DNA from: Acidimicrobiia bacterium
GTDB taxonomy: Bacteria > Actinomycetota > Acidimicrobiia > Spongiisociales > JAENVV01
Assembly: GCA_016650365.1 (NCBI GenBank)
Contig: JAENVV010000161.1
Span: 1 to 53,647 of the forward strand
DNA length: 53,647 nucleotides
Reading direction: 5' to 3'
Shown here: positions 1-53,647 of the stretch, one piece after another
How the letters are laid out: each line of letters starts with the position of its first letter
Numbering within the stretch: the first letter of the stretch is position 1
Notes under the pieces: model-generated
Database searches by the model: none
Told to the model about the DNA's origin: nothing
The model's input: the letters and a program-made list of their open reading frames with translations, nothing else
Position numbers and translations under genes: made by a program

Positions 1-329
1 GGAACTGGTAGTGACCAGACATAGTCGTAGACATCCTCGATTCGCTGACCGGAGATCACGCCAGGGACCAGAACAAAGCCGAGCGGGAACAAGGCCAACG
101 CCGGAACCCCGCTTACCAGGAAGGAAGCGGCTTGAGGCGAGAGGTCGCCGAGATAGAAACCGTACATGATGCCCATGCCCGCCCCCATCAGCGTTTGCAG
201 CACCAATGCGACGACCAGGTAGTTGCGCAGGTTCGTCAGCTCGAACCGGAGCATCTGCCGGTAGCTGTACCAGAGGTGGGCGGGGCCTCCCCTACGAATC
301 CATGGGTCTGTCCGCGTTGTGACCGTCAT
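1..329 (-). CDS. ABC-2 type transporter permease, N-terminal part only
   Basis: This is a membrane subunit of an ABC exporter, cut by the window edge after about 109 residues. The start is ATG at 329, whose ATGA overlaps the stop of the upstream permease (326-328), so the two are translationally coupled. The protein begins MTVTTRTDPW and then has a cytoplasmic stretch with MLRFELTNLRN followed by hydrophobic segments. Its sequence parallels the neighbouring permease (LLPITALVQTFTGAG there, VVALVLQTLMGAG here, and matching D-Y/DFI...S-P motifs). The two are therefore paralogous half-transporters that probably form a heterodimer with the ATPase at 1111-2049. The substrate cannot be read from the sequence. 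Confidence 0.85.
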   Translation of the reverse strand, partial: MTVTTRTDPWIRRGGPAHLWYSYRQMLRFELTNLRNYLVVALVLQTLMGAGMGIMYGFYLGDLSPQAASFLVSGVPALALFPLGFVLVPGVISGQRIEDVYDYVWSLPV

Positions 330-1114
330 CCTCGTCTCTTTGCCACAACGACGGCGACCAGGGTCGCCGCCAACGTCCAGGCCGAAAGTACGCCGTACGA
401 GAACCCGACATCGGACACGAGGCCATCAGTTAGTCCGTCGCGCACGACGTTCCCCATGTGCATGAAGGGCAGATAACGGTGGAGCGTCCCCAGCCAATCG
501 GGGAGATTCTCGACCGGGTAGCTGATCGGCGAGAAACCGAAAATCACGAAGATGAGGACTTGCGAGATCAAGCCAACCATGAGTGGCTCCGGCACCGAAT
601 GGGCATAGGCATGGCCCATCATTACCCCGGCAACCAGGGTCAGGAGCGTCGCGGGCACGATGAGTATGGACACATGAAATGTCGCGTCGTACCGCCATAT
701 GGCGACGAGCACTGCTCCCACTAGGCCCGGCAAGGCCACGACGCTGTTGAGAACCAACCATGCGGCCAGGGATGCACTTCGAGGAACCGGCATCGATACG
801 ATGAAGTCGTAGGAGCCCTCTTGCCGTTGCTGAGCCACCAATTGTGGTCCCATGACGAGACCGACGGTCACCAGCGAGATGACGACGGCTCCCGAAGCAA
901 GATAGAGAGCGATCCGGGGTGCCATATCCTCAAAGAAGAGCCCGATTCCCAACACCAGACCCGCCCCCGTAAAGGTCTGGACCAGCGCAGTGATCGGAAG
1001 GAGTAGCCGCAGTCGAGTCATTTCCCAGCGGAGCATGGACGCGAACCCGCGTAGCCAGAAAGCCACGCCCCGCTGACGAGCAGGAACTCTGACCGAATCG
1101 GCTACCGCCGTCAC
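326..1114 (-). CDS. ABC-2 type transporter permease
   Basis: A 262-residue integral membrane protein, the first permease of an ABC exporter. After an N-terminal cytoplasmic helix with MLRWEMTRLRL it has about six hydrophobic segments, ending in a short basic tail (VAKRRG). The motif QEGSYDFIVSMPVPRS between the second and third segments is typical of ABC-2 permeases. The start overlaps the stop of the ATPase gene by four bases (ATGA, 1111-1114), and its own stop overlaps the next permease, so ATPase-permease-permease form one operon. Such systems export drugs, lipids or polysaccharides; nothing here fixes the substrate. Confidence 0.87.
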   Translation of the reverse strand: MTAVADSVRVPARQRGVAFWLRGFASMLRWEMTRLRLLLPITALVQTFTGAGLVLGIGLFFEDMAPRIALYLASGAVVISLVTVGLVMGPQLVAQQRQEGSYDFIVSMPVPRSASLAAWLVLNSVVALPGLVGAVLVAIWRYDATFHVSILIVPATLLTLVAGVMMGHAYAHSVPEPLMVGLISQVLIFVIFGFSPISYPVENLPDWLGTLHRYLPFMHMGNVVRDGLTDGLVSDVGFSYGVLSAWTLAATLVAVVVAKRRG

Positions 1115-2049
1115 TGTTCCTCGCTCACGTGGCCGGTCAGGCGGATATAAGCATCCTCAAGCGTGGTGGCTCCTAAGGCGTACTCCTCGGCCAACCCTTC
1201 GGCCATCAACCGCTGGGCCCAGGCAATCCCGGCCGATGCATCTGACTCGGCAATCGCAGACACCAAGTTGTGACCCACCCGTCCTTCGAATCGCACGAAC
1301 TCCGGAAGGGCCGGTGTCTCCGTTCCGGGCGCAAGCATCACCTGTAGCCGCAATGAACCACTGTCGGTAGCCTTGAGCGACGACGGCGTGCCTTCGGCGA
1401 TCAACCGCCCCTCGTTGATGATCGCAAGCCGGTCTACCGACTTTTCTGCCTCCAGCACGTTATGGGTGACCAAGAGGACCGCCGTGCCCGCTTCTCCCAA
1501 CCGCCGGATTTCTGCCCACAGCATCCTTCTACGCAAGGGGTCAACATCGTTCGTCGGCTCGTCAAGAATCACCAACTTCCCGGGCCACACCGAGGTCATC
1601 GCGAACCCTACCAACCGTTTTACGCCTCCCGATAACTTGGCTCCGAGGGTATCTCGCCACTCCCCAAGGTCAAGGGCCTCGATGAGTTCGTTGGTTCGAC
1701 GTTTGACGTCCGCTCCACTACCGCCCCGGATCGACCCGGCGATCTCAATGGCTTCCCGAACCTTGAACGAGGCAATGGGCATCTGGGCTTGCGGCAAATA
1801 GGAGCAGAGTTGACGAGCGTGATCAGGATCAGCTACCAGGTCGTACGGTCCGATGGTGATACTGCCCTTGGTTGGCTCCAGCAACCCGATAACTTGTTTG
1901 ACCAGGGTTGACTTGCCTGCCCCGTTCGGACCGAGCAACCCATACACTTCGCCAGGGCGAATCTGAAGTGTGATCCCGTCATTGGCAAGCGGGGCGTCGT
2001 CGCCATACGACTTGGTCAGCTGATCTACCCGAAACGCCCAGTCGTCCAT
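1111..2049 (-). CDS. ABC exporter ATP-binding protein
   Basis: The energy-coupling subunit (312 residues) for the two permeases that follow. Walker A is GPNGAGKST at residues 40-48, the signature loop is LSGGVKR (139-145), Walker B is LVILDEPTNDVDP with catalytic Glu at about 164, and the switch His is in LLVTHN (about 196). The roughly 90 C-terminal residues after the nucleotide-binding domain match the accessory domain of DRA/CcmA-type drug and lipid exporters. A GAGGG ribosome site lies a few bases ahead of the ATG at 2049. The 179 bases between this gene and the next contain no gene I can support and should hold the operon promoter. Confidence 0.92.
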   Translation of the reverse strand: MDDWAFRVDQLTKSYGDDAPLANDGITLQIRPGEVYGLLGPNGAGKSTLVKQVIGLLEPTKGSITIGPYDLVADPDHARQLCSYLPQAQMPIASFKVREAIEIAGSIRGGSGADVKRRTNELIEALDLGEWRDTLGAKLSGGVKRLVGFAMTSVWPGKLVILDEPTNDVDPLRRRMLWAEIRRLGEAGTAVLLVTHNVLEAEKSVDRLAIINEGRLIAEGTPSSLKATDSGSLRLQVMLAPGTETPALPEFVRFEGRVGHNLVSAIAESDASAGIAWAQRLMAEGLAEEYALGATTLEDAYIRLTGHVSEEQ

Positions 2050-2228
2050 GCACGGCCCTCAGTCGCAAGAATTCGAGCCTATCAGTCCGGGCGGCGGAGA
2101 GGCTCAGCATTCGGCATCAGAAGGGTCGCGGCGGCCAGAGGAAGGTCGTCAGGCGCGCTCAACCGGCCGTGACACTCGTCGACTGACGGATCAAGGCGCT
2201 TGGTCGTCGGCCATCCGATCCGACCAAC

Positions 2229-3248
2229 TCACCCGGCGCGCACCAGCGGGGCGACCTCCGTTCCAAGGAGTTCAATCGATCGCAGGACCTGCCTGTGAGG
2301 CAAGGTTCCGACACTGATGTGCAACATGAAACGCTCGATGCCGAGTATGTCGCGCCACCGCAGGATCGTTTCAGCAACTTGCGCAGGGTCGCCGAGCACC
2401 AGAGAACCCTGCGGACTCCGCATCGAGTCGTACTGGGGACGGGTCATGGGACCCCAACCTCGTTCGGCCCCGAGTCCGGTCATGGCCTTGGCATACGCCG
2501 GATAGAACTCCTCGACAGCCTGATCCTCCGACTCGGAAACATACCCATGGGCGTGGACCGCCAAGGGCACCTTGACCGGGTCGAAACCGGCTTCCTTGAG
2601 TGACTTGCGGTGGAGGTCGGCAAGGCCCGAGAAACGAATCGGGCTGCCGCCGATGATGGCCAATGCAACTGGCAGTCCCCGCACCCCGGCTCGCACGATC
2701 GACCGTGGGTTTCCCCCAACGCCAACCCATACAGGCAGCGGGTCTTGGTCAGGGCGGGGATAGATGCCTTGCTCGACGAGTGGGGAACGAAACGTCCCGG
2801 ACCAGGTCACCCGTTCGTTGTCGCGTATGGCGAGCAAAAGATCCAGCTTTTCGGCGAACAACTCCTCATAATCGTCCAGCGAATATCCGAACAGGGGGAA
2901 CGATTCGATGAACGAGCCGCGCCCGGCGAGGAGTTCGGCGCGGCCACTCGACACGGCATCGAGCGTGGCGAATTGTTGGAACACTCGCACGGGATCATCA
3001 GACGAAAGGATCGTCACCGCGGAGCTGAGCCGGATCCGCTCGGTTCTTCCGGCGGCCGCCGCCAAAACCACCGTCGGGGTCGAGGCCGCGAAGTCAGGGC
3101 GGTGGTGTTCACCAACCCCGTAGACATCGAGGCCGACCTGATCAGCCAGTTCGATTTCTTCAACCACTTGCCTGAGCCGTACCGCGTGGCTAATCGGCGG
3201 ACCGTCCACAGGAATCGTTTCGGCGAACGTCGTGATCCCAAGTTCCAT
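2229..3248 (-). CDS. LLM-class flavin-dependent oxidoreductase
   Basis: A 339-residue bacterial-luciferase-like (TIM-barrel) enzyme that would use FMN or F420 to oxidise or reduce an unknown small molecule in the cytoplasm. It starts MELGITTFAE and carries the family features GVGEHHRPDF (about 46-55), SSAVTILSSDDPVRVFQQFA, GRAELLAGRGSFIESFPLFG and PVWVGVGGNPRS. A start 33 bases further upstream is possible but would add a Cys/His-containing tail not usual in the family. Nearest relatives are the group annotated as LLM monooxygenases of about 340 residues. It appears to be a single-gene unit. Cofactor choice (FMN or F420) is not decidable by eye. Confidence 0.86.
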   Translation of the reverse strand: MELGITTFAETIPVDGPPISHAVRLRQVVEEIELADQVGLDVYGVGEHHRPDFAASTPTVVLAAAAGRTERIRLSSAVTILSSDDPVRVFQQFATLDAVSSGRAELLAGRGSFIESFPLFGYSLDDYEELFAEKLDLLLAIRDNERVTWSGTFRSPLVEQGIYPRPDQDPLPVWVGVGGNPRSIVRAGVRGLPVALAIIGGSPIRFSGLADLHRKSLKEAGFDPVKVPLAVHAHGYVSESEDQAVEEFYPAYAKAMTGLGAERGWGPMTRPQYDSMRSPQGSLVLGDPAQVAETILRWRDILGIERFMLHISVGTLPHRQVLRSIELLGTEVAPLVRAG

Positions 3249-3338
3249 TGTCGTCTCGCTCTCGTGGTCGCAGGGCCACAACCTAATGGAGACACGCGTC
3301 TATTGCGCGGCGCCCGTTGGATTCTCGGGTGGTTGGTT

Positions 3339-4352
3339 TCACAAATCGACCGGCACCGGTGCCTTCTTCCGGACATACTGCCAAACGGAATACGTCACAT
3401 AGAGGCTTGCGGCGGTCGCCGGGCCACCAAGGCGCTCGAAACTTGCAACAAAAGCACCGACGATCATCTCGATGATTGCCACCACACCGACAACTGGCCG
3501 AGCCATACCGGCAGGAAGATCTGCCGGCACATATCTCAACAGAAAGCCTCTCGCTGGCGAATCATCCATCTGCATCAGACTTGCTACCTGGTCCACGTAG
3601 GGAGGTACCTCGCCCAACGCGCTCGGAGCCAGCATCGGGGCGTCATCAAAGGTGGCCGAGAAGTCGGCCGGCGTTGACCCACCGGATCCGATGGTGCCCG
3701 CCAGTGGAGGAACTGTCGTGGTCGTTTTTGTTGACGGCGGAACCGGCGCCGTAGTCGATGTCGTGGTTGATTCGGGGGCAGATCGAGCGATCGAGGTGGT
3801 CGGTGTGGTCGGCAGAGGGCTGGTCGTCATCGGGGTCGCCCTGATTGTGGTTGTGGAGGTCGTGGAGGTCGAAGCGATCGTCGTGGAGGTCGAGGTGGAG
3901 GTCGGGGGTATGGGAACGGTTGTGGTGGTCGTGGGCGCTGGGGCCTTGGTCGTCCCCGTCGTTGGTGGAGTCCAGGCATCGAACATCTCACGGGCTATCT
4001 GATCATGCTCCTCGGCCATGGCGTTGACCACGCTGACGAGGCTCTGGGCGATCACCACCAACTCGGGATCGTCACCAGCATTGGCGTACAACTCCACTAC
4101 CGCCTGATCGGAATAGGTGCCGATGGCCCCCACCGTCGAGTTGTAGTACTGCTGAGCTTCATCCTGGGTACGGGCGTTTTCAAGCTTGTTGTCCAACCAA
4201 TCAAGCTTTTCATGTGAGTTCACATCAAGCTGATTGATAACCGCTTCCATCTCCGAGTCGTTGTCAGCCAGAGCAGGCAACGCCAGACCACCTGCGATCA
4301 GCATTAGCAGTAACAGGATGGCAAGCCCCCGGTGCGCCCATAACGAATTCAT
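3339..4352 (-). CDS. exported Thr-rich linker protein with C-terminal membrane segment
   Basis: No known family was recognised. The 337-residue product has an N-terminal signal segment (about 9-29, ending ALPALAD) and a predicted helical domain (31-126) rich in acidic residues. A long Thr/Ser/Pro linker follows (about 128-215, with runs of up to five Thr), then an acidic patch and one or two hydrophobic segments (about 284-303 and 311-327) ending in a basic tail. This is a surface or periplasmic domain tethered at both ends. An open frame extends upstream to 4748, but that part lies antisense to the kinase gene. The ATG at 4352 directly precedes the signal segment, so I chose it. It is divergent from the sensor kinase at 4413, with only 60 bases between. 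Confidence 0.7.
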   Translation of the reverse strand: MNSLWAHRGLAILLLLMLIAGGLALPALADNDSEMEAVINQLDVNSHEKLDWLDNKLENARTQDEAQQYYNSTVGAIGTYSDQAVVELYANAGDDPELVVIAQSLVSVVNAMAEEHDQIAREMFDAWTPPTTGTTKAPAPTTTTTVPIPPTSTSTSTTIASTSTTSTTTIRATPMTTSPLPTTPTTSIARSAPESTTTSTTAPVPPSTKTTTTVPPLAGTIGSGGSTPADFSATFDDAPMLAPSALGEVPPYVDQVASLMQMDDSPARGFLLRYVPADLPAGMARPVVGVVAIIEMIVGAFVASFERLGGPATAASLYVTYSVWQYVRKKAPVPVDL

Positions 4353-4412
4353 ACCGATGTATCGGCCCCCAGGGGTCCAAACTTGAACCGTTAAAGGCTC
4401 AAGGTACGACCG

Positions 4413-5966
4413 GTGAATACCGATATGACGGTCATGGGGCGCTTCGACACAAAGACCATTGTGATGGCCGGCTTGGCCATCGCCATCACCGTACTGACCG
4501 GTACGCTCGGCGTTGTATTCGCACAAACCCAACAGGTTGAGCGCGTAGCGCTGGCCGCTACCGAGCAGGCGCAAGCCGGCCACGCCCTGCGCTTGATCGA
4601 AAGTATGGACAGTCGAGCCCAGGGAGCTCTCATTACCGTGGCGGCGTACAACGCCGGATTGACGGGCGAGCAGGAGCGAACCGACGCCATCAATGCCGTT
4701 GCCCAGGCGGAACGGGCCATCGCCATCTCGCCCAATCCGCTTTTCCAAGGTCGCTTGGCAGCCGAACTCTCAACGTTCATCGGTCTACTTGAGTCCGGCG
4801 ACACGACGGCCTCCCGCCGGCAGCTTGACGCCTCGGTTGATGATGCCGCCGAAGCGGTGCGCTCCAGAGCGAACGCGGCATCCCAAGCAGCAGCCACGGT
4901 GATCGAAGTCGAGACCGGGGTAGCGGGGAACTGGGGACTCGTGACCAGTTTCGGAGTCGGTCTTTTGGCGCCGCTCCTGGCATTGGCGACCTTCAGAACC
5001 TTTGTCAACCGGCGCCGAAAACAAGACATCCTCGAGCAGGACCTGCTGCGAATCCGCGAACTCGGCCAGGCCAAGGATGAGATGATCGCCAACCTGAGCC
5101 ACGAGCTCCGCACTCCCTTGACCGGTCTCTATGGCTTTGCCCTGGCGCTCGAGGATATGGGATACGACGATCCCAAGATGACAGCCGAAATGAACGGCTA
5201 CATCATCCGAGACGCTGCCGATCTGAGCCGAATGGTCGAGGACCTACTGGTGGCTGCCAAAGCGGCCAATGATGGATTGTATTTCCAGCCCGAGACGGTC
5301 AGCATCGTGCGAGAAATCGAAGAGGCACTGGTGCCGTTCAGGTGGAGCGACAAGACATTTATCAAGAAGGTCGATGATGAAACTGTTTTTGTCGACCGAC
5401 TCCGGGTACGCCACATTCTTCGGAACCTGATCTCGAATGCCGAGAAGCATGGGGGTACCACGATCACGCTCCTCGGCAAAGTGGAGGGCGACCGATACCG
5501 ACTTGAAATCATCGACAACGGACCCGGCGTGTCCGAGGGGTTGTCTGCTCGCCTGTTCGAACGATTCGTCCATGATGGCGATGCTCCGCTGACCAAAGGA
5601 AGCGTTGGCGTAGGTCTTTCTGTAGCTCAAGCGCTGGCGGTCGGCATGGATTGCCGGGTGACGCATGAGCAGAGACTCGACGAGACTGTCTTTATCATCG
5701 ACATGCCCCACGCCGTCGGATCCGACCCGGCGCCCCTCCCCGAATGGGATGACCAGGAACTTACAACGTTCGTCAAATCGGTGAACGCCCCAACCTTGCC
5801 GGCGGCTCCGGGTCCGGCCAGGACGACTCCACTGCGCTCGAGGGTTCCCGACAACGACCACTCCAATGCGCCTGCTCCGCGACCTGGCAAGACCTGCGCA
5901 CTGCTGAGTGCCCCACCTCCGGCGGACCCTTTCGCGAACCGGATACGGACACAAGCGAGCCGCTAA
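4413..5966 (+). CDS. orphan membrane sensor histidine kinase
   Basis: A 517-residue two-component kinase. It has TM1 at about 15-37, an extracytoplasmic helical region at 38-172 and TM2 at about 173-195. The dimerisation/phosphoacceptor box NLSHELRTPLTG follows (His about 230), then the ATPase domain with N box LISNAEKHGG (about 339-348), G1 IIDNGPGV (367-373) and G2 GSVGVGLS (396-403). The last 70 or so residues are a Pro/Ala-rich tail of unknown role. The start is GTG at 4413 with AAGG eight bases upstream; ATGs at 4425 and 4434 are alternatives. No response regulator is adjacent. The divergent exported protein may be its partner or target, but that is inference. Confidence 0.88.
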   Translation: MNTDMTVMGRFDTKTIVMAGLAIAITVLTGTLGVVFAQTQQVERVALAATEQAQAGHALRLIESMDSRAQGALITVAAYNAGLTGEQERTDAINAVAQAERAIAISPNPLFQGRLAAELSTFIGLLESGDTTASRRQLDASVDDAAEAVRSRANAASQAAATVIEVETGVAGNWGLVTSFGVGLLAPLLALATFRTFVNRRRKQDILEQDLLRIRELGQAKDEMIANLSHELRTPLTGLYGFALALEDMGYDDPKMTAEMNGYIIRDAADLSRMVEDLLVAAKAANDGLYFQPETVSIVREIEEALVPFRWSDKTFIKKVDDETVFVDRLRVRHILRNLISNAEKHGGTTITLLGKVEGDRYRLEIIDNGPGVSEGLSARLFERFVHDGDAPLTKGSVGVGLSVAQALAVGMDCRVTHEQRLDETVFIIDMPHAVGSDPAPLPEWDDQELTTFVKSVNAPTLPAAPGPARTTPLRSRVPDNDHSNAPAPRPGKTCALLSAPPPADPFANRIRTQASR

Positions 5967-6084
5967 GAAACTCCCCGACTGGTCGAGCCCACAGCAATCG
6001 GGTCGGGCCAATCATCGCCGGACCCCATCGCATAAACTCATCGCGAAGGGTCCGAGGCGAGGCTCTCGCATCGAAAGGTTCACC

Positions 6085-6471
6085 ATGACGACACGATCGA
6101 AGGTTCTCTGGGCGCTCCAATGGTTTCTGGGAATCTTTTTCACCTTCACCGGAGTTCTCCATTTCGTCGTCCCAGAAGGGCTTCCGGCCGCCATGGGCTG
6201 GATGTACGAACTGAGTGACGGCCTTCACCTCGTCACGGGAGTCGCGGAAATCCTCGGGGGGATCGGCTTGCTGCTTCCAGCGCTCACAAAGATCAAACCA
6301 ATATTGACCAGTCTGGCCGCAGACGGCCTCGTCTTGCTGATGGTCGGCGCCATCATTTGGCACGCCGGACGAGGAGAGACCCAAAACATCATCCAGAACA
6401 CCGTCCTGGCGGGTTTACTCGGATTCATCGCCTACGGCAGATGGAAGCTCGAACCCCTGCCGGAGAAGTAG
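6085..6471 (+). CDS. DoxX-like small membrane protein
   Basis: A 128-residue four-helix membrane protein of the DoxX/DoxX-like type. Typical features are LQWFLGIFFTFTGVLHFV near the start, a central AEILGGIGLLLP segment, two more hydrophobic segments and the ending AYGRWKLEPLPEK. The frame is open far upstream into the kinase gene, but ATG 6085 has an AAGG ribosome site seven bases ahead and starts directly before the first helix, so it is preferred. Family members have been linked to redox and stress functions, but the exact role is unclear. Its stop is only four bases from the stop of the convergent ABC permease. Confidence 0.8.
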   Translation: MTTRSKVLWALQWFLGIFFTFTGVLHFVVPEGLPAAMGWMYELSDGLHLVTGVAEILGGIGLLLPALTKIKPILTSLAADGLVLLMVGAIIWHAGRGETQNIIQNTVLAGLLGFIAYGRWKLEPLPEK

Positions 6472-6475
6472 CCGG

Positions 6476-8137
6476 TCAGTTTCGAATATCTCGCCGTTCG
6501 AAGAAGAGCACAGAGGCGGCGACCGCCAGGACGCCTGCCCCGAGCAGCACGCCCAAGTTCGTCCAGCTGATCCCGTTGCTGAGCGGTTGATTCTGTGCGT
6601 AGTAATAGAATGGCGACACCCGGGCCCATTCGGCGAGATTGGCACTCACGGGGAAATAGCTCGCAATCACAAAACCCACCAGACCAACGCCGATACCGAC
6701 ATACGCGGCCGCTTTGGCGTTCCCGGTCATTGCCCCCCCAAGGAGCGCCATCGCGCCCAGGAAAAACCCGAACGCGAAGGCCTGGCTAGACGCGCCGGCG
6801 ATATTGAGCATCGAAATGTCGAGCCCTCCCAGCAAACTCCCGGCAGCCGTGCCGGCAAAGGTTGCAAATCCGAGCAAGAACGCCATGCCCAAAATGGCAA
6901 CGGACTTCTCGGCGACGACCCGGGAACGCTTGATGGGGTTCACCAAAAGTAGATCCATGGTTTGGGTTCTCTCTTCCCCAGCCAACGCCCTGGCCCCCAT
7001 CATGATGGTGATGGCACCGATGGCTCCAGGTACGACCATGGAAAAGAGCTCTCCGTGAAACCACCCGGCCGGAGTGGACATATCGACCGACCCGACGATC
7101 GCCAACAGGCCCTCCGGCATGACCGACATAAGGTCGGAGAGCACGCCCTTGAGGGCATTGAAAAACGGGCCCATGATGAGGGCTGTGTAGAAGATCGCCG
7201 CCGCTGCGATCGTCCCTCCTCCCTGATGATCGGACAGAGTCTTGATGGCGATGTTGGCCACCTGAGCCTTGCCTGTGATCTTTTCGGCGTACGCGGCCAC
7301 CCTGGGATGGTTCTGCAGGAGGCGTTCAAGCAAATTGCCGTCCACCCCACCCGACCGAAGATCCCGCCGATTAATGCCGACGACAGCTCCGCCGATCAGG
7401 AGAGCGCTGACCCCTACCAGGACAGCCAGGTGACCTGGCTTCAAGCCATTCTGGAGGGGCTGACTCGAATTGAAGTAGTACCACGGAAAGACCTTGGCCA
7501 CGTTCTCCCAACCCTGTAACAATGGGAGGAACCCGGCAGCCAGAAACGAAAAAATGAGCAAGCCCGCCGAGGCACCCGACGCCGCTCCGGCGTTACCGGT
7601 CCACGCCCCGATGAACAGAGCCAGGGACCCGAAAAAAAGTGAAATGGCGAATACGTGGACGCTCATCGCGCCAATCGAGAGGCCAACCGTATTGGACCCG
7701 ACGAGCGCCACGCTCGCCACCGAGCCGAGCCAAATGAGCATGGAACCCACCGCGACGACCGCGAGCATCGCCCGCATCTTGGCAAGAAGTACCGTCGTCC
7801 TACTCTTGGGGTTGGACAGCAGGAGTCCGATCGTGTTGTCTCGTTCTTCGCCCGCTATCGCCGAAGTGCCGATCGAAATGGCCAGGCCACCGAGCACCAT
7901 TGGTGCGATGAGGTTGAGCATCTCTCCAAGTACGATCGACGTGCCGGTCCCATCGACCGAAATTCCCATCGCCGACAAGTACGCCTCGGGAAAGCTGGCG
8001 GCAAACTCAGCTATCACCTGGTCGAGGTCGGAGTAGACCCACACGGCAAGGGCGACCATCGCCGATACCGACATCACGCCTATCAACAACCCAAAGGTTC
8101 GTTCTCTAACAGTCTTGGAGTAGATGGTGGCGAGCAT
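6476..8137 (-). CDS. duplicated ABC exporter permease (two fused halves)
   Basis: A 553-residue, roughly twelve-helix permease built from two homologous halves. Each half carries the same cytoplasmic motif after its second helix: AGEERDNTIGLLLSNPKSR in the N-terminal half and AGEERTQTMDLLLVNPIKR in the C-terminal half. The fusion explains why only one permease gene accompanies the ATPase. The start codon shares one base with the ATPase stop (TGATG at 8135-8139). Order in the operon is regulator, ATPase, permease. This layout is common for actinobacterial exporters controlled by a GbsR-type regulator. The substrate is unknown. Confidence 0.88.
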   Translation of the reverse strand: MLATIYSKTVRERTFGLLIGVMSVSAMVALAVWVYSDLDQVIAEFAASFPEAYLSAMGISVDGTGTSIVLGEMLNLIAPMVLGGLAISIGTSAIAGEERDNTIGLLLSNPKSRTTVLLAKMRAMLAVVAVGSMLIWLGSVASVALVGSNTVGLSIGAMSVHVFAISLFFGSLALFIGAWTGNAGAASGASAGLLIFSFLAAGFLPLLQGWENVAKVFPWYYFNSSQPLQNGLKPGHLAVLVGVSALLIGGAVVGINRRDLRSGGVDGNLLERLLQNHPRVAAYAEKITGKAQVANIAIKTLSDHQGGGTIAAAAIFYTALIMGPFFNALKGVLSDLMSVMPEGLLAIVGSVDMSTPAGWFHGELFSMVVPGAIGAITIMMGARALAGEERTQTMDLLLVNPIKRSRVVAEKSVAILGMAFLLGFATFAGTAAGSLLGGLDISMLNIAGASSQAFAFGFFLGAMALLGGAMTGNAKAAAYVGIGVGLVGFVIASYFPVSANLAEWARVSPFYYYAQNQPLSNGISWTNLGVLLGAGVLAVAASVLFFERRDIRN

Positions 8138-9051
8138 CAGCCAACCACCTCTGACGTACCCGGACCCCGGTAGTAGGCAAGGAAGATTTCTTCGAGATCG
8201 GCCTCTGAACTTGTGAGATTGATGACGTCGTGATCCGTCGCAGCCCTCAGCAGCGAGGACATCGCTCCTTCAAACGACACGGTGGCTGCCGTGCCTTTGA
8301 CGGACACGCTCTTGACTCCAGCAACCCCCGCAAATACGGACTCCGAAATCGGATCAGCGAAATGCAGGGTTACTTTGCGGATCGCCTTTTCCTTGAGCGA
8401 CTCCATGGTGTCAACCACTGCCAGACGACCTTCCCTGATGATGGCCACCCGGTCTGCGACCCGCTCAACCTCGCTGAGCGTATGGCTCGACAAGAACACG
8501 GTTCGACCTTCTCCGGCTACTTCCCGCAGCATGGCCTGAAATTCTTGCTGGACCAGCGGATCAAGGCCGCTGCTCGGCTCATCAAGAATGAGAATGTCCG
8601 GCTTGTTCATGAACGCTTGTATCAAACCAACCTTCTGCCGATTACCCGACGACAGGTTGCCGATCTTTCTCGAAAGATCGGAGTCCAATCGACCCGCAAA
8701 TTCGTCGACCACCGACCAGCTGACGCCACCGCGCAGGTTCGCGAAATAGGTGAGCAACTCCCGACCGGTCAGCTTTGGATACATGGCGAGGTCCCCGGGA
8801 ACGTATCCGATGTGTTGACGGATCTCAACCGCATCTTCGTGTGAGTCGAGACCCATGATGGTCGCCGTCCCTGACGTGGGACGGATGAGGTCCAGGATGG
8901 TCCGCATGGTTGTCGTCTTGCCGGCTCCGTTCGGGCCGAGAAAGCCGAATATTTCACCCTGGGCGATCTCCAGATTCAAGTCCTCAAGCGCCCTGACCTC
9001 TCCGTAGTGTTTGGTCAGCCCCCGGGTGACGATGGCGGGTCCGTTGCTCAT
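8137..9051 (-). CDS. ABC exporter ATP-binding protein
   Basis: A 304-residue ATPase partnering the fused permease. It has Walker A GPNGAGKTT (39-47), signature LSSGNRQK, Walker B ILILDEPSSGLDP and switch-His segment VFLSSHTLSE. A small C-terminal domain follows, similar to those of drug exporters of the BcrA/DrrA group. The start ATG at 9051 has an AGAGG ribosome site and overlaps the regulator stop by four bases (ATGA 9048-9051). A longer open frame to 9099 would run into the regulator gene and adds no conserved residues. Note LSSGN in place of LSGGQ, which is common in this subgroup. Confidence 0.92.
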   Translation of the reverse strand: MSNGPAIVTRGLTKHYGEVRALEDLNLEIAQGEIFGFLGPNGAGKTTTMRTILDLIRPTSGTATIMGLDSHEDAVEIRQHIGYVPGDLAMYPKLTGRELLTYFANLRGGVSWSVVDEFAGRLDSDLSRKIGNLSSGNRQKVGLIQAFMNKPDILILDEPSSGLDPLVQQEFQAMLREVAGEGRTVFLSSHTLSEVERVADRVAIIREGRLAVVDTMESLKEKAIRKVTLHFADPISESVFAGVAGVKSVSVKGTAATVSFEGAMSSLLRAATDHDVINLTSSEADLEEIFLAYYRGPGTSEVVG

Positions 9052-9509
9052 GGTCTTACCTCTACTCTCTGGTGTAAACGTTCGAGCAGACCTGGCCACT
9101 CGGCAGCAAAAAACTTGGCGACTTCTTCCAATTCGGTAACCCGTTCCGGTCGAATATTGGGAATCACAGCCGAGCCGGCCTCGGCCAACGCCCGCATCTG
9201 GACGATTCGGACAAGTTCAGTATCCATCGACCGGGACCAAACATGGTCGGGGAGCTGATAGAAGCTCGCCCGACTGCCGGAGAACGTCACGCGCTCAACC
9301 AGCCCGAGCTGTTCCAGAAGCCGGACTTGGGTCGAGATGGATCCGGCGCTCGCACCGAGGTTCGTGCGGAGTCCCGCTGCCGACTGGTGTGGCGGATCAC
9401 AGATCATCAGCCAGCCCAGGATGCGCCCGGCAGTTCGCCCCATCGAGAGAGACTCCCAGAACCGACCGACCCGCTCCACATAGTCGGATTGCGCATCGGT
9501 GATATTCAT
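9048..9509 (-). CDS. GbsR/MarR-type winged-helix regulator of the ABC operon
   Basis: A 153-residue DNA-binding protein. The N-terminal helix YVERVGRFWESLSMGRTAGR and the following ILGWLMICDPP are hallmark features of the GbsR branch of MarR-like regulators. A helix-turn-helix follows (LGASAGSISTQVRLLEQLGL), then a wing (VTFSGSRASFYQL). The C-terminal helical part probably dimerises and binds the effector. It is the first gene of the regulator-ATPase-permease operon, with a four-base overlap to the ATPase. Autoregulation is therefore likely, helped by an inverted repeat just upstream of its start (9514-9529). The effector is unknown, possibly the exported compound. Confidence 0.85.
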   Translation of the reverse strand: MNITDAQSDYVERVGRFWESLSMGRTAGRILGWLMICDPPHQSAAGLRTNLGASAGSISTQVRLLEQLGLVERVTFSGSRASFYQLPDHVWSRSMDTELVRIVQMRALAEAGSAVIPNIRPERVTELEEVAKFFAAEWPGLLERLHQRVEVRP

Positions 9510-9513
9510 ACAT

Positions 9514-9529
9514 TTCAGCTTACTCTGAA
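9514..9529. promoter_or_regulatory. inverted repeat, candidate operator of the GbsR-type regulator
   Basis: The repeat TTCAG-N6-CTGAA ends five bases before the regulator start codon (9509). A further TTCAG, read on the minus strand, lies at 9534-9538, so three half-sites sit next to each other. Position and symmetry fit an autoregulatory operator, but no binding is shown by sequence alone. Confidence 0.4.
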
Positions 9530-9692
9530 GCTACTGAACAAACCGCTGGTCCGCGTGTAGATTTCCGCGGACCGGCCGACACACACTCAGCGAGAAGGGT
9601 TAAAAAGATCGCCAGAGGCTTGCCAATCGGTTATCCCCCACTTATCGCAAGCGTCGGCATTGTGTCATGAGACAAAGGGAAGGTAATTGGAC

Positions 9693-9965
9693 ATGAAGGT
9701 TTGGATCGATCCGGTTCTCTGCACAGGGGCAGGGACCTGCGAACAGATCGCCCCTGAGGTATTTGTGGGTCGCTCCGACGGTTTATGGGCTGTCAAAGAA
9801 GACGCGGCCTTCTTCGGGAGTACCACAATCTTTGACGGTCTCGTCGGTGAGGGCCATGGTCCCGAAGGCGACGCCGGAATCGCCCGTGTCCCCGAACATC
9901 TCGTCGAGGACGTCATCGACGCTGCCGAGATGTGTCCGGCCGAGTGCATCTATCTGGAGGTCTAG
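9693..9965 (+). CDS. small single-cluster ferredoxin (probably 3Fe-4S)
   Basis: A 90-residue cytoplasmic electron carrier. The cluster ligands are visible as CTGAGTC near the N-terminus (C-x5-C, Cys10 and Cys16) and the C-terminal CPAEC pair (about 81 and 85). This resembles the short ferredoxins that feed cytochromes P450 and other oxidoreductases in actinobacteria. The acidic C-terminal half is typical. The start ATG 9693 follows a GGGAAGG ribosome site; a TTG six bases upstream is less likely. It is the first gene of a six-gene operon with three anchored proteins, ApbE and a heme membrane protein, so it may deliver electrons to that membrane system (inference). Confidence 0.85.
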   Translation: MKVWIDPVLCTGAGTCEQIAPEVFVGRSDGLWAVKEDAAFFGSTTIFDGLVGEGHGPEGDAGIARVPEHLVEDVIDAAEMCPAECIYLEV

Positions 9966-9968
9966 ACA

Positions 9969-10718
9969 ATGGCCAAAGGCACGTTTGGAGCGTCTTTCAT
10001 CGCCGGCGTTGTGCTCATTCCGGCTGCTGCCATCGCTTCGGTGTTCCTCATCGGGAATGCGCCACCGGAAGAACCGATCGCCGCGGTAGTCGACTCAACT
10101 CTTCCGGCCGTGGTGGCTCAGGCGGAAGTTGTGCCCCCGCAACCATTCCTCTCGGACCTTGACATCTGGACAGCCTGCGTGCCAGATGCTGCAGCCCTCA
10201 TCGAGAAGGAGACCGCCGGCACCATCACCCCGGTTGAAGACGCAGCTCTTGATGCACTCCGCGAGATCTGCGCCCAGGAAGGAATGCCGCTCGACGGACC
10301 GCCGGCTCCGCCCCCAATCTCCCGAACCGTCTATGTCAACGGGCCTGCTCCGGTAACGTCCGCTGCGCCTGTTGTGGCAGTTGCTGCCACAGACGAACCT
10401 CCCACCGATACCACCACTACTACTGCGGCGGATACAACCACATCCACAGTCGTCGCAGCAGCTGACACCACAACGACCACGGTCGCCGGACAACCGCCGG
10501 CCATCTCGACCCAGTTTCTCGCCGCCCGCGCCGATGCCGTGACGGCCATCGATGCGGCGGTTGCTGCCAACGGTGAGGGCGACAAGATTGAGGAAGCCCG
10601 ACGGCAACTGGCCGAGGCGGATTCGAAAGCTGCCCAAGGCGACTATTGGGGAGCGCTTGAGAAGGCGCAAGAGGCTGAGAAGAACGCCAAAGAAGCGATC
10701 AGCGAAAGGCAGGGCTAG
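9969..10718 (+). CDS. membrane-anchored protein with Cys pair, Thr-rich linker and helical C-terminus
   Basis: Unrecognised family, 249 residues. One N-terminal hydrophobic segment (about 8-29) anchors it, with the rest probably outside. Residues 30-110 hold a short domain with two Cys (about 70 and 101) separated by an acidic helix. A proline stretch and a Thr/Ala linker (about 140-170) follow. Residues 178-249 form a charged, Ala-rich helical region with EARRQLAEADSKAAQGDYWG, resembling a TPR-like or coiled-coil hairpin. The gene begins three bases after the ferredoxin stop and is followed three bases later by the next small gene. The two Cys could form a disulfide outside the cell. No function is assigned. 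Confidence 0.7.
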   Translation: MAKGTFGASFIAGVVLIPAAAIASVFLIGNAPPEEPIAAVVDSTLPAVVAQAEVVPPQPFLSDLDIWTACVPDAAALIEKETAGTITPVEDAALDALREICAQEGMPLDGPPAPPPISRTVYVNGPAPVTSAAPVVAVAATDEPPTDTTTTTAADTTTSTVVAAADTTTTTVAGQPPAISTQFLAARADAVTAIDAAVAANGEGDKIEEARRQLAEADSKAAQGDYWGALEKAQEAEKNAKEAISERQG

Positions 10719-10721
10719 CCA

Positions 10722-11069
10722 ATGCGACACGTCTTGCTGATTGTCGTCGCCCTGATCGTGGCCGGACTGGGAGCATTCCCGGTTATGAGTCTGTTGGCCG
10801 CAGAACCCGATCCGGCTATGGATGGATCGCTCGAACAGGTCACCGCCGAGGCTCCAACCACAACGATCGTCGAGGTCGTCGCCGTGGCTCCGCCTGAGAC
10901 AACCCCTGTGGGGGACCTGACTGGTTCGGTTTCGAAAGTACTCGAACTTCGGGGCTCAGCGCAGGATCTTGGCGTCGACGAACTCGACAATACGCTACCT
11001 GACGCCGTTGCGCGACTCCTCATCGACCGAGACGCCGTCCTGGTCATCGCCGAACCGGTGACCCCATGA
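10722..11069 (+). CDS. small membrane-anchored protein, function unknown
   Basis: A 115-residue product with a clear N-terminal hydrophobic segment (about 3-27), then a Thr/Val/Pro-rich linker (40-65) and a small C-terminal domain (about 66-115) ending in VLVIAEPVTP. I do not recognise the domain. Its stop overlaps the start of the next gene by four bases (ATGA 11066-11069), and it follows the previous stop by three bases, so it is certainly co-transcribed with ApbE and the heme protein. The segment GDLTGSVS faintly recalls flavinylation sites but lacks the Ala-Thr end. I do not claim it as one. Confidence 0.65.
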   Translation: MRHVLLIVVALIVAGLGAFPVMSLLAAEPDPAMDGSLEQVTAEAPTTTIVEVVAVAPPETTPVGDLTGSVSKVLELRGSAQDLGVDELDNTLPDAVARLLIDRDAVLVIAEPVTP

Positions 11070-11569
11070 CGATGTTCCTCAAATGCCTCTTCCCATCTCG
11101 ATGGGCCCATATTTTGGCCTGGACGACCGCGGCGCTCGCTTGGGCAACCAGTGTGCTCGCTTTTCAATCCCTGGCCCCCGATACGTCGAACGCCGAGGCT
11201 CCGGATCCGACGACCACTCCGAGTACCGTACCGACGAGCGAGACCACTGCGGTCCCGGCCATGCCGGACAAGGGACTCACCATCCTCCGGTATTCGCCAG
11301 TGGCGCCTCCGCCGCCGGAGGTCATTACCCGGACCGTCGTTGTTGCCAGTTCATCGGCCGGCACCGCCAGCTCAGGCAGTGTTAGCTCGGGTGGATCCAA
11401 AACCAGTTCAGGTGGCACCTCGGGTGGCACCGGTGGGGGAGGTGGCGGCGTAAGCACACAGCCTCCCACTGCGCCTCCTCCCCCACCGCCACCAGCCGCA
11501 GCGCCGGCACCAGCACCTGCTCCTGCGCCGGCACCACCAACCACCGTTCCCCCGTCTGCTGGGTCGTGA
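11066..11569 (+). CDS. membrane-anchored low-complexity Gly/Pro/Ala protein
   Basis: A 167-residue product with one N-terminal hydrophobic segment (about 14-33). The rest is low complexity: a Thr/Pro part (43-64), a short ordered stretch ending VITRTVVVAS, a Ser/Gly run (about 95-128), a Pro run (about 136-143) and alternating Ala-Pro repeats before a Pro-rich end. No catalytic domain is visible. It may span the wall or act as a flexible arm in an envelope complex (inference). Its GTGA junction with apbE (11566-11569) shows translational coupling. Confidence 0.62.
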   Translation: MTMFLKCLFPSRWAHILAWTTAALAWATSVLAFQSLAPDTSNAEAPDPTTTPSTVPTSETTAVPAMPDKGLTILRYSPVAPPPPEVITRTVVVASSSAGTASSGSVSSGGSKTSSGGTSGGTGGGGGGVSTQPPTAPPPPPPPAAAPAPAPAPAPAPPTTVPPSAGS

Positions 11570-12411
11570 TCCAGGTCCAGTTCCGGGCGATGGGAACCGA
11601 TGTCACCGTGGTGGCTCAGAACGACGGTGACATCGATTCGACCCGGCATTGGTTCGAATCTGCCGAACAAATATGCAGCAGGTTCAGGCCAGACAGTGAA
11701 CTCAGCCAGGTCAATGATCAACAGGAAGAGCGCGTGCAGCTGTCGCCGGTTCTCGGTGCCGTGATGCGAGAGGCTCAGGATGCCAGGCGCCGCACCGACG
11801 GTCTCGTCGACGTTGGGATCGGTTCAGCCGTCAAAGCCTGGGGCTACGACCGGACGTTTATCGAGGTTGCCGATCTGAAACAAGCACCAGCCAGGCAGCA
11901 GGTCCCGGCTTGGTCCATTACCGGGGATCGCCTCAACCGACCTGAGCCAATCCTGTTCGATCTTGGTGGGATCGCCAAGGGTTGGTCTTGTGACATCGCT
12001 GTCGAACGCGGCATGGCGGCGATCGTTTCGGCGGGCGGAGACGTCCGATCGTCCCACCCGCAAGCCATTGTTCCCATCGCCGACCCGTGGGGGAACATCA
12101 TTACCGAAGTCCAGCTGGGCGTCGGAGCGCTGGCCACCAGTTCCACAACCCGGCGGCGCTGGAAAGTCGGCAAGGGCGAAGCGCATCATCTCATCGACCC
12201 GCGTACCGCATCACCGGCCGACTCACCAATCCTCAGCGCTACTGTCCTGGCTGAAACCGCCGCCCGGGCGGAAGCCGGGGCTAAAGCCGTCCTTCTGCTT
12301 GGTGCCGAGGGATTGGCCTGGGCGGATCGCTGCTCCTGGCTATCGGGAGCGCTCGTCGTATGGAACGACGGATCGGTGTACGCAACCTCACAAATAAAGC
12401 AGGCAGCATGA
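11566..12411 (+). CDS. apbE: ApbE-family FAD:protein FMN transferase
   Basis: An enzyme that cleaves FAD and attaches FMN through a phosphoester to a Thr/Ser of a target protein (family knowledge). The 281-residue product has the expected motifs in order: RAMGTDVTVV (7-16), SRFRPDSELSQVN, DGLVDVGIGSAVKAWGYD, LFDLGGIAKGW (substrate-binding Gly-rich loop), VSAGGDVRSS, GALATSSTTRRRW, HHLIDPRT and AETAARAEAGAKA. It starts with GTG at 11566, coupled to the preceding gene. No signal peptide or lipobox is present, so it would work in the cytoplasm unless exported another way. No standard FMN-binding target domain is encoded nearby, which makes its substrate an open question. Confidence 0.9.
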   Translation: MIQVQFRAMGTDVTVVAQNDGDIDSTRHWFESAEQICSRFRPDSELSQVNDQQEERVQLSPVLGAVMREAQDARRRTDGLVDVGIGSAVKAWGYDRTFIEVADLKQAPARQQVPAWSITGDRLNRPEPILFDLGGIAKGWSCDIAVERGMAAIVSAGGDVRSSHPQAIVPIADPWGNIITEVQLGVGALATSSTTRRRWKVGKGEAHHLIDPRTASPADSPILSATVLAETAARAEAGAKAVLLLGAEGLAWADRCSWLSGALVVWNDGSVYATSQIKQAA

Positions 12412-13052
12412 ATTTCGAATGGATGGCAATCCGCGGCTCGGGGCTGGTGGCCTATGCCCTCCTCTCGGCCGCGACGATCTGGGGACTCATGGTCTCAACG
12501 AAGGTCATGGGACCGATGCGTGCCAAACAAGTCACGTTCTTCCATGAGTCTCTCTCGATCGGTGCCCTGCTGGCTACCGGCGTTCACATGTGGGCACTCA
12601 AAAATGACGAGTACATCAAGTTTGCCCTTCGCGACCTGTTTGTCCCCGGAGCGGCCACGTGGCGGCCAAACGCCGTCGCGTTCGGAGTTATCGGGTTCTA
12701 CTCGCTGGCAATCATCACCGTCAGCTTCTACATGAAGAAGCTCATCGGCCAGACGGTATGGCGGGCGATACATTTCGGTGCCTTCGGAACCTTCGTCGTC
12801 GCCATGTTGCATGGCATCATGGCAGGAACCGACAGCTCCAATCCGTTCGTCTTCGGACTGTATATCGCCACCGGGGCGATGGTAATCATGCTTCTCATCG
12901 TCCGTTTCGCACAGGCCAGCACTCCAGAACGCGCCCCGCGACCCCGGCCCACCCCTGCTGCGACGGCCGAAGTCAAAGCCGCGAGACCCGAACAGTCCGT
13001 TACGGAACGGATTCGGGCCGAACGAATTCGGGCCGAAACATCTGAGACCTAG
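12408..13052 (+). CDS. ferric-reductase-like di-heme membrane protein
   Basis: A 214-residue membrane protein with about five helices. It has two bis-His pairs in the spacing used to bind stacked b hemes: HESLSIGALLATGVH in one helix and HFGAFGTFVVAMLH in another. This matches the ferric-reductase-like transmembrane domain (FRD). There is no FAD/NAD(P)H domain, so electrons must come from another protein. The start ATG 12408 overlaps the ApbE stop (ATGA); an upstream in-frame ATG at 12360 lies inside apbE. The cytoplasmic tail is Pro-rich and ends in repeated RIRAE units. Context suggests a transmembrane electron conduit working with the flavin transferase and ferredoxin of the operon. Confidence 0.85.
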   Translation: MNFEWMAIRGSGLVAYALLSAATIWGLMVSTKVMGPMRAKQVTFFHESLSIGALLATGVHMWALKNDEYIKFALRDLFVPGAATWRPNAVAFGVIGFYSLAIITVSFYMKKLIGQTVWRAIHFGAFGTFVVAMLHGIMAGTDSSNPFVFGLYIATGAMVIMLLIVRFAQASTPERAPRPRPTPAATAEVKAARPEQSVTERIRAERIRAETSET

Positions 13053-13078
13053 ACACCTGCAGCAACAGAACCCGGGAT

Positions 13079-14359
13079 CTAAGCGACCAGAGGAAGGCGA
13101 ACTTCGATCCGGGCACCGCCAAGCGACTGGCTGGATCCAATCGAAACCGATCCCCCAGCCCCTTCAGCGGTTGAGCGGACGATATCGAGGCCGAGTCCGG
13201 TTGACGATGACCCCGACGACCCTCTGCCGAGAACCGCGGTTGGCCCGAATCCCGGCCCACCATCCTCGAAGGTGAGGTAACTGTTCTGCCGATCTCTTCT
13301 GAGCGTAACGGCCAAAGGGGATCCACCAAACGAGTGGGCAAACACATTGTCGAACAGCACATCAATCATCGCCTCGAGATCGTGTTCGACCGATCGAACC
13401 ATCGCCTCGTCTGCGCCTATGGAGACCGTCACCTCCCGCCCCTGTTCTCGGGCGAGGGGCGCCCAGAAAGCCACTCTCTCGGTCAGCACCGCTGCGAAGT
13501 CACTCACCGAGTCGGGACTCACCGGATGGAGTGAGTGGCGGATCAGGAAATCTACGGTCCGTTCGAGGATGTCCAGGTCCTCCCATACTCTCGTCATGGC
13601 CGGGGAGTCCTCCACTCCGTCCATGTCGAGACGCAGAGCCGTGATTGGCGTTCGAAGACGATGAGATAGATCCGCAGCAGCATCACGCTCTCGCTGGACC
13701 AACCGACTAATCCGTTCGGCCAGGCGATTGAATTCGATGGCCGCTTCCTGAATCTCGTGGGGTCCGGCTGGTTCGATTCTGACCGATAGGTCGCCTTCAC
13801 CGAGTAGAGCCGCCGAGTCGGCGAGAGCCTGAACCGGACCGATAATCGACCGACCGAGGATTGCGGCCGCCACGACACCGAGTGCCACGAGCGTTACGGC
13901 CACACCCGCTAGAACCTCCCAGGATTGCATGACGCCTTCGCTCAGGGCGGCTTCGCTCACCACGACTCGAACAACAACCGTTTCGCCATCCTCCTGAATG
14001 ACCGGGGTATAGATGATCTGATCTCCACCGACCGCGGTACGAAACGCGGTACCGGTTATCGCCAGGGTCGGACTCTCCCCCGGCAGTAGTTCGCCACCCA
14101 CCACTGACCCGTCGGGAAGAATCAGAGAGGTGGAAAGTTTGCCGCCACTTGTCGGGGCAATCGCTTTGGAAGCTTCAACCACCCCCCGATCGGGCGTCAG
14201 AGTGGCGATAACCCGGGCGATGTCCTGGGCCTGACGTTCACCGGCGGCCAGGGCCCGGTCCTGGGCGAGGTCGCGGACCAGAAAGGCAAGAGGAATGACA
14301 AACGACAGAGCCACCATCAACGAAATGGCGACGGCCAGCAGAACTAGCCGGCGCCTCAT
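13079..14359 (-). CDS. sensor histidine kinase of a two-component system
   Basis: A 426-residue kinase with TM1 at about 5-28, an extracytoplasmic sensor domain (29-146), TM2 at about 147-169, and a HAMP linker (about 168-220, with GDLSVRIEPAGPHEI). The phosphoacceptor box is DLSHRLRTPIT (His about 233). The ATPase domain contains LFDNVFAHSFGG (N box), FEDGGPGFGP (G1) and SSTGLGLDIV (G2). The start overlaps the stop of the response regulator by four bases (14356-14359). The pair is convergent with the ferredoxin-ApbE-heme operon, and its sensor domain faces the same compartment as those anchored proteins. A regulatory link is plausible but not proven. Confidence 0.92.
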   Translation of the reverse strand: MRRRLVLLAVAISLMVALSFVIPLAFLVRDLAQDRALAAGERQAQDIARVIATLTPDRGVVEASKAIAPTSGGKLSTSLILPDGSVVGGELLPGESPTLAITGTAFRTAVGGDQIIYTPVIQEDGETVVVRVVVSEAALSEGVMQSWEVLAGVAVTLVALGVVAAAILGRSIIGPVQALADSAALLGEGDLSVRIEPAGPHEIQEAAIEFNRLAERISRLVQRERDAAADLSHRLRTPITALRLDMDGVEDSPAMTRVWEDLDILERTVDFLIRHSLHPVSPDSVSDFAAVLTERVAFWAPLAREQGREVTVSIGADEAMVRSVEHDLEAMIDVLFDNVFAHSFGGSPLAVTLRRDRQNSYLTFEDGGPGFGPTAVLGRGSSGSSSTGLGLDIVRSTAEGAGGSVSIGSSQSLGGARIEVRLPLVA

Positions 14360-15039
14360 TCTGCCGGATCCACCAGGCGGACCCCTACACCACGTTCGGT
14401 GTGAATGAACCGGGGGGCGGCGGCCGATTCACCGAGCTTCTTTCGGATCCATGAGAGGTGAACATCGATTGTCTTGTCCGGTCCCCCGTATGGTTGGCGC
14501 CAAACGGCCGCCAGCAACTCCCGTTTACGAATGACCCGGCCGGGACGTTCTGCGAGGTAGGCGAGCAGATCGAACTCTTTGGTCTTCAGGTCGAGCTTCT
14601 CCCCGGCCAGGGTTACCTCGCGTGAGTCAAGATCGATCGTTAGGTCTCCTACCGTCAGCTGTCGGTTCTCTTCGTCCGGCCCCGAGCGACGCAGGACGGC
14701 CCGCAACCGGGCAGCCAGATGGTCGGCAGAAAACGGCTTCGTGACGTAGTCGTCTGCGCCGGCATCAAGCAGACGCACGATGGCCGCCTCTTCATCTCGA
14801 GCGGTAGCAATAATCACCGGAACCGCACTCACTGCTCTTATCATGCGGAGAGCTTGCTCGCCGTCGAGATCGGGTAGGCCGAGGTCCAGGACGACGGCAT
14901 CGAACTCACCCGACACGGCTCGTTCCACGCCGGGCATGGCAGCCTGGCAGGATTCGACCGAGTAGCCGCGGTCCGCCAACCTCATCGCCAACGATTCGCG
15001 GATCCGTTGGTCGTCTTCAACAATCAGTATTTGTGGCAT
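14356..15039 (-). CDS. OmpR-type response regulator
   Basis: A 227-residue regulator. The receiver domain begins MPQILIVEDDQ (acid pocket 8-10), the phosphorylated Asp is at about 52 in VVLDLGLPD, and the conserved Lys is in DDYVTKPFS. The C-terminal winged helix (about 130-227) contains FDLLAYLAERPGRVIRKREL and TIDVHLSWIRKKLGE, typical of OmpR/PhoB regulators. I chose the ATG at 15039; a GTG at 15048 would add three residues. It is upstream of, and coupled to, its kinase. The shared upstream region with the divergent gene at 15153 contains repeated GTTA-type elements (15102-15128) that could be its binding site. Confidence 0.93.
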   Translation of the reverse strand: MPQILIVEDDQRIRESLAMRLADRGYSVESCQAAMPGVERAVSGEFDAVVLDLGLPDLDGEQALRMIRAVSAVPVIIATARDEEAAIVRLLDAGADDYVTKPFSADHLAARLRAVLRRSGPDEENRQLTVGDLTIDLDSREVTLAGEKLDLKTKEFDLLAYLAERPGRVIRKRELLAAVWRQPYGGPDKTIDVHLSWIRKKLGESAAAPRFIHTERGVGVRLVDPAE

Positions 15040-15101
15040 TCCGACCACACGGTACCCATGAACGCGTTCGCAAGCGACGTCGAAGCGGACACTTGTTCGG
15101 T

Positions 15102-15128
15102 GGTTATCAATCCGTTAACCAAGTTACC
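15102..15128. promoter_or_regulatory. repeated GTTAcc elements, candidate response-regulator site
   Basis: GGTTA (15102-15106) and TAACC (15116-15120) form an inverted repeat, and GTTACC follows at 15123-15128, giving direct elements in the short divergent promoter between the response regulator and the Thr-rich protein gene. OmpR-type proteins bind such tandem elements. Assignment is by position only. Confidence 0.35.
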
Positions 15129-15152
15129 GTGAGAACTTGCCATGATGTGGGA

Positions 15153-15764
15153 ATGCGATCACGGATCGGAATCTTAATCGGCTGGATGCTCGTCACCCTC
15201 ACGGCCATCGGCGTCACCTCGGCAGCCGTCGGAAGCGTGCGCGCCAACGTTACGGATTCGGCGTCGCTGGCCTTTCGCGTTCAGGGCGACGAACCGGCGC
15301 CGGAGAGAGATATCCAGGCGACCTTTGATCCCGTTACGTCAAGCACGACCGTCACAGACCCCGATCTTGAGACTTTCAACCCGACCACGTCATCAACGGA
15401 AGCGACCGAGACAGAGCCGCCGGTCTCGACCACCACCACCGTCAGGGTGGCGACGGCCAGCCAGCCGGCAACCACGAATCCGCCGCCCCCCACGAGTTCG
15501 ACAACGACTACGACAACGCCGAGTTCGACGACAGTGGTCAAGACCTACACGGTGGTCGGTGGAACTGTCACTGTCGAAGGCAGCAAGGACCGGGTGACGC
15601 TCCTCGGGGCGGTTCCAAAGCCAGGATTCTCCGCCAAGGAAGAAGAGCGAAGTGACCCACAGCAGGTCGTCGTCAAATTCGAAAGCAGCTCTCATACGTC
15701 GATAATTGTCATCGAATGGAAAGACGGGAAGCTTGTCGAACACGTCGAAGAGGAAAACGATTAA
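15153..15764 (+). CDS. membrane-anchored protein with Thr-rich linker and C-terminal beta domain
   Basis: Unnamed family, 203 residues. The N-terminus MRSRIGILIGWMLVTLTAIG leads into one hydrophobic segment (about 5-27). A Thr/Ser/Pro linker runs from about 50 to 130, and the C-terminal 75 residues look like a small beta domain. They begin KTYTVVGGTVTVEGSKDRV, include AVPKPGFSAKEEE, and end with an acidic tail (HVEEEND). I recall similar domains at the C-terminus of anchored actinobacterial proteins, without a known function. An in-frame start at 15033 is possible, but ATG 15153 sits right before the membrane segment. The gene is divergent from the two-component pair and may be part of its regulon. 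Confidence 0.7.
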   Translation: MRSRIGILIGWMLVTLTAIGVTSAAVGSVRANVTDSASLAFRVQGDEPAPERDIQATFDPVTSSTTVTDPDLETFNPTTSSTEATETEPPVSTTTTVRVATASQPATTNPPPPTSSTTTTTTPSSTTVVKTYTVVGGTVTVEGSKDRVTLLGAVPKPGFSAKEEERSDPQQVVVKFESSSHTSIIVIEWKDGKLVEHVEEEND

Positions 15765-15912
15765 CTGCCGACCATGAACAGTAGCTCTGGCCCATCAACT
15801 CCAATGGTGGAACAGATTTCGAAGACGCCCCTACTCGGGCAGCGTCTCAGAATCTTCCAGGCATCGGCAGGAATTTGGAGCAAGGCTGGGGAAACGGGCG
15901 GAAGCGCCTGAA

Positions 15913-16617
15913 CTAGCCGATCCGCACCGAAATCGGATCGAGCGGGTCGAGAGCGAAGGTGTATTCGGTTCCCGCCACAGCTGGGACCGGCGGAATGACC
16001 GAGCCGGTAATGATCACGTCCCCGGCCCTGAGCAGAAGACCATTGGCCGCCAGCGTATCGGCAACCGTGCGGACCACCGTCGGGTAGCGGCCGGTGATCG
16101 CTTCGAGTTCGTCGGTAGCGGCCACCAGTTCTCCGTCCACCAGAACCCGGGCATTCATCCCCGTGATGTCGAGCCCGGCGCGTGACATATCAGGTTGACC
16201 GAATACGACCGCGGTGTGAAAGATGTTGCCGGCAACAATGCCTTCGACCTCGTCGGGGCCGACCGGCAAGTTGATATTGGCAACCTCAATGGACGGTCCG
16301 ACAGCGGCAATGGCCGCCGCCGCCTCCTGATCCGAAGCACCTGGCCCGAGGTCGTGAGCCAGGTACACGGCTACTTCGAACTCGACTACCCCCCGTTGAT
16401 ACCCGTCGCTGTCGACCGAATCCCCCGATCCGTACACGGTGGCATCCGTCAGGAAGCCGAGCAACGGGGCGGTTATTGCCATGAGCTCCAACGAGGCCGG
16501 GGCACCGAAGCCGACCTTCCAACCAACACTCCTGGCTCCATTGGCGAGCATCGCGCGGCGTTTGGGAATCTGCCGTTCGAGCCCGGCCGAAACCCGGGGA
16601 TCTTCCCACGGGTTCAC
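15913..16617 (-). CDS. 2-keto-4-pentenoate hydratase / FAH-family enzyme
   Basis: A 234-residue enzyme of the fumarylacetoacetate-hydrolase superfamily, closest in layout to 2-oxopent-4-enoate hydratases. Visible features are GWKVGFGAPA (about 32-41), the metal-binding segment VEFEVAVYL (about 77-85), a PSIEVANINL stretch and the C-terminal LRAGDVIITGSVIPPVPA. It would add water to, or split, a 2-oxo acid in a catabolic pathway. The start is GTG at 16617, whose GTGA overlaps the cupin stop. The operon order is dehydrogenase, cupin, hydratase. At 234 residues it is slightly short compared with MhpD-type enzymes (about 260). Confidence 0.8.
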   Translation of the reverse strand: MNPWEDPRVSAGLERQIPKRRAMLANGARSVGWKVGFGAPASLELMAITAPLLGFLTDATVYGSGDSVDSDGYQRGVVEFEVAVYLAHDLGPGASDQEAAAAIAAVGPSIEVANINLPVGPDEVEGIVAGNIFHTAVVFGQPDMSRAGLDITGMNARVLVDGELVAATDELEAITGRYPTVVRTVADTLAANGLLLRAGDVIITGSVIPPVPAVAGTEYTFALDPLDPISVRIG

Positions 16618-17021
16618 GACAGGGCCGCCTCGTCAGCTTCGTACCCTGAATCTTCAAGCGAACCGCAACCGCTCCAACCCCACACGAGAACGACGTCCTC
16701 GGTTCCGGTGTTGTCGAAGCCGTGATAGCGCCCGCGGGGTGTCCAGATCACATCGCCTTTGCCGGCCGGGGCAGTTCCATCATCGGTATAGATCCGCCCT
16801 CCCCCGGCAAGCACGATGAAAAACTCGTCGGCGTTGCGATGCAGATGTCGGTCGTGGCGAGCGCCCGGTGGAAGAACCGTCCATCCGAGAAGGAAGTCGT
16901 CGGTTCCCGCCTTGGCCTTGTCGATCAGGAACTGAACCTGCATGTCGATCCAGCCCTCGTCCTCACGCAGGCCGCCCACCAGCGGCACGTCAGCCAGGTT
17001 GGTGTGAAACCGTTCAGTCAT
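16614..17021 (-). CDS. cupin-domain protein
   Basis: A 135-residue single-domain cupin. The first cupin motif is seen as RHDRHLHRNADEFF (metal ligands HxH and Glu) and the second as PRGRYHGFDN. This predicts a bound divalent metal and a role as a small dioxygenase, isomerase or sugar-acid-modifying enzyme; the sequence does not decide. It overlaps both neighbours by four bases (17018-17021 and 16614-16617), so it is part of the dehydrogenase-cupin-hydratase operon. Confidence 0.83.
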   Translation of the reverse strand: MTERFHTNLADVPLVGGLREDEGWIDMQVQFLIDKAKAGTDDFLLGWTVLPPGARHDRHLHRNADEFFIVLAGGGRIYTDDGTAPAGKGDVIWTPRGRYHGFDNTGTEDVVLVWGWSGCGSLEDSGYEADEAALS

Positions 17022-17893
17022 CGTCCCCCCGAAAGCATGTGATAGACATCGAATACCGTTACGAAATCCCGGTGATCGATCCCGAGGCCGCGGCAGGCAT
17101 TGAGGAGTTCGTTCGCAACCGCCCCGAGTGGAGCCGCTGAACCCTGGCGTCGGGCGACTTCCAAAGCCAACACCATGTCTTTTTGCTGCAACGTGACGTC
17201 GGCGAGCGGCTTGTCGGGCATATTGAGAATGAACGGTCCCCGATATCCCATCACTGGCGAGGCGACCACGCTCTTGAGCATGGCATCGACCGCCACCGCC
17301 CGGTCAACACCGCCCTTCTCAGCCAGGGCAACGGATTCGCAAAACACCACCATCTCCACGATGAGTGTGAGGTTGATGGCTACCTTCATCTGCACAGCCG
17401 TCCCCGAGGGCCCGATGTAGCTGACCTTGGACCCGATGTCATGCAGGACTGGCTCGACCCGCTCGTAGGCGGCTCGATCACCACCAACCATCGTCGATGC
17501 CGAGCCTGCCGCAATCGTTATCGGACTACCCGAGACGGGGGCGTCGAGCATGGTCAGGCCCCGCTCGGCAAACAGGGCCGCAGTCTCCCGGCTGACTTGT
17601 GGATCAATCGTACTCATGTCGAGGTAGACCCCGCCGAGCGGTAACCCTGAGATGATCCCGTCGTCCCCGAGCGCAACAGCCGAAACGGCTTTGGCGTCAG
17701 TCACCATCGAGAACACAAACTCTGAGGCGGCCGCCACCTGTCGAGGAGTGTCCGCCCAGGACATGCCGAGACCAATCAACACATCAGCCCTCGACTTGGT
17801 CCGATTCCATCCTGTCACGTCATGCCCGGCCTCTATGAGGCGCGGAATAATCACATGCCCCATGTCTCCAAGCCCGATCCAACCCAATTTCAT
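17018..17893 (-). CDS. beta-hydroxyacid dehydrogenase (3-hydroxyisobutyrate dehydrogenase family)
   Basis: A 291-residue NAD(P)-dependent dehydrogenase. The Rossmann motif is GWIGLGDMG (4-12). The substrate-binding signature is DAPVSGSPITIAAGSAS, and the catalytic Lys lies in GTAVQMKVAINL (about 171). The C-terminal all-helical domain holds LQQKDMVLALEVAR. These enzymes oxidise a 3-hydroxy acid such as 3-hydroxyisobutyrate, tartronate or a sugar-derived acid. An AGGA ribosome site precedes the ATG. It leads a three-gene operon with cupin and hydratase. The 127 bases upstream (17894-18020) contain no gene and presumably its promoter. Confidence 0.88.
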   Translation of the reverse strand: MKLGWIGLGDMGHVIIPRLIEAGHDVTGWNRTKSRADVLIGLGMSWADTPRQVAAASEFVFSMVTDAKAVSAVALGDDGIISGLPLGGVYLDMSTIDPQVSRETAALFAERGLTMLDAPVSGSPITIAAGSASTMVGGDRAAYERVEPVLHDIGSKVSYIGPSGTAVQMKVAINLTLIVEMVVFCESVALAEKGGVDRAVAVDAMLKSVVASPVMGYRGPFILNMPDKPLADVTLQQKDMVLALEVARRQGSAAPLGAVANELLNACRGLGIDHRDFVTVFDVYHMLSGGR

Positions 17894-18020
17894 TTCCTGT
17901 TGCCCCGTCCGTTCGATTAGTGACCCAAACCTAACCCTAAGGGCCGGGTCAAGGGGCGATAGGCGACCAAAAGTCCTCCATCATTGCGCTAGACGACGAA
18001 TCTTTCCCGGATCCGCCCCG

Positions 18021-19106
18021 CTACACCCGGTATCGGGCCATTGTTTCGGCCGCAATTTCGACCCCGTGACCGGGCACGTCGATCACCCGGATCGCGCCGC
18101 CAACCGGCGAGAAGTCGCGGGTAAAGACATCAGCCGGGATGAGTTCCGCAAATTCAACCAGTACTCCGGCCGGCGAGGCTCCCACCGCCGACACCGACAA
18201 TTCATGCCACAGATGACTGGTCACTGCCAGGTTGTGAGCATCTGCCAGGTCGGCAATCTTGCGGAACTCCGTAAACCCGCCGCAGCGAACCACGTCCGGC
18301 TGCAGATAGGCGGCTCCCTGCTGCTCGCAGATTTCTCGAAAACCCCACCGGAATGAAACATTTTCACCGGTCGCGATCGGGACCGGGCTCGCTTCGGCAA
18401 CCGCCTTCAAATCCGACGTCGCGTCGGCGAGTACTGGCTCCTCCAGCCAGGCCACCCCATAGCCATCCAGCATATAGGCCGCTTCAATTGCTTCGTGGAC
18501 CCGGAACCGTTGGTTGGCATCTGCATAGAGGGTGAAGTCGTCGCCAAGCTCCCTCCGCAGGAGGGCGGTTCGTTCCTCATCACGGGACGTTCCAATTTTG
18601 TACTTGTATTGGTTGATTCCCCGACTGGCAAACGCCTGAGCTTCAGAGACAAGCTCATGGTCGGTCAGCGACAACCACCCGCCACTGCCATAGACCGGCA
18701 CCTCTGTACTGGCTCCGCCCAGCAAGGTGTGAACCGGAAGGCCAGCTGTCTTGCCGACGATGTCCCAGACTGCCACATCGATGGCGGACAATGCCCAGGC
18801 TCCGAGGCCGGCCCGAACGCGTGGTTTATTCGGGCTCCACATACGTGCCCAGAGGGCCTCGACGGCCAACGCATCTTGTCCTATGGCCAGCGGCGCCAGT
18901 TCATCTTCTATGTAGGCAGCCAATGCCCGGCTGGGGGATCCGCCCAAACCGAGATTGAACCCGAATCCATCCGGGCCATCTACGGTTCTAACCGTGACGG
19001 CCACTCCAGTTGCATGGGAATACACACCGAGCGAACTGGCGATCGGTTTCGTCAGGGGTATGGCGATGGGTGTCGCTTCGACAGATTGGATCGTGCTTTG
19101 TGTCAT
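18021..19106 (-). CDS. enolase-superfamily enzyme, mandelate-racemase subgroup
   Basis: A 361-residue acid-sugar dehydratase or racemase. Active-site residues are visible: YKYK (Lys168 and Lys170), metal ligands Asp196 in YADAN, Glu222 in WLEEP and Glu248 in ATGEN, and His298 in TSHLWHE as the second general base. That His places it in the mandelate-racemase subgroup rather than the muconate-lactonising one. The substrate is probably a polyhydroxy acid, dehydrated to a 2-keto-3-deoxy acid. It stands alone on the minus strand between the three-gene operon and the divergent TctC-like gene. The ribosome site is weak. Confidence 0.88.
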   Translation of the reverse strand: MTQSTIQSVEATPIAIPLTKPIASSLGVYSHATGVAVTVRTVDGPDGFGFNLGLGGSPSRALAAYIEDELAPLAIGQDALAVEALWARMWSPNKPRVRAGLGAWALSAIDVAVWDIVGKTAGLPVHTLLGGASTEVPVYGSGGWLSLTDHELVSEAQAFASRGINQYKYKIGTSRDEERTALLRRELGDDFTLYADANQRFRVHEAIEAAYMLDGYGVAWLEEPVLADATSDLKAVAEASPVPIATGENVSFRWGFREICEQQGAAYLQPDVVRCGGFTEFRKIADLADAHNLAVTSHLWHELSVSAVGASPAGVLVEFAELIPADVFTRDFSPVGGAIRVIDVPGHGVEIAAETMARYRV

Positions 19107-19177
19107 TCTGGGGTCCCGGATCGTGAGAACGCCAATCTACGCGACCCAAACTGGAGCGGATGGCCTATCGTCGAGTC

Positions 19178-20089
19178 ATGGCAGAAGTCTGGCAACCATC
19201 CGCACCGGTCGAGATCGTGGCAGGCACGCCGCCCGGCGGTGGACAGGATCGAGCCGCTCGAGCACTGGCCGAGGCTCTCGAACTTCTGCTTCCGTTTGGC
19301 GCCAACGTGTCGAACATCTCCGGACGGGGAGGAGGAAACGCCTGGGACAGCCTTGTCGCTCGACGGGGCGACGCCCATCTGTTGTCGATTAGCTCGCCAA
19401 CCCTCATTACCAACAAGCTGCTCGGCATCGCTGATATCGACCACCGGGACCTCGCGGCGATCGGGAGTCTCTATACCGAATACATCCTCTTCGCAGTTCC
19501 GGCCGAATCGCCCATCACATCGGCTGCCGCACTTTGCGCAGCCCTCGTTTCACAGAAACCTCCGACGACCGCCCTGGCGACCGAGCGCGGCAACGTCAAC
19601 CACATCGCCCTCGGTCGGGTGACCATGGCAGGCGGCGGCAATCCGGCCACGGCACCCATCCGGGTCTTCGAGTCGGCCCGCCACGCAGTCGCCGACATGC
19701 TGGACGGAAATGCCGGGGTAGTCGCCGTGTCCGCTCCCAGCGTCGTCCCGGAACTTGAGGCGGGAAAGCTGAGGGCGATCGCCGTTTCGGCCTCAGCCCG
19801 TCTTGCTGCCCCATTCGGGGACGTGCCGACCTGGATCGAGGAAGGGATTGACTCCGTCATCGGTACCTGGCGCGGTGTCGTGGCGGCTCCCGGACTCACC
19901 CCGGACCAGATCGCCTTTTGGGACTCCACCATCGCCAATGCTCTGACCGGTGACCGGTGGACGGCATCCCTGCGACAACACGGATGGCAATCGACTGCAC
20001 TGGACGCATCAGCTACCCGAGCGTTCCTTGCCGAGGAGCAACACATGATGTCTGTGGCGTTGGCCAGCCTTGGCCTCATCGCCAAGTAG
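19178..20089 (+). CDS. Bug/TctC-like tricarboxylate-binding protein lacking a signal peptide
   Basis: A 303-residue protein of the periplasmic binding family used by tripartite tricarboxylate transporters. Family features include PVEIVAGTPPGGGQDRAARA at the N-terminus, GNVNHIALG, DMLDGNAGVVAVS, LEAGKLRAIAVSA and VPTWIEEGI. The family normally has an N-terminal export signal. Here the conserved mature region starts about nine residues after the ATG, and the alternative ATG at 19160 adds only six residues. No TctA or TctB membrane gene is in the window. It may act in the cytoplasm or as a sensor partner; function is uncertain. Confidence 0.78.
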   Translation: MAEVWQPSAPVEIVAGTPPGGGQDRAARALAEALELLLPFGANVSNISGRGGGNAWDSLVARRGDAHLLSISSPTLITNKLLGIADIDHRDLAAIGSLYTEYILFAVPAESPITSAAALCAALVSQKPPTTALATERGNVNHIALGRVTMAGGGNPATAPIRVFESARHAVADMLDGNAGVVAVSAPSVVPELEAGKLRAIAVSASARLAAPFGDVPTWIEEGIDSVIGTWRGVVAAPGLTPDQIAFWDSTIANALTGDRWTASLRQHGWQSTALDASATRAFLAEEQHMMSVALASLGLIAK

Positions 20090-20101
20090 CCGGCAGAGGT
20101 G

Positions 20102-21049
20102 TCAGGGAGCCAGCACTCGCACCGGCGAGCCGGCCAGCCAGGCCGCGATGTCCTCGACCGCTTCCGTGAAGAAGATCTCATAGGTTTCGCGCGTGACGTA
20201 TCCGATGTGTGGCGTCAGGACCAAGTGCGGTTCGGACCGGAAAGGATGGTTGACCGGCAGAGGTTCACGTTCGAACACGTCAATCGCCGCCCCGGCGATC
20301 TGACCTGCTCGCAGGGCGCCCAACAGCGCGACCTCATCGACAATCGGACCACGAGACGTGTTCACGAGGTAGGCGTCAGGTTTCATCGCTGACAGTTCAT
20401 CAGAACCGATGAGACCGATAGTCCGGTCGGACAATCGCAGATGGATGGATGCAAAATCCGCTTCGCCCAGTAGCTGGGTTTTTGAGACAGCCTGCGCCCC
20501 AACCGCTTCGGCCCGCTCCGCGGTGAGGTTCTCGCTCCAGGCGATGACGTTCATACCGAACGCCTGTCCGAACCCTGCCATTTGACCTCCAAGACGCCCG
20601 AGCCCGAGAAGCCCGAGCGTGGCACCCCGAACATCCCGACCGAGTCCCACTTGCCACCCACCCGATGCAACCGAAACAGACTCGGTAACAAGGCGCCTGG
20701 CCAGGGCCAGGACCAGTCCGAAGGCCAGTTCGGCAGTGGCATGCCCCGGCGAGGCGGTCCCACAGACCGTGACGCCGCCTGCGTTGGCGGCCGAGATGTC
20801 GATCGCGGCGTTCTTCATTCCAGATGTGATGAGGAGCTGCAGTTGCGGAAGGCGCGCCAACAGATCGGCCGGAAAAGGCGTACGCTCCCGCATCGCCACG
20901 ACAACGTCATAGCCGACCAGCCTCTCCACCAACCGGTCCGCATCTGAAATATGGTCGGCATAGAAGTCGACCTCAGCGGCCAACGAGTCCCAGTCGGCCA
21001 GGCCGGCCGCCACCTGTTGATAGTCATCAAGAACCGCCACACGAACCAT
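20102..21049 (-). CDS. D-2-hydroxyacid dehydrogenase
   Basis: A 315-residue NAD(P)-dependent dehydrogenase of the phosphoglycerate/glyoxylate reductase family. The nucleotide-binding motif is LGLLGLGRLGGQMAGFGQAF. The catalytic residues are in VNTSRGPIVDE (Arg region), the Glu segment FEREPLPVNHPF, and the catalytic His in TPHIGYVTRETYE. It would interconvert a 2-oxo acid and a D-2-hydroxy acid. The start is ATG 21049; an upstream start at 21076 adds nine unlike residues. Its stop is 12 bases from the convergent TctC-like gene. It lies 47 bases after the RND operon and could be its last gene. Confidence 0.87.
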   Translation of the reverse strand: MVRVAVLDDYQQVAAGLADWDSLAAEVDFYADHISDADRLVERLVGYDVVVAMRERTPFPADLLARLPQLQLLITSGMKNAAIDISAANAGGVTVCGTASPGHATAELAFGLVLALARRLVTESVSVASGGWQVGLGRDVRGATLGLLGLGRLGGQMAGFGQAFGMNVIAWSENLTAERAEAVGAQAVSKTQLLGEADFASIHLRLSDRTIGLIGSDELSAMKPDAYLVNTSRGPIVDEVALLGALRAGQIAGAAIDVFEREPLPVNHPFRSEPHLVLTPHIGYVTRETYEIFFTEAVEDIAAWLAGSPVRVLAP

Positions 21050-21096
21050 ATCCGACACGCTAGCGACTCCTCCCAAGCGACGTCCTTCCCGGGTCG

Positions 21097-24000
21097 TCAG
21101 GCAGTGGCCGGCGAGGGCGCCGGTGTTCCTCCCGAGGGGCGGCCGCCCCGGGCTTTGGCGAATCGCAGGTACAAACTCGGCACTACGAACAAGTTGAGGA
21201 GAGTCGCCGTAATTAGACCGCCGAAGATCACGATGGCCATCGGATACTCGATCTCTTGGCCGGGGATCTCTCCGGTGAGGATCAGCGGGACCAGCGCCAG
21301 ACCGGTGGTCAATACGGTCATGATGATAGGAACCAGCCGCTCACTTGCACCTTGCAGGACCAGCTCCGGCCCGAACTCCACGCCTTCTTCACGTTCAAGA
21401 TGTTGGTAGTGACTTATCAACATGATGCCGTTTCTTGCCACAATCCCCAGCACGGTAAAGAATCCGATTAGCGATCCAAGCGAGATGATTCCACCCGTCA
21501 AATAGGCGGCCAGCACGCCTCCCACGAGAGCGATCGGAAGCGTTAGGAACGACAACATCGCCAGTCGACCGTTGGTAAACGACGCCTGAAGTAACAAGAA
21601 CACCCCAATCACCGCAACGATCGACAGCGCAGTAATCCGCCCCGTCGCCGCCTGTCGTTCGGTGAACTCGCCAAGCATCTCGGCCCGGTATTCCTGCGGG
21701 AACTCGTACGCTTCCAGCGCATCTTCAAGGTCGTCGACTACCGCCCCCAGGTCCCGGCTCCCGTCCAGGTTGGCGCCTACGTCGAGTGTTCTGGACAGGT
21801 CATGGTGCGTGATCTTATTCGGCACCGGAACAACCGCCACATCAGCCACCTCCGAGAGAGTCACATACTCGCCACTGGGCGTGTCAAGCAGGAGATTCTG
21901 AACGTCGGTCAGACTTTGCCGGGTCTCCGGAGTGCTCCACACCATGACGTCATAGGCTTTGCCGTTATAGAAGATGTCGCCTGCTTCTTCCCCGGCGATC
22001 AGGCGGGCGGCCGCTCGTCGCACATCACCCGGCTTTATGCCATATACCCGGGCCGCGTCAAGGTCTACTTCCACCCGGATCTGCGGAATATCCTGCTGAA
22101 ACTCAATGTGGTTCTCTTTGACGCCCGGTACGGAGCCGAGAATCTCATTGACGTCTGCGGCAGTGTCGCGCAACACCAACAGGTCCGGCCCATAAACACG
22201 AATCGTGATCGGCTCGCTGCTCCCGGTCAGGACCTCCCGGATCCGCTCTTTGAGATATGTCTGGACGTCACGATAAAGGCCCGGGTAACCATCGACGGTC
22301 GTCTGGATGGCTGCCAAGGTTTCGTCATAGTCAACAGCCGGGTCGACACTGACCCAGTTTTCCCCGAAGTCGATGCCAACGACTTCATCCATAAGGAGGG
22401 CCTGGCCGATGTGAGAACCGGCGTTGCGTACGCCAGGAATCGTGAGCAACTCGGCATTGACCTCCTGGGTGATTCGCACCATCTCAACCTGACCGGTGCC
22501 TGGTTTGGTGAGCCAGTGCATCAAGAAATCGCGCTCCTTGAACTCAGGAAGAAGCGACTGCCCGAGTAGCGGGACAACAATAATTCCCGCCAATGTCGCC
22601 GCCGTCACAAGCGAATACGCTCTTTTTGGCCGCTTGACGATTCGCGTGAGTAAGCCCAGATAGGCCCGCTTCATCGCCGGCACCACCGGAGACTCACGAT
22701 GATTCAAAGACCCGGGACTCCTGAAAAACACCAGGCTGAGAGCCGGTGTGACGGTCAAGGCAACCACCATCGAGGCGAGCAGAGCCAGGGCGTAGGCGGT
22801 GACCAGCGGACGGAAGAAGGCTCCTGATAGACCGGTCAGCATGAAGATTGGAACGACGGCCACGATCTCGATGAGCGTGGCGTAGACAATGGCGCTCCTC
22901 ACTTCTATGGATGCCTCGAGGATGACCCTGGCGGTAGACCGCGTACTCCCGCTGGCGCGATGTTGTCTAAGGCGGCGCACCACATTCTCGATATCGATGA
23001 TCGCGTCATCGACAATGTCCCCGAGGGCGATGACCATGCCCGCAAGGATCATCGTGTTGATCGAAGCACCCATGAAGTGGAGCACGAGTCCGGCGGCCAC
23101 CAGTGACAGGGGGATGGCTACAACACTGATGAGGGCTGTCCGCCACTCATAGAGAAACAACGCCAGCATCAAGATCATCAGGATGGCGCCCGAAATGATG
23201 GCTGTCGACAGGTTGCTGATGGAGTCTTCGATGAACGTCGCCGGGCGGAAAATTTCGGCATCGACAGTTACCCCCGTCATGCCTGGCGCAAGCTCGGCCA
23301 ATGCCGCTTCAACGCCCTCGGTCACCTCCAGCGTGTTGGCCCACGGGAGTTTCTCTACGATCAGCATCAAGCCTGGGCCATCGTTGATTACAGCATCACC
23401 GTTGAGCAGTTGATGGTCCCGGACCAACTCAGCCACGTCACCAAGCAAGAGCGTCTCGCCAGTAGTGGTCTCAACCGGCATCTTGGCAAGATCTTCGACG
23501 CGGACGATTGGGGCAATATAGTTGATGCTCAAGCGTTCGCCGGAGTCTTCAACCCAGCCGCCCCGCCCGATGATATGACCGGCGGAATACCGGAACAATC
23601 CCGATTCCAGTGCGTCGGACGTCGTCTGCGAAACGCTGTCAAGGGTTACGTTCTTCTCACGCAGCAGATCAGGATCCACTTGAACCTGGAGCATCTCGAG
23701 CCGCTCACCCCAAATCGGGACATTGGCGACACCCTCGACTTGTAGGAGGCGGGTCCGGATCGTCCAGTAAGACATCATCGACATATCGATGAGATCGAGC
23801 TTCGGATCGGTGGTTGTCAGACCGATCTTCATGACCCGGCTCGTGGATGAGAGAGGCTGAATCATGACCGGAGGTGCTGCCCAAGTCGGCAATGTCGGAC
23901 CAACGACCAGCAGTCGTTCATTCACCAGTTGGCGGGCTTCAAGAAGATCCGTTCCGCGATCGAAGATGAGCAGTATCGACGACAGTTGCTCTACCGAATT

Positions 24001-24252
24001 CGATCTGAGTTCATCCAGGCCAGGAATTCCAGCCATTGCCTGTTCAAGCGGAATCGTCACAAGCGACTCCACCGAAGTGGCAGACAGGCCTAGCGCCGGA
24101 GTTTGGATTTCCACCCTCGGAGGAGCGAATTCGGGAAAGACATCGACACTGGATTCCGCCAACTGGAGTACGCCGAAGAACATGAGACCTCCGGCGAAGG
24201 CCATGACGATGAACCGATACTTGAGACTTGAACCTACGAACCAGCGCAACAT
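21097..24252 (-). CDS. RND-family efflux permease (heavy-metal-efflux-like), second copy
   Basis: A 1051-residue inner-membrane permease of the RND superfamily, driven by protons. It has the twelve-helix plan with two large extracytoplasmic domains: FVGSSLKYRFIVMAFAGGL (TM1), the FPEFAPPRVEIQTPALGLS segment of CzcA/CusA-like members, and acidic relay residues in TM4 (ALGDIVDDAIIDIENVVRRL). A matching second half includes LSFLTLPIALVGGVLAAYL and GIVARNGIMLISHY. It is the third gene of the operon. The partner permease at 24693-27881 is a diverged paralogue, so the two may form a mixed trimer. The substrate is not determined. Confidence 0.88.
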   Translation of the reverse strand: MLRWFVGSSLKYRFIVMAFAGGLMFFGVLQLAESSVDVFPEFAPPRVEIQTPALGLSATSVESLVTIPLEQAMAGIPGLDELRSNSVEQLSSILLIFDRGTDLLEARQLVNERLLVVGPTLPTWAAPPVMIQPLSSTSRVMKIGLTTTDPKLDLIDMSMMSYWTIRTRLLQVEGVANVPIWGERLEMLQVQVDPDLLREKNVTLDSVSQTTSDALESGLFRYSAGHIIGRGGWVEDSGERLSINYIAPIVRVEDLAKMPVETTTGETLLLGDVAELVRDHQLLNGDAVINDGPGLMLIVEKLPWANTLEVTEGVEAALAELAPGMTGVTVDAEIFRPATFIEDSISNLSTAIISGAILMILMLALFLYEWRTALISVVAIPLSLVAAGLVLHFMGASINTMILAGMVIALGDIVDDAIIDIENVVRRLRQHRASGSTRSTARVILEASIEVRSAIVYATLIEIVAVVPIFMLTGLSGAFFRPLVTAYALALLASMVVALTVTPALSLVFFRSPGSLNHRESPVVPAMKRAYLGLLTRIVKRPKRAYSLVTAATLAGIIVVPLLGQSLLPEFKERDFLMHWLTKPGTGQVEMVRITQEVNAELLTIPGVRNAGSHIGQALLMDEVVGIDFGENWVSVDPAVDYDETLAAIQTTVDGYPGLYRDVQTYLKERIREVLTGSSEPITIRVYGPDLLVLRDTAADVNEILGSVPGVKENHIEFQQDIPQIRVEVDLDAARVYGIKPGDVRRAAARLIAGEEAGDIFYNGKAYDVMVWSTPETRQSLTDVQNLLLDTPSGEYVTLSEVADVAVVPVPNKITHHDLSRTLDVGANLDGSRDLGAVVDDLEDALEAYEFPQEYRAEMLGEFTERQAATGRITALSIVAVIGVFLLLQASFTNGRLAMLSFLTLPIALVGGVLAAYLTGGIISLGSLIGFFTVLGIVARNGIMLISHYQHLEREEGVEFGPELVLQGASERLVPIIMTVLTTGLALVPLILTGEIPGQEIEYPMAIVIFGGLITATLLNLFVVPSLYLRFAKARGGRPSGGTPAPSPATA

Positions 24253-24261
24253 ATCGGCCCC

Positions 24262-24696
24262 CTACTTCCCGATCCCGGTTTCGGTTCCGTATAGCTCTGG
24301 CACCCCGGCCACCACGACGAGCATTCCTGGCTCAGGCCCATCCGAGAAGAATGCTTGTTGGTTTTCCTCCACTACGGGCTTGATTTCATGTCGCAGATAG
24401 ACGAGCGGCTCGGGGTTGGTGTATACCCAGTAGCTACCGTCGACCGTAATGAGGACAGCCGCGCTCGGGACCACCGATCCGTTGGCAGCACTTTCGACCG
24501 CGTGAGTCTCGATGGCGAGGCGGGTAACGGCTGATTCTGTGAGCGTGATGAGCGGCAGGGTGTCCCCCGACACCTCTTCCACTGTCGCCGGGGGTATGAA
24601 TTCCACGACGGCGGCTCCTCTGGAACACGCGCTCACCATCACCATCGCCCCGAGACTGGCGACGGCAAGCTGAGTCTTTGCGAAACGCACGCTCAT
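24262..24696 (-). CDS. tiny lipoprotein resembling the C-terminal part of an RND adaptor
   Basis: A 144-residue lipoprotein with lipobox MVSAC (Cys about 24). The mature part contains LTESAVTRLAIETHAVESAA, then VPSAAVLITVDGSYWVYTNP and PGMLVVVAGVPELYGTE. These match the beta-barrel/membrane-proximal end of membrane-fusion proteins, where a VP-x-x-AV ... WVY strand is usual. The barrel-sandwich and helical hairpin domains are absent. At 144 residues it is well under half the family length. It overlaps the upstream permease stop by four bases and sits nine bases before the next permease. A minimal adaptor for a cell without a TolC-type channel is a plausible reading. Confidence 0.72.
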   Translation of the reverse strand: MSVRFAKTQLAVASLGAMVMVSACSRGAAVVEFIPPATVEEVSGDTLPLITLTESAVTRLAIETHAVESAANGSVVPSAAVLITVDGSYWVYTNPEPLVYLRHEIKPVVEENQQAFFSDGPEPGMLVVVAGVPELYGTETGIGK

Positions 24697-27600
24697 TCTC
24701 CACCGGTCCCAAGCTCGGTTAATTCGACATCTAGCAGCTCGCTCAGATCGTCGGCAACCGTATCGGGTTCGGCTACGTATCCCCAGCGGAGGTAGAAGGC
24801 GGGAAGAATCACAAGGCTGAACAGCGCAGTCGTGATTGCGCCGCCGACGATCACCCAGGCCATATCACCGACGATCTCCAGTCCAGCCTGCGAGCCGGCA
24901 AGGCCGAGCGGTACGAACAGGGCGGCGACTGCCAGCAGTGGGGTAACGATCGACACCATTTCGTCGGCCGTCGCCCCTGTCACGAGGTCGACTCCGAACG
25001 TTTCGCCCGCCCGTTCACGCCGTTGGTACACCTGAACCAACAGGATCGACGAGCGGGCAGCCAATCCGAGAAGGGCGACCAGCGCGGCGACCGATCCGAG
25101 CGAGAAAGCGCGACCCGACACCACTATGGCGATGACCCCGCCCGACAGCGCCATCGGCACCGTAAGGAACAGAATGAACGCTAGACGCCAACTACTGAAG
25201 GCTGACTGGAACAGAATGAAGATCCCGAACAGGGCTGCCAGTATGACCGGTAGCACCCCGGTCCCTCCGGCCTCTCCGGCTGCGTATACGCCTCGCACCT
25301 CGGCGTGATACTCCAGCGGGAACCCGACCGTGTCGAGTGCCGCGGCGACGTCGGACCGCACATCCGCTACCGGGCGGGAACCCGGATCAGCGACGACATC
25401 GAGGTAGGTGGAGACCGACTCATGTCGAATCACGGAAATGTTCGGCACCACCTGGACGTCGGCGACATCAGACAGCGCGACGCTGCCGCCATCAGGAGTA
25501 GCGATGGGCAGCGCCATCACATCCTCGACCGACTCCCGGATCTCGGGAGTACCCCACACAATCACGTCGAAGACCTTCTGTGATTCGAATAAGTTGCCAA
25601 CAATGACCCCCGACAGCAACGTGGTCGCATTGCGACGCACATCGCCCGGCTTCAGACCGACAGCCTGGGCTCGAGCAAGGTCGACTTCGACCTCAATCGT
25701 CGGCTGTTCGATCGGCAAATCGATCCGAACGTCCTCCAGGCCCCGAACCTCGCTGAGGGCACTCGTTACCGTCGCAGCGACAGCCTCAAGCTCCTGCGGG
25801 TTGTCGCCGTACACACGGACGATCAATTCATCGCTTGAGCCACCAAGAATCTGGCTCACCCGCTGATCGGAATAGGTAAGCACCCGGGATGTTACGTTGT
25901 TCGGAACGACTACGGCTCCACTGACCGCCGCCAGCGCCGCCTCGTAGTCGGCTGCCTCGTCGAGCTTCAGCCAGACCTCTGCAACGTTGACGTTCTCGAC
26001 CTGATCACTGGAGACCGCACGACCGACATGCGCACCAATGTTCACGACTACATCGAGCAAACCCACGGCCGCAACGACGTCAGAGGCGACTGCGTCCATA
26101 GCCGAAAGCGAGGTTCCCGCCGGAGCATCCAATTCAATGAGAACGTCCCGCTGCTTCAGGTCCGGTCGAAATGACTGCTCGATAAGTGGCAGGGACGCGA
26201 GTGCCAAACCCACTGCAAGCGCAAACACGAGTACAGACCGGCCCACCTTCGTGGCCATGCCCGGTCCTACCCGCTCAAAAGCCGCTTTCATTCGGCGGGT
26301 CAGCGGCGAGGATTCCTTCGGTGCCGAACCCGTTCGGATGATGAAAGCGGTGAGAGCTGGAGCAACGGTAAGGCTGACCAACAGCGAAACCGCCAGGGCC
26401 AGGAGGAAAGGCGTGGCGATGTGCGGAAGGAAGGCTCCGGCCTCGCCGCCGACGAAATAGAACGTCAGCGCGGCCGCGCCGACAATAATCGCCGCATAGA
26501 AGGTCGCACTTCTCGTCCGCAGCGCAGAGTCGGCGATTCGCCTCGCCAGTCGAGCACCTTGATCATCCGGTCTGCTCTGCGACGTCGGCTCGAACAGCCC
26601 CCGCGACCCCACCAACGCATCGTCGACAATCAATACCAGAGCCAGAGTCAATCCAGCCAACGTCATCGTATTGACGGTGGCGCCCGCCAGGTAAAGCACC
26701 AGGCCTGCCCCCGCCAGAGATGTTGCGATGGTTAGCGCACCGACAAGGACCACCCTCCAGTCGTAGAGGAGTGCGGCCATGACTACGAAGGCCAACACGA
26801 GCCCAATCGACAAAGCGGTGCCGAGATTCCCGAACGAGGTTTCTATGAATTCGGCCGGCTGATAAATCGAGCTGTCTATCGTGATGCCCTGAAGGCCAGG
26901 CTGTAACGCCTCGATCGCATCTTCGATATTGGCGACGACCGCGGGCGTGTTGCTGTTGGGAAATTTCTCGATCACCAGCATGACGCACGGTCCGCCGCTG
27001 CAGTAGGCATCACCGATCAACGGCTGATGGTCGGCCACAATCGCTGAAACGTCGCCGAGTGTAAGCGGCTGACCATCGACAAATACGGCGCCGCCGGCAC
27101 CATCCTCCAGAGCCACCTGAGCAAGTTCCTCCGGAGTCGAAATTGCCTGCTCGTGAAATACGTGCAACCGCTGATTGACGGTATCGATGAATCCCCCGGT
27201 TCCCGGGCTGGATGCTTCCAGGAACGTGAGCGGTGACACTTCGAGCGCGTTGCCTGCTGTAGCGATGACCTGCGACAGCGTGACGTCTTGTGAGGCAAGT
27301 TCGGTGGGATCAACCAGGACCTGCAGTTGGCGATCTCGGAATCCCCAGATCGACACGCTCGCCACACCGTCTACACCAAGGAGTCGTGGGACAACCACCC
27401 ACCGTGCCAGGACAGACGTCTCAATGGGGGTGAGCTCATCCGAGGAAAGTGAAATCAGGGCTACCCGACCGGTGGAGGAGAACGGCTGGAGCATCTGCGG
27501 TCTACCGGCAACCTGGGGCAATCCTGCAGCCTGAACCAACCGCTCGGCAACAACCTGACGAGCATTGAGGAGAGTGGTGCCTGGCTGAAAGGTCATGACC

Positions 27601-27881
27601 ACCGACGACAGCCCTGGAAGGGATGCAGACTCGATCGTATCGAGGAAGGCCACACCACTGAGCAAATCCTGCTCAAGAGGCGTGGTTATGAGCCGCTCAA
27701 CCTCACTGGCGGAAAGACCAAGCGCTTCGGTCTGGACTTCGACGGCCACCGGACTGAACTCCGGGAGAAGATCCGTCTTCAGGTTGTCGAGGTGCACAAT
27801 CCCTAGAACCAGTATCCCGGCGGCCGCGACAAGCACGATTCGCCTGAGATTGACACTCATATCGATGATCCGACGTACCAT
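24693..27881 (-). CDS. RND-family efflux permease (heavy-metal-efflux-like), first copy
   Basis: A 1062-residue RND permease opening the three-gene operon. Features are LLPEFSPVAVEVQTEALGLS after TM1, the TM4 segment LTLALVLIVDDALVGSRGLF, a second-half loop with PGDVRRNATTLLSG, and LGLAARSSILLVQVYQRRE near TM11-12. In the TM4 acidic motif it keeps VDDA but has Gly-Ser where the other copy has Asp-Ile. A strong GAGGGGG ribosome site precedes the ATG. The C-terminus is an acidic tail. Substrate prediction is not possible by eye. Confidence 0.88.
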   Translation of the reverse strand: MVRRIIDMSVNLRRIVLVAAAGILVLGIVHLDNLKTDLLPEFSPVAVEVQTEALGLSASEVERLITTPLEQDLLSGVAFLDTIESASLPGLSSVVMTFQPGTTLLNARQVVAERLVQAAGLPQVAGRPQMLQPFSSTGRVALISLSSDELTPIETSVLARWVVVPRLLGVDGVASVSIWGFRDRQLQVLVDPTELASQDVTLSQVIATAGNALEVSPLTFLEASSPGTGGFIDTVNQRLHVFHEQAISTPEELAQVALEDGAGGAVFVDGQPLTLGDVSAIVADHQPLIGDAYCSGGPCVMLVIEKFPNSNTPAVVANIEDAIEALQPGLQGITIDSSIYQPAEFIETSFGNLGTALSIGLVLAFVVMAALLYDWRVVLVGALTIATSLAGAGLVLYLAGATVNTMTLAGLTLALVLIVDDALVGSRGLFEPTSQSRPDDQGARLARRIADSALRTRSATFYAAIIVGAAALTFYFVGGEAGAFLPHIATPFLLALAVSLLVSLTVAPALTAFIIRTGSAPKESSPLTRRMKAAFERVGPGMATKVGRSVLVFALAVGLALASLPLIEQSFRPDLKQRDVLIELDAPAGTSLSAMDAVASDVVAAVGLLDVVVNIGAHVGRAVSSDQVENVNVAEVWLKLDEAADYEAALAAVSGAVVVPNNVTSRVLTYSDQRVSQILGGSSDELIVRVYGDNPQELEAVAATVTSALSEVRGLEDVRIDLPIEQPTIEVEVDLARAQAVGLKPGDVRRNATTLLSGVIVGNLFESQKVFDVIVWGTPEIRESVEDVMALPIATPDGGSVALSDVADVQVVPNISVIRHESVSTYLDVVADPGSRPVADVRSDVAAALDTVGFPLEYHAEVRGVYAAGEAGGTGVLPVILAALFGIFILFQSAFSSWRLAFILFLTVPMALSGGVIAIVVSGRAFSLGSVAALVALLGLAARSSILLVQVYQRRERAGETFGVDLVTGATADEMVSIVTPLLAVAALFVPLGLAGSQAGLEIVGDMAWVIVGGAITTALFSLVILPAFYLRWGYVAEPDTVADDLSELLDVELTELGTGGE

Positions 27882-28338
27882 CTAGATCCCCCTCGTTATC
27901 CGGAGTTGAGCCGCCTCCCGGCGAGCGTCGCTCCAATCAGCCCTCGTTCCTAATCGGTGTCGCTCTTGACAAGCTCAATGTTGAAGCCACGATGGGCTGA
28001 ATACGTGAAAGATGAGTTGATACAACGCGGCCAAGCGGTCTGGCTGGTCTGATGCAGGCAAAATCGTCGAATCGCCCGGCTAGCAACGGCGATTCCGAGT
28101 CGATGACCACCAAGCAAACCGACCCCGACGCCATAGAAAGAAGTCCACGGGCGCGGCTAGTGCTAGGTGCAAACCTCATTGCTCGGCACGGGACATTTGG
28201 ACCCCCCAGACCTGATCGACCTACGAAAACTACCAAACCATGTCACGCCGTGTGGGAAAAGCTCCGGAATTCCAGAAAGAAGTTCAAAGAAACCGACCAG
28301 GAACGGTCACCGGCTAATGAGATCTGCCCGACTTCATC
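27882..28338. other. 457-base gap without a recognisable gene
   Basis: This lies upstream of the RND operon and downstream of the aldo/keto reductase. It should hold the RND promoter; the GAGGGGG ribosome site is at its left end. Short open frames are present but have low-complexity or unlikely composition and no ribosome site. I see no tRNA, hairpin terminator with a T-tract or long repeat in it. Confidence 0.5.
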
Positions 28339-29271
28339 TCACTCCGCGGACCCACTCAGGAGCGAATCCAACGTGGCGAGGTCACCGGCGGATGGAACCC
28401 ATTCGGCGGCGAGAGCATTACTCATGACTTGCTCGGGCTTGGTGGCCCCGGCGGTTACCGAAGGTACCGCCTCGTGAGATAGCAACCAGCCGAGCGCCAC
28501 CTGAACCAGACTGACATTGCGTTCGAGCGCATACCCCGTAAGGCGGTCTACCAGATCAAAGTTCTCGTCAGTAAGAAACCTCTGATAGCGGTCCATCGCC
28601 AGTCGACCCTCCAGGACAGTCCCGCGTTGGGTCTTCCCGGTCAGGAGCCCGCTCGCCAACGGATAAAACGGCAGCAAAGCCACCTCCCGTGCCCCACATA
28701 GATCGGCCAGCCCATCGGTCTCGGGATCCCGGTGAACCATGCTGTATTCCACCTGGTTGGAAACAAAAGCGGCCAAACCCAGGTCGTGGGAAACCGTCAA
28801 GGCCTCGGCGAGTTGGGGCGTACTCAGATTCGAACAGCCAATCTGACGGACCTTGCCTTCCTGTACGAGACCGTTCATCGCGCCCAGTGTGTCCTCAATC
28901 GGTGTCTCAGGGTCCGGGTAGTGCAGTTGGAAGAGGTCGATGTAGTCGGTTCCAAGCTCAGACAGACTCCGCTCGAGCGATTCACAAACGTATGCCGGGC
29001 GGGCCCCGCCGCTTCCTTCTATTCCTGGAACGGGCATGCCGAACTTTGTTCCAATAATCGCCTCTGATCGACGACTGCCAAGTGCGGCGCCGAGGAACGA
29101 CTCCGACTGGCCGCCGCCATAATTACTCGCCGTATCAAAGAAGTTCATGCCGGCATCAAGGGCAGCATTCACGACGACCGCCGACCCGGCTGCGTCGAGC
29201 GCCCGACCGAAGTTGTTACACCCGAGTCCGATCACTGAAACTTCGAGGTTTCCAATGGTGGCGGTCCTCAT
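28339..29271 (-). CDS. aldo/keto reductase
   Basis: A 310-residue NADPH-dependent TIM-barrel oxidoreductase. The catalytic tetrad is visible: Asp and Tyr in FFDTASNYGGGQSE (Asp about 46, Tyr about 51), Lys in AIIGTKFG (about 76), and His in LFQLHYPDP. The coenzyme region includes GCSNLSTPQLAEAL and the C-terminal VPSVTAGATKPEQV. It belongs to the group of sugar or aldehyde reductases that includes YajO/IolS-like proteins. It stands 54 bases after the DMT transporter stop, on the same strand, and may be the last gene of the long operon that starts at 34661. Confidence 0.87.
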   Translation of the reverse strand: MRTATIGNLEVSVIGLGCNNFGRALDAAGSAVVVNAALDAGMNFFDTASNYGGGQSESFLGAALGSRRSEAIIGTKFGMPVPGIEGSGGARPAYVCESLERSLSELGTDYIDLFQLHYPDPETPIEDTLGAMNGLVQEGKVRQIGCSNLSTPQLAEALTVSHDLGLAAFVSNQVEYSMVHRDPETDGLADLCGAREVALLPFYPLASGLLTGKTQRGTVLEGRLAMDRYQRFLTDENFDLVDRLTGYALERNVSLVQVALGWLLSHEAVPSVTAGATKPEQVMSNALAAEWVPSAGDLATLDSLLSGSAE

Positions 29272-29325
29272 CGTTGTTCACTCTCCTCTTGTCGATTCGT
29301 TGATTCCACATGGCGCCAGGTCGCG

Positions 29326-30303
29326 TCAGATCACCTCGGCCAGGTCAGGGCGACGATTCGCCCCACCACGATCTGACACAAGATTGATTGCGACACCGGC
29401 CAGCACCAGACCCAGCCCGATAGCCAGTCCGACGGTGACCTGTTCGCCGAGGAAGATCGCCGATGACACGACTCCGACCACGGGAACCGCCATGAGAGTG
29501 AGATTGGTGGATACGGCGGCCAGATTCCGCAATACGACTACCAGCGCCACGAAGGACACCCCCGAGGCCAGGACCGATTGATAGGCCACCACACCTACAA
29601 GCTGGGGCGTCCATTCGAAGACGGGAAGACCATCAATGAGCAACGCAAGGGTTGTCAGAACGACAGCCGCACCGGCCAGCTGCCAGGGAAGGGCTTCGAT
29701 CGGAGTGATCGTCCACCGATGCGCCCGAATGTGGACTGCGGTGGCCGCATCCGTGATGGCAGCAAGTATCAGGAGCCCGTGACCAAGCGCTACTCCCGGT
29801 TGGTTCCATGACATACCCCATGGTTCGAACAAGACAATCACACCGGAGACACCGATCGCCAGTCCCGACCAACGCTGGCGACTCATCCGTTCGCCAAGGA
29901 AGATCACGGCCAGAGGGACCGTCCACAAAGAAATCGTCCACACCACGACGGCCGATCGACCAGCGGGGACGAGTTGGAGAGCGGTGAAGACCAGGAAGAA
30001 TACGGCCGCCAGGCGGAAAACGGCCAGCGAAACAATGACCGGCAGGTCCCTCGCTGGCGGTATTCGCATGCTTCGGGTGGCCAGTCCAATGCCGATCACC
30101 ATCACTGCCGCTCCGAGCACCCGGAACGACCCCATCCACAGCGGGGTCAGGGTTCGAAGTCCTACGGCCATGATCGGCCAGTTGAGGCCGAGAATCAGAA
30201 TGCCCAAAACAAGCAGGAGGTATATCGCCCGGCGAGTAAGCCTGCGATCTACTGCAGAACCCACCCCGGGCTCCCATATCAAATCCCGCGCAAACGGGAT
30301 CAT
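29326..30303 (-). CDS. EamA/DMT-superfamily transporter
   Basis: A 325-residue protein with about ten hydrophobic helices in two EamA repeats. The first repeat ends near VVVWTISLWTVPLAVIFLGERMSRQRW and the second near LMAVPVVGVVSSAIFLGEQV; the shared IFLGE motif marks each repeat. It probably exports or imports a metabolite of the pathway. Its ATG overlaps the MFS stop by four bases (30300-30303), so the two transporters are translated together. Direction of transport cannot be inferred. Confidence 0.84.
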   Translation of the reverse strand: MIPFARDLIWEPGVGSAVDRRLTRRAIYLLLVLGILILGLNWPIMAVGLRTLTPLWMGSFRVLGAAVMVIGIGLATRSMRIPPARDLPVIVSLAVFRLAAVFFLVFTALQLVPAGRSAVVVWTISLWTVPLAVIFLGERMSRQRWSGLAIGVSGVIVLFEPWGMSWNQPGVALGHGLLILAAITDAATAVHIRAHRWTITPIEALPWQLAGAAVVLTTLALLIDGLPVFEWTPQLVGVVAYQSVLASGVSFVALVVVLRNLAAVSTNLTLMAVPVVGVVSSAIFLGEQVTVGLAIGLGLVLAGVAINLVSDRGGANRRPDLAEVI

Positions 30304-31580
30304 GTCTGCGCCTGCACATGGGGGTCAGGTTGCCCGGGATCGTAAACGTAGTTGCGGAACCCGGGCGACCACCGGGCCAGGGCCACCGCCCCCAGGACGC
30401 AGGCGATTCCCCCCGAGATCACCGAGATACGCACAGAGGTGAGTTCGGCGACCACCCCGGCCTCCAGGTCCCCAAGACGGGGGCCACCCCCTGCTGCAGC
30501 AACGTGGATCGACGACAGCCGACCCCGAAGATGGTCCGGAACGGACAGTTGGATTATGGCCTGGCGCAGAATCGCCGACACGACGTCTGCCCAACCGGCA
30601 AAGGCCAGCATCGCCAGTGCAAACATCACCGAGGTCGTAAACCCGAACGCGGTCATCGCCATGCCCCAGGCGATCACGGACATGATGACGGCGCGGCCCT
30701 GAAGGCGAACGGTCGCCACCCATCCTGAGGTAAGGGCACCCACCAGCGCCCCGACCCCCGGGGCGGCATACAGCAGTCCAACCGTGATGGCGTCGCCCCC
30801 CAGAACCGCGGTTCCGAAGGCAGGAAACAGGGCGGTTGGCATCCCAAAGACCATGGCATTGAGGTCAATGAGCATGGCTGCCTGGATGAGTCGGCGTGAT
30901 TTGAGGAAGGCCAACCCTTCAGCGATCGAGGACCAACCCATCTTGCGGCCACCACCCTCGGTCGGAACGTTCGGCGTCCGCCACATCAGGCTCGCTCCGA
31001 CCAAAAACATGGCAATGGCAACCGCATAGGTTGGTCCAAGACCGACGCCGGCTATGAGCAACCCGCCGACGGCCGGAATGGCCGCTTTGGCCGTGTTGCT
31101 GAGGGTCTGGTTCATCGCCAGGGCAGATGGCAACAGCTTCCTGCCAACCAATCCGGGGAGAAGGGCCTGCCGGGAAGGGTGGTCGATCGCCGACACCCCG
31201 GCATTGATGCCGACCAGGACGAACAGAGGCCAGACCGCCGGGCTGGTCGCCACCGAGTTCCAGAACAGACCGGCCGCAGTTGCGGCGAGAGTGACCTGAG
31301 CGATGACGAGTAACCGCTTCCGATCGAACGCATCGGCCAGGGCCCCACCCACCAACGAAACCGCCAGGAGAGGAATCAACTGGGCCAGGCCGAGCAAACC
31401 AACTTGAAGTGTGGAACCCGTGAGTGCGTACACCTGCACGGGAACTGCGACGACGAGGAGTTGCCTCCCGGCTTGGACGAAGAACATACCGGCAAACAGC
31501 CACCGATACCCAGGCACCTCCCGAAGGGGGGTGACGTCGACGACTGCGAGCCGTCCCAACCTTTGAAGACGCTTCCTCAC
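30300..31580 (-). CDS. MFS transporter (EntS/MFS_3-like)
   Basis: A 426-residue major facilitator with about twelve helices. The loop between helices 2 and 3 is GGALADAFDRKRLL, and SAIDHPSRQALLPGLVGR is the characteristic segment of the EntS-like exporter branch. The C-terminus ends in a short polar tail (DPGQPDPHVQAQT). I place the start at GTG 31580, because it overlaps the oxidase stop in the usual GTGA manner (31577-31580). A GTG at 31619 would give a 43-base overlap. It shares an operon with the oxidase, a Gfo/Idh dehydrogenase and an amidohydrolase. Confidence 0.83.
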   Translation of the reverse strand: MRKRLQRLGRLAVVDVTPLREVPGYRWLFAGMFFVQAGRQLLVVAVPVQVYALTGSTLQVGLLGLAQLIPLLAVSLVGGALADAFDRKRLLVIAQVTLAATAAGLFWNSVATSPAVWPLFVLVGINAGVSAIDHPSRQALLPGLVGRKLLPSALAMNQTLSNTAKAAIPAVGGLLIAGVGLGPTYAVAIAMFLVGASLMWRTPNVPTEGGGRKMGWSSIAEGLAFLKSRRLIQAAMLIDLNAMVFGMPTALFPAFGTAVLGGDAITVGLLYAAPGVGALVGALTSGWVATVRLQGRAVIMSVIAWGMAMTAFGFTTSVMFALAMLAFAGWADVVSAILRQAIIQLSVPDHLRGRLSSIHVAAAGGGPRLGDLEAGVVAELTSVRISVISGGIACVLGAVALARWSPGFRNYVYDPGQPDPHVQAQT

Positions 31581-32647
31581 AGAAAGGCCGGCCCCGAAGG
31601 GGGAACCGGAATCGACCACCGGACTCGATCAGGAGTGATCTCGGTAATCTCGCGACACCCGATGTTTGCCATGGTGATGCTGATCTCGGTTTTGAGGATG
31701 TCGAGTACCCGAACCAGGCCGTCAGTCCCGCCAACGGCCAGGCCCCAGCATTGAAGCCGGCCAATGCCGACCGCCGTGGCACCTAGCGCCAACGCTTTGC
31801 AGACGTCGGCACCACTCGTAAACCCGCTATCAACCGCGACGTCAACCGACGCACCGACCGCCGCCACAATCTCACCCAGTACCTCGATAGTGCTCATGCC
31901 GTGGTCAACCACCCGACCGCCGTGGTTGGAGACATAGATAGCCGCCACCCCGCACTCGACCGCGGCCACGGCGTCTTCGACCGTCATGACCCCCTTCACG
32001 ATTACCGGCAACTCAGAGTTCTCGACGAGCCAGCGCAAGTCTTCCCAGGTGAACCTGGCCCGGAACTTGGGGTCGGATCCGTGCTGCTGGAGGTTGGGCG
32101 GGCTCGGAGAACTCCAACCAAAGACCTGTTCAATGCTTCGGTCCCGACGAGACAGTATCGGAGTATCAACGGTGACGCAGATGGCGGCGAACCCGGCCTG
32201 CTTTACCCGAGCCGCAACTTCGTGCATCCAGTCGCGGTCCCCAAACACGTACATCTGAAAGATGTGATGGCCGGGATGGGTGGCCGCAACGTCCTCCCAT
32301 GGCGAGGTGGTCAACTCCGAACAGATGATGGCCGTCGAAACCTGAGTAGCGGCCGCCGCGGCGGCCAGGGCATCACCGGCGTCGTAAATCCCCAACGCGC
32401 CGACCGGGGCGAGCATGACCGGAAACGCCAGCGGAATCCCGACAAACGAGGTGGCGGTATCGACCTCTTCGACATTGCGCATGTGGCGCGGTACAAGCGC
32501 GAGACTATTGAGGCCGATACTGTTCCTCGCGACCGTCACCCCATCGCCCGCACCGGCGGCCCCCCAGGCGAATGCGCTGGGGTCCACGATCTCTCGTGCC
32601 CTGGCAATCACCTGCCGGATAGTTTTGAGATCGGCAAGATCTGTCAT
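31577..32647 (-). CDS. FMN-dependent alpha-hydroxyacid oxidase/dehydrogenase family
   Basis: A 356-residue TIM-barrel flavoenzyme of the glycolate-oxidase/lactate-dehydrogenase family, oxidising a 2-hydroxy acid to a 2-oxo acid. Active-site His242 and Arg245 lie in SNHGGRVVD. Other conserved residues are Tyr133 in QMYVFGDR, Asp161 in VTVDTP, Arg167/168 and Lys218 in VIVKGV. The N-terminal substrate-binding Tyr of the family appears replaced, since AFAWGAAGAGD stands where (Y/D)Y(Y/I)xSGAxD is normal. The start is ATG 32647, overlapping the dehydrogenase stop (ATGA). An open frame continues upstream inside the neighbour and is not used. Confidence 0.86.
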   Translation of the reverse strand: MTDLADLKTIRQVIARAREIVDPSAFAWGAAGAGDGVTVARNSIGLNSLALVPRHMRNVEEVDTATSFVGIPLAFPVMLAPVGALGIYDAGDALAAAAAATQVSTAIICSELTTSPWEDVAATHPGHHIFQMYVFGDRDWMHEVAARVKQAGFAAICVTVDTPILSRRDRSIEQVFGWSSPSPPNLQQHGSDPKFRARFTWEDLRWLVENSELPVIVKGVMTVEDAVAAVECGVAAIYVSNHGGRVVDHGMSTIEVLGEIVAAVGASVDVAVDSGFTSGADVCKALALGATAVGIGRLQCWGLAVGGTDGLVRVLDILKTEISITMANIGCREITEITPDRVRWSIPVPPSGPAFL

Positions 32648-33669
32648 GCCGTACCCGATGGATGGCGATAGTCGACCTCGACGAGTCGGCGTTCGTTCAC
32701 CGACCACTTGATGGCGTCGCACAGTTGTGCGCTTCGTAAACCGTCCCATCCCGAGGCGTTGGGTTCCTCATCGTTCAAGACCGCCGCTGTGAACGCCGCC
32801 ACCGACAGCCGGTGGGCGTCGGGGGCGGGGTAATGAGTGTGCTGCTCCCCCGACCCGGTCAGGACCGTCAGATCGCCGTCGATTCGCGACCGGGTGAACC
32901 CGCTTCCGATCATGCGACCGGTGGATCCGAAGATGCGCAGTTCGTTGACCGGATTGGCAACGCTCTCGTTGAAATTGCAGTAGGCGAGCGTTCCGTTGTC
33001 GAACCTGATCAGAACCAGCCCGAGTGATTCGACGACGTCGCTGGCCGCCGGCCGGTCGAACATTGCCATCACTTCAACCGGCTCGGCCTGCAGGATGACC
33101 CTGAGAAAGTCGAGTCCATGAACGCCAACATTGTGTATCGACCCGAGGCCGGCCATACCAGGGTCAGTGCGCCAGTTGTCCCACTTACGAGCGCCCGAGC
33201 TCACTTCGAGCTCGACGACCTGGACGCTACCGATCGTGCCTTCGCCAATCAGTGTCCTGACGTCATCGACCCACTTGAGGTGTCGATTATGAAAGTTCAC
33301 GCCCAGTTTCACGCCAGCCCGTTGACAGGCTTCAACTGCCCGAATCGCATCCGGCACGTTGATCGCCAACGGTTTGTCGCACAGAACATGCTTTCCAGCG
33401 AGGGCCGCTGCTACGACCTGGTCGGCATGCAGTCCGTTCGGAGTAGCGATAAAGACCGCGTCGACTTCAGGGTTGGCGAGCATCTCGTCGTAGTCCGTGT
33501 AGGCGTACCGAGCGCCAAATGTGGTTGCGAAATCCGTGGCCCTGGCTTGATCGCGACTTACCGCTGCCACCAACTCACAGGACGGTTCGGCAACCATCGC
33601 CGGGGCAATCGTGCCTTTGACGATGTTGCCGATACCGATGATTCCCCATCCGAGGCTCACACCGCTCAT
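32644..33669 (-). CDS. Gfo/Idh/MocA-family oxidoreductase
   Basis: A 341-residue NAD(P)-dependent dehydrogenase acting on a sugar, inositol or related polyol (family knowledge). The Rossmann motif is WGIIGIGNIVKG (8-19). The cofactor/catalytic Lys lies in LCDKPLAINV. The second-domain segment includes GLGSIHNVGVHGLDFLR with the conserved H-G-L-D. It overlaps both the amidohydrolase before it (33666-33669) and the oxidase after it (32644-32647) by four bases. Codon use matches its neighbours. Confidence 0.88.
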   Translation of the reverse strand: MSGVSLGWGIIGIGNIVKGTIAPAMVAEPSCELVAAVSRDQARATDFATTFGARYAYTDYDEMLANPEVDAVFIATPNGLHADQVVAAALAGKHVLCDKPLAINVPDAIRAVEACQRAGVKLGVNFHNRHLKWVDDVRTLIGEGTIGSVQVVELEVSSGARKWDNWRTDPGMAGLGSIHNVGVHGLDFLRVILQAEPVEVMAMFDRPAASDVVESLGLVLIRFDNGTLAYCNFNESVANPVNELRIFGSTGRMIGSGFTRSRIDGDLTVLTGSGEQHTHYPAPDAHRLSVAAFTAAVLNDEEPNASGWDGLRSAQLCDAIKWSVNERRLVEVDYRHPSGTA

Positions 33670-34661
33670 CCTGAGAAACCAAGCAGGCGGGCAGGATTCT
33701 CGGACAGGATCGCCTCTTTCTCGTCAAGTCCGAGCTCAGGCAATCCTCGCACCCAGTTCACACAATCGGCCAGCACCATCGGGGCCGGATAATCGGTGCC
33801 GAGCACCACCCGTTCGATGCCGACCGCATCGATGAGAAAGCGGAGCACCGAACCGCTGTATGTGCAGCAGTCGTAGTAGAAGCGGCTGAGGTATTCGCTC
33901 GGAGCCAGCTGCTGAGAAAATCCATCGTTGCCTTTGAAAACGGGCGTCATCCCCTCGCCGGCCTCAAGCGCCCCGGCTACCTTGTCCATGCGGGCTACCC
34001 CATAGGCCGTATACCCGCCCCCATGGGCGAGGAGAGGTTTCAAGTCGGGAAACCGATCGAGAACTCCACCGAACACGAGCGTGGCGTACACCAGCGCCCG
34101 TTCCGTAAGGTTCCCGACCGCATTGGGGAGCTTGTACCGACTGTTCCGCTTGGCAACGATGGTGTCCTGGCTCTGATGGAAGAACACAATCGCTCCCAAC
34201 TCTTCGGCGGCGGCGAAAAACGGAAGGAAGTCCGGATCGTCGTAGGTGCGGCCGGCCACGTGGTCGCTGATGACCACTCCCTTCATACCCAACTCGAGCA
34301 TCACTCGTTCCATCTCGGCGATGGCACTTGGCGGGTCCTGCATCGGGACGATTCCCATGCCCGCAAAACGGGTCGGATGTTGTTCGACCATCTCGGCAAT
34401 CTCGTTATTACATTCGCGGTTGATGAGCTTGGTCTTCGATAGCTCGTTGGAGTACTGGTAGAACCCAACCGTGGGCGTCACAAGCTGCATGTCGACGCCC
34501 AGCGCATCCATTTCAGCCAGTCGGTCCGGAAGCGAAATATCAAACTTGCCGAATCCGAGTTCACCGGGATGCTCGTCGAGCCCATACCACTCACCCCGGG
34601 TCCGAATGGCCTGCTTGTACCGTTCGGGTGTGACGTGAGCATGCGTGTCGATCACCGGCAT
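33666..34661 (-). CDS. ACMSD-like metal-dependent amidohydrolase (decarboxylase type), copy 1
   Basis: A 331-residue TIM-barrel hydrolase of the amidohydrolase-2 family. Its layout is that of 2-amino-3-carboxymuconate-6-semialdehyde decarboxylase. Metal and active-site residues are His7 and His9 in IDTHAHV, an Arg in LPDRLAEMDALGVD, His in IVFFHQSQD, His in LLAHGGGYT and Asp in VLGTDYPAP. It would remove CO2 from a carboxylated substrate or open a lactone. It leads a minus-strand operon of amidohydrolase, Gfo/Idh, oxidase, MFS and DMT. A GGAG ribosome site precedes the ATG, and a candidate operator lies 38 bases upstream. Confidence 0.87.
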   Translation of the reverse strand: MPVIDTHAHVTPERYKQAIRTRGEWYGLDEHPGELGFGKFDISLPDRLAEMDALGVDMQLVTPTVGFYQYSNELSKTKLINRECNNEIAEMVEQHPTRFAGMGIVPMQDPPSAIAEMERVMLELGMKGVVISDHVAGRTYDDPDFLPFFAAAEELGAIVFFHQSQDTIVAKRNSRYKLPNAVGNLTERALVYATLVFGGVLDRFPDLKPLLAHGGGYTAYGVARMDKVAGALEAGEGMTPVFKGNDGFSQQLAPSEYLSRFYYDCCTYSGSVLRFLIDAVGIERVVLGTDYPAPMVLADCVNWVRGLPELGLDEKEAILSENPARLLGFSG

Positions 34662-34698
34662 TCAACTATCTCCGTTCCTTCAGGGAATCCCCACCCTG

Positions 34699-34715
34699 TA
34701 CGATGCATTCTATAT
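34699..34715. promoter_or_regulatory. palindromic candidate operator, third member of the shared motif
   Basis: The core TA-N2-ATGCAT-N2-TA lies at 34699-34712, in the divergent promoter between the amidohydrolase operon (start 34661) and the aldolase gene (start 34771). Read on the minus strand it is TATAGAATGCATCGTAC, matching 13 of 17 positions of the site at 49395. It is weaker than the other two sites but in the right place. Confidence 0.45.
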
Positions 34716-34770
34716 TGTTTGCCAACGACCCTCCCGAACGGCAGGGCTTCTCTCGCAAGGAGACCATCAC

Positions 34771-35544
34771 ATGGCCCAACCCTTCAAACAGCGCCTTCAG
34801 GCAGGTGACCAGTTGGTCGTGTTCGCCATCGGGCGAATGCACAATCCCAACATCATCCAATACCTCGGGATGACCGGGGACTTCGACGGTTTCTGGATCG
34901 ACGTTGAGCACGCCGGCTTCACCGTCAACGAGATCGAAGCCGCGGTGGCCGCCGGACGGGCCCACGGCCTGGAGAGTTTCGTAAGGGTCCCCCCCACCGA
35001 CTACGCCACCGTGACCCGATGTTTCGAAAGCGGAGCGATGGGTGTGATGGCCGCCCAAATCACCTCAGCGGCCCAAGCAGAGGAGTTCGTTGGGTGGTCG
35101 AAGTTTGCTCCGCGGGGACGCCGAGGTCTCAACCCGATGGGCTACGACGGACGCTACGGGACCATCCCCATGGCCGAATTCACCGAACGCGCCAATCGGG
35201 AGACGATGGTGGCAGTACAGATTGAAACCGCTCAGGCGGTCGACGAAGTCGAGGCAATTGCGGCCGTCGACGGCGTCGACATGTTGTTCGTCGGACCATC
35301 CGACCTCAGCCAGGCCCTCGGAGTCATCGGCGACTTCATGCATGAGCGGTGCCTGTCCGCCGTGGACGAAATCGCCGCGGCGTGTCGGACCCACGGTAAA
35401 CAATGGGGAGCGGTCACGCCGACTCCCGAGTATGCCTCACTGCTCATCGAAAAGGGCTGCACGCTCATTTCGCCGACGAATGACGTCAAGCTGATCACGT
35501 CTGGACTTGCCGCCACCAAGGAGCGCTTCTCAAACCTCTGGTAG
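34771..35544 (+). CDS. HpcH/HpaI-family aldolase
   Basis: A 257-residue class II aldolase that would split a 2-oxo-4-hydroxy acid into pyruvate (or a related 2-oxo acid) and an aldehyde. Family residues are visible: FWIDVEHAGF (catalytic His), SFVRVPPTD (substrate Arg), the metal ligand Glu in QIETAQAVDEV and Asp in FVGPSDLSQALG. The start ATG 34771 follows a near-ideal AAGGAGA ribosome site. The open frame upstream to 34645 crosses the operator and lacks such a site. It is divergent from the amidohydrolase operon, and control by the shared operator at 34699 would make both respond to the same signal. Confidence 0.88.
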   Translation: MAQPFKQRLQAGDQLVVFAIGRMHNPNIIQYLGMTGDFDGFWIDVEHAGFTVNEIEAAVAAGRAHGLESFVRVPPTDYATVTRCFESGAMGVMAAQITSAAQAEEFVGWSKFAPRGRRGLNPMGYDGRYGTIPMAEFTERANRETMVAVQIETAQAVDEVEAIAAVDGVDMLFVGPSDLSQALGVIGDFMHERCLSAVDEIAAACRTHGKQWGAVTPTPEYASLLIEKGCTLISPTNDVKLITSGLAATKERFSNLW

Positions 35545-35551
35545 ATACTCA

Positions 35552-35566
35552 GGGTTGGTCGAACCC
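35552..35566. terminator. short inverted repeat between convergent genes, possible terminator
   Basis: GGGTT-GGTCG-AACCC sits between the convergent stops of the aldolase (35544) and the Gfo/Idh gene (35586). There is no T-tract on either side, so intrinsic termination would be weak. The assignment rests on position and symmetry only. Confidence 0.3.
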
Positions 35567-35585
35567 AGACGTGGACAAGGCGGAC

Positions 35586-36662
35586 TCAATCGAGAGGCAG
35601 GCGAATCGTCAGACCGGTAGCGGCGGCTCGCTCGATCGCCAGGGTTGCCTCCAACGTCGCCCTGGCTTCTTGGGGGGTAGCCAGCTGACAGGCTTTGCCG
35701 GTGGCCAGGTGATCGAGCCAGGCACGCGTCTCTGCTGCCAGAGGCCCGATGAACTCGCCCAGTGCCCAATCTCCAGGAGTGCCGCTCGACAGAAACACCG
35801 CATTGACGTTGTGGTCCGGCAGGTAGACATGCGGCACGCCATGATCGCTGTACATCACCTGGTCGGTGTGGTCGTCGTCGAGCAACATGACACCATCGGT
35901 CCCGATCAGCTCTACGCGAGCCGAGTGGCCCAAGGCGGGGTACTTCTCAGGTAGCGAGTAGCACACGCCAAGGTTAAGCGCGGCGCCGTCGTCATACCGC
36001 AACATCGCCCACGTCAGATCATCAGTCTGATACCCGGCGGCTTCCAAGACACCCCGCTGGCCGACGGCACTGACCTCGACCAGCCGGCGCCCTTCGAAAA
36101 ACCAGTTCATGAGGTCGACGTAGTAGGTCAAGGCATCCACAACGGGGGTGGCATCGGGATTCCTGCCAAGCATTGCCAGCGCTTGCGAACGCGAGTTGTA
36201 CACCCTGGCGACTCCCCCGAGCAGTGTTCCCATCCGACCGGTCACGATCTGTTCTTTGGCGACGTGGTACCGGCGCCTGAATCGCCGGCTGTAGCCAACC
36301 CGCAGCTCGGCATCGCTCGCCGCGGCAGCCCTCAGAATCCGGTCGGCATCGGCCAAAGTCAGGGCAATTGGTTTCTCCACCAGAACCGGTTTGCCGAGAC
36401 TCAAGGCGAGCAGGACGGCCTCGACATGCTCCCCCTCGCTCGTAGCCACGACCACCGCGGTGACCTCGGGATGCCCGATGGCCTCGGCGTTATTGCCGGT
36501 CGAGAAGTCGGCGCCGACTAATTCTGACAACCGCCCGGCGGCAGTCGCGTCACGATCGGAAACGGCGAGGAACCCTACGGCCGGATGCTCCGAGGCGAGT
36601 CGGGCCCGCAACGAACCGATCCGACCCGATCCGATGATCGCCAGGCCAACCTGCCTACGCAT
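35586..36662 (-). CDS. Gfo/Idh/MocA-family oxidoreductase, paralogue of 47106-48203
   Basis: A 358-residue dehydrogenase. It begins with the Rossmann motif LAIIGSGRIGSLRARLASEH and has the cofactor segment LVEKPIALTLADADRIL with the conserved EKP Lys. The substrate-domain stretch is ATPVVDALTYYVDLMNWFF. These segments line up closely with the enzyme at 47106-48203, so the two are paralogues. They share an unusual acidic strand LLDDDH-x-DQ near residue 275. The gene is divergent from the MFS transporter at 36770, with a perfect inverted repeat in between. Confidence 0.87.
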   Translation of the reverse strand: MRRQVGLAIIGSGRIGSLRARLASEHPAVGFLAVSDRDATAAGRLSELVGADFSTGNNAEAIGHPEVTAVVVATSEGEHVEAVLLALSLGKPVLVEKPIALTLADADRILRAAAASDAELRVGYSRRFRRRYHVAKEQIVTGRMGTLLGGVARVYNSRSQALAMLGRNPDATPVVDALTYYVDLMNWFFEGRRLVEVSAVGQRGVLEAAGYQTDDLTWAMLRYDDGAALNLGVCYSLPEKYPALGHSARVELIGTDGVMLLDDDHTDQVMYSDHGVPHVYLPDHNVNAVFLSSGTPGDWALGEFIGPLAAETRAWLDHLATGKACQLATPQEARATLEATLAIERAAATGLTIRLPLD

Positions 36663-36737
36663 CTGGGCTGGCTTCTGCTGCGTACCGATTGGACCCCGCC
36701 ATCACTATCCCCTCTCGTGCGCAGCCTGTCGGCCACC

Positions 36738-36754
36738 GGTATTTCATGAATACC
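36738..36754. promoter_or_regulatory. perfect inverted repeat in divergent promoter
   Basis: GGTATT-N5-AATACC lies between the divergent Gfo/Idh gene (start 36662) and the MFS gene (start about 36770). A second, shorter palindrome ACATAATGT overlaps the MFS start region. It resembles a repressor operator but differs from the TAnnATGCATnnTA sites elsewhere in the island. Confidence 0.45.
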
Positions 36755-36769
36755 AGTCAATATTACATA

Positions 36770-37972
36770 ATGTCAGATATGGAATCTGCCCGACGAGGAT
36801 TTGGTTCGCCGATCCCCTGGATGGTGGCCCTCAACGTGATCGGCGTGAACCTGATCGCGCCAGTGCTCCCCGCCTACGCCAGCCATTTCGGAGTCGGATT
36901 TGCCGCCGCTTCGACATTGGTTACCGTCTTTGCCCTCGCTCGCATGAGTCTTCGTCTGACCGCCGGTTCATGGGCCGATCGCTACGGTTCTCGAATCGTT
37001 TGCATCGGCGGCGGAGCCGTCCAAACGGTCGGCGCGCTGCTGGCGGTCTTCGCCCCGAGCCTGAGCCTGCTCCTGGCAGCGCGCGCCATCCAGGGAATGG
37101 GATCAGCCCTTTTCGGAACCTCAATCAATCGCTACCTGCTGGTCATCACCGGCAAGGCCGAACTTGGCAGGGCGACCGCCAGCTTCCAGGGTGGAATCCT
37201 CCTGGGAAGCACCATCGGCCCGCTCGTCGGTGGCATCGTCGCTGTACGGTTCGGAATCTTCGCACCGTTCTATGTGCAGGCCACCATCGCCGGTCTGCTC
37301 GCCATCGTGAGCAGCCAGTACATTCGCGACGGCGCCCTCCCGGCCAGAGCAGTTGCAGGTGCACCAACCCAGACTCGATCCTTCCGATCCGTGCTCGAAA
37401 TCCGTGGCTTCAAGGTGATCATGTTCCTTGGCTTCGGTCTGTTCTTCCTACGGGCCGGAGCGATCAGTGTCCTCATACCCGCCTTCGCAGACGTGGTACT
37501 CGACTTGTCACCAGCCATGATCGGATTCCTGATCTCCCTCGGATCGATCGCCTCGCTCATTGCCATGCCCATCGCCGGCCAGGTCGCTGACCGGTTCGGG
37601 AGAATCCCGGTGGCACTGGCCGGGGCGTTTAGCACCGCAGCAACGGTAACCCTGTTCGGCCTGGCCGACAGCGCCATAGGCATGATGGTCATTTCGGCGC
37701 TGCTGGGCTTAGGGATCGGGTTGGCGGCGGTTGCTCTCCCGACCATGATCGGCGATATCGCTCCGTCCGGAACCGAAGGACGAGCCAGCGCCGTATATCG
37801 CATGGCAAATGATCTCGGTTGGGTGGTCGGACCGGTGACGCTAGGACTACTAGCCGACAGCGCTAGGTACGGCTTGGCCTTTGCAGTAGCCGGACTACCC
37901 CTGGTGATGGGCGGAGCCATTCTCCTGCGCTGGCGTCAGGCGGAAAGGGACGTCGGTTTGGCGTCACGGTAA
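36770..37972 (+). CDS. MFS transporter
   Basis: A 400-residue, about twelve-helix major facilitator. The loop motif between helices 2 and 3 is GSWADRYGSRIV and its second-half equivalent is GQVADRFGRIPVA. Further signature segments are AIQGMGSALFGTSINRYL and DIAPSGTEGRASAVYRMAND. It resembles sugar or drug transporters of the DHA/TCR type. The start is uncertain: ATG 36770 or 36779, neither with a ribosome site, while an AT-rich stretch sits just upstream, so a leaderless message is possible. The frame is open back to 36689. Confidence 0.85.
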   Translation: MSDMESARRGFGSPIPWMVALNVIGVNLIAPVLPAYASHFGVGFAAASTLVTVFALARMSLRLTAGSWADRYGSRIVCIGGGAVQTVGALLAVFAPSLSLLLAARAIQGMGSALFGTSINRYLLVITGKAELGRATASFQGGILLGSTIGPLVGGIVAVRFGIFAPFYVQATIAGLLAIVSSQYIRDGALPARAVAGAPTQTRSFRSVLEIRGFKVIMFLGFGLFFLRAGAISVLIPAFADVVLDLSPAMIGFLISLGSIASLIAMPIAGQVADRFGRIPVALAGAFSTAATVTLFGLADSAIGMMVISALLGLGIGLAAVALPTMIGDIAPSGTEGRASAVYRMANDLGWVVGPVTLGLLADSARYGLAFAVAGLPLVMGGAILLRWRQAERDVGLASR

Positions 37973-37979
37973 GGAATCG

Positions 37980-38924
37980 TCAGGTGCCGCCCAGGTCGTC
38001 CTTGATACCGTCTCGCCTGGCAACCCGAGCCGCCACGATACGCCTGGTCTGTTCTACCCGGTCGGCCGGGACCAGCTCCAAAATGCGACCCTCGTCATCG
38101 GCGATCCTGATGAGATCATCGAACGCCGCAGGCATGACGTACGGGTGTCCGAAGAACGCGGTGGTGTGAAAGATAACCTCCAGAAGCTCACGAGGCTCGG
38201 CACCCACCCGCAAGGCGGCTCGCATATGCCGCCTCGACTGATGAGTTTCCCCGACCGCCAGGGTCGCGCCAACAACGCACAGGAGACGGGTCCGATCGTC
38301 GAGAATCCGCCGCGAATACATGCCGTCATACACCGCGTCGAGCCAGATCTGGAGGAAGTCAGGATCCAGCGCATCCAGGGTATCCAGCATGTTGAGGTGA
38401 TGGCTCGGGCGCAGCCGAAGGCCCGTGGATATGGCGTGCCAGCCGTACCGTTCCAGCAGGTCATTCAGTCGGGGATCAGCGGCATCATCCGCCGACCAGG
38501 TGGGGCGTTCGTCGGCGAGTTGTCTCTCCCCTTCACCAGCCGGTTCCGACCGGCGCTCCTCTACCTCCGGGGTCGACTTAAACACTGTTTCGTAGATCTG
38601 GCACGCTTCCGCCACAACCCACGGACCGGCATAGACGAACGCTTGAAGAATGACTTCCCGGAGCTCGTCGTGTGGAACCCCGGCTCTTTGGGCAGCCGCC
38701 AGGTTCTCCTTAAGTTGCCCAAACCGTTGGGTCACCGTGTACTGCATGGTGAGGATCAGGAATCGGGTCCGGACATCGAGTTGGGTTCGCGCCAATAATC
38801 TCGACACATGATTGGACCAGACGAGCGCGAAATCGGGATCGATGCGGCCGAAGAGCTGACTCAGTCGTTCACCAGCCTCCGGAAGGAAAATCTCAACCGG
38901 CGTTTCGTTCCGTGACGAGTCCAC
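37980..38924 (-). CDS. protein with two carboxymuconolactone-decarboxylase (CMD) domains
   Basis: A 314-residue fusion of two CMD-like helical domains. The first (about 15-120) contains TRFLILTMQYTVTQRFGQL and VPHDELREVILQAFVYAGPW. The second (about 160-300) has DRTRLLCVVGATLAVGETHQ, HMRAALRVGAEPRELLEVIF and FFGHPYVMPA. A polar linker rich in Glu and Arg joins them. No AhpD-type CxxC pair is present, so a peroxidase role is unlikely. It starts with GTG at 38924, six bases after an amidohydrolase stop, in an operon of amidohydrolases and CMD proteins. A decarboxylase or lactone-processing role fits the family, but the substrate is unknown. Confidence 0.82.
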   Translation of the reverse strand: MDSSRNETPVEIFLPEAGERLSQLFGRIDPDFALVWSNHVSRLLARTQLDVRTRFLILTMQYTVTQRFGQLKENLAAAQRAGVPHDELREVILQAFVYAGPWVVAEACQIYETVFKSTPEVEERRSEPAGEGERQLADERPTWSADDAADPRLNDLLERYGWHAISTGLRLRPSHHLNMLDTLDALDPDFLQIWLDAVYDGMYSRRILDDRTRLLCVVGATLAVGETHQSRRHMRAALRVGAEPRELLEVIFHTTAFFGHPYVMPAAFDDLIRIADDEGRILELVPADRVEQTRRIVAARVARRDGIKDDLGGT

Positions 38925-38930
38925 TTCGAC

Positions 38931-39926
38931 TCAGCGGCCCAGCAATGCAGCGGCGTTGCCGCCCAGCACGGCGGCTCGCTCATCGTCGGACAAGTCACTG
39001 CCTTCGATCCAGGTAACAGGATCGACCTGACCCATGTCAGCAGGGAAATCTGTGCCGAGCATTACTCGATCCACCCCCACAACATCAACGAGACGACGGA
39101 GGTTCTCGTAGCTGTGCACCAGCGAGTCGTACCAGAGCCGACTGAGGTATTCGGATGGGAACAAGGCCGCGTGCTCGCGCGCTTCGGCGCGGACCTCGTA
39201 AGCATGATCAAACCGGGCCACTGCCCAGCAGGCATATCCGCCTCCATGCGCAAACAACGTCTTGAGATCGGGCAGCCGGTCGAAAACCCCGCCGAAGATC
39301 AACGATCCAATGGCGATGGTGGTTTCGGTGGGGTTGGCGATCGAGTTGTGCAGGTGATAGCGAGGGAGATGGGTTTCGAGCCGACGGTCAGACGGATGAA
39401 AGAAAACCAGCGCTCCCAATTCTTGAGCAGCCTCGAGAACCGGAAACAGGTGGGGCTCGTCCCAGTTGGCCTCGTCAACGTGGGTTCCCACCGAGACACC
39501 AACCATGCCAGGGATCTGCATGACCCGTTCCAGCTCCTCGATGGCTCGATCCGGGTCCTGCATCGGTAACGCCCCGTAGCCGGCAAACCGATCCGGCCAT
39601 TGCGTTATGAAGCCGGCGATCTCGTCGTTGATCGAACGTGAGGCGGCGGCACCATCGTCGGCGCCGAGGTAATAGCGAAAGAAGATCGGGTTGAGCGATA
39701 GAACCTGCATATCGACGCCCCCCTCGTCCATCCGTTCGATCCGTCGTTCCATCGACTCGTAGTGGGCCTTGCCACCCATGACCTCCCGCCGGTCCCCGGT
39801 GACGATGATCGGCCGTCCGAGATCGTCCTTTTCGATCTCTGACCCGAACCAACCAGAGCCCGTTTCGGCTGCGGCAATCGCCGATCGTGGCAGCAAATGA
39901 GCATGGACGTCGATGACTTTGGTCAT
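38931..39926 (-). CDS. ACMSD-like metal-dependent amidohydrolase, copy 2
   Basis: A 331-residue enzyme of the amidohydrolase-2 family. Active-site features are His8 and His10 in IDVHAHL, Arg in RRIERMDEGGVDM, His in LVFFHPSDRR, His in LFAHGGGYACW and Asp in MLGTDFPADMG. It closely resembles copy 3 (both have HGGGY, SLVHS or SLVHG and a D-[YF]-P-A-D-M-G end) and is less like copy 1. Its start overlaps the stop of the CMD gene before it by four bases (39923-39926). Nonoxidative decarboxylation is the most likely chemistry because Arg, His and Asp of ACMSD are all kept. Confidence 0.87.
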   Translation of the reverse strand: MTKVIDVHAHLLPRSAIAAAETGSGWFGSEIEKDDLGRPIIVTGDRREVMGGKAHYESMERRIERMDEGGVDMQVLSLNPIFFRYYLGADDGAAASRSINDEIAGFITQWPDRFAGYGALPMQDPDRAIEELERVMQIPGMVGVSVGTHVDEANWDEPHLFPVLEAAQELGALVFFHPSDRRLETHLPRYHLHNSIANPTETTIAIGSLIFGGVFDRLPDLKTLFAHGGGYACWAVARFDHAYEVRAEAREHAALFPSEYLSRLWYDSLVHSYENLRRLVDVVGVDRVMLGTDFPADMGQVDPVTWIEGSDLSDDERAAVLGGNAAALLGR

Positions 39927-40321
39927 TGGTCCACGCCCGCGGGTCGCCAGCCTTCGGTTTCAAGCTCCGCCAGAGCCTCGAGCATACAGGTGACCCCGTA
40001 GGTGAGTACCCGGGCGCCGGCCGGATTCACCGCCACCATGAGAGCCTCAGCAATCTCTTCAGGATCGGCTCCGAGCTGAAGCGCCTTCTTGATATGGGCG
40101 GTCAGATGCGGTTGGTTGTGGGGGTTCGAGCCGAGTACCGCCAGTGCAACGATATGAAATAGCTCATGGCCCTTCTCGTCGAAGCGACGTGGCTGGCGCC
40201 GGATGATGTCATCGAGATGCAGCATCGTCTCGGTGTAATCGGGGAACCGCTCGGCTATCCAGGCGTGAGCCGGGTATTGTTTGCCGCGCCGCTCGGCAAA
40301 TTCCTCTGCAAGCTGACTCAT
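39923..40321 (-). CDS. single-domain carboxymuconolactone-decarboxylase-family protein
   Basis: A 132-residue helical protein. Family features are the motif HIVALAVLGSNPHNQPHLTAH (first 20 residues informative), followed by IKKALQLGADPEEIAEAL and NPAGARVLTYGV. The usual HxxxA pattern is kept (AHIKKA). It lacks the CxxC of AhpD. It is coupled by four-base overlaps to the CMD gene before it and the amidohydrolase after it, so CMD, CMD and amidohydrolase proteins are made together and may form a complex. Confidence 0.8.
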   Translation of the reverse strand: MSQLAEEFAERRGKQYPAHAWIAERFPDYTETMLHLDDIIRRQPRRFDEKGHELFHIVALAVLGSNPHNQPHLTAHIKKALQLGADPEEIAEALMVAVNPAGARVLTYGVTCMLEALAELETEGWRPAGVDQ

Positions 40322-40761
40322 GACTTGTCCTCCAGATACGTACGCGGTTCGTGCTCAGGGCGATCAGAGATTCGATGTCCGACATCGGGTGGCTCGTACT
40401 CTCCTCGTTCCTTGAGTACCTCAACCACGCAGCGCAATCCGTGGATCAGGGTGCGCGACCCGGACGGAGTCCATGCCACGAGAATGGCATCGATGAGCTC
40501 AGTGCGGTTGGCTCCCGCATCAAGCGCCTTGTGCATGTGATTCTTGGCAACGGTGTCTTCACCCAAAACGGAAGCGGTGGCCGCATAGACGAGCTCTCGA
40601 TACTTAGCGGGAAGCCCGTTCGGTCGATCCGTGTTGACCTGAGTCCAGGTGGCGTCAAACGACCGGAGGAAATCAGGGGCTTCTTCGGCCAGGAGCACCT
40701 GCCACTCAAATAGGTAGCCCCGCTTGGCATACATCTCATCGAGCAATTCCTGATCTGCCAT
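40318..40761 (-). CDS. single-domain carboxymuconolactone-decarboxylase-family protein
   Basis: A 147-residue CMD-like protein. Key stretches are YRELVYAATASVLGEDTVAK, HMHKALDAGANRTELIDAI and SGSRTLIHGLRCVVEVL. The C-terminal 25 residues are a charged, probably disordered tail. The start ATG 40761 has an AAGGAG ribosome site at good spacing. It follows the third amidohydrolase stop by 20 bases and overlaps the next CMD gene by four. It is similar in size and motif order to the neighbouring CMD gene, suggesting a local duplication. Confidence 0.8.
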   Translation of the reverse strand: MADQELLDEMYAKRGYLFEWQVLLAEEAPDFLRSFDATWTQVNTDRPNGLPAKYRELVYAATASVLGEDTVAKNHMHKALDAGANRTELIDAILVAWTPSGSRTLIHGLRCVVEVLKERGEYEPPDVGHRISDRPEHEPRTYLEDKS

Positions 40762-40781
40762 GCAGGCTCCTTGTGTGTGGT

Positions 40782-41777
40782 TCAGCCCAGCAGTCCGCTG
40801 AGGTTCCTGGAAAGTATCTTCAGGCGCTGTTCATCGTCAAGCCGGGGATGAGATCGAATGAACTCGACCGGATCGGGTTCTCCCATGTCGGCCGGATAGT
40901 CGCTGCCAAGCACGATCTGGTCGATGCCGGCCAAATCGATGATCTGGTCAAGCGTGCGATGACCATGCACCAGCGAATCAAAGAACAGACCTTTCAGGTA
41001 ATCAGAAGGCATCCGGGCAATGCCTTGCGCCTCGGCGCGGGCCATATATCCATGGTCCATACGAGCAATGCCAAGACAGCCGTAACCACCCCCATGAGCA
41101 AAGCAGAGCTTGAGGTCAGTCAACCGGTCGAGCACTCCTCCGAAGATGAGACTGGCGAGCGCCACCGTCGTCTCCAGCGGATTCCCGATGAGGTTTTTGA
41201 GGTGATAGTTCGGGAGGAACGAATTGGCCCTACCCCGGGCCGGATGAACGAACACCAGAGCGTTGAGATCCTGGGCCGCCTCAAGCACGGGAAAGAGTTC
41301 CGGGGCGTCCCAATCGAGTCCGTCGATGTTGGTACCGACCAGGACACCGGCGAAACCGAGATCGCGCACACACCGTTCGAGTTCCGTGACCGAGGCGGCC
41401 GGGTCCTGAAGCGGCAGAAAACCCATACCTCTGAATCGGTCCGGGTAGCTGCTGACAATTTGTGCGATGTCGTCATTGGTCTCGGTGGCCAACGACCGGC
41501 CGTCGGCCGGATCCGTGTTGTACCAATGCATGCTCGGGCTGAGGGAAAGCATATGCACATCCACCCCGATGGCGTCCATCGATGCCACCCGTTCGGCCGG
41601 GGACTGAAGCGGAGTCGGCCACGGAAGCGCGAACGGTTTTCCACCGACCGAACTCGTTACCTTGCCGTTGGCGTCGCGTCCAAACTCGATCCCGTATCGC
41701 AAACCACCTCGCTGTGCCGCCTCGGCAAGCCGAGGCGGCACAATATGCGTGTGGACATCGATGACGTCATCGCTCAT
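40782..41777 (-). CDS. ACMSD-like metal-dependent amidohydrolase, copy 3
   Basis: A 331-residue amidohydrolase-2 enzyme. Active-site features are His9 and His11 in IDVHTHI, Arg in PAERVASMDAIGVD, His in LVFVHPARGR, His in CFAHGGGYG and Asp in VLGSDYPADMG. It opens the operon amidohydrolase, CMD, CMD, amidohydrolase, CMD-CMD. An AGAGGAAA ribosome site precedes ATG 41777; the open frame continuing to 41861 is less likely to be translated. An inverted repeat (41879-41894) lies in the promoter region shared with the universal stress protein. Confidence 0.87.
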   Translation of the reverse strand: MSDDVIDVHTHIVPPRLAEAAQRGGLRYGIEFGRDANGKVTSSVGGKPFALPWPTPLQSPAERVASMDAIGVDVHMLSLSPSMHWYNTDPADGRSLATETNDDIAQIVSSYPDRFRGMGFLPLQDPAASVTELERCVRDLGFAGVLVGTNIDGLDWDAPELFPVLEAAQDLNALVFVHPARGRANSFLPNYHLKNLIGNPLETTVALASLIFGGVLDRLTDLKLCFAHGGGYGCLGIARMDHGYMARAEAQGIARMPSDYLKGLFFDSLVHGHRTLDQIIDLAGIDQIVLGSDYPADMGEPDPVEFIRSHPRLDDEQRLKILSRNLSGLLG

Positions 41778-41878
41778 CTTTGATTTCCTCTCTTTGGCCA
41801 CGGCCCGGCGTGAACTCCGGGGTTCCGAATTCTTCGACATTGACCTGCTCCTGGTCTGCAAGTCGAGTTTGCGTCGTC

Positions 41879-41894
41879 CATACTTAGACGTATG
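41879..41894. promoter_or_regulatory. perfect inverted repeat in divergent promoter
   Basis: CATAC-N6-GTATG lies between the amidohydrolase operon (start 41777) and the universal stress protein gene (start 41912). It ends 17 bases before that start codon. Such spacing suits a repressor site for the stress protein gene or for both directions. It has no ATGCAT core, so it is not an obvious member of the shared motif. Confidence 0.4.
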
Positions 41895-41911
41895 TCAATC
41901 AACGGAGTGAA

Positions 41912-42409
41912 ATGACTCGAATAGTGGTCGGGGTCGACGGCTCGCCCAACTCGCGACGGGCGCTGCGCCGGGCAGTGGAAGAAGCCGAGTTGCGAGGTGG
42001 GTCGGTTGATGCCATCTACGTCTACCCACCAGCTCAGCGGAGCTGGTCCGATGACTTGATCGGGTTGGCGGTAGGGGCGGCTTCGGCCATCGGCAGCGTT
42101 ACTGACGACGGCCCGGCCCACCATCCACCCAGCAGGGAACAAGAGGCTCATGACCTGGCCGAATCCCAGCTTGAAAAATTCGTCACCGAGGCCCTCGGAG
42201 AGACGCCTGCCCAGGAGCCGCATTTGATGGCGATTACTGCCGGCCATCCGGCCGAGGCTCTCATCGAACAGTCGCGAACGGCCGATATGCTCGTGATCGG
42301 TACACGAGGTCGCGGCGGCTTTGGTGGAATGCTTCTCGGCTCGGTGGCCCACCAATGTATCCAGGGAAGTCATTGCCCGGTCCTTATCCTGCCACCGGAA
42401 ACAACCTGA
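41912..42409 (+). CDS. universal stress protein (UspA family)
   Basis: A 165-residue single Usp domain. It starts MTRIVVGVDGSPNSRRALR, and the ATP-binding signature is GTRGRGGFGGMLLGSVAHQ (G-x2-G-x9-G-S type), ending CPVLILPP. ATP binding is therefore predicted. A GGAG ribosome site lies just ahead of ATG 41912. Position among catabolic and transport genes suggests expression with the island, but Usp proteins are found in many contexts. Its stop is nine bases from the convergent permease stop. Confidence 0.9.
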   Translation: MTRIVVGVDGSPNSRRALRRAVEEAELRGGSVDAIYVYPPAQRSWSDDLIGLAVGAASAIGSVTDDGPAHHPPSREQEAHDLAESQLEKFVTEALGETPAQEPHLMAITAGHPAEALIEQSRTADMLVIGTRGRGGFGGMLLGSVAHQCIQGSHCPVLILPPETT

Positions 42410-42418
42410 CCGCAGCAC

Positions 42419-43315
42419 CTATTTGGACGATCCTGCCGTAAGCCCCGACACCACATATCTCTCAAGCCGGGTGTAGACGAGGATAAACGGCAACACCGTA
42501 ATGATGGCGAAGGCCGCCTCGGCTGGGAAGTTCGAAATCCCTTCGCTCTGACCCATTTTGAACAACGCGAACGGCAGGGTTCTGGTGGTGGGATTGGTGG
42601 TGAGCACGAGCACCAGGGTGAACTCGTTCCAGGCCTCCCGGAACGCCAGCACGGCAATGGTGATTAGGGCCGGAGCAGCCAACGGCATAACAATGTAACG
42701 CAGGCGATCCCACAAGTTGGCGCCATCGACATCGGCAGCTTCCTCTATCTCGCGAGGGATCTGTTGGAAGAACCCGACCATGAGCCAGACCGCCAGAGGG
42801 ACCAGTGTTCCGGTATAGACAATGATCAAGGTAATCCTCTTGTCCAGCATGTTGGTCGCCACAGCCAACCGGTAGATCGGAACCAGGATGCCGATACTCG
42901 GGACCAGCCGGGGTAGAAGCGTGAAGAGCAGCAAGAGGTGCCGGCCGCGAAACTTGAACCTGGCGAATGCGTAGGCAGCCGGAAGCCCGATGACGATCGT
43001 CAGAAGTGCCGTCCCGAACCCAACCACCACGCTATTCACGAATGCATTCAGGAAGTTCGGATCCGTGAAGACCTCTTTGTAGGCATCGAGGGTGGGCTGT
43101 TGAGGAACCAGCCCGAGGTTGGCGAACGTCTCGATCTTGGTCTTGATCGAAACGGACAGTGTCACGAGGAACGGAATGAACGTCCAGACCGCCAGCATGA
43201 ACAACGGCAGGCCGACCAACAATCGATGCCCGAACTTGGCGAGTTTCGATCGCGGTTTGCCGGCCATGTGGCCGCGGTTACCGATTTTGGTTGCGTCAAT
43301 CAATTGCTCAGCCAT
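42419..43315 (-). CDS. ABC importer permease, MalG/carbohydrate type
   Basis: A 298-residue inner-membrane permease with about six helices. The EAA loop that contacts the ATPase is EEAADVDGANLWDRLRYIVM. The N-terminal region has FIPFLVTLSVSIKT, usual for MalG/UgpE-type proteins. Its start shares one base with the stop of the partner permease (TGATG at 43313-43317). The substrate is probably a sugar or polyol derivative, given the family and surrounding enzymes. No ATPase gene of this importer is in the window. Confidence 0.9.
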   Translation of the reverse strand: MAEQLIDATKIGNRGHMAGKPRSKLAKFGHRLLVGLPLFMLAVWTFIPFLVTLSVSIKTKIETFANLGLVPQQPTLDAYKEVFTDPNFLNAFVNSVVVGFGTALLTIVIGLPAAYAFARFKFRGRHLLLLFTLLPRLVPSIGILVPIYRLAVATNMLDKRITLIIVYTGTLVPLAVWLMVGFFQQIPREIEEAADVDGANLWDRLRYIVMPLAAPALITIAVLAFREAWNEFTLVLVLTTNPTTRTLPFALFKMGQSEGISNFPAEAAFAIITVLPFILVYTRLERYVVSGLTAGSSK

Positions 43316-44244
43316 CAGGCATCGATCTCGTAGCGGCGGGCAACCCTCACGTAACCCAACGTGAGCACGGCGTTCAGAATCAGGATGAAGGTGGCGATCG
43401 CCAACGCCTCATTGAACTTCAATGCCCGGAAGGCGACGTTGTACATCTCCATCGCCAGGGTCGTCGTCGACCCAATCGGGCCACCGCCCGTTAGCGCGAG
43501 CACTACCCCGAGTCCGGTAAGAGTCGAGTAACTGAGCCAAACAGTCGAGATGACGAGCTGTGGGGCGAGCAATGGAATTGTGAGGTAACGAGCCCGTTGC
43601 CAGGCCGAGGCACCATCGACAAGGGCGGCGTCGAGGTAGGACGTGTCGATCGTCATCAGACCGCCCAAGAGAAGCAGGATCGTCAACGGAATGTCGGTCC
43701 ACACCTGTGTAAAGATCACCACAGTCATCGCCCACGTCGTCGAGGAGAGCCAGGCAGGTCCGTCGATGCCGACCGTTCCAAGAACACTGTTGATCAAGCC
43801 AAGATCGGAGTTGAACAGAAGACGGAACATGACGGCGGCGGCCACATTCGAGATCAGATACGGAGCCAGGGTGGCCGCCCGCATCCACCGAAGGCGCCCG
43901 ATAGAACGGTAGAGGGCAAATGAAAACAACAACCCGAGGGTAGTGCCAACGACAAGACATCCACCTACGAAGAACCCGGTGCGGTACAAGGCGCTCCAGA
44001 AATCAGGGTCGCTAAACATGTCGGAATAGTTGAGGCCACCGACGAATTCCTCGGGAAGACCCAGTTCAGGAGCTCGGTACAGACTCTGCCAGATACCGTA
44101 GAGCACCGGAAATGCCAGAACCGCGCTGACGACAAATATGGCCGGAAACGAAAAGAGATATGGCGTTGCCCGGCCTTGACCGATCTGAGCGCCGTTTCGT
44201 TCGCGAGCCTTTGGCTGCTTCTTCTGTTCTTGTGTGGCGGTCAT
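43315..44244 (-). CDS. ABC importer permease, MalF/carbohydrate type
   Basis: A 309-residue permease with about six helices. Family features are PYLFSFPAIFVVSAVLAFPV, the LLFNSDLGLINSVLG loop, and the EAA loop DAALVDGASAWQRARYLTIP. The N-terminal tail is charged (EQKKQPKARERNG). It pairs with the MalG-type permease in one transcription unit after the binding-protein gene. A strong hairpin lies upstream, between it and the binding-protein gene. Confidence 0.9.
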   Translation of the reverse strand: MTATQEQKKQPKARERNGAQIGQGRATPYLFSFPAIFVVSAVLAFPVLYGIWQSLYRAPELGLPEEFVGGLNYSDMFSDPDFWSALYRTGFFVGGCLVVGTTLGLLFSFALYRSIGRLRWMRAATLAPYLISNVAAAVMFRLLFNSDLGLINSVLGTVGIDGPAWLSSTTWAMTVVIFTQVWTDIPLTILLLLGGLMTIDTSYLDAALVDGASAWQRARYLTIPLLAPQLVISTVWLSYSTLTGLGVVLALTGGGPIGSTTTLAMEMYNVAFRALKFNEALAIATFILILNAVLTLGYVRVARRYEIDA

Positions 44245-44310
44245 CTACCCGTCCCGGCGTTTACGTTCGCTTTGCCCGACGCCACGCCGAAGACGCCCGC
44301 CGGTTCGATA

Positions 44311-44356
44311 GCCCGGGCATGCCGCGTCCACTGAGGTGGAAACGGCGTGCCCGGGC
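44311..44356. other. strong intergenic hairpin between binding-protein and permease genes
   Basis: The outer arms (44311-44324 GCCCGGGCATGCCG and 44343-44356) pair over 14 positions with one wobble. An inner stem TCCAC/GTGGA closes a four-base loop. It has no T-tract. In sugar ABC operons such a hairpin after the binding-protein gene protects or partly terminates the message, so that more binding protein than permease is made. Role here is inferred from position. Confidence 0.6.
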
Positions 44357-44378
44357 ATCGGTTCATTCGTTGAATTGC

Positions 44379-45683
44379 TTACAGGTCATCAAGTAGTGGC
44401 TGATACTGGTCGGCTAGTTCTTGAGCCGTCTTGTCGGTTCCCACAACGATCTCACCAAACAGCTGCTCGAGCACGAGCTCTACCTCGCCACCGTTGAGAC
44501 CGGAGGGCACCGAGTCACTTCCCGAGTATGCGGCTCTCAGGCCCTCGTTGAAGAACGGCCAGATGTCATCCAACCGTGGATCGGCGAGCGCAACGCTGTT
44601 ACGCATCGGCACCGAGCCGTTGGCAGCTGCATCCACGAGCTGATCCACCGTTCCCACCCATTCGATGGCCTGCATCGCTTCGTGCGGATACGGGGTCGAA
44701 GAGGTGATTGCCCAGGAGCGGGCATTCGAGATCTGGTTGCCGCTACCTGAGGTTGGCGATGGAATGACGTTCCATTCAGTGCCGAGATTGAACCCTTCCA
44801 GTTCGTTGAACTCACCAGCGACGGTGAACCCGTCAAGAATGAACGCCGCACGCTGGCCGGCAAAGGCGCCGCGGGCTTCGTCCTCACCCCAGGAGATCGC
44901 CTGCGGTGGTAACAAGCCCTCGTCGGAAGCCTGCAACCACCAGTTCAAAACGTACAGACCACCTTCGGATTGCAAGTCAGGTACGGCACCGTCAAACGGT
45001 GCGCCGGCCGCGCTAAAGAGGGTCTTCAGCGTGGTGATGCCGGTACCCGGCTTGGCTTGGACCGTCAACGGAATGATCTCAGGGTCAGATGCCTTCACGG
45101 CGCGCATGGCGTCAAGGAAGCCATCGAGTGACGTGATACCCGCACAGTCGACTGAGGCCGCCTCACACGCTGCGAGGTTGTAGTAGATGACATCAAAGTT
45201 GGCAGTCAACGACACCCCGTAGATCCCGTCGCCGAACTTGTTCTCGTCCCAGGCGATGGGGAGAATCTGGTTGTAGGCATCGGGATCTTCTTGCTCCCAC
45301 AGATTCTTCTGCTCCGTCATGTCAAGCAGCAGACCAGCGTTCTGGTACGCCTCAATGAGGAACGTGTCGTCCTGGATGACATCAGGGAGCCGCTGTCCGG
45401 CGTCTTGCATACGCTGGAGTTGCTGCAAAATATCGTCGTTCGATTCCGTCTGCACGGTCACTTTGATGTTCGGATGCTCTGCCATGAACCCGGCCCACAT
45501 ATCTGGTGGTCGGTAGTAATCGCGGGAGACCCAAATGAGCAGATCGATTTGTTCGTCGCCTCCGCTGGTACCTCCCGTTGCCGCCGTAGTATCCGACGAT
45601 GACCCGCCGCAAGCGGCGATCACCATCGATAGGACTGCGAACAACGCCACAATCCGTGTCCATTTTCCAGTAGAACGAGTCAT
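44379..45683 (-). CDS. extracellular solute-binding lipoprotein (family 1) of the ABC importer
   Basis: A 434-residue binding protein. The signal and lipobox are AVLSMVIAACGGSS (lipidated Cys about 25). The mature part has the family's early segment LIWVSRDYYRPPDMWAGFMA, then NIKVTVQTESNDDILQQLQ, and the late segment SWAITSSTPYPHEAMQAIEW. It would capture a carbohydrate-like ligand outside the membrane. I chose ATG 45683 because it starts the signal peptide; an open frame to 45716 adds an acidic tail. It is the first gene of the importer operon. A shared-motif operator lies about 231 bases upstream. Confidence 0.9.
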   Translation of the reverse strand: MTRSTGKWTRIVALFAVLSMVIAACGGSSSDTTAATGGTSGGDEQIDLLIWVSRDYYRPPDMWAGFMAEHPNIKVTVQTESNDDILQQLQRMQDAGQRLPDVIQDDTFLIEAYQNAGLLLDMTEQKNLWEQEDPDAYNQILPIAWDENKFGDGIYGVSLTANFDVIYYNLAACEAASVDCAGITSLDGFLDAMRAVKASDPEIIPLTVQAKPGTGITTLKTLFSAAGAPFDGAVPDLQSEGGLYVLNWWLQASDEGLLPPQAISWGEDEARGAFAGQRAAFILDGFTVAGEFNELEGFNLGTEWNVIPSPTSGSGNQISNARSWAITSSTPYPHEAMQAIEWVGTVDQLVDAAANGSVPMRNSVALADPRLDDIWPFFNEGLRAAYSGSDSVPSGLNGGEVELVLEQLFGEIVVGTDKTAQELADQYQPLLDDL

Positions 45684-46065
45684 TCGCTCAGTTTCCCTTT
45701 CATCAGCGTCCGCCAAGGTCAGCCGGACTCCGGATCTTGCTCACGTGACGTAACTATCTCGCCGACGTCTGAACTCTCGCTTGATGTTGAAACGTACTCC
45801 GACGACAAGCGAGAGCGTGGAATGGATGGCACTTTCCTCGTGGTTCGACGACCACCCGTTCCCTCCTCCGGCCTACCGGCGCGTTACGAGACCCAAATCA
45901 TCGAGGCCCCGAATATCGTGCATCATATACGATACGAGACGGGAAGGGGCTGGAAATCCGAATAGTTGTCAACGCTTCCTCAGAAGCATTGACGGCCTCC
46001 CGAACACCGAGCACCGCTGCGACGTGTTGCTCTGCAGATGCCAGCTCATGGGAGACGGCACCGGA
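45684..46065. other. 382-base gap: promoter region of the importer operon
   Basis: No gene is supported here. It holds the palindromic site at 45914-45929 and probably the promoter for the binding-protein gene. I see no tRNA or long repeat. Confidence 0.5.
45914..45929 (-). promoter_or_regulatory. palindromic candidate operator, shared motif
   Basis: On the minus strand the site reads TATATGATGCACGATA. It matches 15 of 16 bases of the site at 49395-49410, which lies before another operon of the island. The core TATnATGCAnnATA is near-symmetric, as expected for a dimeric repressor or activator. It is upstream of the ABC importer operon. Confidence 0.6.
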
Positions 46066-47100
46066 TCAATCTTCGCTCATCAACATCTTGAGCCGATCGA
46101 GATTGTCAGGGCTCATCTCGAGTTGCCCACGGTCAATCTGGCCGTAGATCTCGAAGACCGCCGAGTTGGCGGGGGTTCGAACATTAACCTCGGCACCCTT
46201 CTTGACGATGAGACCTGTGATGAACTCATACTCGCTGCGTCGCCCCTTCCGCTGATCTTGCACGACGGCGGTTACGGCGTCTTCGCCAACATGGGCATTG
46301 AGCGTGTCCATTGCCTTGAGGAGTACTTCGTCGGTTCCGCCACTGAACTCTTCAGCGCTCAAACCAAACACAGGCTCAAGCCGATATCCGAGGGCTTTTC
46401 CGACCGCAACGGACTCTTTCCCCAAACTCACCGAGATCTCGCGCATACCTGGCAGCCGGGCGGCCTCCGCGTTGCGGAGTCCAAACAATCCAAACGGCCC
46501 CATGACCATGGTGTTGGCGACCAACTTGGTCCACTTCGAGCCGTAAATGTTCGTCGACACTTCCGTTCTGGCAACCGCCGACAGGAGATCGGCCAACATT
46601 TCGGCCCGGGCCGTAACGGAGCCGTCCAGTTCGCCAACGGTTAGCCAGGTCCCCGAACGCGAGGTGTTGCGGGTCACGATGCCCGGTTCATAGATGTCAC
46701 CCGACAACTCGATGGCACATCCGATAGTCCGATCACGACCAACGATCTCAGCATGCGCATCATCGTTCATCGAGTTCTGGATGCCGACCAGTACGCCGTC
46801 TTTCGCAAGATACGGTTCAATCAACTGCGCGGCCCATTTGGTGTCGTACGACTTCACGCAAATGATCGCAAGATCAAACATCGGTTTAATGGAAGCCAGA
46901 TCACAGATGTGATTGGCATTCACAGAAACATGCAGGGCGAGGTCTGGCATGTTGATACGGAGGCCGTCTAACCGCATCTTCTCAACATGCGCGGGCCACT
47001 GGTCAATGATGGTTACATCGTGGCCTGCGTCGGTGAGATCGGCGGCAACACTCGAACCGATCGCGCCGGTTCCGACGACAACAATCTTTCTGAAAGCCAT
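46066..47100 (-). CDS. ketopantoate-reductase-like (PanE/ApbA family) oxidoreductase
   Basis: A 344-residue NADPH-dependent enzyme. It has the nucleotide motif VVVGTGAIGSSVAADL (7-22), the ICVKSYDTK segment (Lys near the cofactor), and the catalytic-Lys region YGSKWTKLVANTMVM. The C-terminal helical domain includes QDQRKGRRSEYEFITG, characteristic of the family (R-x-x-E-x-D/E-x-x-x-G). It sits in an operon with an enolase-superfamily enzyme and a Gfo/Idh dehydrogenase, not with pantothenate genes. It therefore probably reduces another 2-oxo acid of the pathway. ATG 47100 lies five bases after the preceding stop. Confidence 0.84.
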   Translation of the reverse strand: MAFRKIVVVGTGAIGSSVAADLTDAGHDVTIIDQWPAHVEKMRLDGLRINMPDLALHVSVNANHICDLASIKPMFDLAIICVKSYDTKWAAQLIEPYLAKDGVLVGIQNSMNDDAHAEIVGRDRTIGCAIELSGDIYEPGIVTRNTSRSGTWLTVGELDGSVTARAEMLADLLSAVARTEVSTNIYGSKWTKLVANTMVMGPFGLFGLRNAEAARLPGMREISVSLGKESVAVGKALGYRLEPVFGLSAEEFSGGTDEVLLKAMDTLNAHVGEDAVTAVVQDQRKGRRSEYEFITGLIVKKGAEVNVRTPANSAVFEIYGQIDRGQLEMSPDNLDRLKMLMSED

Positions 47101-47105
47101 CCGGT

Positions 47106-48203
47106 TCAGCCTTGGTCGATCGGCACGGACTCGCCCGTGGCCAGGGACTGCTCGATAGCCGACGTCACGGCGACCACCCGGCGAGCCTCCTGAACCGTGG
47201 TGAGATAACAATCGGATCCGCTCGCCAGATAGTCGATCCATGACCTGGTTTCGTTGGCCAATCGACCGAACATGGTGTCGCCGACCCATTCACCCGTGGT
47301 CCGGCTGCCGAGGAACGCGAAGTTCAACTCCTGATTCGTTGCGTACGAGTTTCGATAACCGCGCTCTGAAAACAACATCTGATCGCGATGGTCGTCGTCA
47401 ATGAGAAGGGCCCCTTCGGTGCCGAAGACCTCAAAGCGAATGCTCTGTCCGGTCGTAGGAAACCCCATCGGCAACATATAACAGACGCCGATATCGACCA
47501 CCGTTCCGTTGCTGAAACGGATCATCGCCCAGGCCACGTCATCGACATCAAATCCGTGTTCCCGAAAGACGGTGCCATGGCCGCGGGCCACTACTTCGAC
47601 CGGCACCTGCGGGGCGAGATACCAGCACGCCACATCCACCAGATAGGTAGCGATGTCGACGACCGGAGTGGCAACCGCCGAACGGTTCAGGATGGCCAGA
47701 CCCTGGGCGCGGGAACTGTAAACCCGCCCGGTGAGACCAACCACATCGCCGATCATCCCGGAGGCGACATTGTCCCAGCCAACTGAATACTTCTGCAGGT
47801 ATCGCATCGAGTAACCGACCCGAACATCCACGTCGGCTGCCTCGGCCGCAGCAACAATCTGGTCGGCATCTTCAAGTGTCAGGGCGAGCGGCTTCTCGAT
47901 GAGTACCGGTTTTCCAGAAGCGATTGCCGCCAGAGCGGGTCCGGTGTGATTGGGCTCTGAGGTGGAGATGACAATGGCGTCAACCCGCTCGTCTGAAGCC
48001 AGCTCCTCGACCGTCTCTGCTACCAGATCGGCATCAAGATCCTCTCCGACGCCGACGGCCCTACCGTGATCTGCGTCCATCAACGCCAGAAAGTCAACCG
48101 ACGGGTGCTGAGCGGCCAGCCGGGCTCGTTGGAGCCCGATCTTTCCGGTACCTACAACACCAATTCCGATATCGCGCCTATTCCGGGCCACGAGCCCTCC
48201 CAT
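47106..48203 (-). CDS. Gfo/Idh/MocA-family oxidoreductase, paralogue of 35586-36662
   Basis: A 365-residue dehydrogenase with IGVVGTGKIGLQRARLAAQH at the N-terminus, LIEKPLALTLEDADQIV as the cofactor/catalytic segment, and ATPVVDIATYLVDVACWYL in the substrate domain. The C-terminal ANETRSWIDYLASGSDC also lines up with the enzyme at 35586-36662. The middle gene of the operon enolase, Gfo/Idh, KPR, it is separated from both by five or six bases. It probably oxidises the sugar or polyol at the head of the pathway or its isomer. Confidence 0.88.
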   Translation of the reverse strand: MGGLVARNRRDIGIGVVGTGKIGLQRARLAAQHPSVDFLALMDADHGRAVGVGEDLDADLVAETVEELASDERVDAIVISTSEPNHTGPALAAIASGKPVLIEKPLALTLEDADQIVAAAEAADVDVRVGYSMRYLQKYSVGWDNVASGMIGDVVGLTGRVYSSRAQGLAILNRSAVATPVVDIATYLVDVACWYLAPQVPVEVVARGHGTVFREHGFDVDDVAWAMIRFSNGTVVDIGVCYMLPMGFPTTGQSIRFEVFGTEGALLIDDDHRDQMLFSERGYRNSYATNQELNFAFLGSRTTGEWVGDTMFGRLANETRSWIDYLASGSDCYLTTVQEARRVVAVTSAIEQSLATGESVPIDQG

Positions 48204-48209
48204 TCTCCA

Positions 48210-49319
48210 TCACGCCGAGACCTGCTCGCTCCACTTCACGTACCGCTTTACGACGGCCTCATCAACCTCGACACCCAGGCCGTCACCCTCGGGGACCCGC
48301 AATTCCCCGTTCGCCACCCCGACCGGGTTGAACACCAGATCATCAACCAGTTTGTGATTGCTCAGTCCGATTCCCCCACTCATCTCTGGTAACGCGGTGC
48401 CGATGTGAAGCATGGCCGATCCCCCGATACTCGACGTCGCCGACTTGCCGGCCACATTCACGCCCAATCGCAACAATCGAGCCAGATAGGCCGCCGACAT
48501 GAATCCCGTGATCCCACCCATCTTGATGGTCTTCATGCTCACTCCGGCCACGCCAACTTCCGCGTGGGCGATCAGGTCGGCAGGTTCATTGAACGACTCG
48601 TCGGTGTAGATCGGTACCGGACTGCGTTCGGCGACCGACCTCAACCGGCTCAAACTCCCCGGGGCAATCGGCTGCTCACAGAACGCCAGGTCGACGTCAG
48701 CAACCGCCTCCAGGAACCGTAACGCCTCGGCCGGCGACCAGGCACCGTTGGCGTCGATGGCAAAAGGAACATCGGGACCGATCGCCGCCCGAATCTCTCG
48801 GAGGGCAGCTTGTTCAAAGGCTGGTTCGGCGACTGACACTTTTGCCTTGAATGCCTGGACCCCGCGCTGTTGCCACTCGCCGGCTTTCTCCGCATCGCTC
48901 GGGTCGGCATTGACGCCAAGTGAGGCAGGAAGCGTGTCCCGGGCCCGCCCTCCGATGAGTTGGAAGACCGGCACACCAAGATGTTTGCCGGCGATGTCGT
49001 AGATAGCCATGTCGATGGCGCAAACCGCGCTCTGATTGTTGGCCATGGCTCCTGAGATCCGGGTATGGATTGCCGACACCGACTGCGGATCTTGCCCGAT
49101 GACAAGGTCGGCCAGATAGGCGATGGAAGCCGCAATCCGGGCACCTGTGTCGCCGGTTAGGAGTGGCGCTGAGGCCGCTTCTCCCCATCCCACCAGGCCT
49201 GTGTCAGTTTCGATTCTGACGAGTGCATTATCGGCATCGTGCTGGACACGGCCCGCTTTGCGAAACGGAGACGTCATCGGAATGGTGACGTGCATGGCCT
49301 CCACTTTGGTGATCTTCAA
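48210..49319 (-). CDS. enolase-superfamily enzyme, muconate-lactonising-type subgroup
   Basis: A 369-residue enzyme of the muconate cycloisomerase/dipeptide epimerase/o-succinylbenzoate synthase subgroup. Residues visible are Lys158 and Lys160 in FKAKVS, metal ligands Asp189 in AIDANG, Glu215 in FCEQP and Asp240 in YTDES, and the second Lys pair in MKTIKMGGI (263, 266). I place the start at TTG 49319, because an AGGAGA ribosome site is seven bases upstream and the family begins with KI-x-KVEA. An ATG at 49295 is the alternative. It is the first gene of the operon, and a shared-motif operator lies about 75 bases upstream. Confidence 0.86.
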   Translation of the reverse strand: MKITKVEAMHVTIPMTSPFRKAGRVQHDADNALVRIETDTGLVGWGEAASAPLLTGDTGARIAASIAYLADLVIGQDPQSVSAIHTRISGAMANNQSAVCAIDMAIYDIAGKHLGVPVFQLIGGRARDTLPASLGVNADPSDAEKAGEWQQRGVQAFKAKVSVAEPAFEQAALREIRAAIGPDVPFAIDANGAWSPAEALRFLEAVADVDLAFCEQPIAPGSLSRLRSVAERSPVPIYTDESFNEPADLIAHAEVGVAGVSMKTIKMGGITGFMSAAYLARLLRLGVNVAGKSATSSIGGSAMLHIGTALPEMSGGIGLSNHKLVDDLVFNPVGVANGELRVPEGDGLGVEVDEAVVKRYVKWSEQVSA

Positions 49320-49394
49320 AGGTCTCTCCTCGTACCCAGGGTGTACCCACATCGGGACCCAGTCGGCTTCGGCACCCGCCAGGCGGCACCATAA

Positions 49395-49410
49395 TATATG
49401 ATGCATGATA
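49395..49410 (+). promoter_or_regulatory. palindromic candidate operator, shared motif
   Basis: TATATGATGCATGATA lies between the minus-strand enolase-Gfo/Idh-KPR operon (start 49319) and the plus-strand Gfo/Idh gene (start 49569). It is symmetric around ATGCAT apart from one G-G pair. It is almost identical to the site at 45914-45929. It could control both directions. Confidence 0.6.
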
Positions 49411-49568
49411 CGAGGCGGATGGCCGGCGTGTCGGCAACAACACGCTGAAATCTGATCAGACAGACAGAACCGGACCAGCCTGATCGCCTCCCGTCGCCCG
49501 AACGTGGCGGGCGGAAACGCCTGGTGGACGATCGGAGCGATCCCCACCAACCGACCGAATGGAGCATG

Positions 49569-50564
49569 ATGGAATCGTTGAGAGTGGCCTCAGTTGGACT
49601 CGGTTGGTGGGGCGCCACGCTCGCCGAAAAGGCGACCAAGGCCGGTATCAGTCTTGTCGGTTGCTATGCCAGAACGCCGGAGAGCCGGGACGAATTTGCC
49701 GCCGCTCATGGCGGCCGACCCGCCGCAACACTCGATGAACTTCTATCGGACCCCGATGTCGAAGCGGTCATGATCGCTACTCCTCACTCCACCCATGCCG
49801 ACCTGGTTGCAGAAGTAGCCGCCGCAGGCAAACACGTATTCGTGGACAAACCATTCACGCTGAAAGTCGCCGAGGCCAAGCGAGCGATCCGCGCCGCCGA
49901 GCAGGCGGGGGTCGTGCTTCAGGTTGGGCACAACCGACGTCGCCAACCAGCCACCCGGAGGCTAAAGGAGATGGTGGATGCGGGGACACTCGGCATGATC
50001 CACTACGCCGAAGCCAACCTTTCGTACCCTAAGGGACTCACACCGCGGAGCGGGTGGCGGGGCGATCCGGCCGAGAGTCCAGCTGGCGGCATGGCCGGGC
50101 TGGGAGTCCACATGGCTGACAATCTCATCTATTTGCTCGGGCGGCCGGCCAGAGTGGCAGCCTTCAGCAAGCAGATCATCGCAGTTCGCCACCTCGACGA
50201 CGTCACAACCGCAAACGTTGAATTCGAGAGCGGACCGCTGGCGTTCCTTGGATCAGCCATGGTCATCCCCGACATTGCTCGCACCGCGGTATGGGGCACC
50301 GAAGCTGCTGCCTGGAACGAGAACGATGGCGAAGAGTTCTACTTTCAGCCGGTCGGTGAAAAAGTCCGAGAACAACAACCTGTCGCAAACCTTGATACCG
50401 TCGCTGACGAACTCGAAGAATTTGCCCGCAACATTCGCACCGGTAGCCGGCCCGAGACGGGTGGTCCAGAGGCGCTCGAAGTCGTCGCCCTGTTCGAAGG
50501 CATCGTCGAAAGCGCCGCGACCGGGCGGGTGGTGGATCTCGACGAAGTCCGCGCCAGAGAGTAG
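49569..50564 (+). CDS. Gfo/Idh/MocA-family oxidoreductase
   Basis: A 331-residue NAD(P)-dependent dehydrogenase. The Rossmann motif is VASVGLGWWGATLAEKA (5-21). The cofactor/catalytic segment is VFVDKPFTLKVAEAKRAI, and the substrate-domain motif is AGGMAGLGVHMADNLIYLL. It is more like the 32644-33669 enzyme than the 35586/47106 pair. A second ATG three bases upstream (49566) is possible; GGAG at 49561 fits the later start better. It is monocistronic, transcribed away from the enolase operon. Confidence 0.86.
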   Translation: MESLRVASVGLGWWGATLAEKATKAGISLVGCYARTPESRDEFAAAHGGRPAATLDELLSDPDVEAVMIATPHSTHADLVAEVAAAGKHVFVDKPFTLKVAEAKRAIRAAEQAGVVLQVGHNRRRQPATRRLKEMVDAGTLGMIHYAEANLSYPKGLTPRSGWRGDPAESPAGGMAGLGVHMADNLIYLLGRPARVAAFSKQIIAVRHLDDVTTANVEFESGPLAFLGSAMVIPDIARTAVWGTEAAAWNENDGEEFYFQPVGEKVREQQPVANLDTVADELEEFARNIRTGSRPETGGPEALEVVALFEGIVESAATGRVVDLDEVRARE

Positions 50565-50614
50565 GTGGTAGAGCAATCAGGACCCGTAGGAGGGTACCGA
50601 CCCCACGGTGACGC

Positions 50615-50848
50615 CTAGGCGGCGGCTCCGGCGGCTCCGTACACGGAGGTAAGAACCTTGACGGGGATCGATTCGGCTCCAGCGCGGTTGCGCAGGATGA
50701 TCATCCAGTCGTCATGAGCAACTTCGATTCCGAGGTACTCACCGGTTGCGGTACGACCCGATTGTGTGGTCGCTTCATATATGCCACCTACCCGTAGGTG
50801 GTTGATGTCGATGGTCGCAGCGATCTGCGACCCTTGATGTGCCTGCAT
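50615..50848 (-). CDS. small protein of unknown function
   Basis: A 77-residue protein I do not recognise. It is predicted to be mostly beta strands: HLRVGGIYEATTQSGRTATG, EYLGIEVAHDDWMIILRN, then SIPVKVLTSVYGAAGAAA. The pattern of a small barrel (SH3- or Sm-like) is possible but not shown. An AAAGGAG ribosome site lies five bases before ATG 50848, supporting expression; the frame open to 51091 is not used. A GC-rich hairpin lies just upstream of the ribosome site. Confidence 0.65.
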   Translation of the reverse strand: MQAHQGSQIAATIDINHLRVGGIYEATTQSGRTATGEYLGIEVAHDDWMIILRNRAGAESIPVKVLTSVYGAAGAAA

Positions 50849-51214
50849 GGCACTCCTTTCGTGGGCCCGATTGGGCCCCTTGCTGTCAAATGTGAGTAGA
50901 GGTCGACGGCGGGTCACTACGACCAGCACCGTCAACGGTGGGAGTTCTGGCAAGATTGATTCAGCCAGGGCGGTTTCATGGCGGGGGGGCGGCGATACTG
51001 CACCGAAGCCACGATGTACGCGCACGAGTTCTGGTAAATCCGAAGGAACGACCTTGAGAAAATGAGGTCGAAGCTGCGAGACCGAAATCAATCGAGCCCA
51101 CTAAGCCTACTCGATCTACGACCAATATCGAAACACCAACCCCAGACTCGCAAAGATTCAACTCAAACTCCGTGGCGAGTCGATCGGCTTTGGCGAACCA
51201 GGTAGGGTGCCGTC
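50849..51214. other. 366-base gap without a gene
   Basis: This divergent region lies between the small protein and the VIT1-type transporter. It contains the hairpin at 50863-50878 and no other feature I can support. No tRNA-like fold was noticed. Confidence 0.45.
50863..50878 (-). promoter_or_regulatory. 5'-leader hairpin ahead of the small-protein ribosome site
   Basis: Two GGGCCC hexamers with a four-base loop lie three bases from the AAAGGAG ribosome site (50853-50859) of the 77-residue gene. Each arm is itself palindromic, so the arms can pair with each other. It could limit translation or mark a processing site. Confidence 0.4.
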
Positions 51215-51904
51215 ATGGCGCATCTCGAGCAACACATGACCCATCGGATCGGCTGGCTTCGTGCCGCAGTACTTGGAGCCAATGACGGCATCGTGTCGAC
51301 GGCCAGCTTGGTAATTGGCGTCACCGCGGCGCATGGAACCAAGAGCGCAGTTCTAATAGCCGGCATAGCTGGCCTCGTGGCTGGTGCGATGTCAATGGCA
51401 GCCGGAGAATACGTCTCAGTGAGTTCCCAGGCTGACACGGAATCCGCCGACCTGGCCAAAGAGACCAAGGAACTGGCAGACGATCCCGAGGGCGAACTCA
51501 TCGAACTAGCCGGGATCTACCGTTCCCGCGGGCTTGAGGCCGATCTCGCCAGAGAAGTTGCCAGCCAGCTCATGGCCCACGATGCGCTCGGGGCCCACGC
51601 CCGCGACGAGCTCGGCATCTCAGAAGTCATGACCGCCCGCCCGATCCAGGCGGCGCTCGCTTCCGCGGCGACGTTCACGGCAGGAGCCGCCCTTCCCCTG
51701 GCAGCGGCAGCTCTATCCCCGGACGCCGCCCGGGTGTGGGTTGTGGCGGTGATGTCGCTCTTCTTTCTCGCCTTGCTTGGAAGCGTCGGCGCCAGGGCCG
51801 GAGGTGCTCCGCTAGGAAGGGCTGCCGGTCGGGTCACCTTCTGGGGTGCCCTGGCCATGGTCGTAACTGCGTTGATCGGCGCGGCGTTCGGCACAATTGT
51901 CTAG
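51215..51904 (+). CDS. VIT1/CCC1-family divalent-metal transporter
   Basis: A 229-residue membrane protein that transports Fe2+ or Mn2+ in this family. Typical features are LGANDGIVSTASLVIGVTAA at the start, GLVAGAMSMAAGEYVSVSSQ in helix 2, then a charged cytoplasmic domain with acidic residues (about 70-125). Three C-terminal helices follow, with the last GRVTFWGALAMVVTALIGAAFG. Bacterial members lower cytoplasmic metal or store it. The ribosome site ahead of ATG 51215 is weak. The APC permease follows 54 bases later. Confidence 0.9.
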   Translation: MAHLEQHMTHRIGWLRAAVLGANDGIVSTASLVIGVTAAHGTKSAVLIAGIAGLVAGAMSMAAGEYVSVSSQADTESADLAKETKELADDPEGELIELAGIYRSRGLEADLAREVASQLMAHDALGAHARDELGISEVMTARPIQAALASAATFTAGAALPLAAAALSPDAARVWVVAVMSLFFLALLGSVGARAGGAPLGRAAGRVTFWGALAMVVTALIGAAFGTIV

Positions 51905-51958
51905 GCGCGACTCCTTGGACAGAGGGGTCGGGCGCATTTGTAATTAGGCTCGCGCCCC

Positions 51959-53275
51959 ATGCGAGACAGTGCTGGTACCGATGCCAGCCAGAAGAAAATT
52001 GGCGTCGCGGGTGCAACAGCCATCGGCATCGGCGCAATGGTGGGCGGCGGCATCTTCGCGGTCCTTGGCGTTGCTGCGACCAAAGCCGGTGGAGCGACGC
52101 CCATCGCTTTCATCTTGGGAGGAGTCGTGGCGGCGCTCACCGCGACCAGTTACAGCCGACTATCGGTGGCTTACCCGAGCGCCGGCGGAACAGTGGCGTT
52201 CGTCGATCGCATTTTCGGTATACGTGAGCTCACCGGGAGCCTGAATGTCACCTTGTGGGTCGGATATGTCGCAACCACCGCCCTGTACGCCTCAGCTTTC
52301 GGCAACTATACGGCAACTCTCTTCCCGGGCGGCACCAATCCATCACCGTTCCTGGTGACGGCGCTCGTCGTAACTGGCATCGCCGGTCCGTGGGCAATCA
52401 ATCTCTTGAATGCCGCCTTAATCGCCAAAACAGAAAGCTGGATCGTTGCGTTCAAACTCATCATCCTGGCAGTCGTCATCGGTGCTGGGGTCCCCGCCGT
52501 CAATACAGCCAAGCTTGACCCGGGATCTTGGAAACCACCTGCCGCGATCATCGGTGCCGGGATGCTAATTTTCGTTGCCTACGAGGGGTTCGAGCTGATC
52601 GCCAACGCGTCGACTGAGGTCCGCAATCCTCGACGGACTCTACCCAGAGCCTTTGGACTGGCGACGGGAGTAGTCATATGCCTTTACGTACTCGTGGCCG
52701 GAGTCGTGGTCGGGTCATTGTCGGCGGCCGAAATCACACGATCAGCGGAGTTCTCCCTGGCCCAGGCTGCTTCCGTAAGCCTCGGCTCCGTCGGGTTCAA
52801 GCTGGTGGCGGTGTCAGCCATGCTGGCAACGCTGTCGGCCATCAACGCCACTCTCTATGGTGCCGCCCGGCTCAGTTTCACGCTGGCGACCGAGGGTGAG
52901 CTTCCGTCCCGGTTCGAGCAGCTCACATGGACGCAACCGGTTGGGCTGCACATCACCGCCGGGACTGGACTGGCCATGGCCGTCACGCTGCCCCTCGAGA
53001 GCATTTCAGCAGTGGCGAGCGCCATCTTCCTGCTCGTGTTTGCTGTCGTGAATGCCGCGGCCTTTCGCTCCTCTGGTGACATTGGAGCAAATCGGTGGCT
53101 GGCGGCAACAGGAGCGTTGGCCTGCACCGGGTCACTGGGTGTCCTTCTACTCCAGACCGGTAGAAACGACCCGGCCGCAATCGCAGCATTGGCAATCTTG
53201 CTCCTGGCCGCCCTCGGTTCAGAACATCTGACGCTTAAGCATCTCCGAACTCAAAGAGTTCTCGGTAAGCACTAG
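51959..53275 (+). CDS. APC-family amino acid permease
   Basis: A 438-residue permease with about twelve helices. Helix 1 carries the unwound substrate motif GIGAMVGGGIFAVLG. Other family segments are YSRLSVAYPSAGGTVAFVDR, FVAYEGFELIANASTEVRNP and LSAINATLYGAARLSF. It imports or exchanges amino acids or related amines. Start ATG 51959 is the first codon of the conserved region; no strong ribosome site is visible. Its stop overlaps the convergent glucose-6-phosphate dehydrogenase stop within a CTAG. Confidence 0.88.
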   Translation: MRDSAGTDASQKKIGVAGATAIGIGAMVGGGIFAVLGVAATKAGGATPIAFILGGVVAALTATSYSRLSVAYPSAGGTVAFVDRIFGIRELTGSLNVTLWVGYVATTALYASAFGNYTATLFPGGTNPSPFLVTALVVTGIAGPWAINLLNAALIAKTESWIVAFKLIILAVVIGAGVPAVNTAKLDPGSWKPPAAIIGAGMLIFVAYEGFELIANASTEVRNPRRTLPRAFGLATGVVICLYVLVAGVVVGSLSAAEITRSAEFSLAQAASVSLGSVGFKLVAVSAMLATLSAINATLYGAARLSFTLATEGELPSRFEQLTWTQPVGLHITAGTGLAMAVTLPLESISAVASAIFLLVFAVVNAAAFRSSGDIGANRWLAATGALACTGSLGVLLLQTGRNDPAAIAALAILLLAALGSEHLTLKHLRTQRVLGKH

Positions 53276-53647
53276 TCGATCGACGAAGGTTCCGGGTCGT
53301 ACCAGGGTCCGTGCCGGCCGATGAGGCGATCAACGCTTTCGACCGGTCCCCAGGTCCCGATCGTATACCGTTCAGCCGGGGCATGGTCACGAGTCACACC
53401 ATCGACGATCGCCCAGGCCGACTCGACACCTGCCACCGAGGTGAACAGAGTTTGGTCCCCCGCCAGCGCGTCTCCGAAGAGCCGTTCATAGGCAGTGAGT
53501 TCGGGGCCGGCTTCGCTGTGGAGCAGCAACTCGCCCATCTCCCCTACGAACTCGGGTCCCGGTTCCTTGGTGCGGAGGCCCAAAGCAAGCTGGCCGTCGG
53601 GGGTGACCCGGACACGCACGTAGTCGGATCCACCGCTTGGGACATGA
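53272..53647 (-). CDS. zwf: glucose-6-phosphate dehydrogenase, C-terminal part only
   Basis: The last 124 residues of a glucose-6-phosphate dehydrogenase; the N-terminal part lies beyond the window edge. The frame runs open to the end of the sequence. Recognisable C-terminal segments are SDYVRVRVTPDGQLALGLRT, TAYERLFGDALAGDQTLFT, VESAWAIVDGV, and the closing TWGPVESVDRLIGRHGPWYD. The enzyme converts glucose 6-phosphate to 6-phosphogluconolactone in the oxidative pentose phosphate pathway. The two-stop overlap with the permease is tail to tail. Confidence 0.85.
   Translation of the reverse strand, partial: HVPSGGSDYVRVRVTPDGQLALGLRTKEPGPEFVGEMGELLLHSEAGPELTAYERLFGDALAGDQTLFTSVAGVESAWAIVDGVTRDHAPAERYTIGTWGPVESVDRLIGRHGPWYDPEPSSID

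Follow-up and report, generated by a model that had tools for sequence, protein, structure and literature searches.

An odd palindrome shared by uptake and catabolic promoters of an Acidimicrobiia bacterium and its predicted link to FCD-type GntR regulators

Genes and predicted operators in the window

The window, that is, the whole analysed stretch of 53,647 nucleotides, contains three promoter regions of particular interest: that of an ABC importer operon, the gap between an enolase, Gfo/Idh and ketopantoate reductase operon and a divergent Gfo/Idh gene, and the gap between an amidohydrolase operon and a divergent aldolase gene (Table 1). A sequence-only reading had placed related palindromes in all three, and this placement holds. 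It had also remarked that no suitable regulator lies in the island, and no GntR gene was found in the window. Several gene assignments stay at family level: the enolase-superfamily enzyme falls under every NCBIfam cut-off (its TTG start codon has GAGGAG upstream), and the HpaI/GarL models stay under cut-off for the aldolase. The true start of the ketopantoate-reductase-like gene lies closer to 47.1 kb.

Table 1. Genes and predicted operator sites in the window
Feature	Position	Strand	Assignment or context
Amidohydrolase, Gfo/Idh, FMN dehydrogenase, MFS, EamA and aldo-keto reductase genes behind site 3	28339..34661	-	Pfam
Weaker operator site 3 (predicted)	34699..34719	+	TACGATGCATTCTATATTGTT; gap separating amidohydrolase operon (minus) from HpcH aldolase (plus)
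HpcH/HpaI-type aldolase, divergent, behind site 3	34771..35544	+	PF03328
Candidate fourth operator	36760..36778	-	ATCTGACATTATGTAATAT; gap separating Gfo/Idh gene (minus) from MFS transporter gene (plus)
ABC importer permeases, two genes	43315-44244, 42419-43315 (42419..44244)	-	BPD_transp_1 in both
Substrate-binding lipoprotein of the ABC importer, leading gene behind site 1	44379..45683	-	SBP_bac_1/SBP_bac_8; lipoprotein-like start MTRSTGKWTRIVALFAVLSMVIAACGG
Operator site 1 (predicted)	45915..45933	+	ATCGTGCATCATATACGAT; precedes minus-strand ABC importer operon
Ketopantoate-reductase-like gene, enolase operon	ORF 46066-47289	-	Pfam ApbA; TIGR00745 above cut-off
Gfo/Idh dehydrogenase, enolase operon	47106-48203	-	Pfam GFO_IDH_MocA
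MR/MLE enzyme of the enolase superfamily, leading gene behind site 2	48210..49319	-	MR_MLE_N + MR_MLE_C
Operator site 2 (predicted)	49391..49409	-	ATCATGCATCATATATTAT; flanked by enolase operon (minus) and divergent Gfo/Idh gene (plus)
Divergent Gfo/Idh dehydrogenase behind site 2	49569..50564	+	GFO_IDH_MocA

The near-identity claimed for positions 45914-45929 (minus strand, TATATGATGCACGATA) and 49395-49410 (plus strand, TATATGATGCATGATA) was confirmed at 15 of 16 bases. Searching the window with TATATGATGCAYGATA and up to three mismatches returned exactly these two sites (0.15 expected), a number reached in 0 of 100 shuffles, so that the pair is indeed improbable by chance; with TANNATGCATNNTA and one mismatch, both strong sites and 34699-34712 were recovered, against 0.2 expected. 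PWM scores, which are inflated at the columns of a related pattern because the training sites were gathered with it, reach 31.5 bits for site 1 (no mismatch to ATCNTRYATNATRYANGAT) and 31.9 bits for site 2 (one mismatch to the symmetric pattern), and the third site, described earlier as weaker, indeed scores lower, at 18.2 bits. The candidate fourth operator has two mismatches to the symmetric pattern and a PWM score of only 11.2 bits; it is conserved in the congener G001, but so are its flanks.

Operator architecture and conservation

The element is best described as a 19-bp odd palindrome, ATCNTGCATNATATANGAT, seen in sites from relatives, with A/T-rich arms that mirror each other around a central N. 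The 16-base palindrome proposed earlier therefore captures a real pair of sites, but the true unit is longer (19-21 bp) and differently centred, 3.5 bp from the ATGCAT centre; the shorter version covers part of it. The NGAT arm lay outside the search pattern, and the right-arm G, A and T, not selected for in the search, each occur in 21 of 26 sites. The ATGCAT centre, between TG and CA, was considered as the main symmetry axis and demoted to a secondary, interleaved pseudo-palindrome. A reading of overlapping matches offset by 7 bp (25 of 33 strong sites, with no other offset) as adjacent half-sites was likewise set aside, since this offset follows from the inner symmetry of the motif and is not separate evidence.

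Comparison with the congener points to constraint on the sites, where 7 of 209 positions have changed (3.3%) against 115 of 908 in the flanks (12.7%; Fisher P 2e-5), a roughly fourfold lower substitution. At site 1, a 26-bp block, CCCGAATATCGTGCATCATATACGAT, is invariant across three genomes and the remainder of the gap has diverged; at site 2, 18 of 19 positions are conserved in G001, and site 3 is kept there at 19 of 19, with flanks identical at 58 of 85.

Genome-wide distribution

Beyond the window, the 3.49-Mb genome holds 31 motif-matching places compared with 6 for a reversed control, and a pattern search gave 12+9 matches against 2+1, so that the motif is not evenly spread; these genome-wide counts rest on pattern searches. 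The strong places examined lie in promoters of uptake and catabolic genes on several contigs, and three of the five enolase-superfamily paralogues carry a site. As judged from sequence matches, ATCNTGCATNATATANGAT stands in the promoters of at least ten uptake or catabolic operons genome-wide, and it recurs in orthologous promoters. Most genomes of the order lack it. The genome-wide scan and the orthologous promoters support the earlier proposal of a single hidden regulon whose regulator would act in trans; the suggestion of one pathway uniting the genes of the window gives way to a predicted multi-operon regulon across several contigs.

Linkage to a clade of FCD GntR genes

Across the order (138 genomes), an FCD GntR gene lies within 12 kb of 15 of 47 sites (1.3 expected) and within 3 kb of 8 (0.33 expected), with orthologous loci counted repeatedly; the cases within 3 kb amount to about four independent ones. 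One 24-member clade contains all 15 site-linked FCD proteins, compared with none of 15 others. The predicted operators are thus chromosomally linked to a single clade of FCD GntR genes, several of them in the GntR's own promoter. A site in the promoter or operon of the regulator was encountered at L097, L098, L311, L319, L190 and the C65/C236 operon of this genome: at L097 and L098, in the gap separating the GntR gene from an NMT1-type binding-protein gene, it has TTGACA on one side and a -10-like box on the other; at L311 and L319, from other classes, it lies in the promoter of the GntR gene itself, where about 0 would be expected; and at Nonomuraea L190, the nearest named relative encountered (43% identity), a 24.7-bit site precedes what appears to be an asparaginase-like gene, with the GntR gene after it. 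The linkage is not universal: among 80 named loci scanned, only the Nonomuraea site was convincing, the clade members L171-L174 have no site within the stretch examined, and 6 of 11 T/A/H45 members outside the order likewise have none in theirs.

In this genome, the GntR encoded on contig C236 is the best candidate regulator. Its gene closes an ABC importer operon whose first gene has a matching site 84 bp upstream; contigs C236 and C65 overlap by 276 bp, and the site lies at C65:1430. Both this protein and the related C27 GntR match the GntR winged-helix domain PF00392 (54.5 and 50.4 bits, respectively; cut-off 27) and the FCD effector domain PF07729 (84.9 and 83.8 bits). The N/D-x3-H...H...H residues of FCD proteins form a metal site, and the corresponding N143, H147, H192 and H214 are invariant in 16 clade members. 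The C27 GntR may share the site; none lies nearby, on a contig of only 4.9 kb, which limits the test. A third protein, the C153 GntR, whose contig bears two strong and two weak sites, was set aside as a less likely regulator: its recognition helix retains Arg45 (SRIPIRDAL) and a TTGTATACA-like element lies at its own start region, so that it probably reads a different operator.

The recognition helix of the clade offers a possible rationale for the operator. In FadR, Arg35 and Arg45 are the guanine-reading arginines (PMC7797058, PMC4494728), whereas the main clade branch has Thr in place of Arg45 and mostly Ala in place of Arg35. Loss of both arginines would account for an operator without the usual GT/AC boxes, and the consensus indeed holds no GT..AC pair at the spacing of the canonical TKGT-N2/3-ACMA boxes (compared with PMC4494728).

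Interpretation and alternative explanations

Taken together, the sites most likely serve as operators for a GntR regulator of the FCD subfamily (FadR/VanR-type) whose gene lies outside the window. A GntR dimer would bind the palindrome and block RNA polymerase; a carboxylate or sugar-acid effector would release it, and the scattered catabolic operons would then be induced together.

That the shared element is instead the core promoter of strong lineage promoters, with a -10 box TATNAT and a fixed discriminator GCA, is a very unlikely reading, even though most sites read TATATNATGCA in the gene direction and several lie 20-35 bp upstream of the start. Such an element would hardly be confined to about 30 places in 3.49 Mb, the examined ones preceding catabolic or transport genes, nor would it be expected to be symmetric over 19 bp, with its ATC and GAT arms conserved, to be missing from most genomes of the order and to track FCD GntR genes. 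The two functions can overlap, as a -10 box may lie within a repressor site; a sigma-70 scan found promoters no more numerous than in shuffles. It is most improbable that the near-identical pair arose by chance or through recent duplication of a promoter segment: GATACGAG beside the palindrome is common to both sites, but it is placed differently relative to the palindrome, the flanks differ, the shuffles gave no such pair, and unrelated promoters elsewhere, both on other contigs and in other classes, contain the same palindrome.

A reader from another family (IclR, LacI, TetR, the BTAD protein at the C328 site or HTH_67 at the C42 site) is also unlikely. At the C242 site, at the G001 orthologue of that site and at G041:C56, an IclR gene does lie 3.6-6 kb away, and the BTAD and HTH_67 genes adjoin single sites. 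Among the matches listed, however, IclR genes lie within 12 kb of about four sites, LacI of one and TetR of none, and no IclR, LacI or TetR gene lies within 3 kb of any site, against eight sites for FCD, despite IclR genes being about twice as numerous as FCD genes in these genomes. Only FCD GntR genes repeatedly have a site in their own promoter. Of the regulator types suggested by the sequence-only reading, GntR is thus favoured by linkage, and LacI and IclR are not.

Comparison with known systems

An FCD GntR would have known counterparts. The VanR-group regulator Atu1419 (PMC7797058) and the regulons in PMC4494728 likewise combine a GntR wHTH with an FCD domain, and FadR/VanR-type regulons share A/T-rich palindromic operators in divergent promoters, overlap with promoter elements, a site at the regulator's own gene and control of catabolic genes. 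They differ in using TKGT-N3-ACMA boxes, which ATCNTGCATNATATANGAT lacks, and in size, with at least ten operons in this genome, whereas the 1740 operons and 634 TFs in Table 2 of PMC4494728 give a calculated mean of about 2.7 per regulator. Non-canonical operators have precedents in the accepted FCD GntRs BioR (TTATMKATAA) and NanR (TGGTATAW repeats; PMC4494728), which also lack the canonical GT/AC palindrome; their operators nonetheless differ in sequence and have an even centre or direct repeats, and their targets are biotin or sialic acid genes, not a catabolic regulon of many operons. PhnR_burk (TIGR03338; 97.6 bits, cut-off 271.5) and E. coli McbR (PDB 4p9f; about 54 bits), among the best-scoring named models and solved chains for the C236 GntR, belong to the same family but are different regulators. 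A literature search with the operator strings yielded no GntR regulator paper among the matches listed.

Implications

A broader scenario, put forward tentatively and with slightly less than even confidence, is that one FCD GntR clade swapped both guanine-reading arginines, moved to an interleaved half-site operator (a TATNNTGCANNATA palindrome within the 19-mer) and became, in this genus, a multi-operon switch for many catabolic and uptake operons, including those of same-family enzyme paralogues. If the recognition explanation is true, a C236 protein carrying Arg45 should shift its preference from ATCNTGCATNATATANGAT to a TTGTATACAA site. Scattered catabolic genes without a local regulator would gain a proposed regulator and operator; with three of five enolase-superfamily paralogues sharing the switch, the identity of the effector would point to their substrates; and, within a large regulator family, loss of the GT/AC boxes would be paired with substitutions in the recognition helix, Thr for Arg45 and Ala for Arg35.

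Operator sites and their conservation

With up to three mismatches, TATATGATGCAYGATA matches the window at two places only, the two 16-base palindromes at exactly the positions the sequence-only reading gave; in shuffled windows the mean was 0.15 matches, and two were never reached. Allowing one mismatch, TANNATGCATNNTA recovered the same two places plus 34699. ORFs and Pfam domains confirm the gene contexts assigned to the sites, with gene starts slightly off from the ORF list: the enolase gene starts at a TTG at 49319, and the binding-protein gene probably at 45683, with a lipoprotein signal.

Across 138 genomes of the order, a pattern search allowing one mismatch found 47 places, against about 10 for the control. 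When 26 sites were aligned with their flanks, conservation extended past the query pattern: positions 17-19 read G, A and T, each in 21 of the 26, and mirror the left ATC arm. Because these conserved symmetric bases lie beyond the query, the operator is ATCNTGCATNATATANGAT, often extended to GATC...GATC and centred on a single N; the palindrome noticed earlier exists but is longer than described. The symmetric pattern ATCNTRYATNATRYANGAT occurs at 31 places in the window's own genome (control, 6). At window 36760-36778, where a Gfo/Idh gene and an MFS transporter gene diverge, lies a further weak palindrome near the operator form (ATCTGACATTATGTAATAT), which is identical in the congener.

The congener is about 89-93% identical to the window. 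Between the two genomes, 11 orthologous sites, picked because both members score as sites, show 7 differences in 209 positions, compared with 115 in 908 for the 40-bp flanks (Fisher P 2e-5). Site 3 is identical at 19/19 positions (flanks, 58/85). In three genomes, the longest run of invariant bases in the gap of site 1 is the 26-bp block surrounding the site; that gap is otherwise strongly diverged in relative G002.

Probable regulon members

In the own genome (3.49 Mb, 341 contigs), TATNNTGCATNATATA with at most two mismatches matched 12 times forward and 9 times in reverse; read backwards, the pattern matched 2 and 1 times.

Operator sites in the window (contig C161) and strong sites elsewhere in its genome
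Site	Context
C161:45915-45933 (site 1)	before ABC importer operon
C161:49391-49409 (site 2)	between enolase operon and divergent Gfo/Idh
C161:34699-34719 (site 3, weaker)	between amidohydrolase operon and HpcH aldolase
C242	divergent enolase paralogue and MmgE/PrpD
C42:50815	divergent enolase paralogue and DctP
C153:9823	20 bp upstream of HMGL-like lyase
C153:11169	divergent FAD oxidoreductase and aldehyde dehydrogenase
C42:40781	neighbours HTH_67 and SDR
C42:45815	before thiolase
C12	neighbour NMT1-type binding protein
C328	neighbour 3-hydroxyisobutyrate-dehydrogenase-like
C59	neighbour luciferase-like oxidoreductase

Three of five enolase-superfamily genes in this genome have the site (C161:48213, C242:8230, C42:49721). 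No operator was found before the window's second such gene (18021-19106, minus strand; 33% identity to that at 48210), so the regulon does not take in all paralogues. The expectation of a single pathway did not hold, the regulon being wider.

Next to the operator-bearing promoter of the 3-hydroxyisobutyrate-dehydrogenase-like gene on C328 stands a BTAD regulator with a fused adenylate/guanylate cyclase domain (L077 3-1331). In the congener, counterparts of C42, C242, C65 and C236 share one 78.9-kb contig (G001:C27), which also holds the C236-type GntR and six or more operator-like sites; it is a large catabolic island, fragmented in the window's assembly.

The candidate regulator

FCD GntR genes number three in the own genome (C153, C27, C236), and a search of the window found none. 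Order-wide, 15 of the 47 sites have an FCD gene on their contig no more than 12 kb away (1.3 expected) and 8 have one within 3 kb (0.33 expected), counts that include orthologous loci and amount to about four independent cases within 3 kb. The other families served as controls in 19 of these genomes, with distances judged by eye: among the matches listed, for IclR and TetR the stronger ones, one LacI, about four IclR and no TetR genes lie within 12 kb of a site, and none of the three families within 3 kb, although IclR genes are about twice as numerous there as FCD genes. An IclR-type gene does stand near the operator of the enolase/PrpD locus, at a distance of 3.6-6 kb (G000:C242:12984; G001:C27:29076), and another relative has one on the same contig as an enolase paralogue (G041:C56:46139); this may be a second, local regulator.

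An FCD GntR is further indicated by a tree of 39 FCD proteins, in which all 15 site-linked members fall in one 24-member clade and none among the other 15. In relatives G133 and G134 the site separates an FCD GntR gene from a divergent NMT1-type binding-protein gene, within the 17-bp spacer from TTGACA to a -10-like box. In the own genome, an ABC importer operon ends with the C236 GntR gene; contigs C236 and C65 share a 276-bp overlap, joined as in the congener, and a 17.8-bit site at C65:1430 lies 84 bp upstream of that operon's first gene.

Published FadR-subfamily operators carry TKGT/ACMA boxes, with BioR and NanR given as exceptions (PMC4494728); in Atu1419 a guanine is read by Arg45, and changing that base abolishes binding (PMC7797058). 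In the main branch of the clade that holds the site-linked proteins, the recognition helix reads VSTTPVREAL. Aligned to E. coli FadR, this branch presumably has Thr at the Arg45 position and mostly Ala at the FadR Arg35 position. This predicted replacement fits an operator whose bases are A/T where GT/AC usually stand. Outside the order, position 45 of the site-linked GntRs is T, H or A, and no convincing site was found in the loci examined for homologues with R, K or S (small numbers in both cases). The C153-type GntR has Arg there; the start codon of its gene lies in a conserved GATTGTATACATTCCATNATGNAGGATC-like stretch (L014 14246-14273; L151 2886-2913 in G003), and this TTGTATACA-like element may be its own, different operator.

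In other classes of the phylum, 5 of 20 wider loci around homologues contain a site of at least 18 bits (shuffles, essentially none); in L311 it separates the GntR gene from the gene that diverges from it, and in L319 it sits at the GntR start. The closest relative among 80 named loci, in Nonomuraea aridisoli (43% identity), shows a 24.7-bit site followed by an asparaginase-like gene, judged by eye, and the GntR gene.

Proposed mechanism

Comparative sequence analysis establishes the conserved sites, their promoters and their linkage to one regulator clade. A GntR dimer would bind the operator and repress by covering the promoter, and a carboxylate effector would release it, as in other FCD regulators; N143, H147, H192 and H214 are invariant and fit the FCD metal site. 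The C236 GntR, the C27 GntR or both are candidate regulators of the window's operons. The suspected hidden regulon is upheld by the genome-wide excess over control and by site conservation, and GntR as a candidate regulator by the closeness of FCD genes to sites and the one clade of the site-linked FCD proteins. Judged from sequence, this is most likely an FCD GntR regulon of many operons whose operator is non-canonical.
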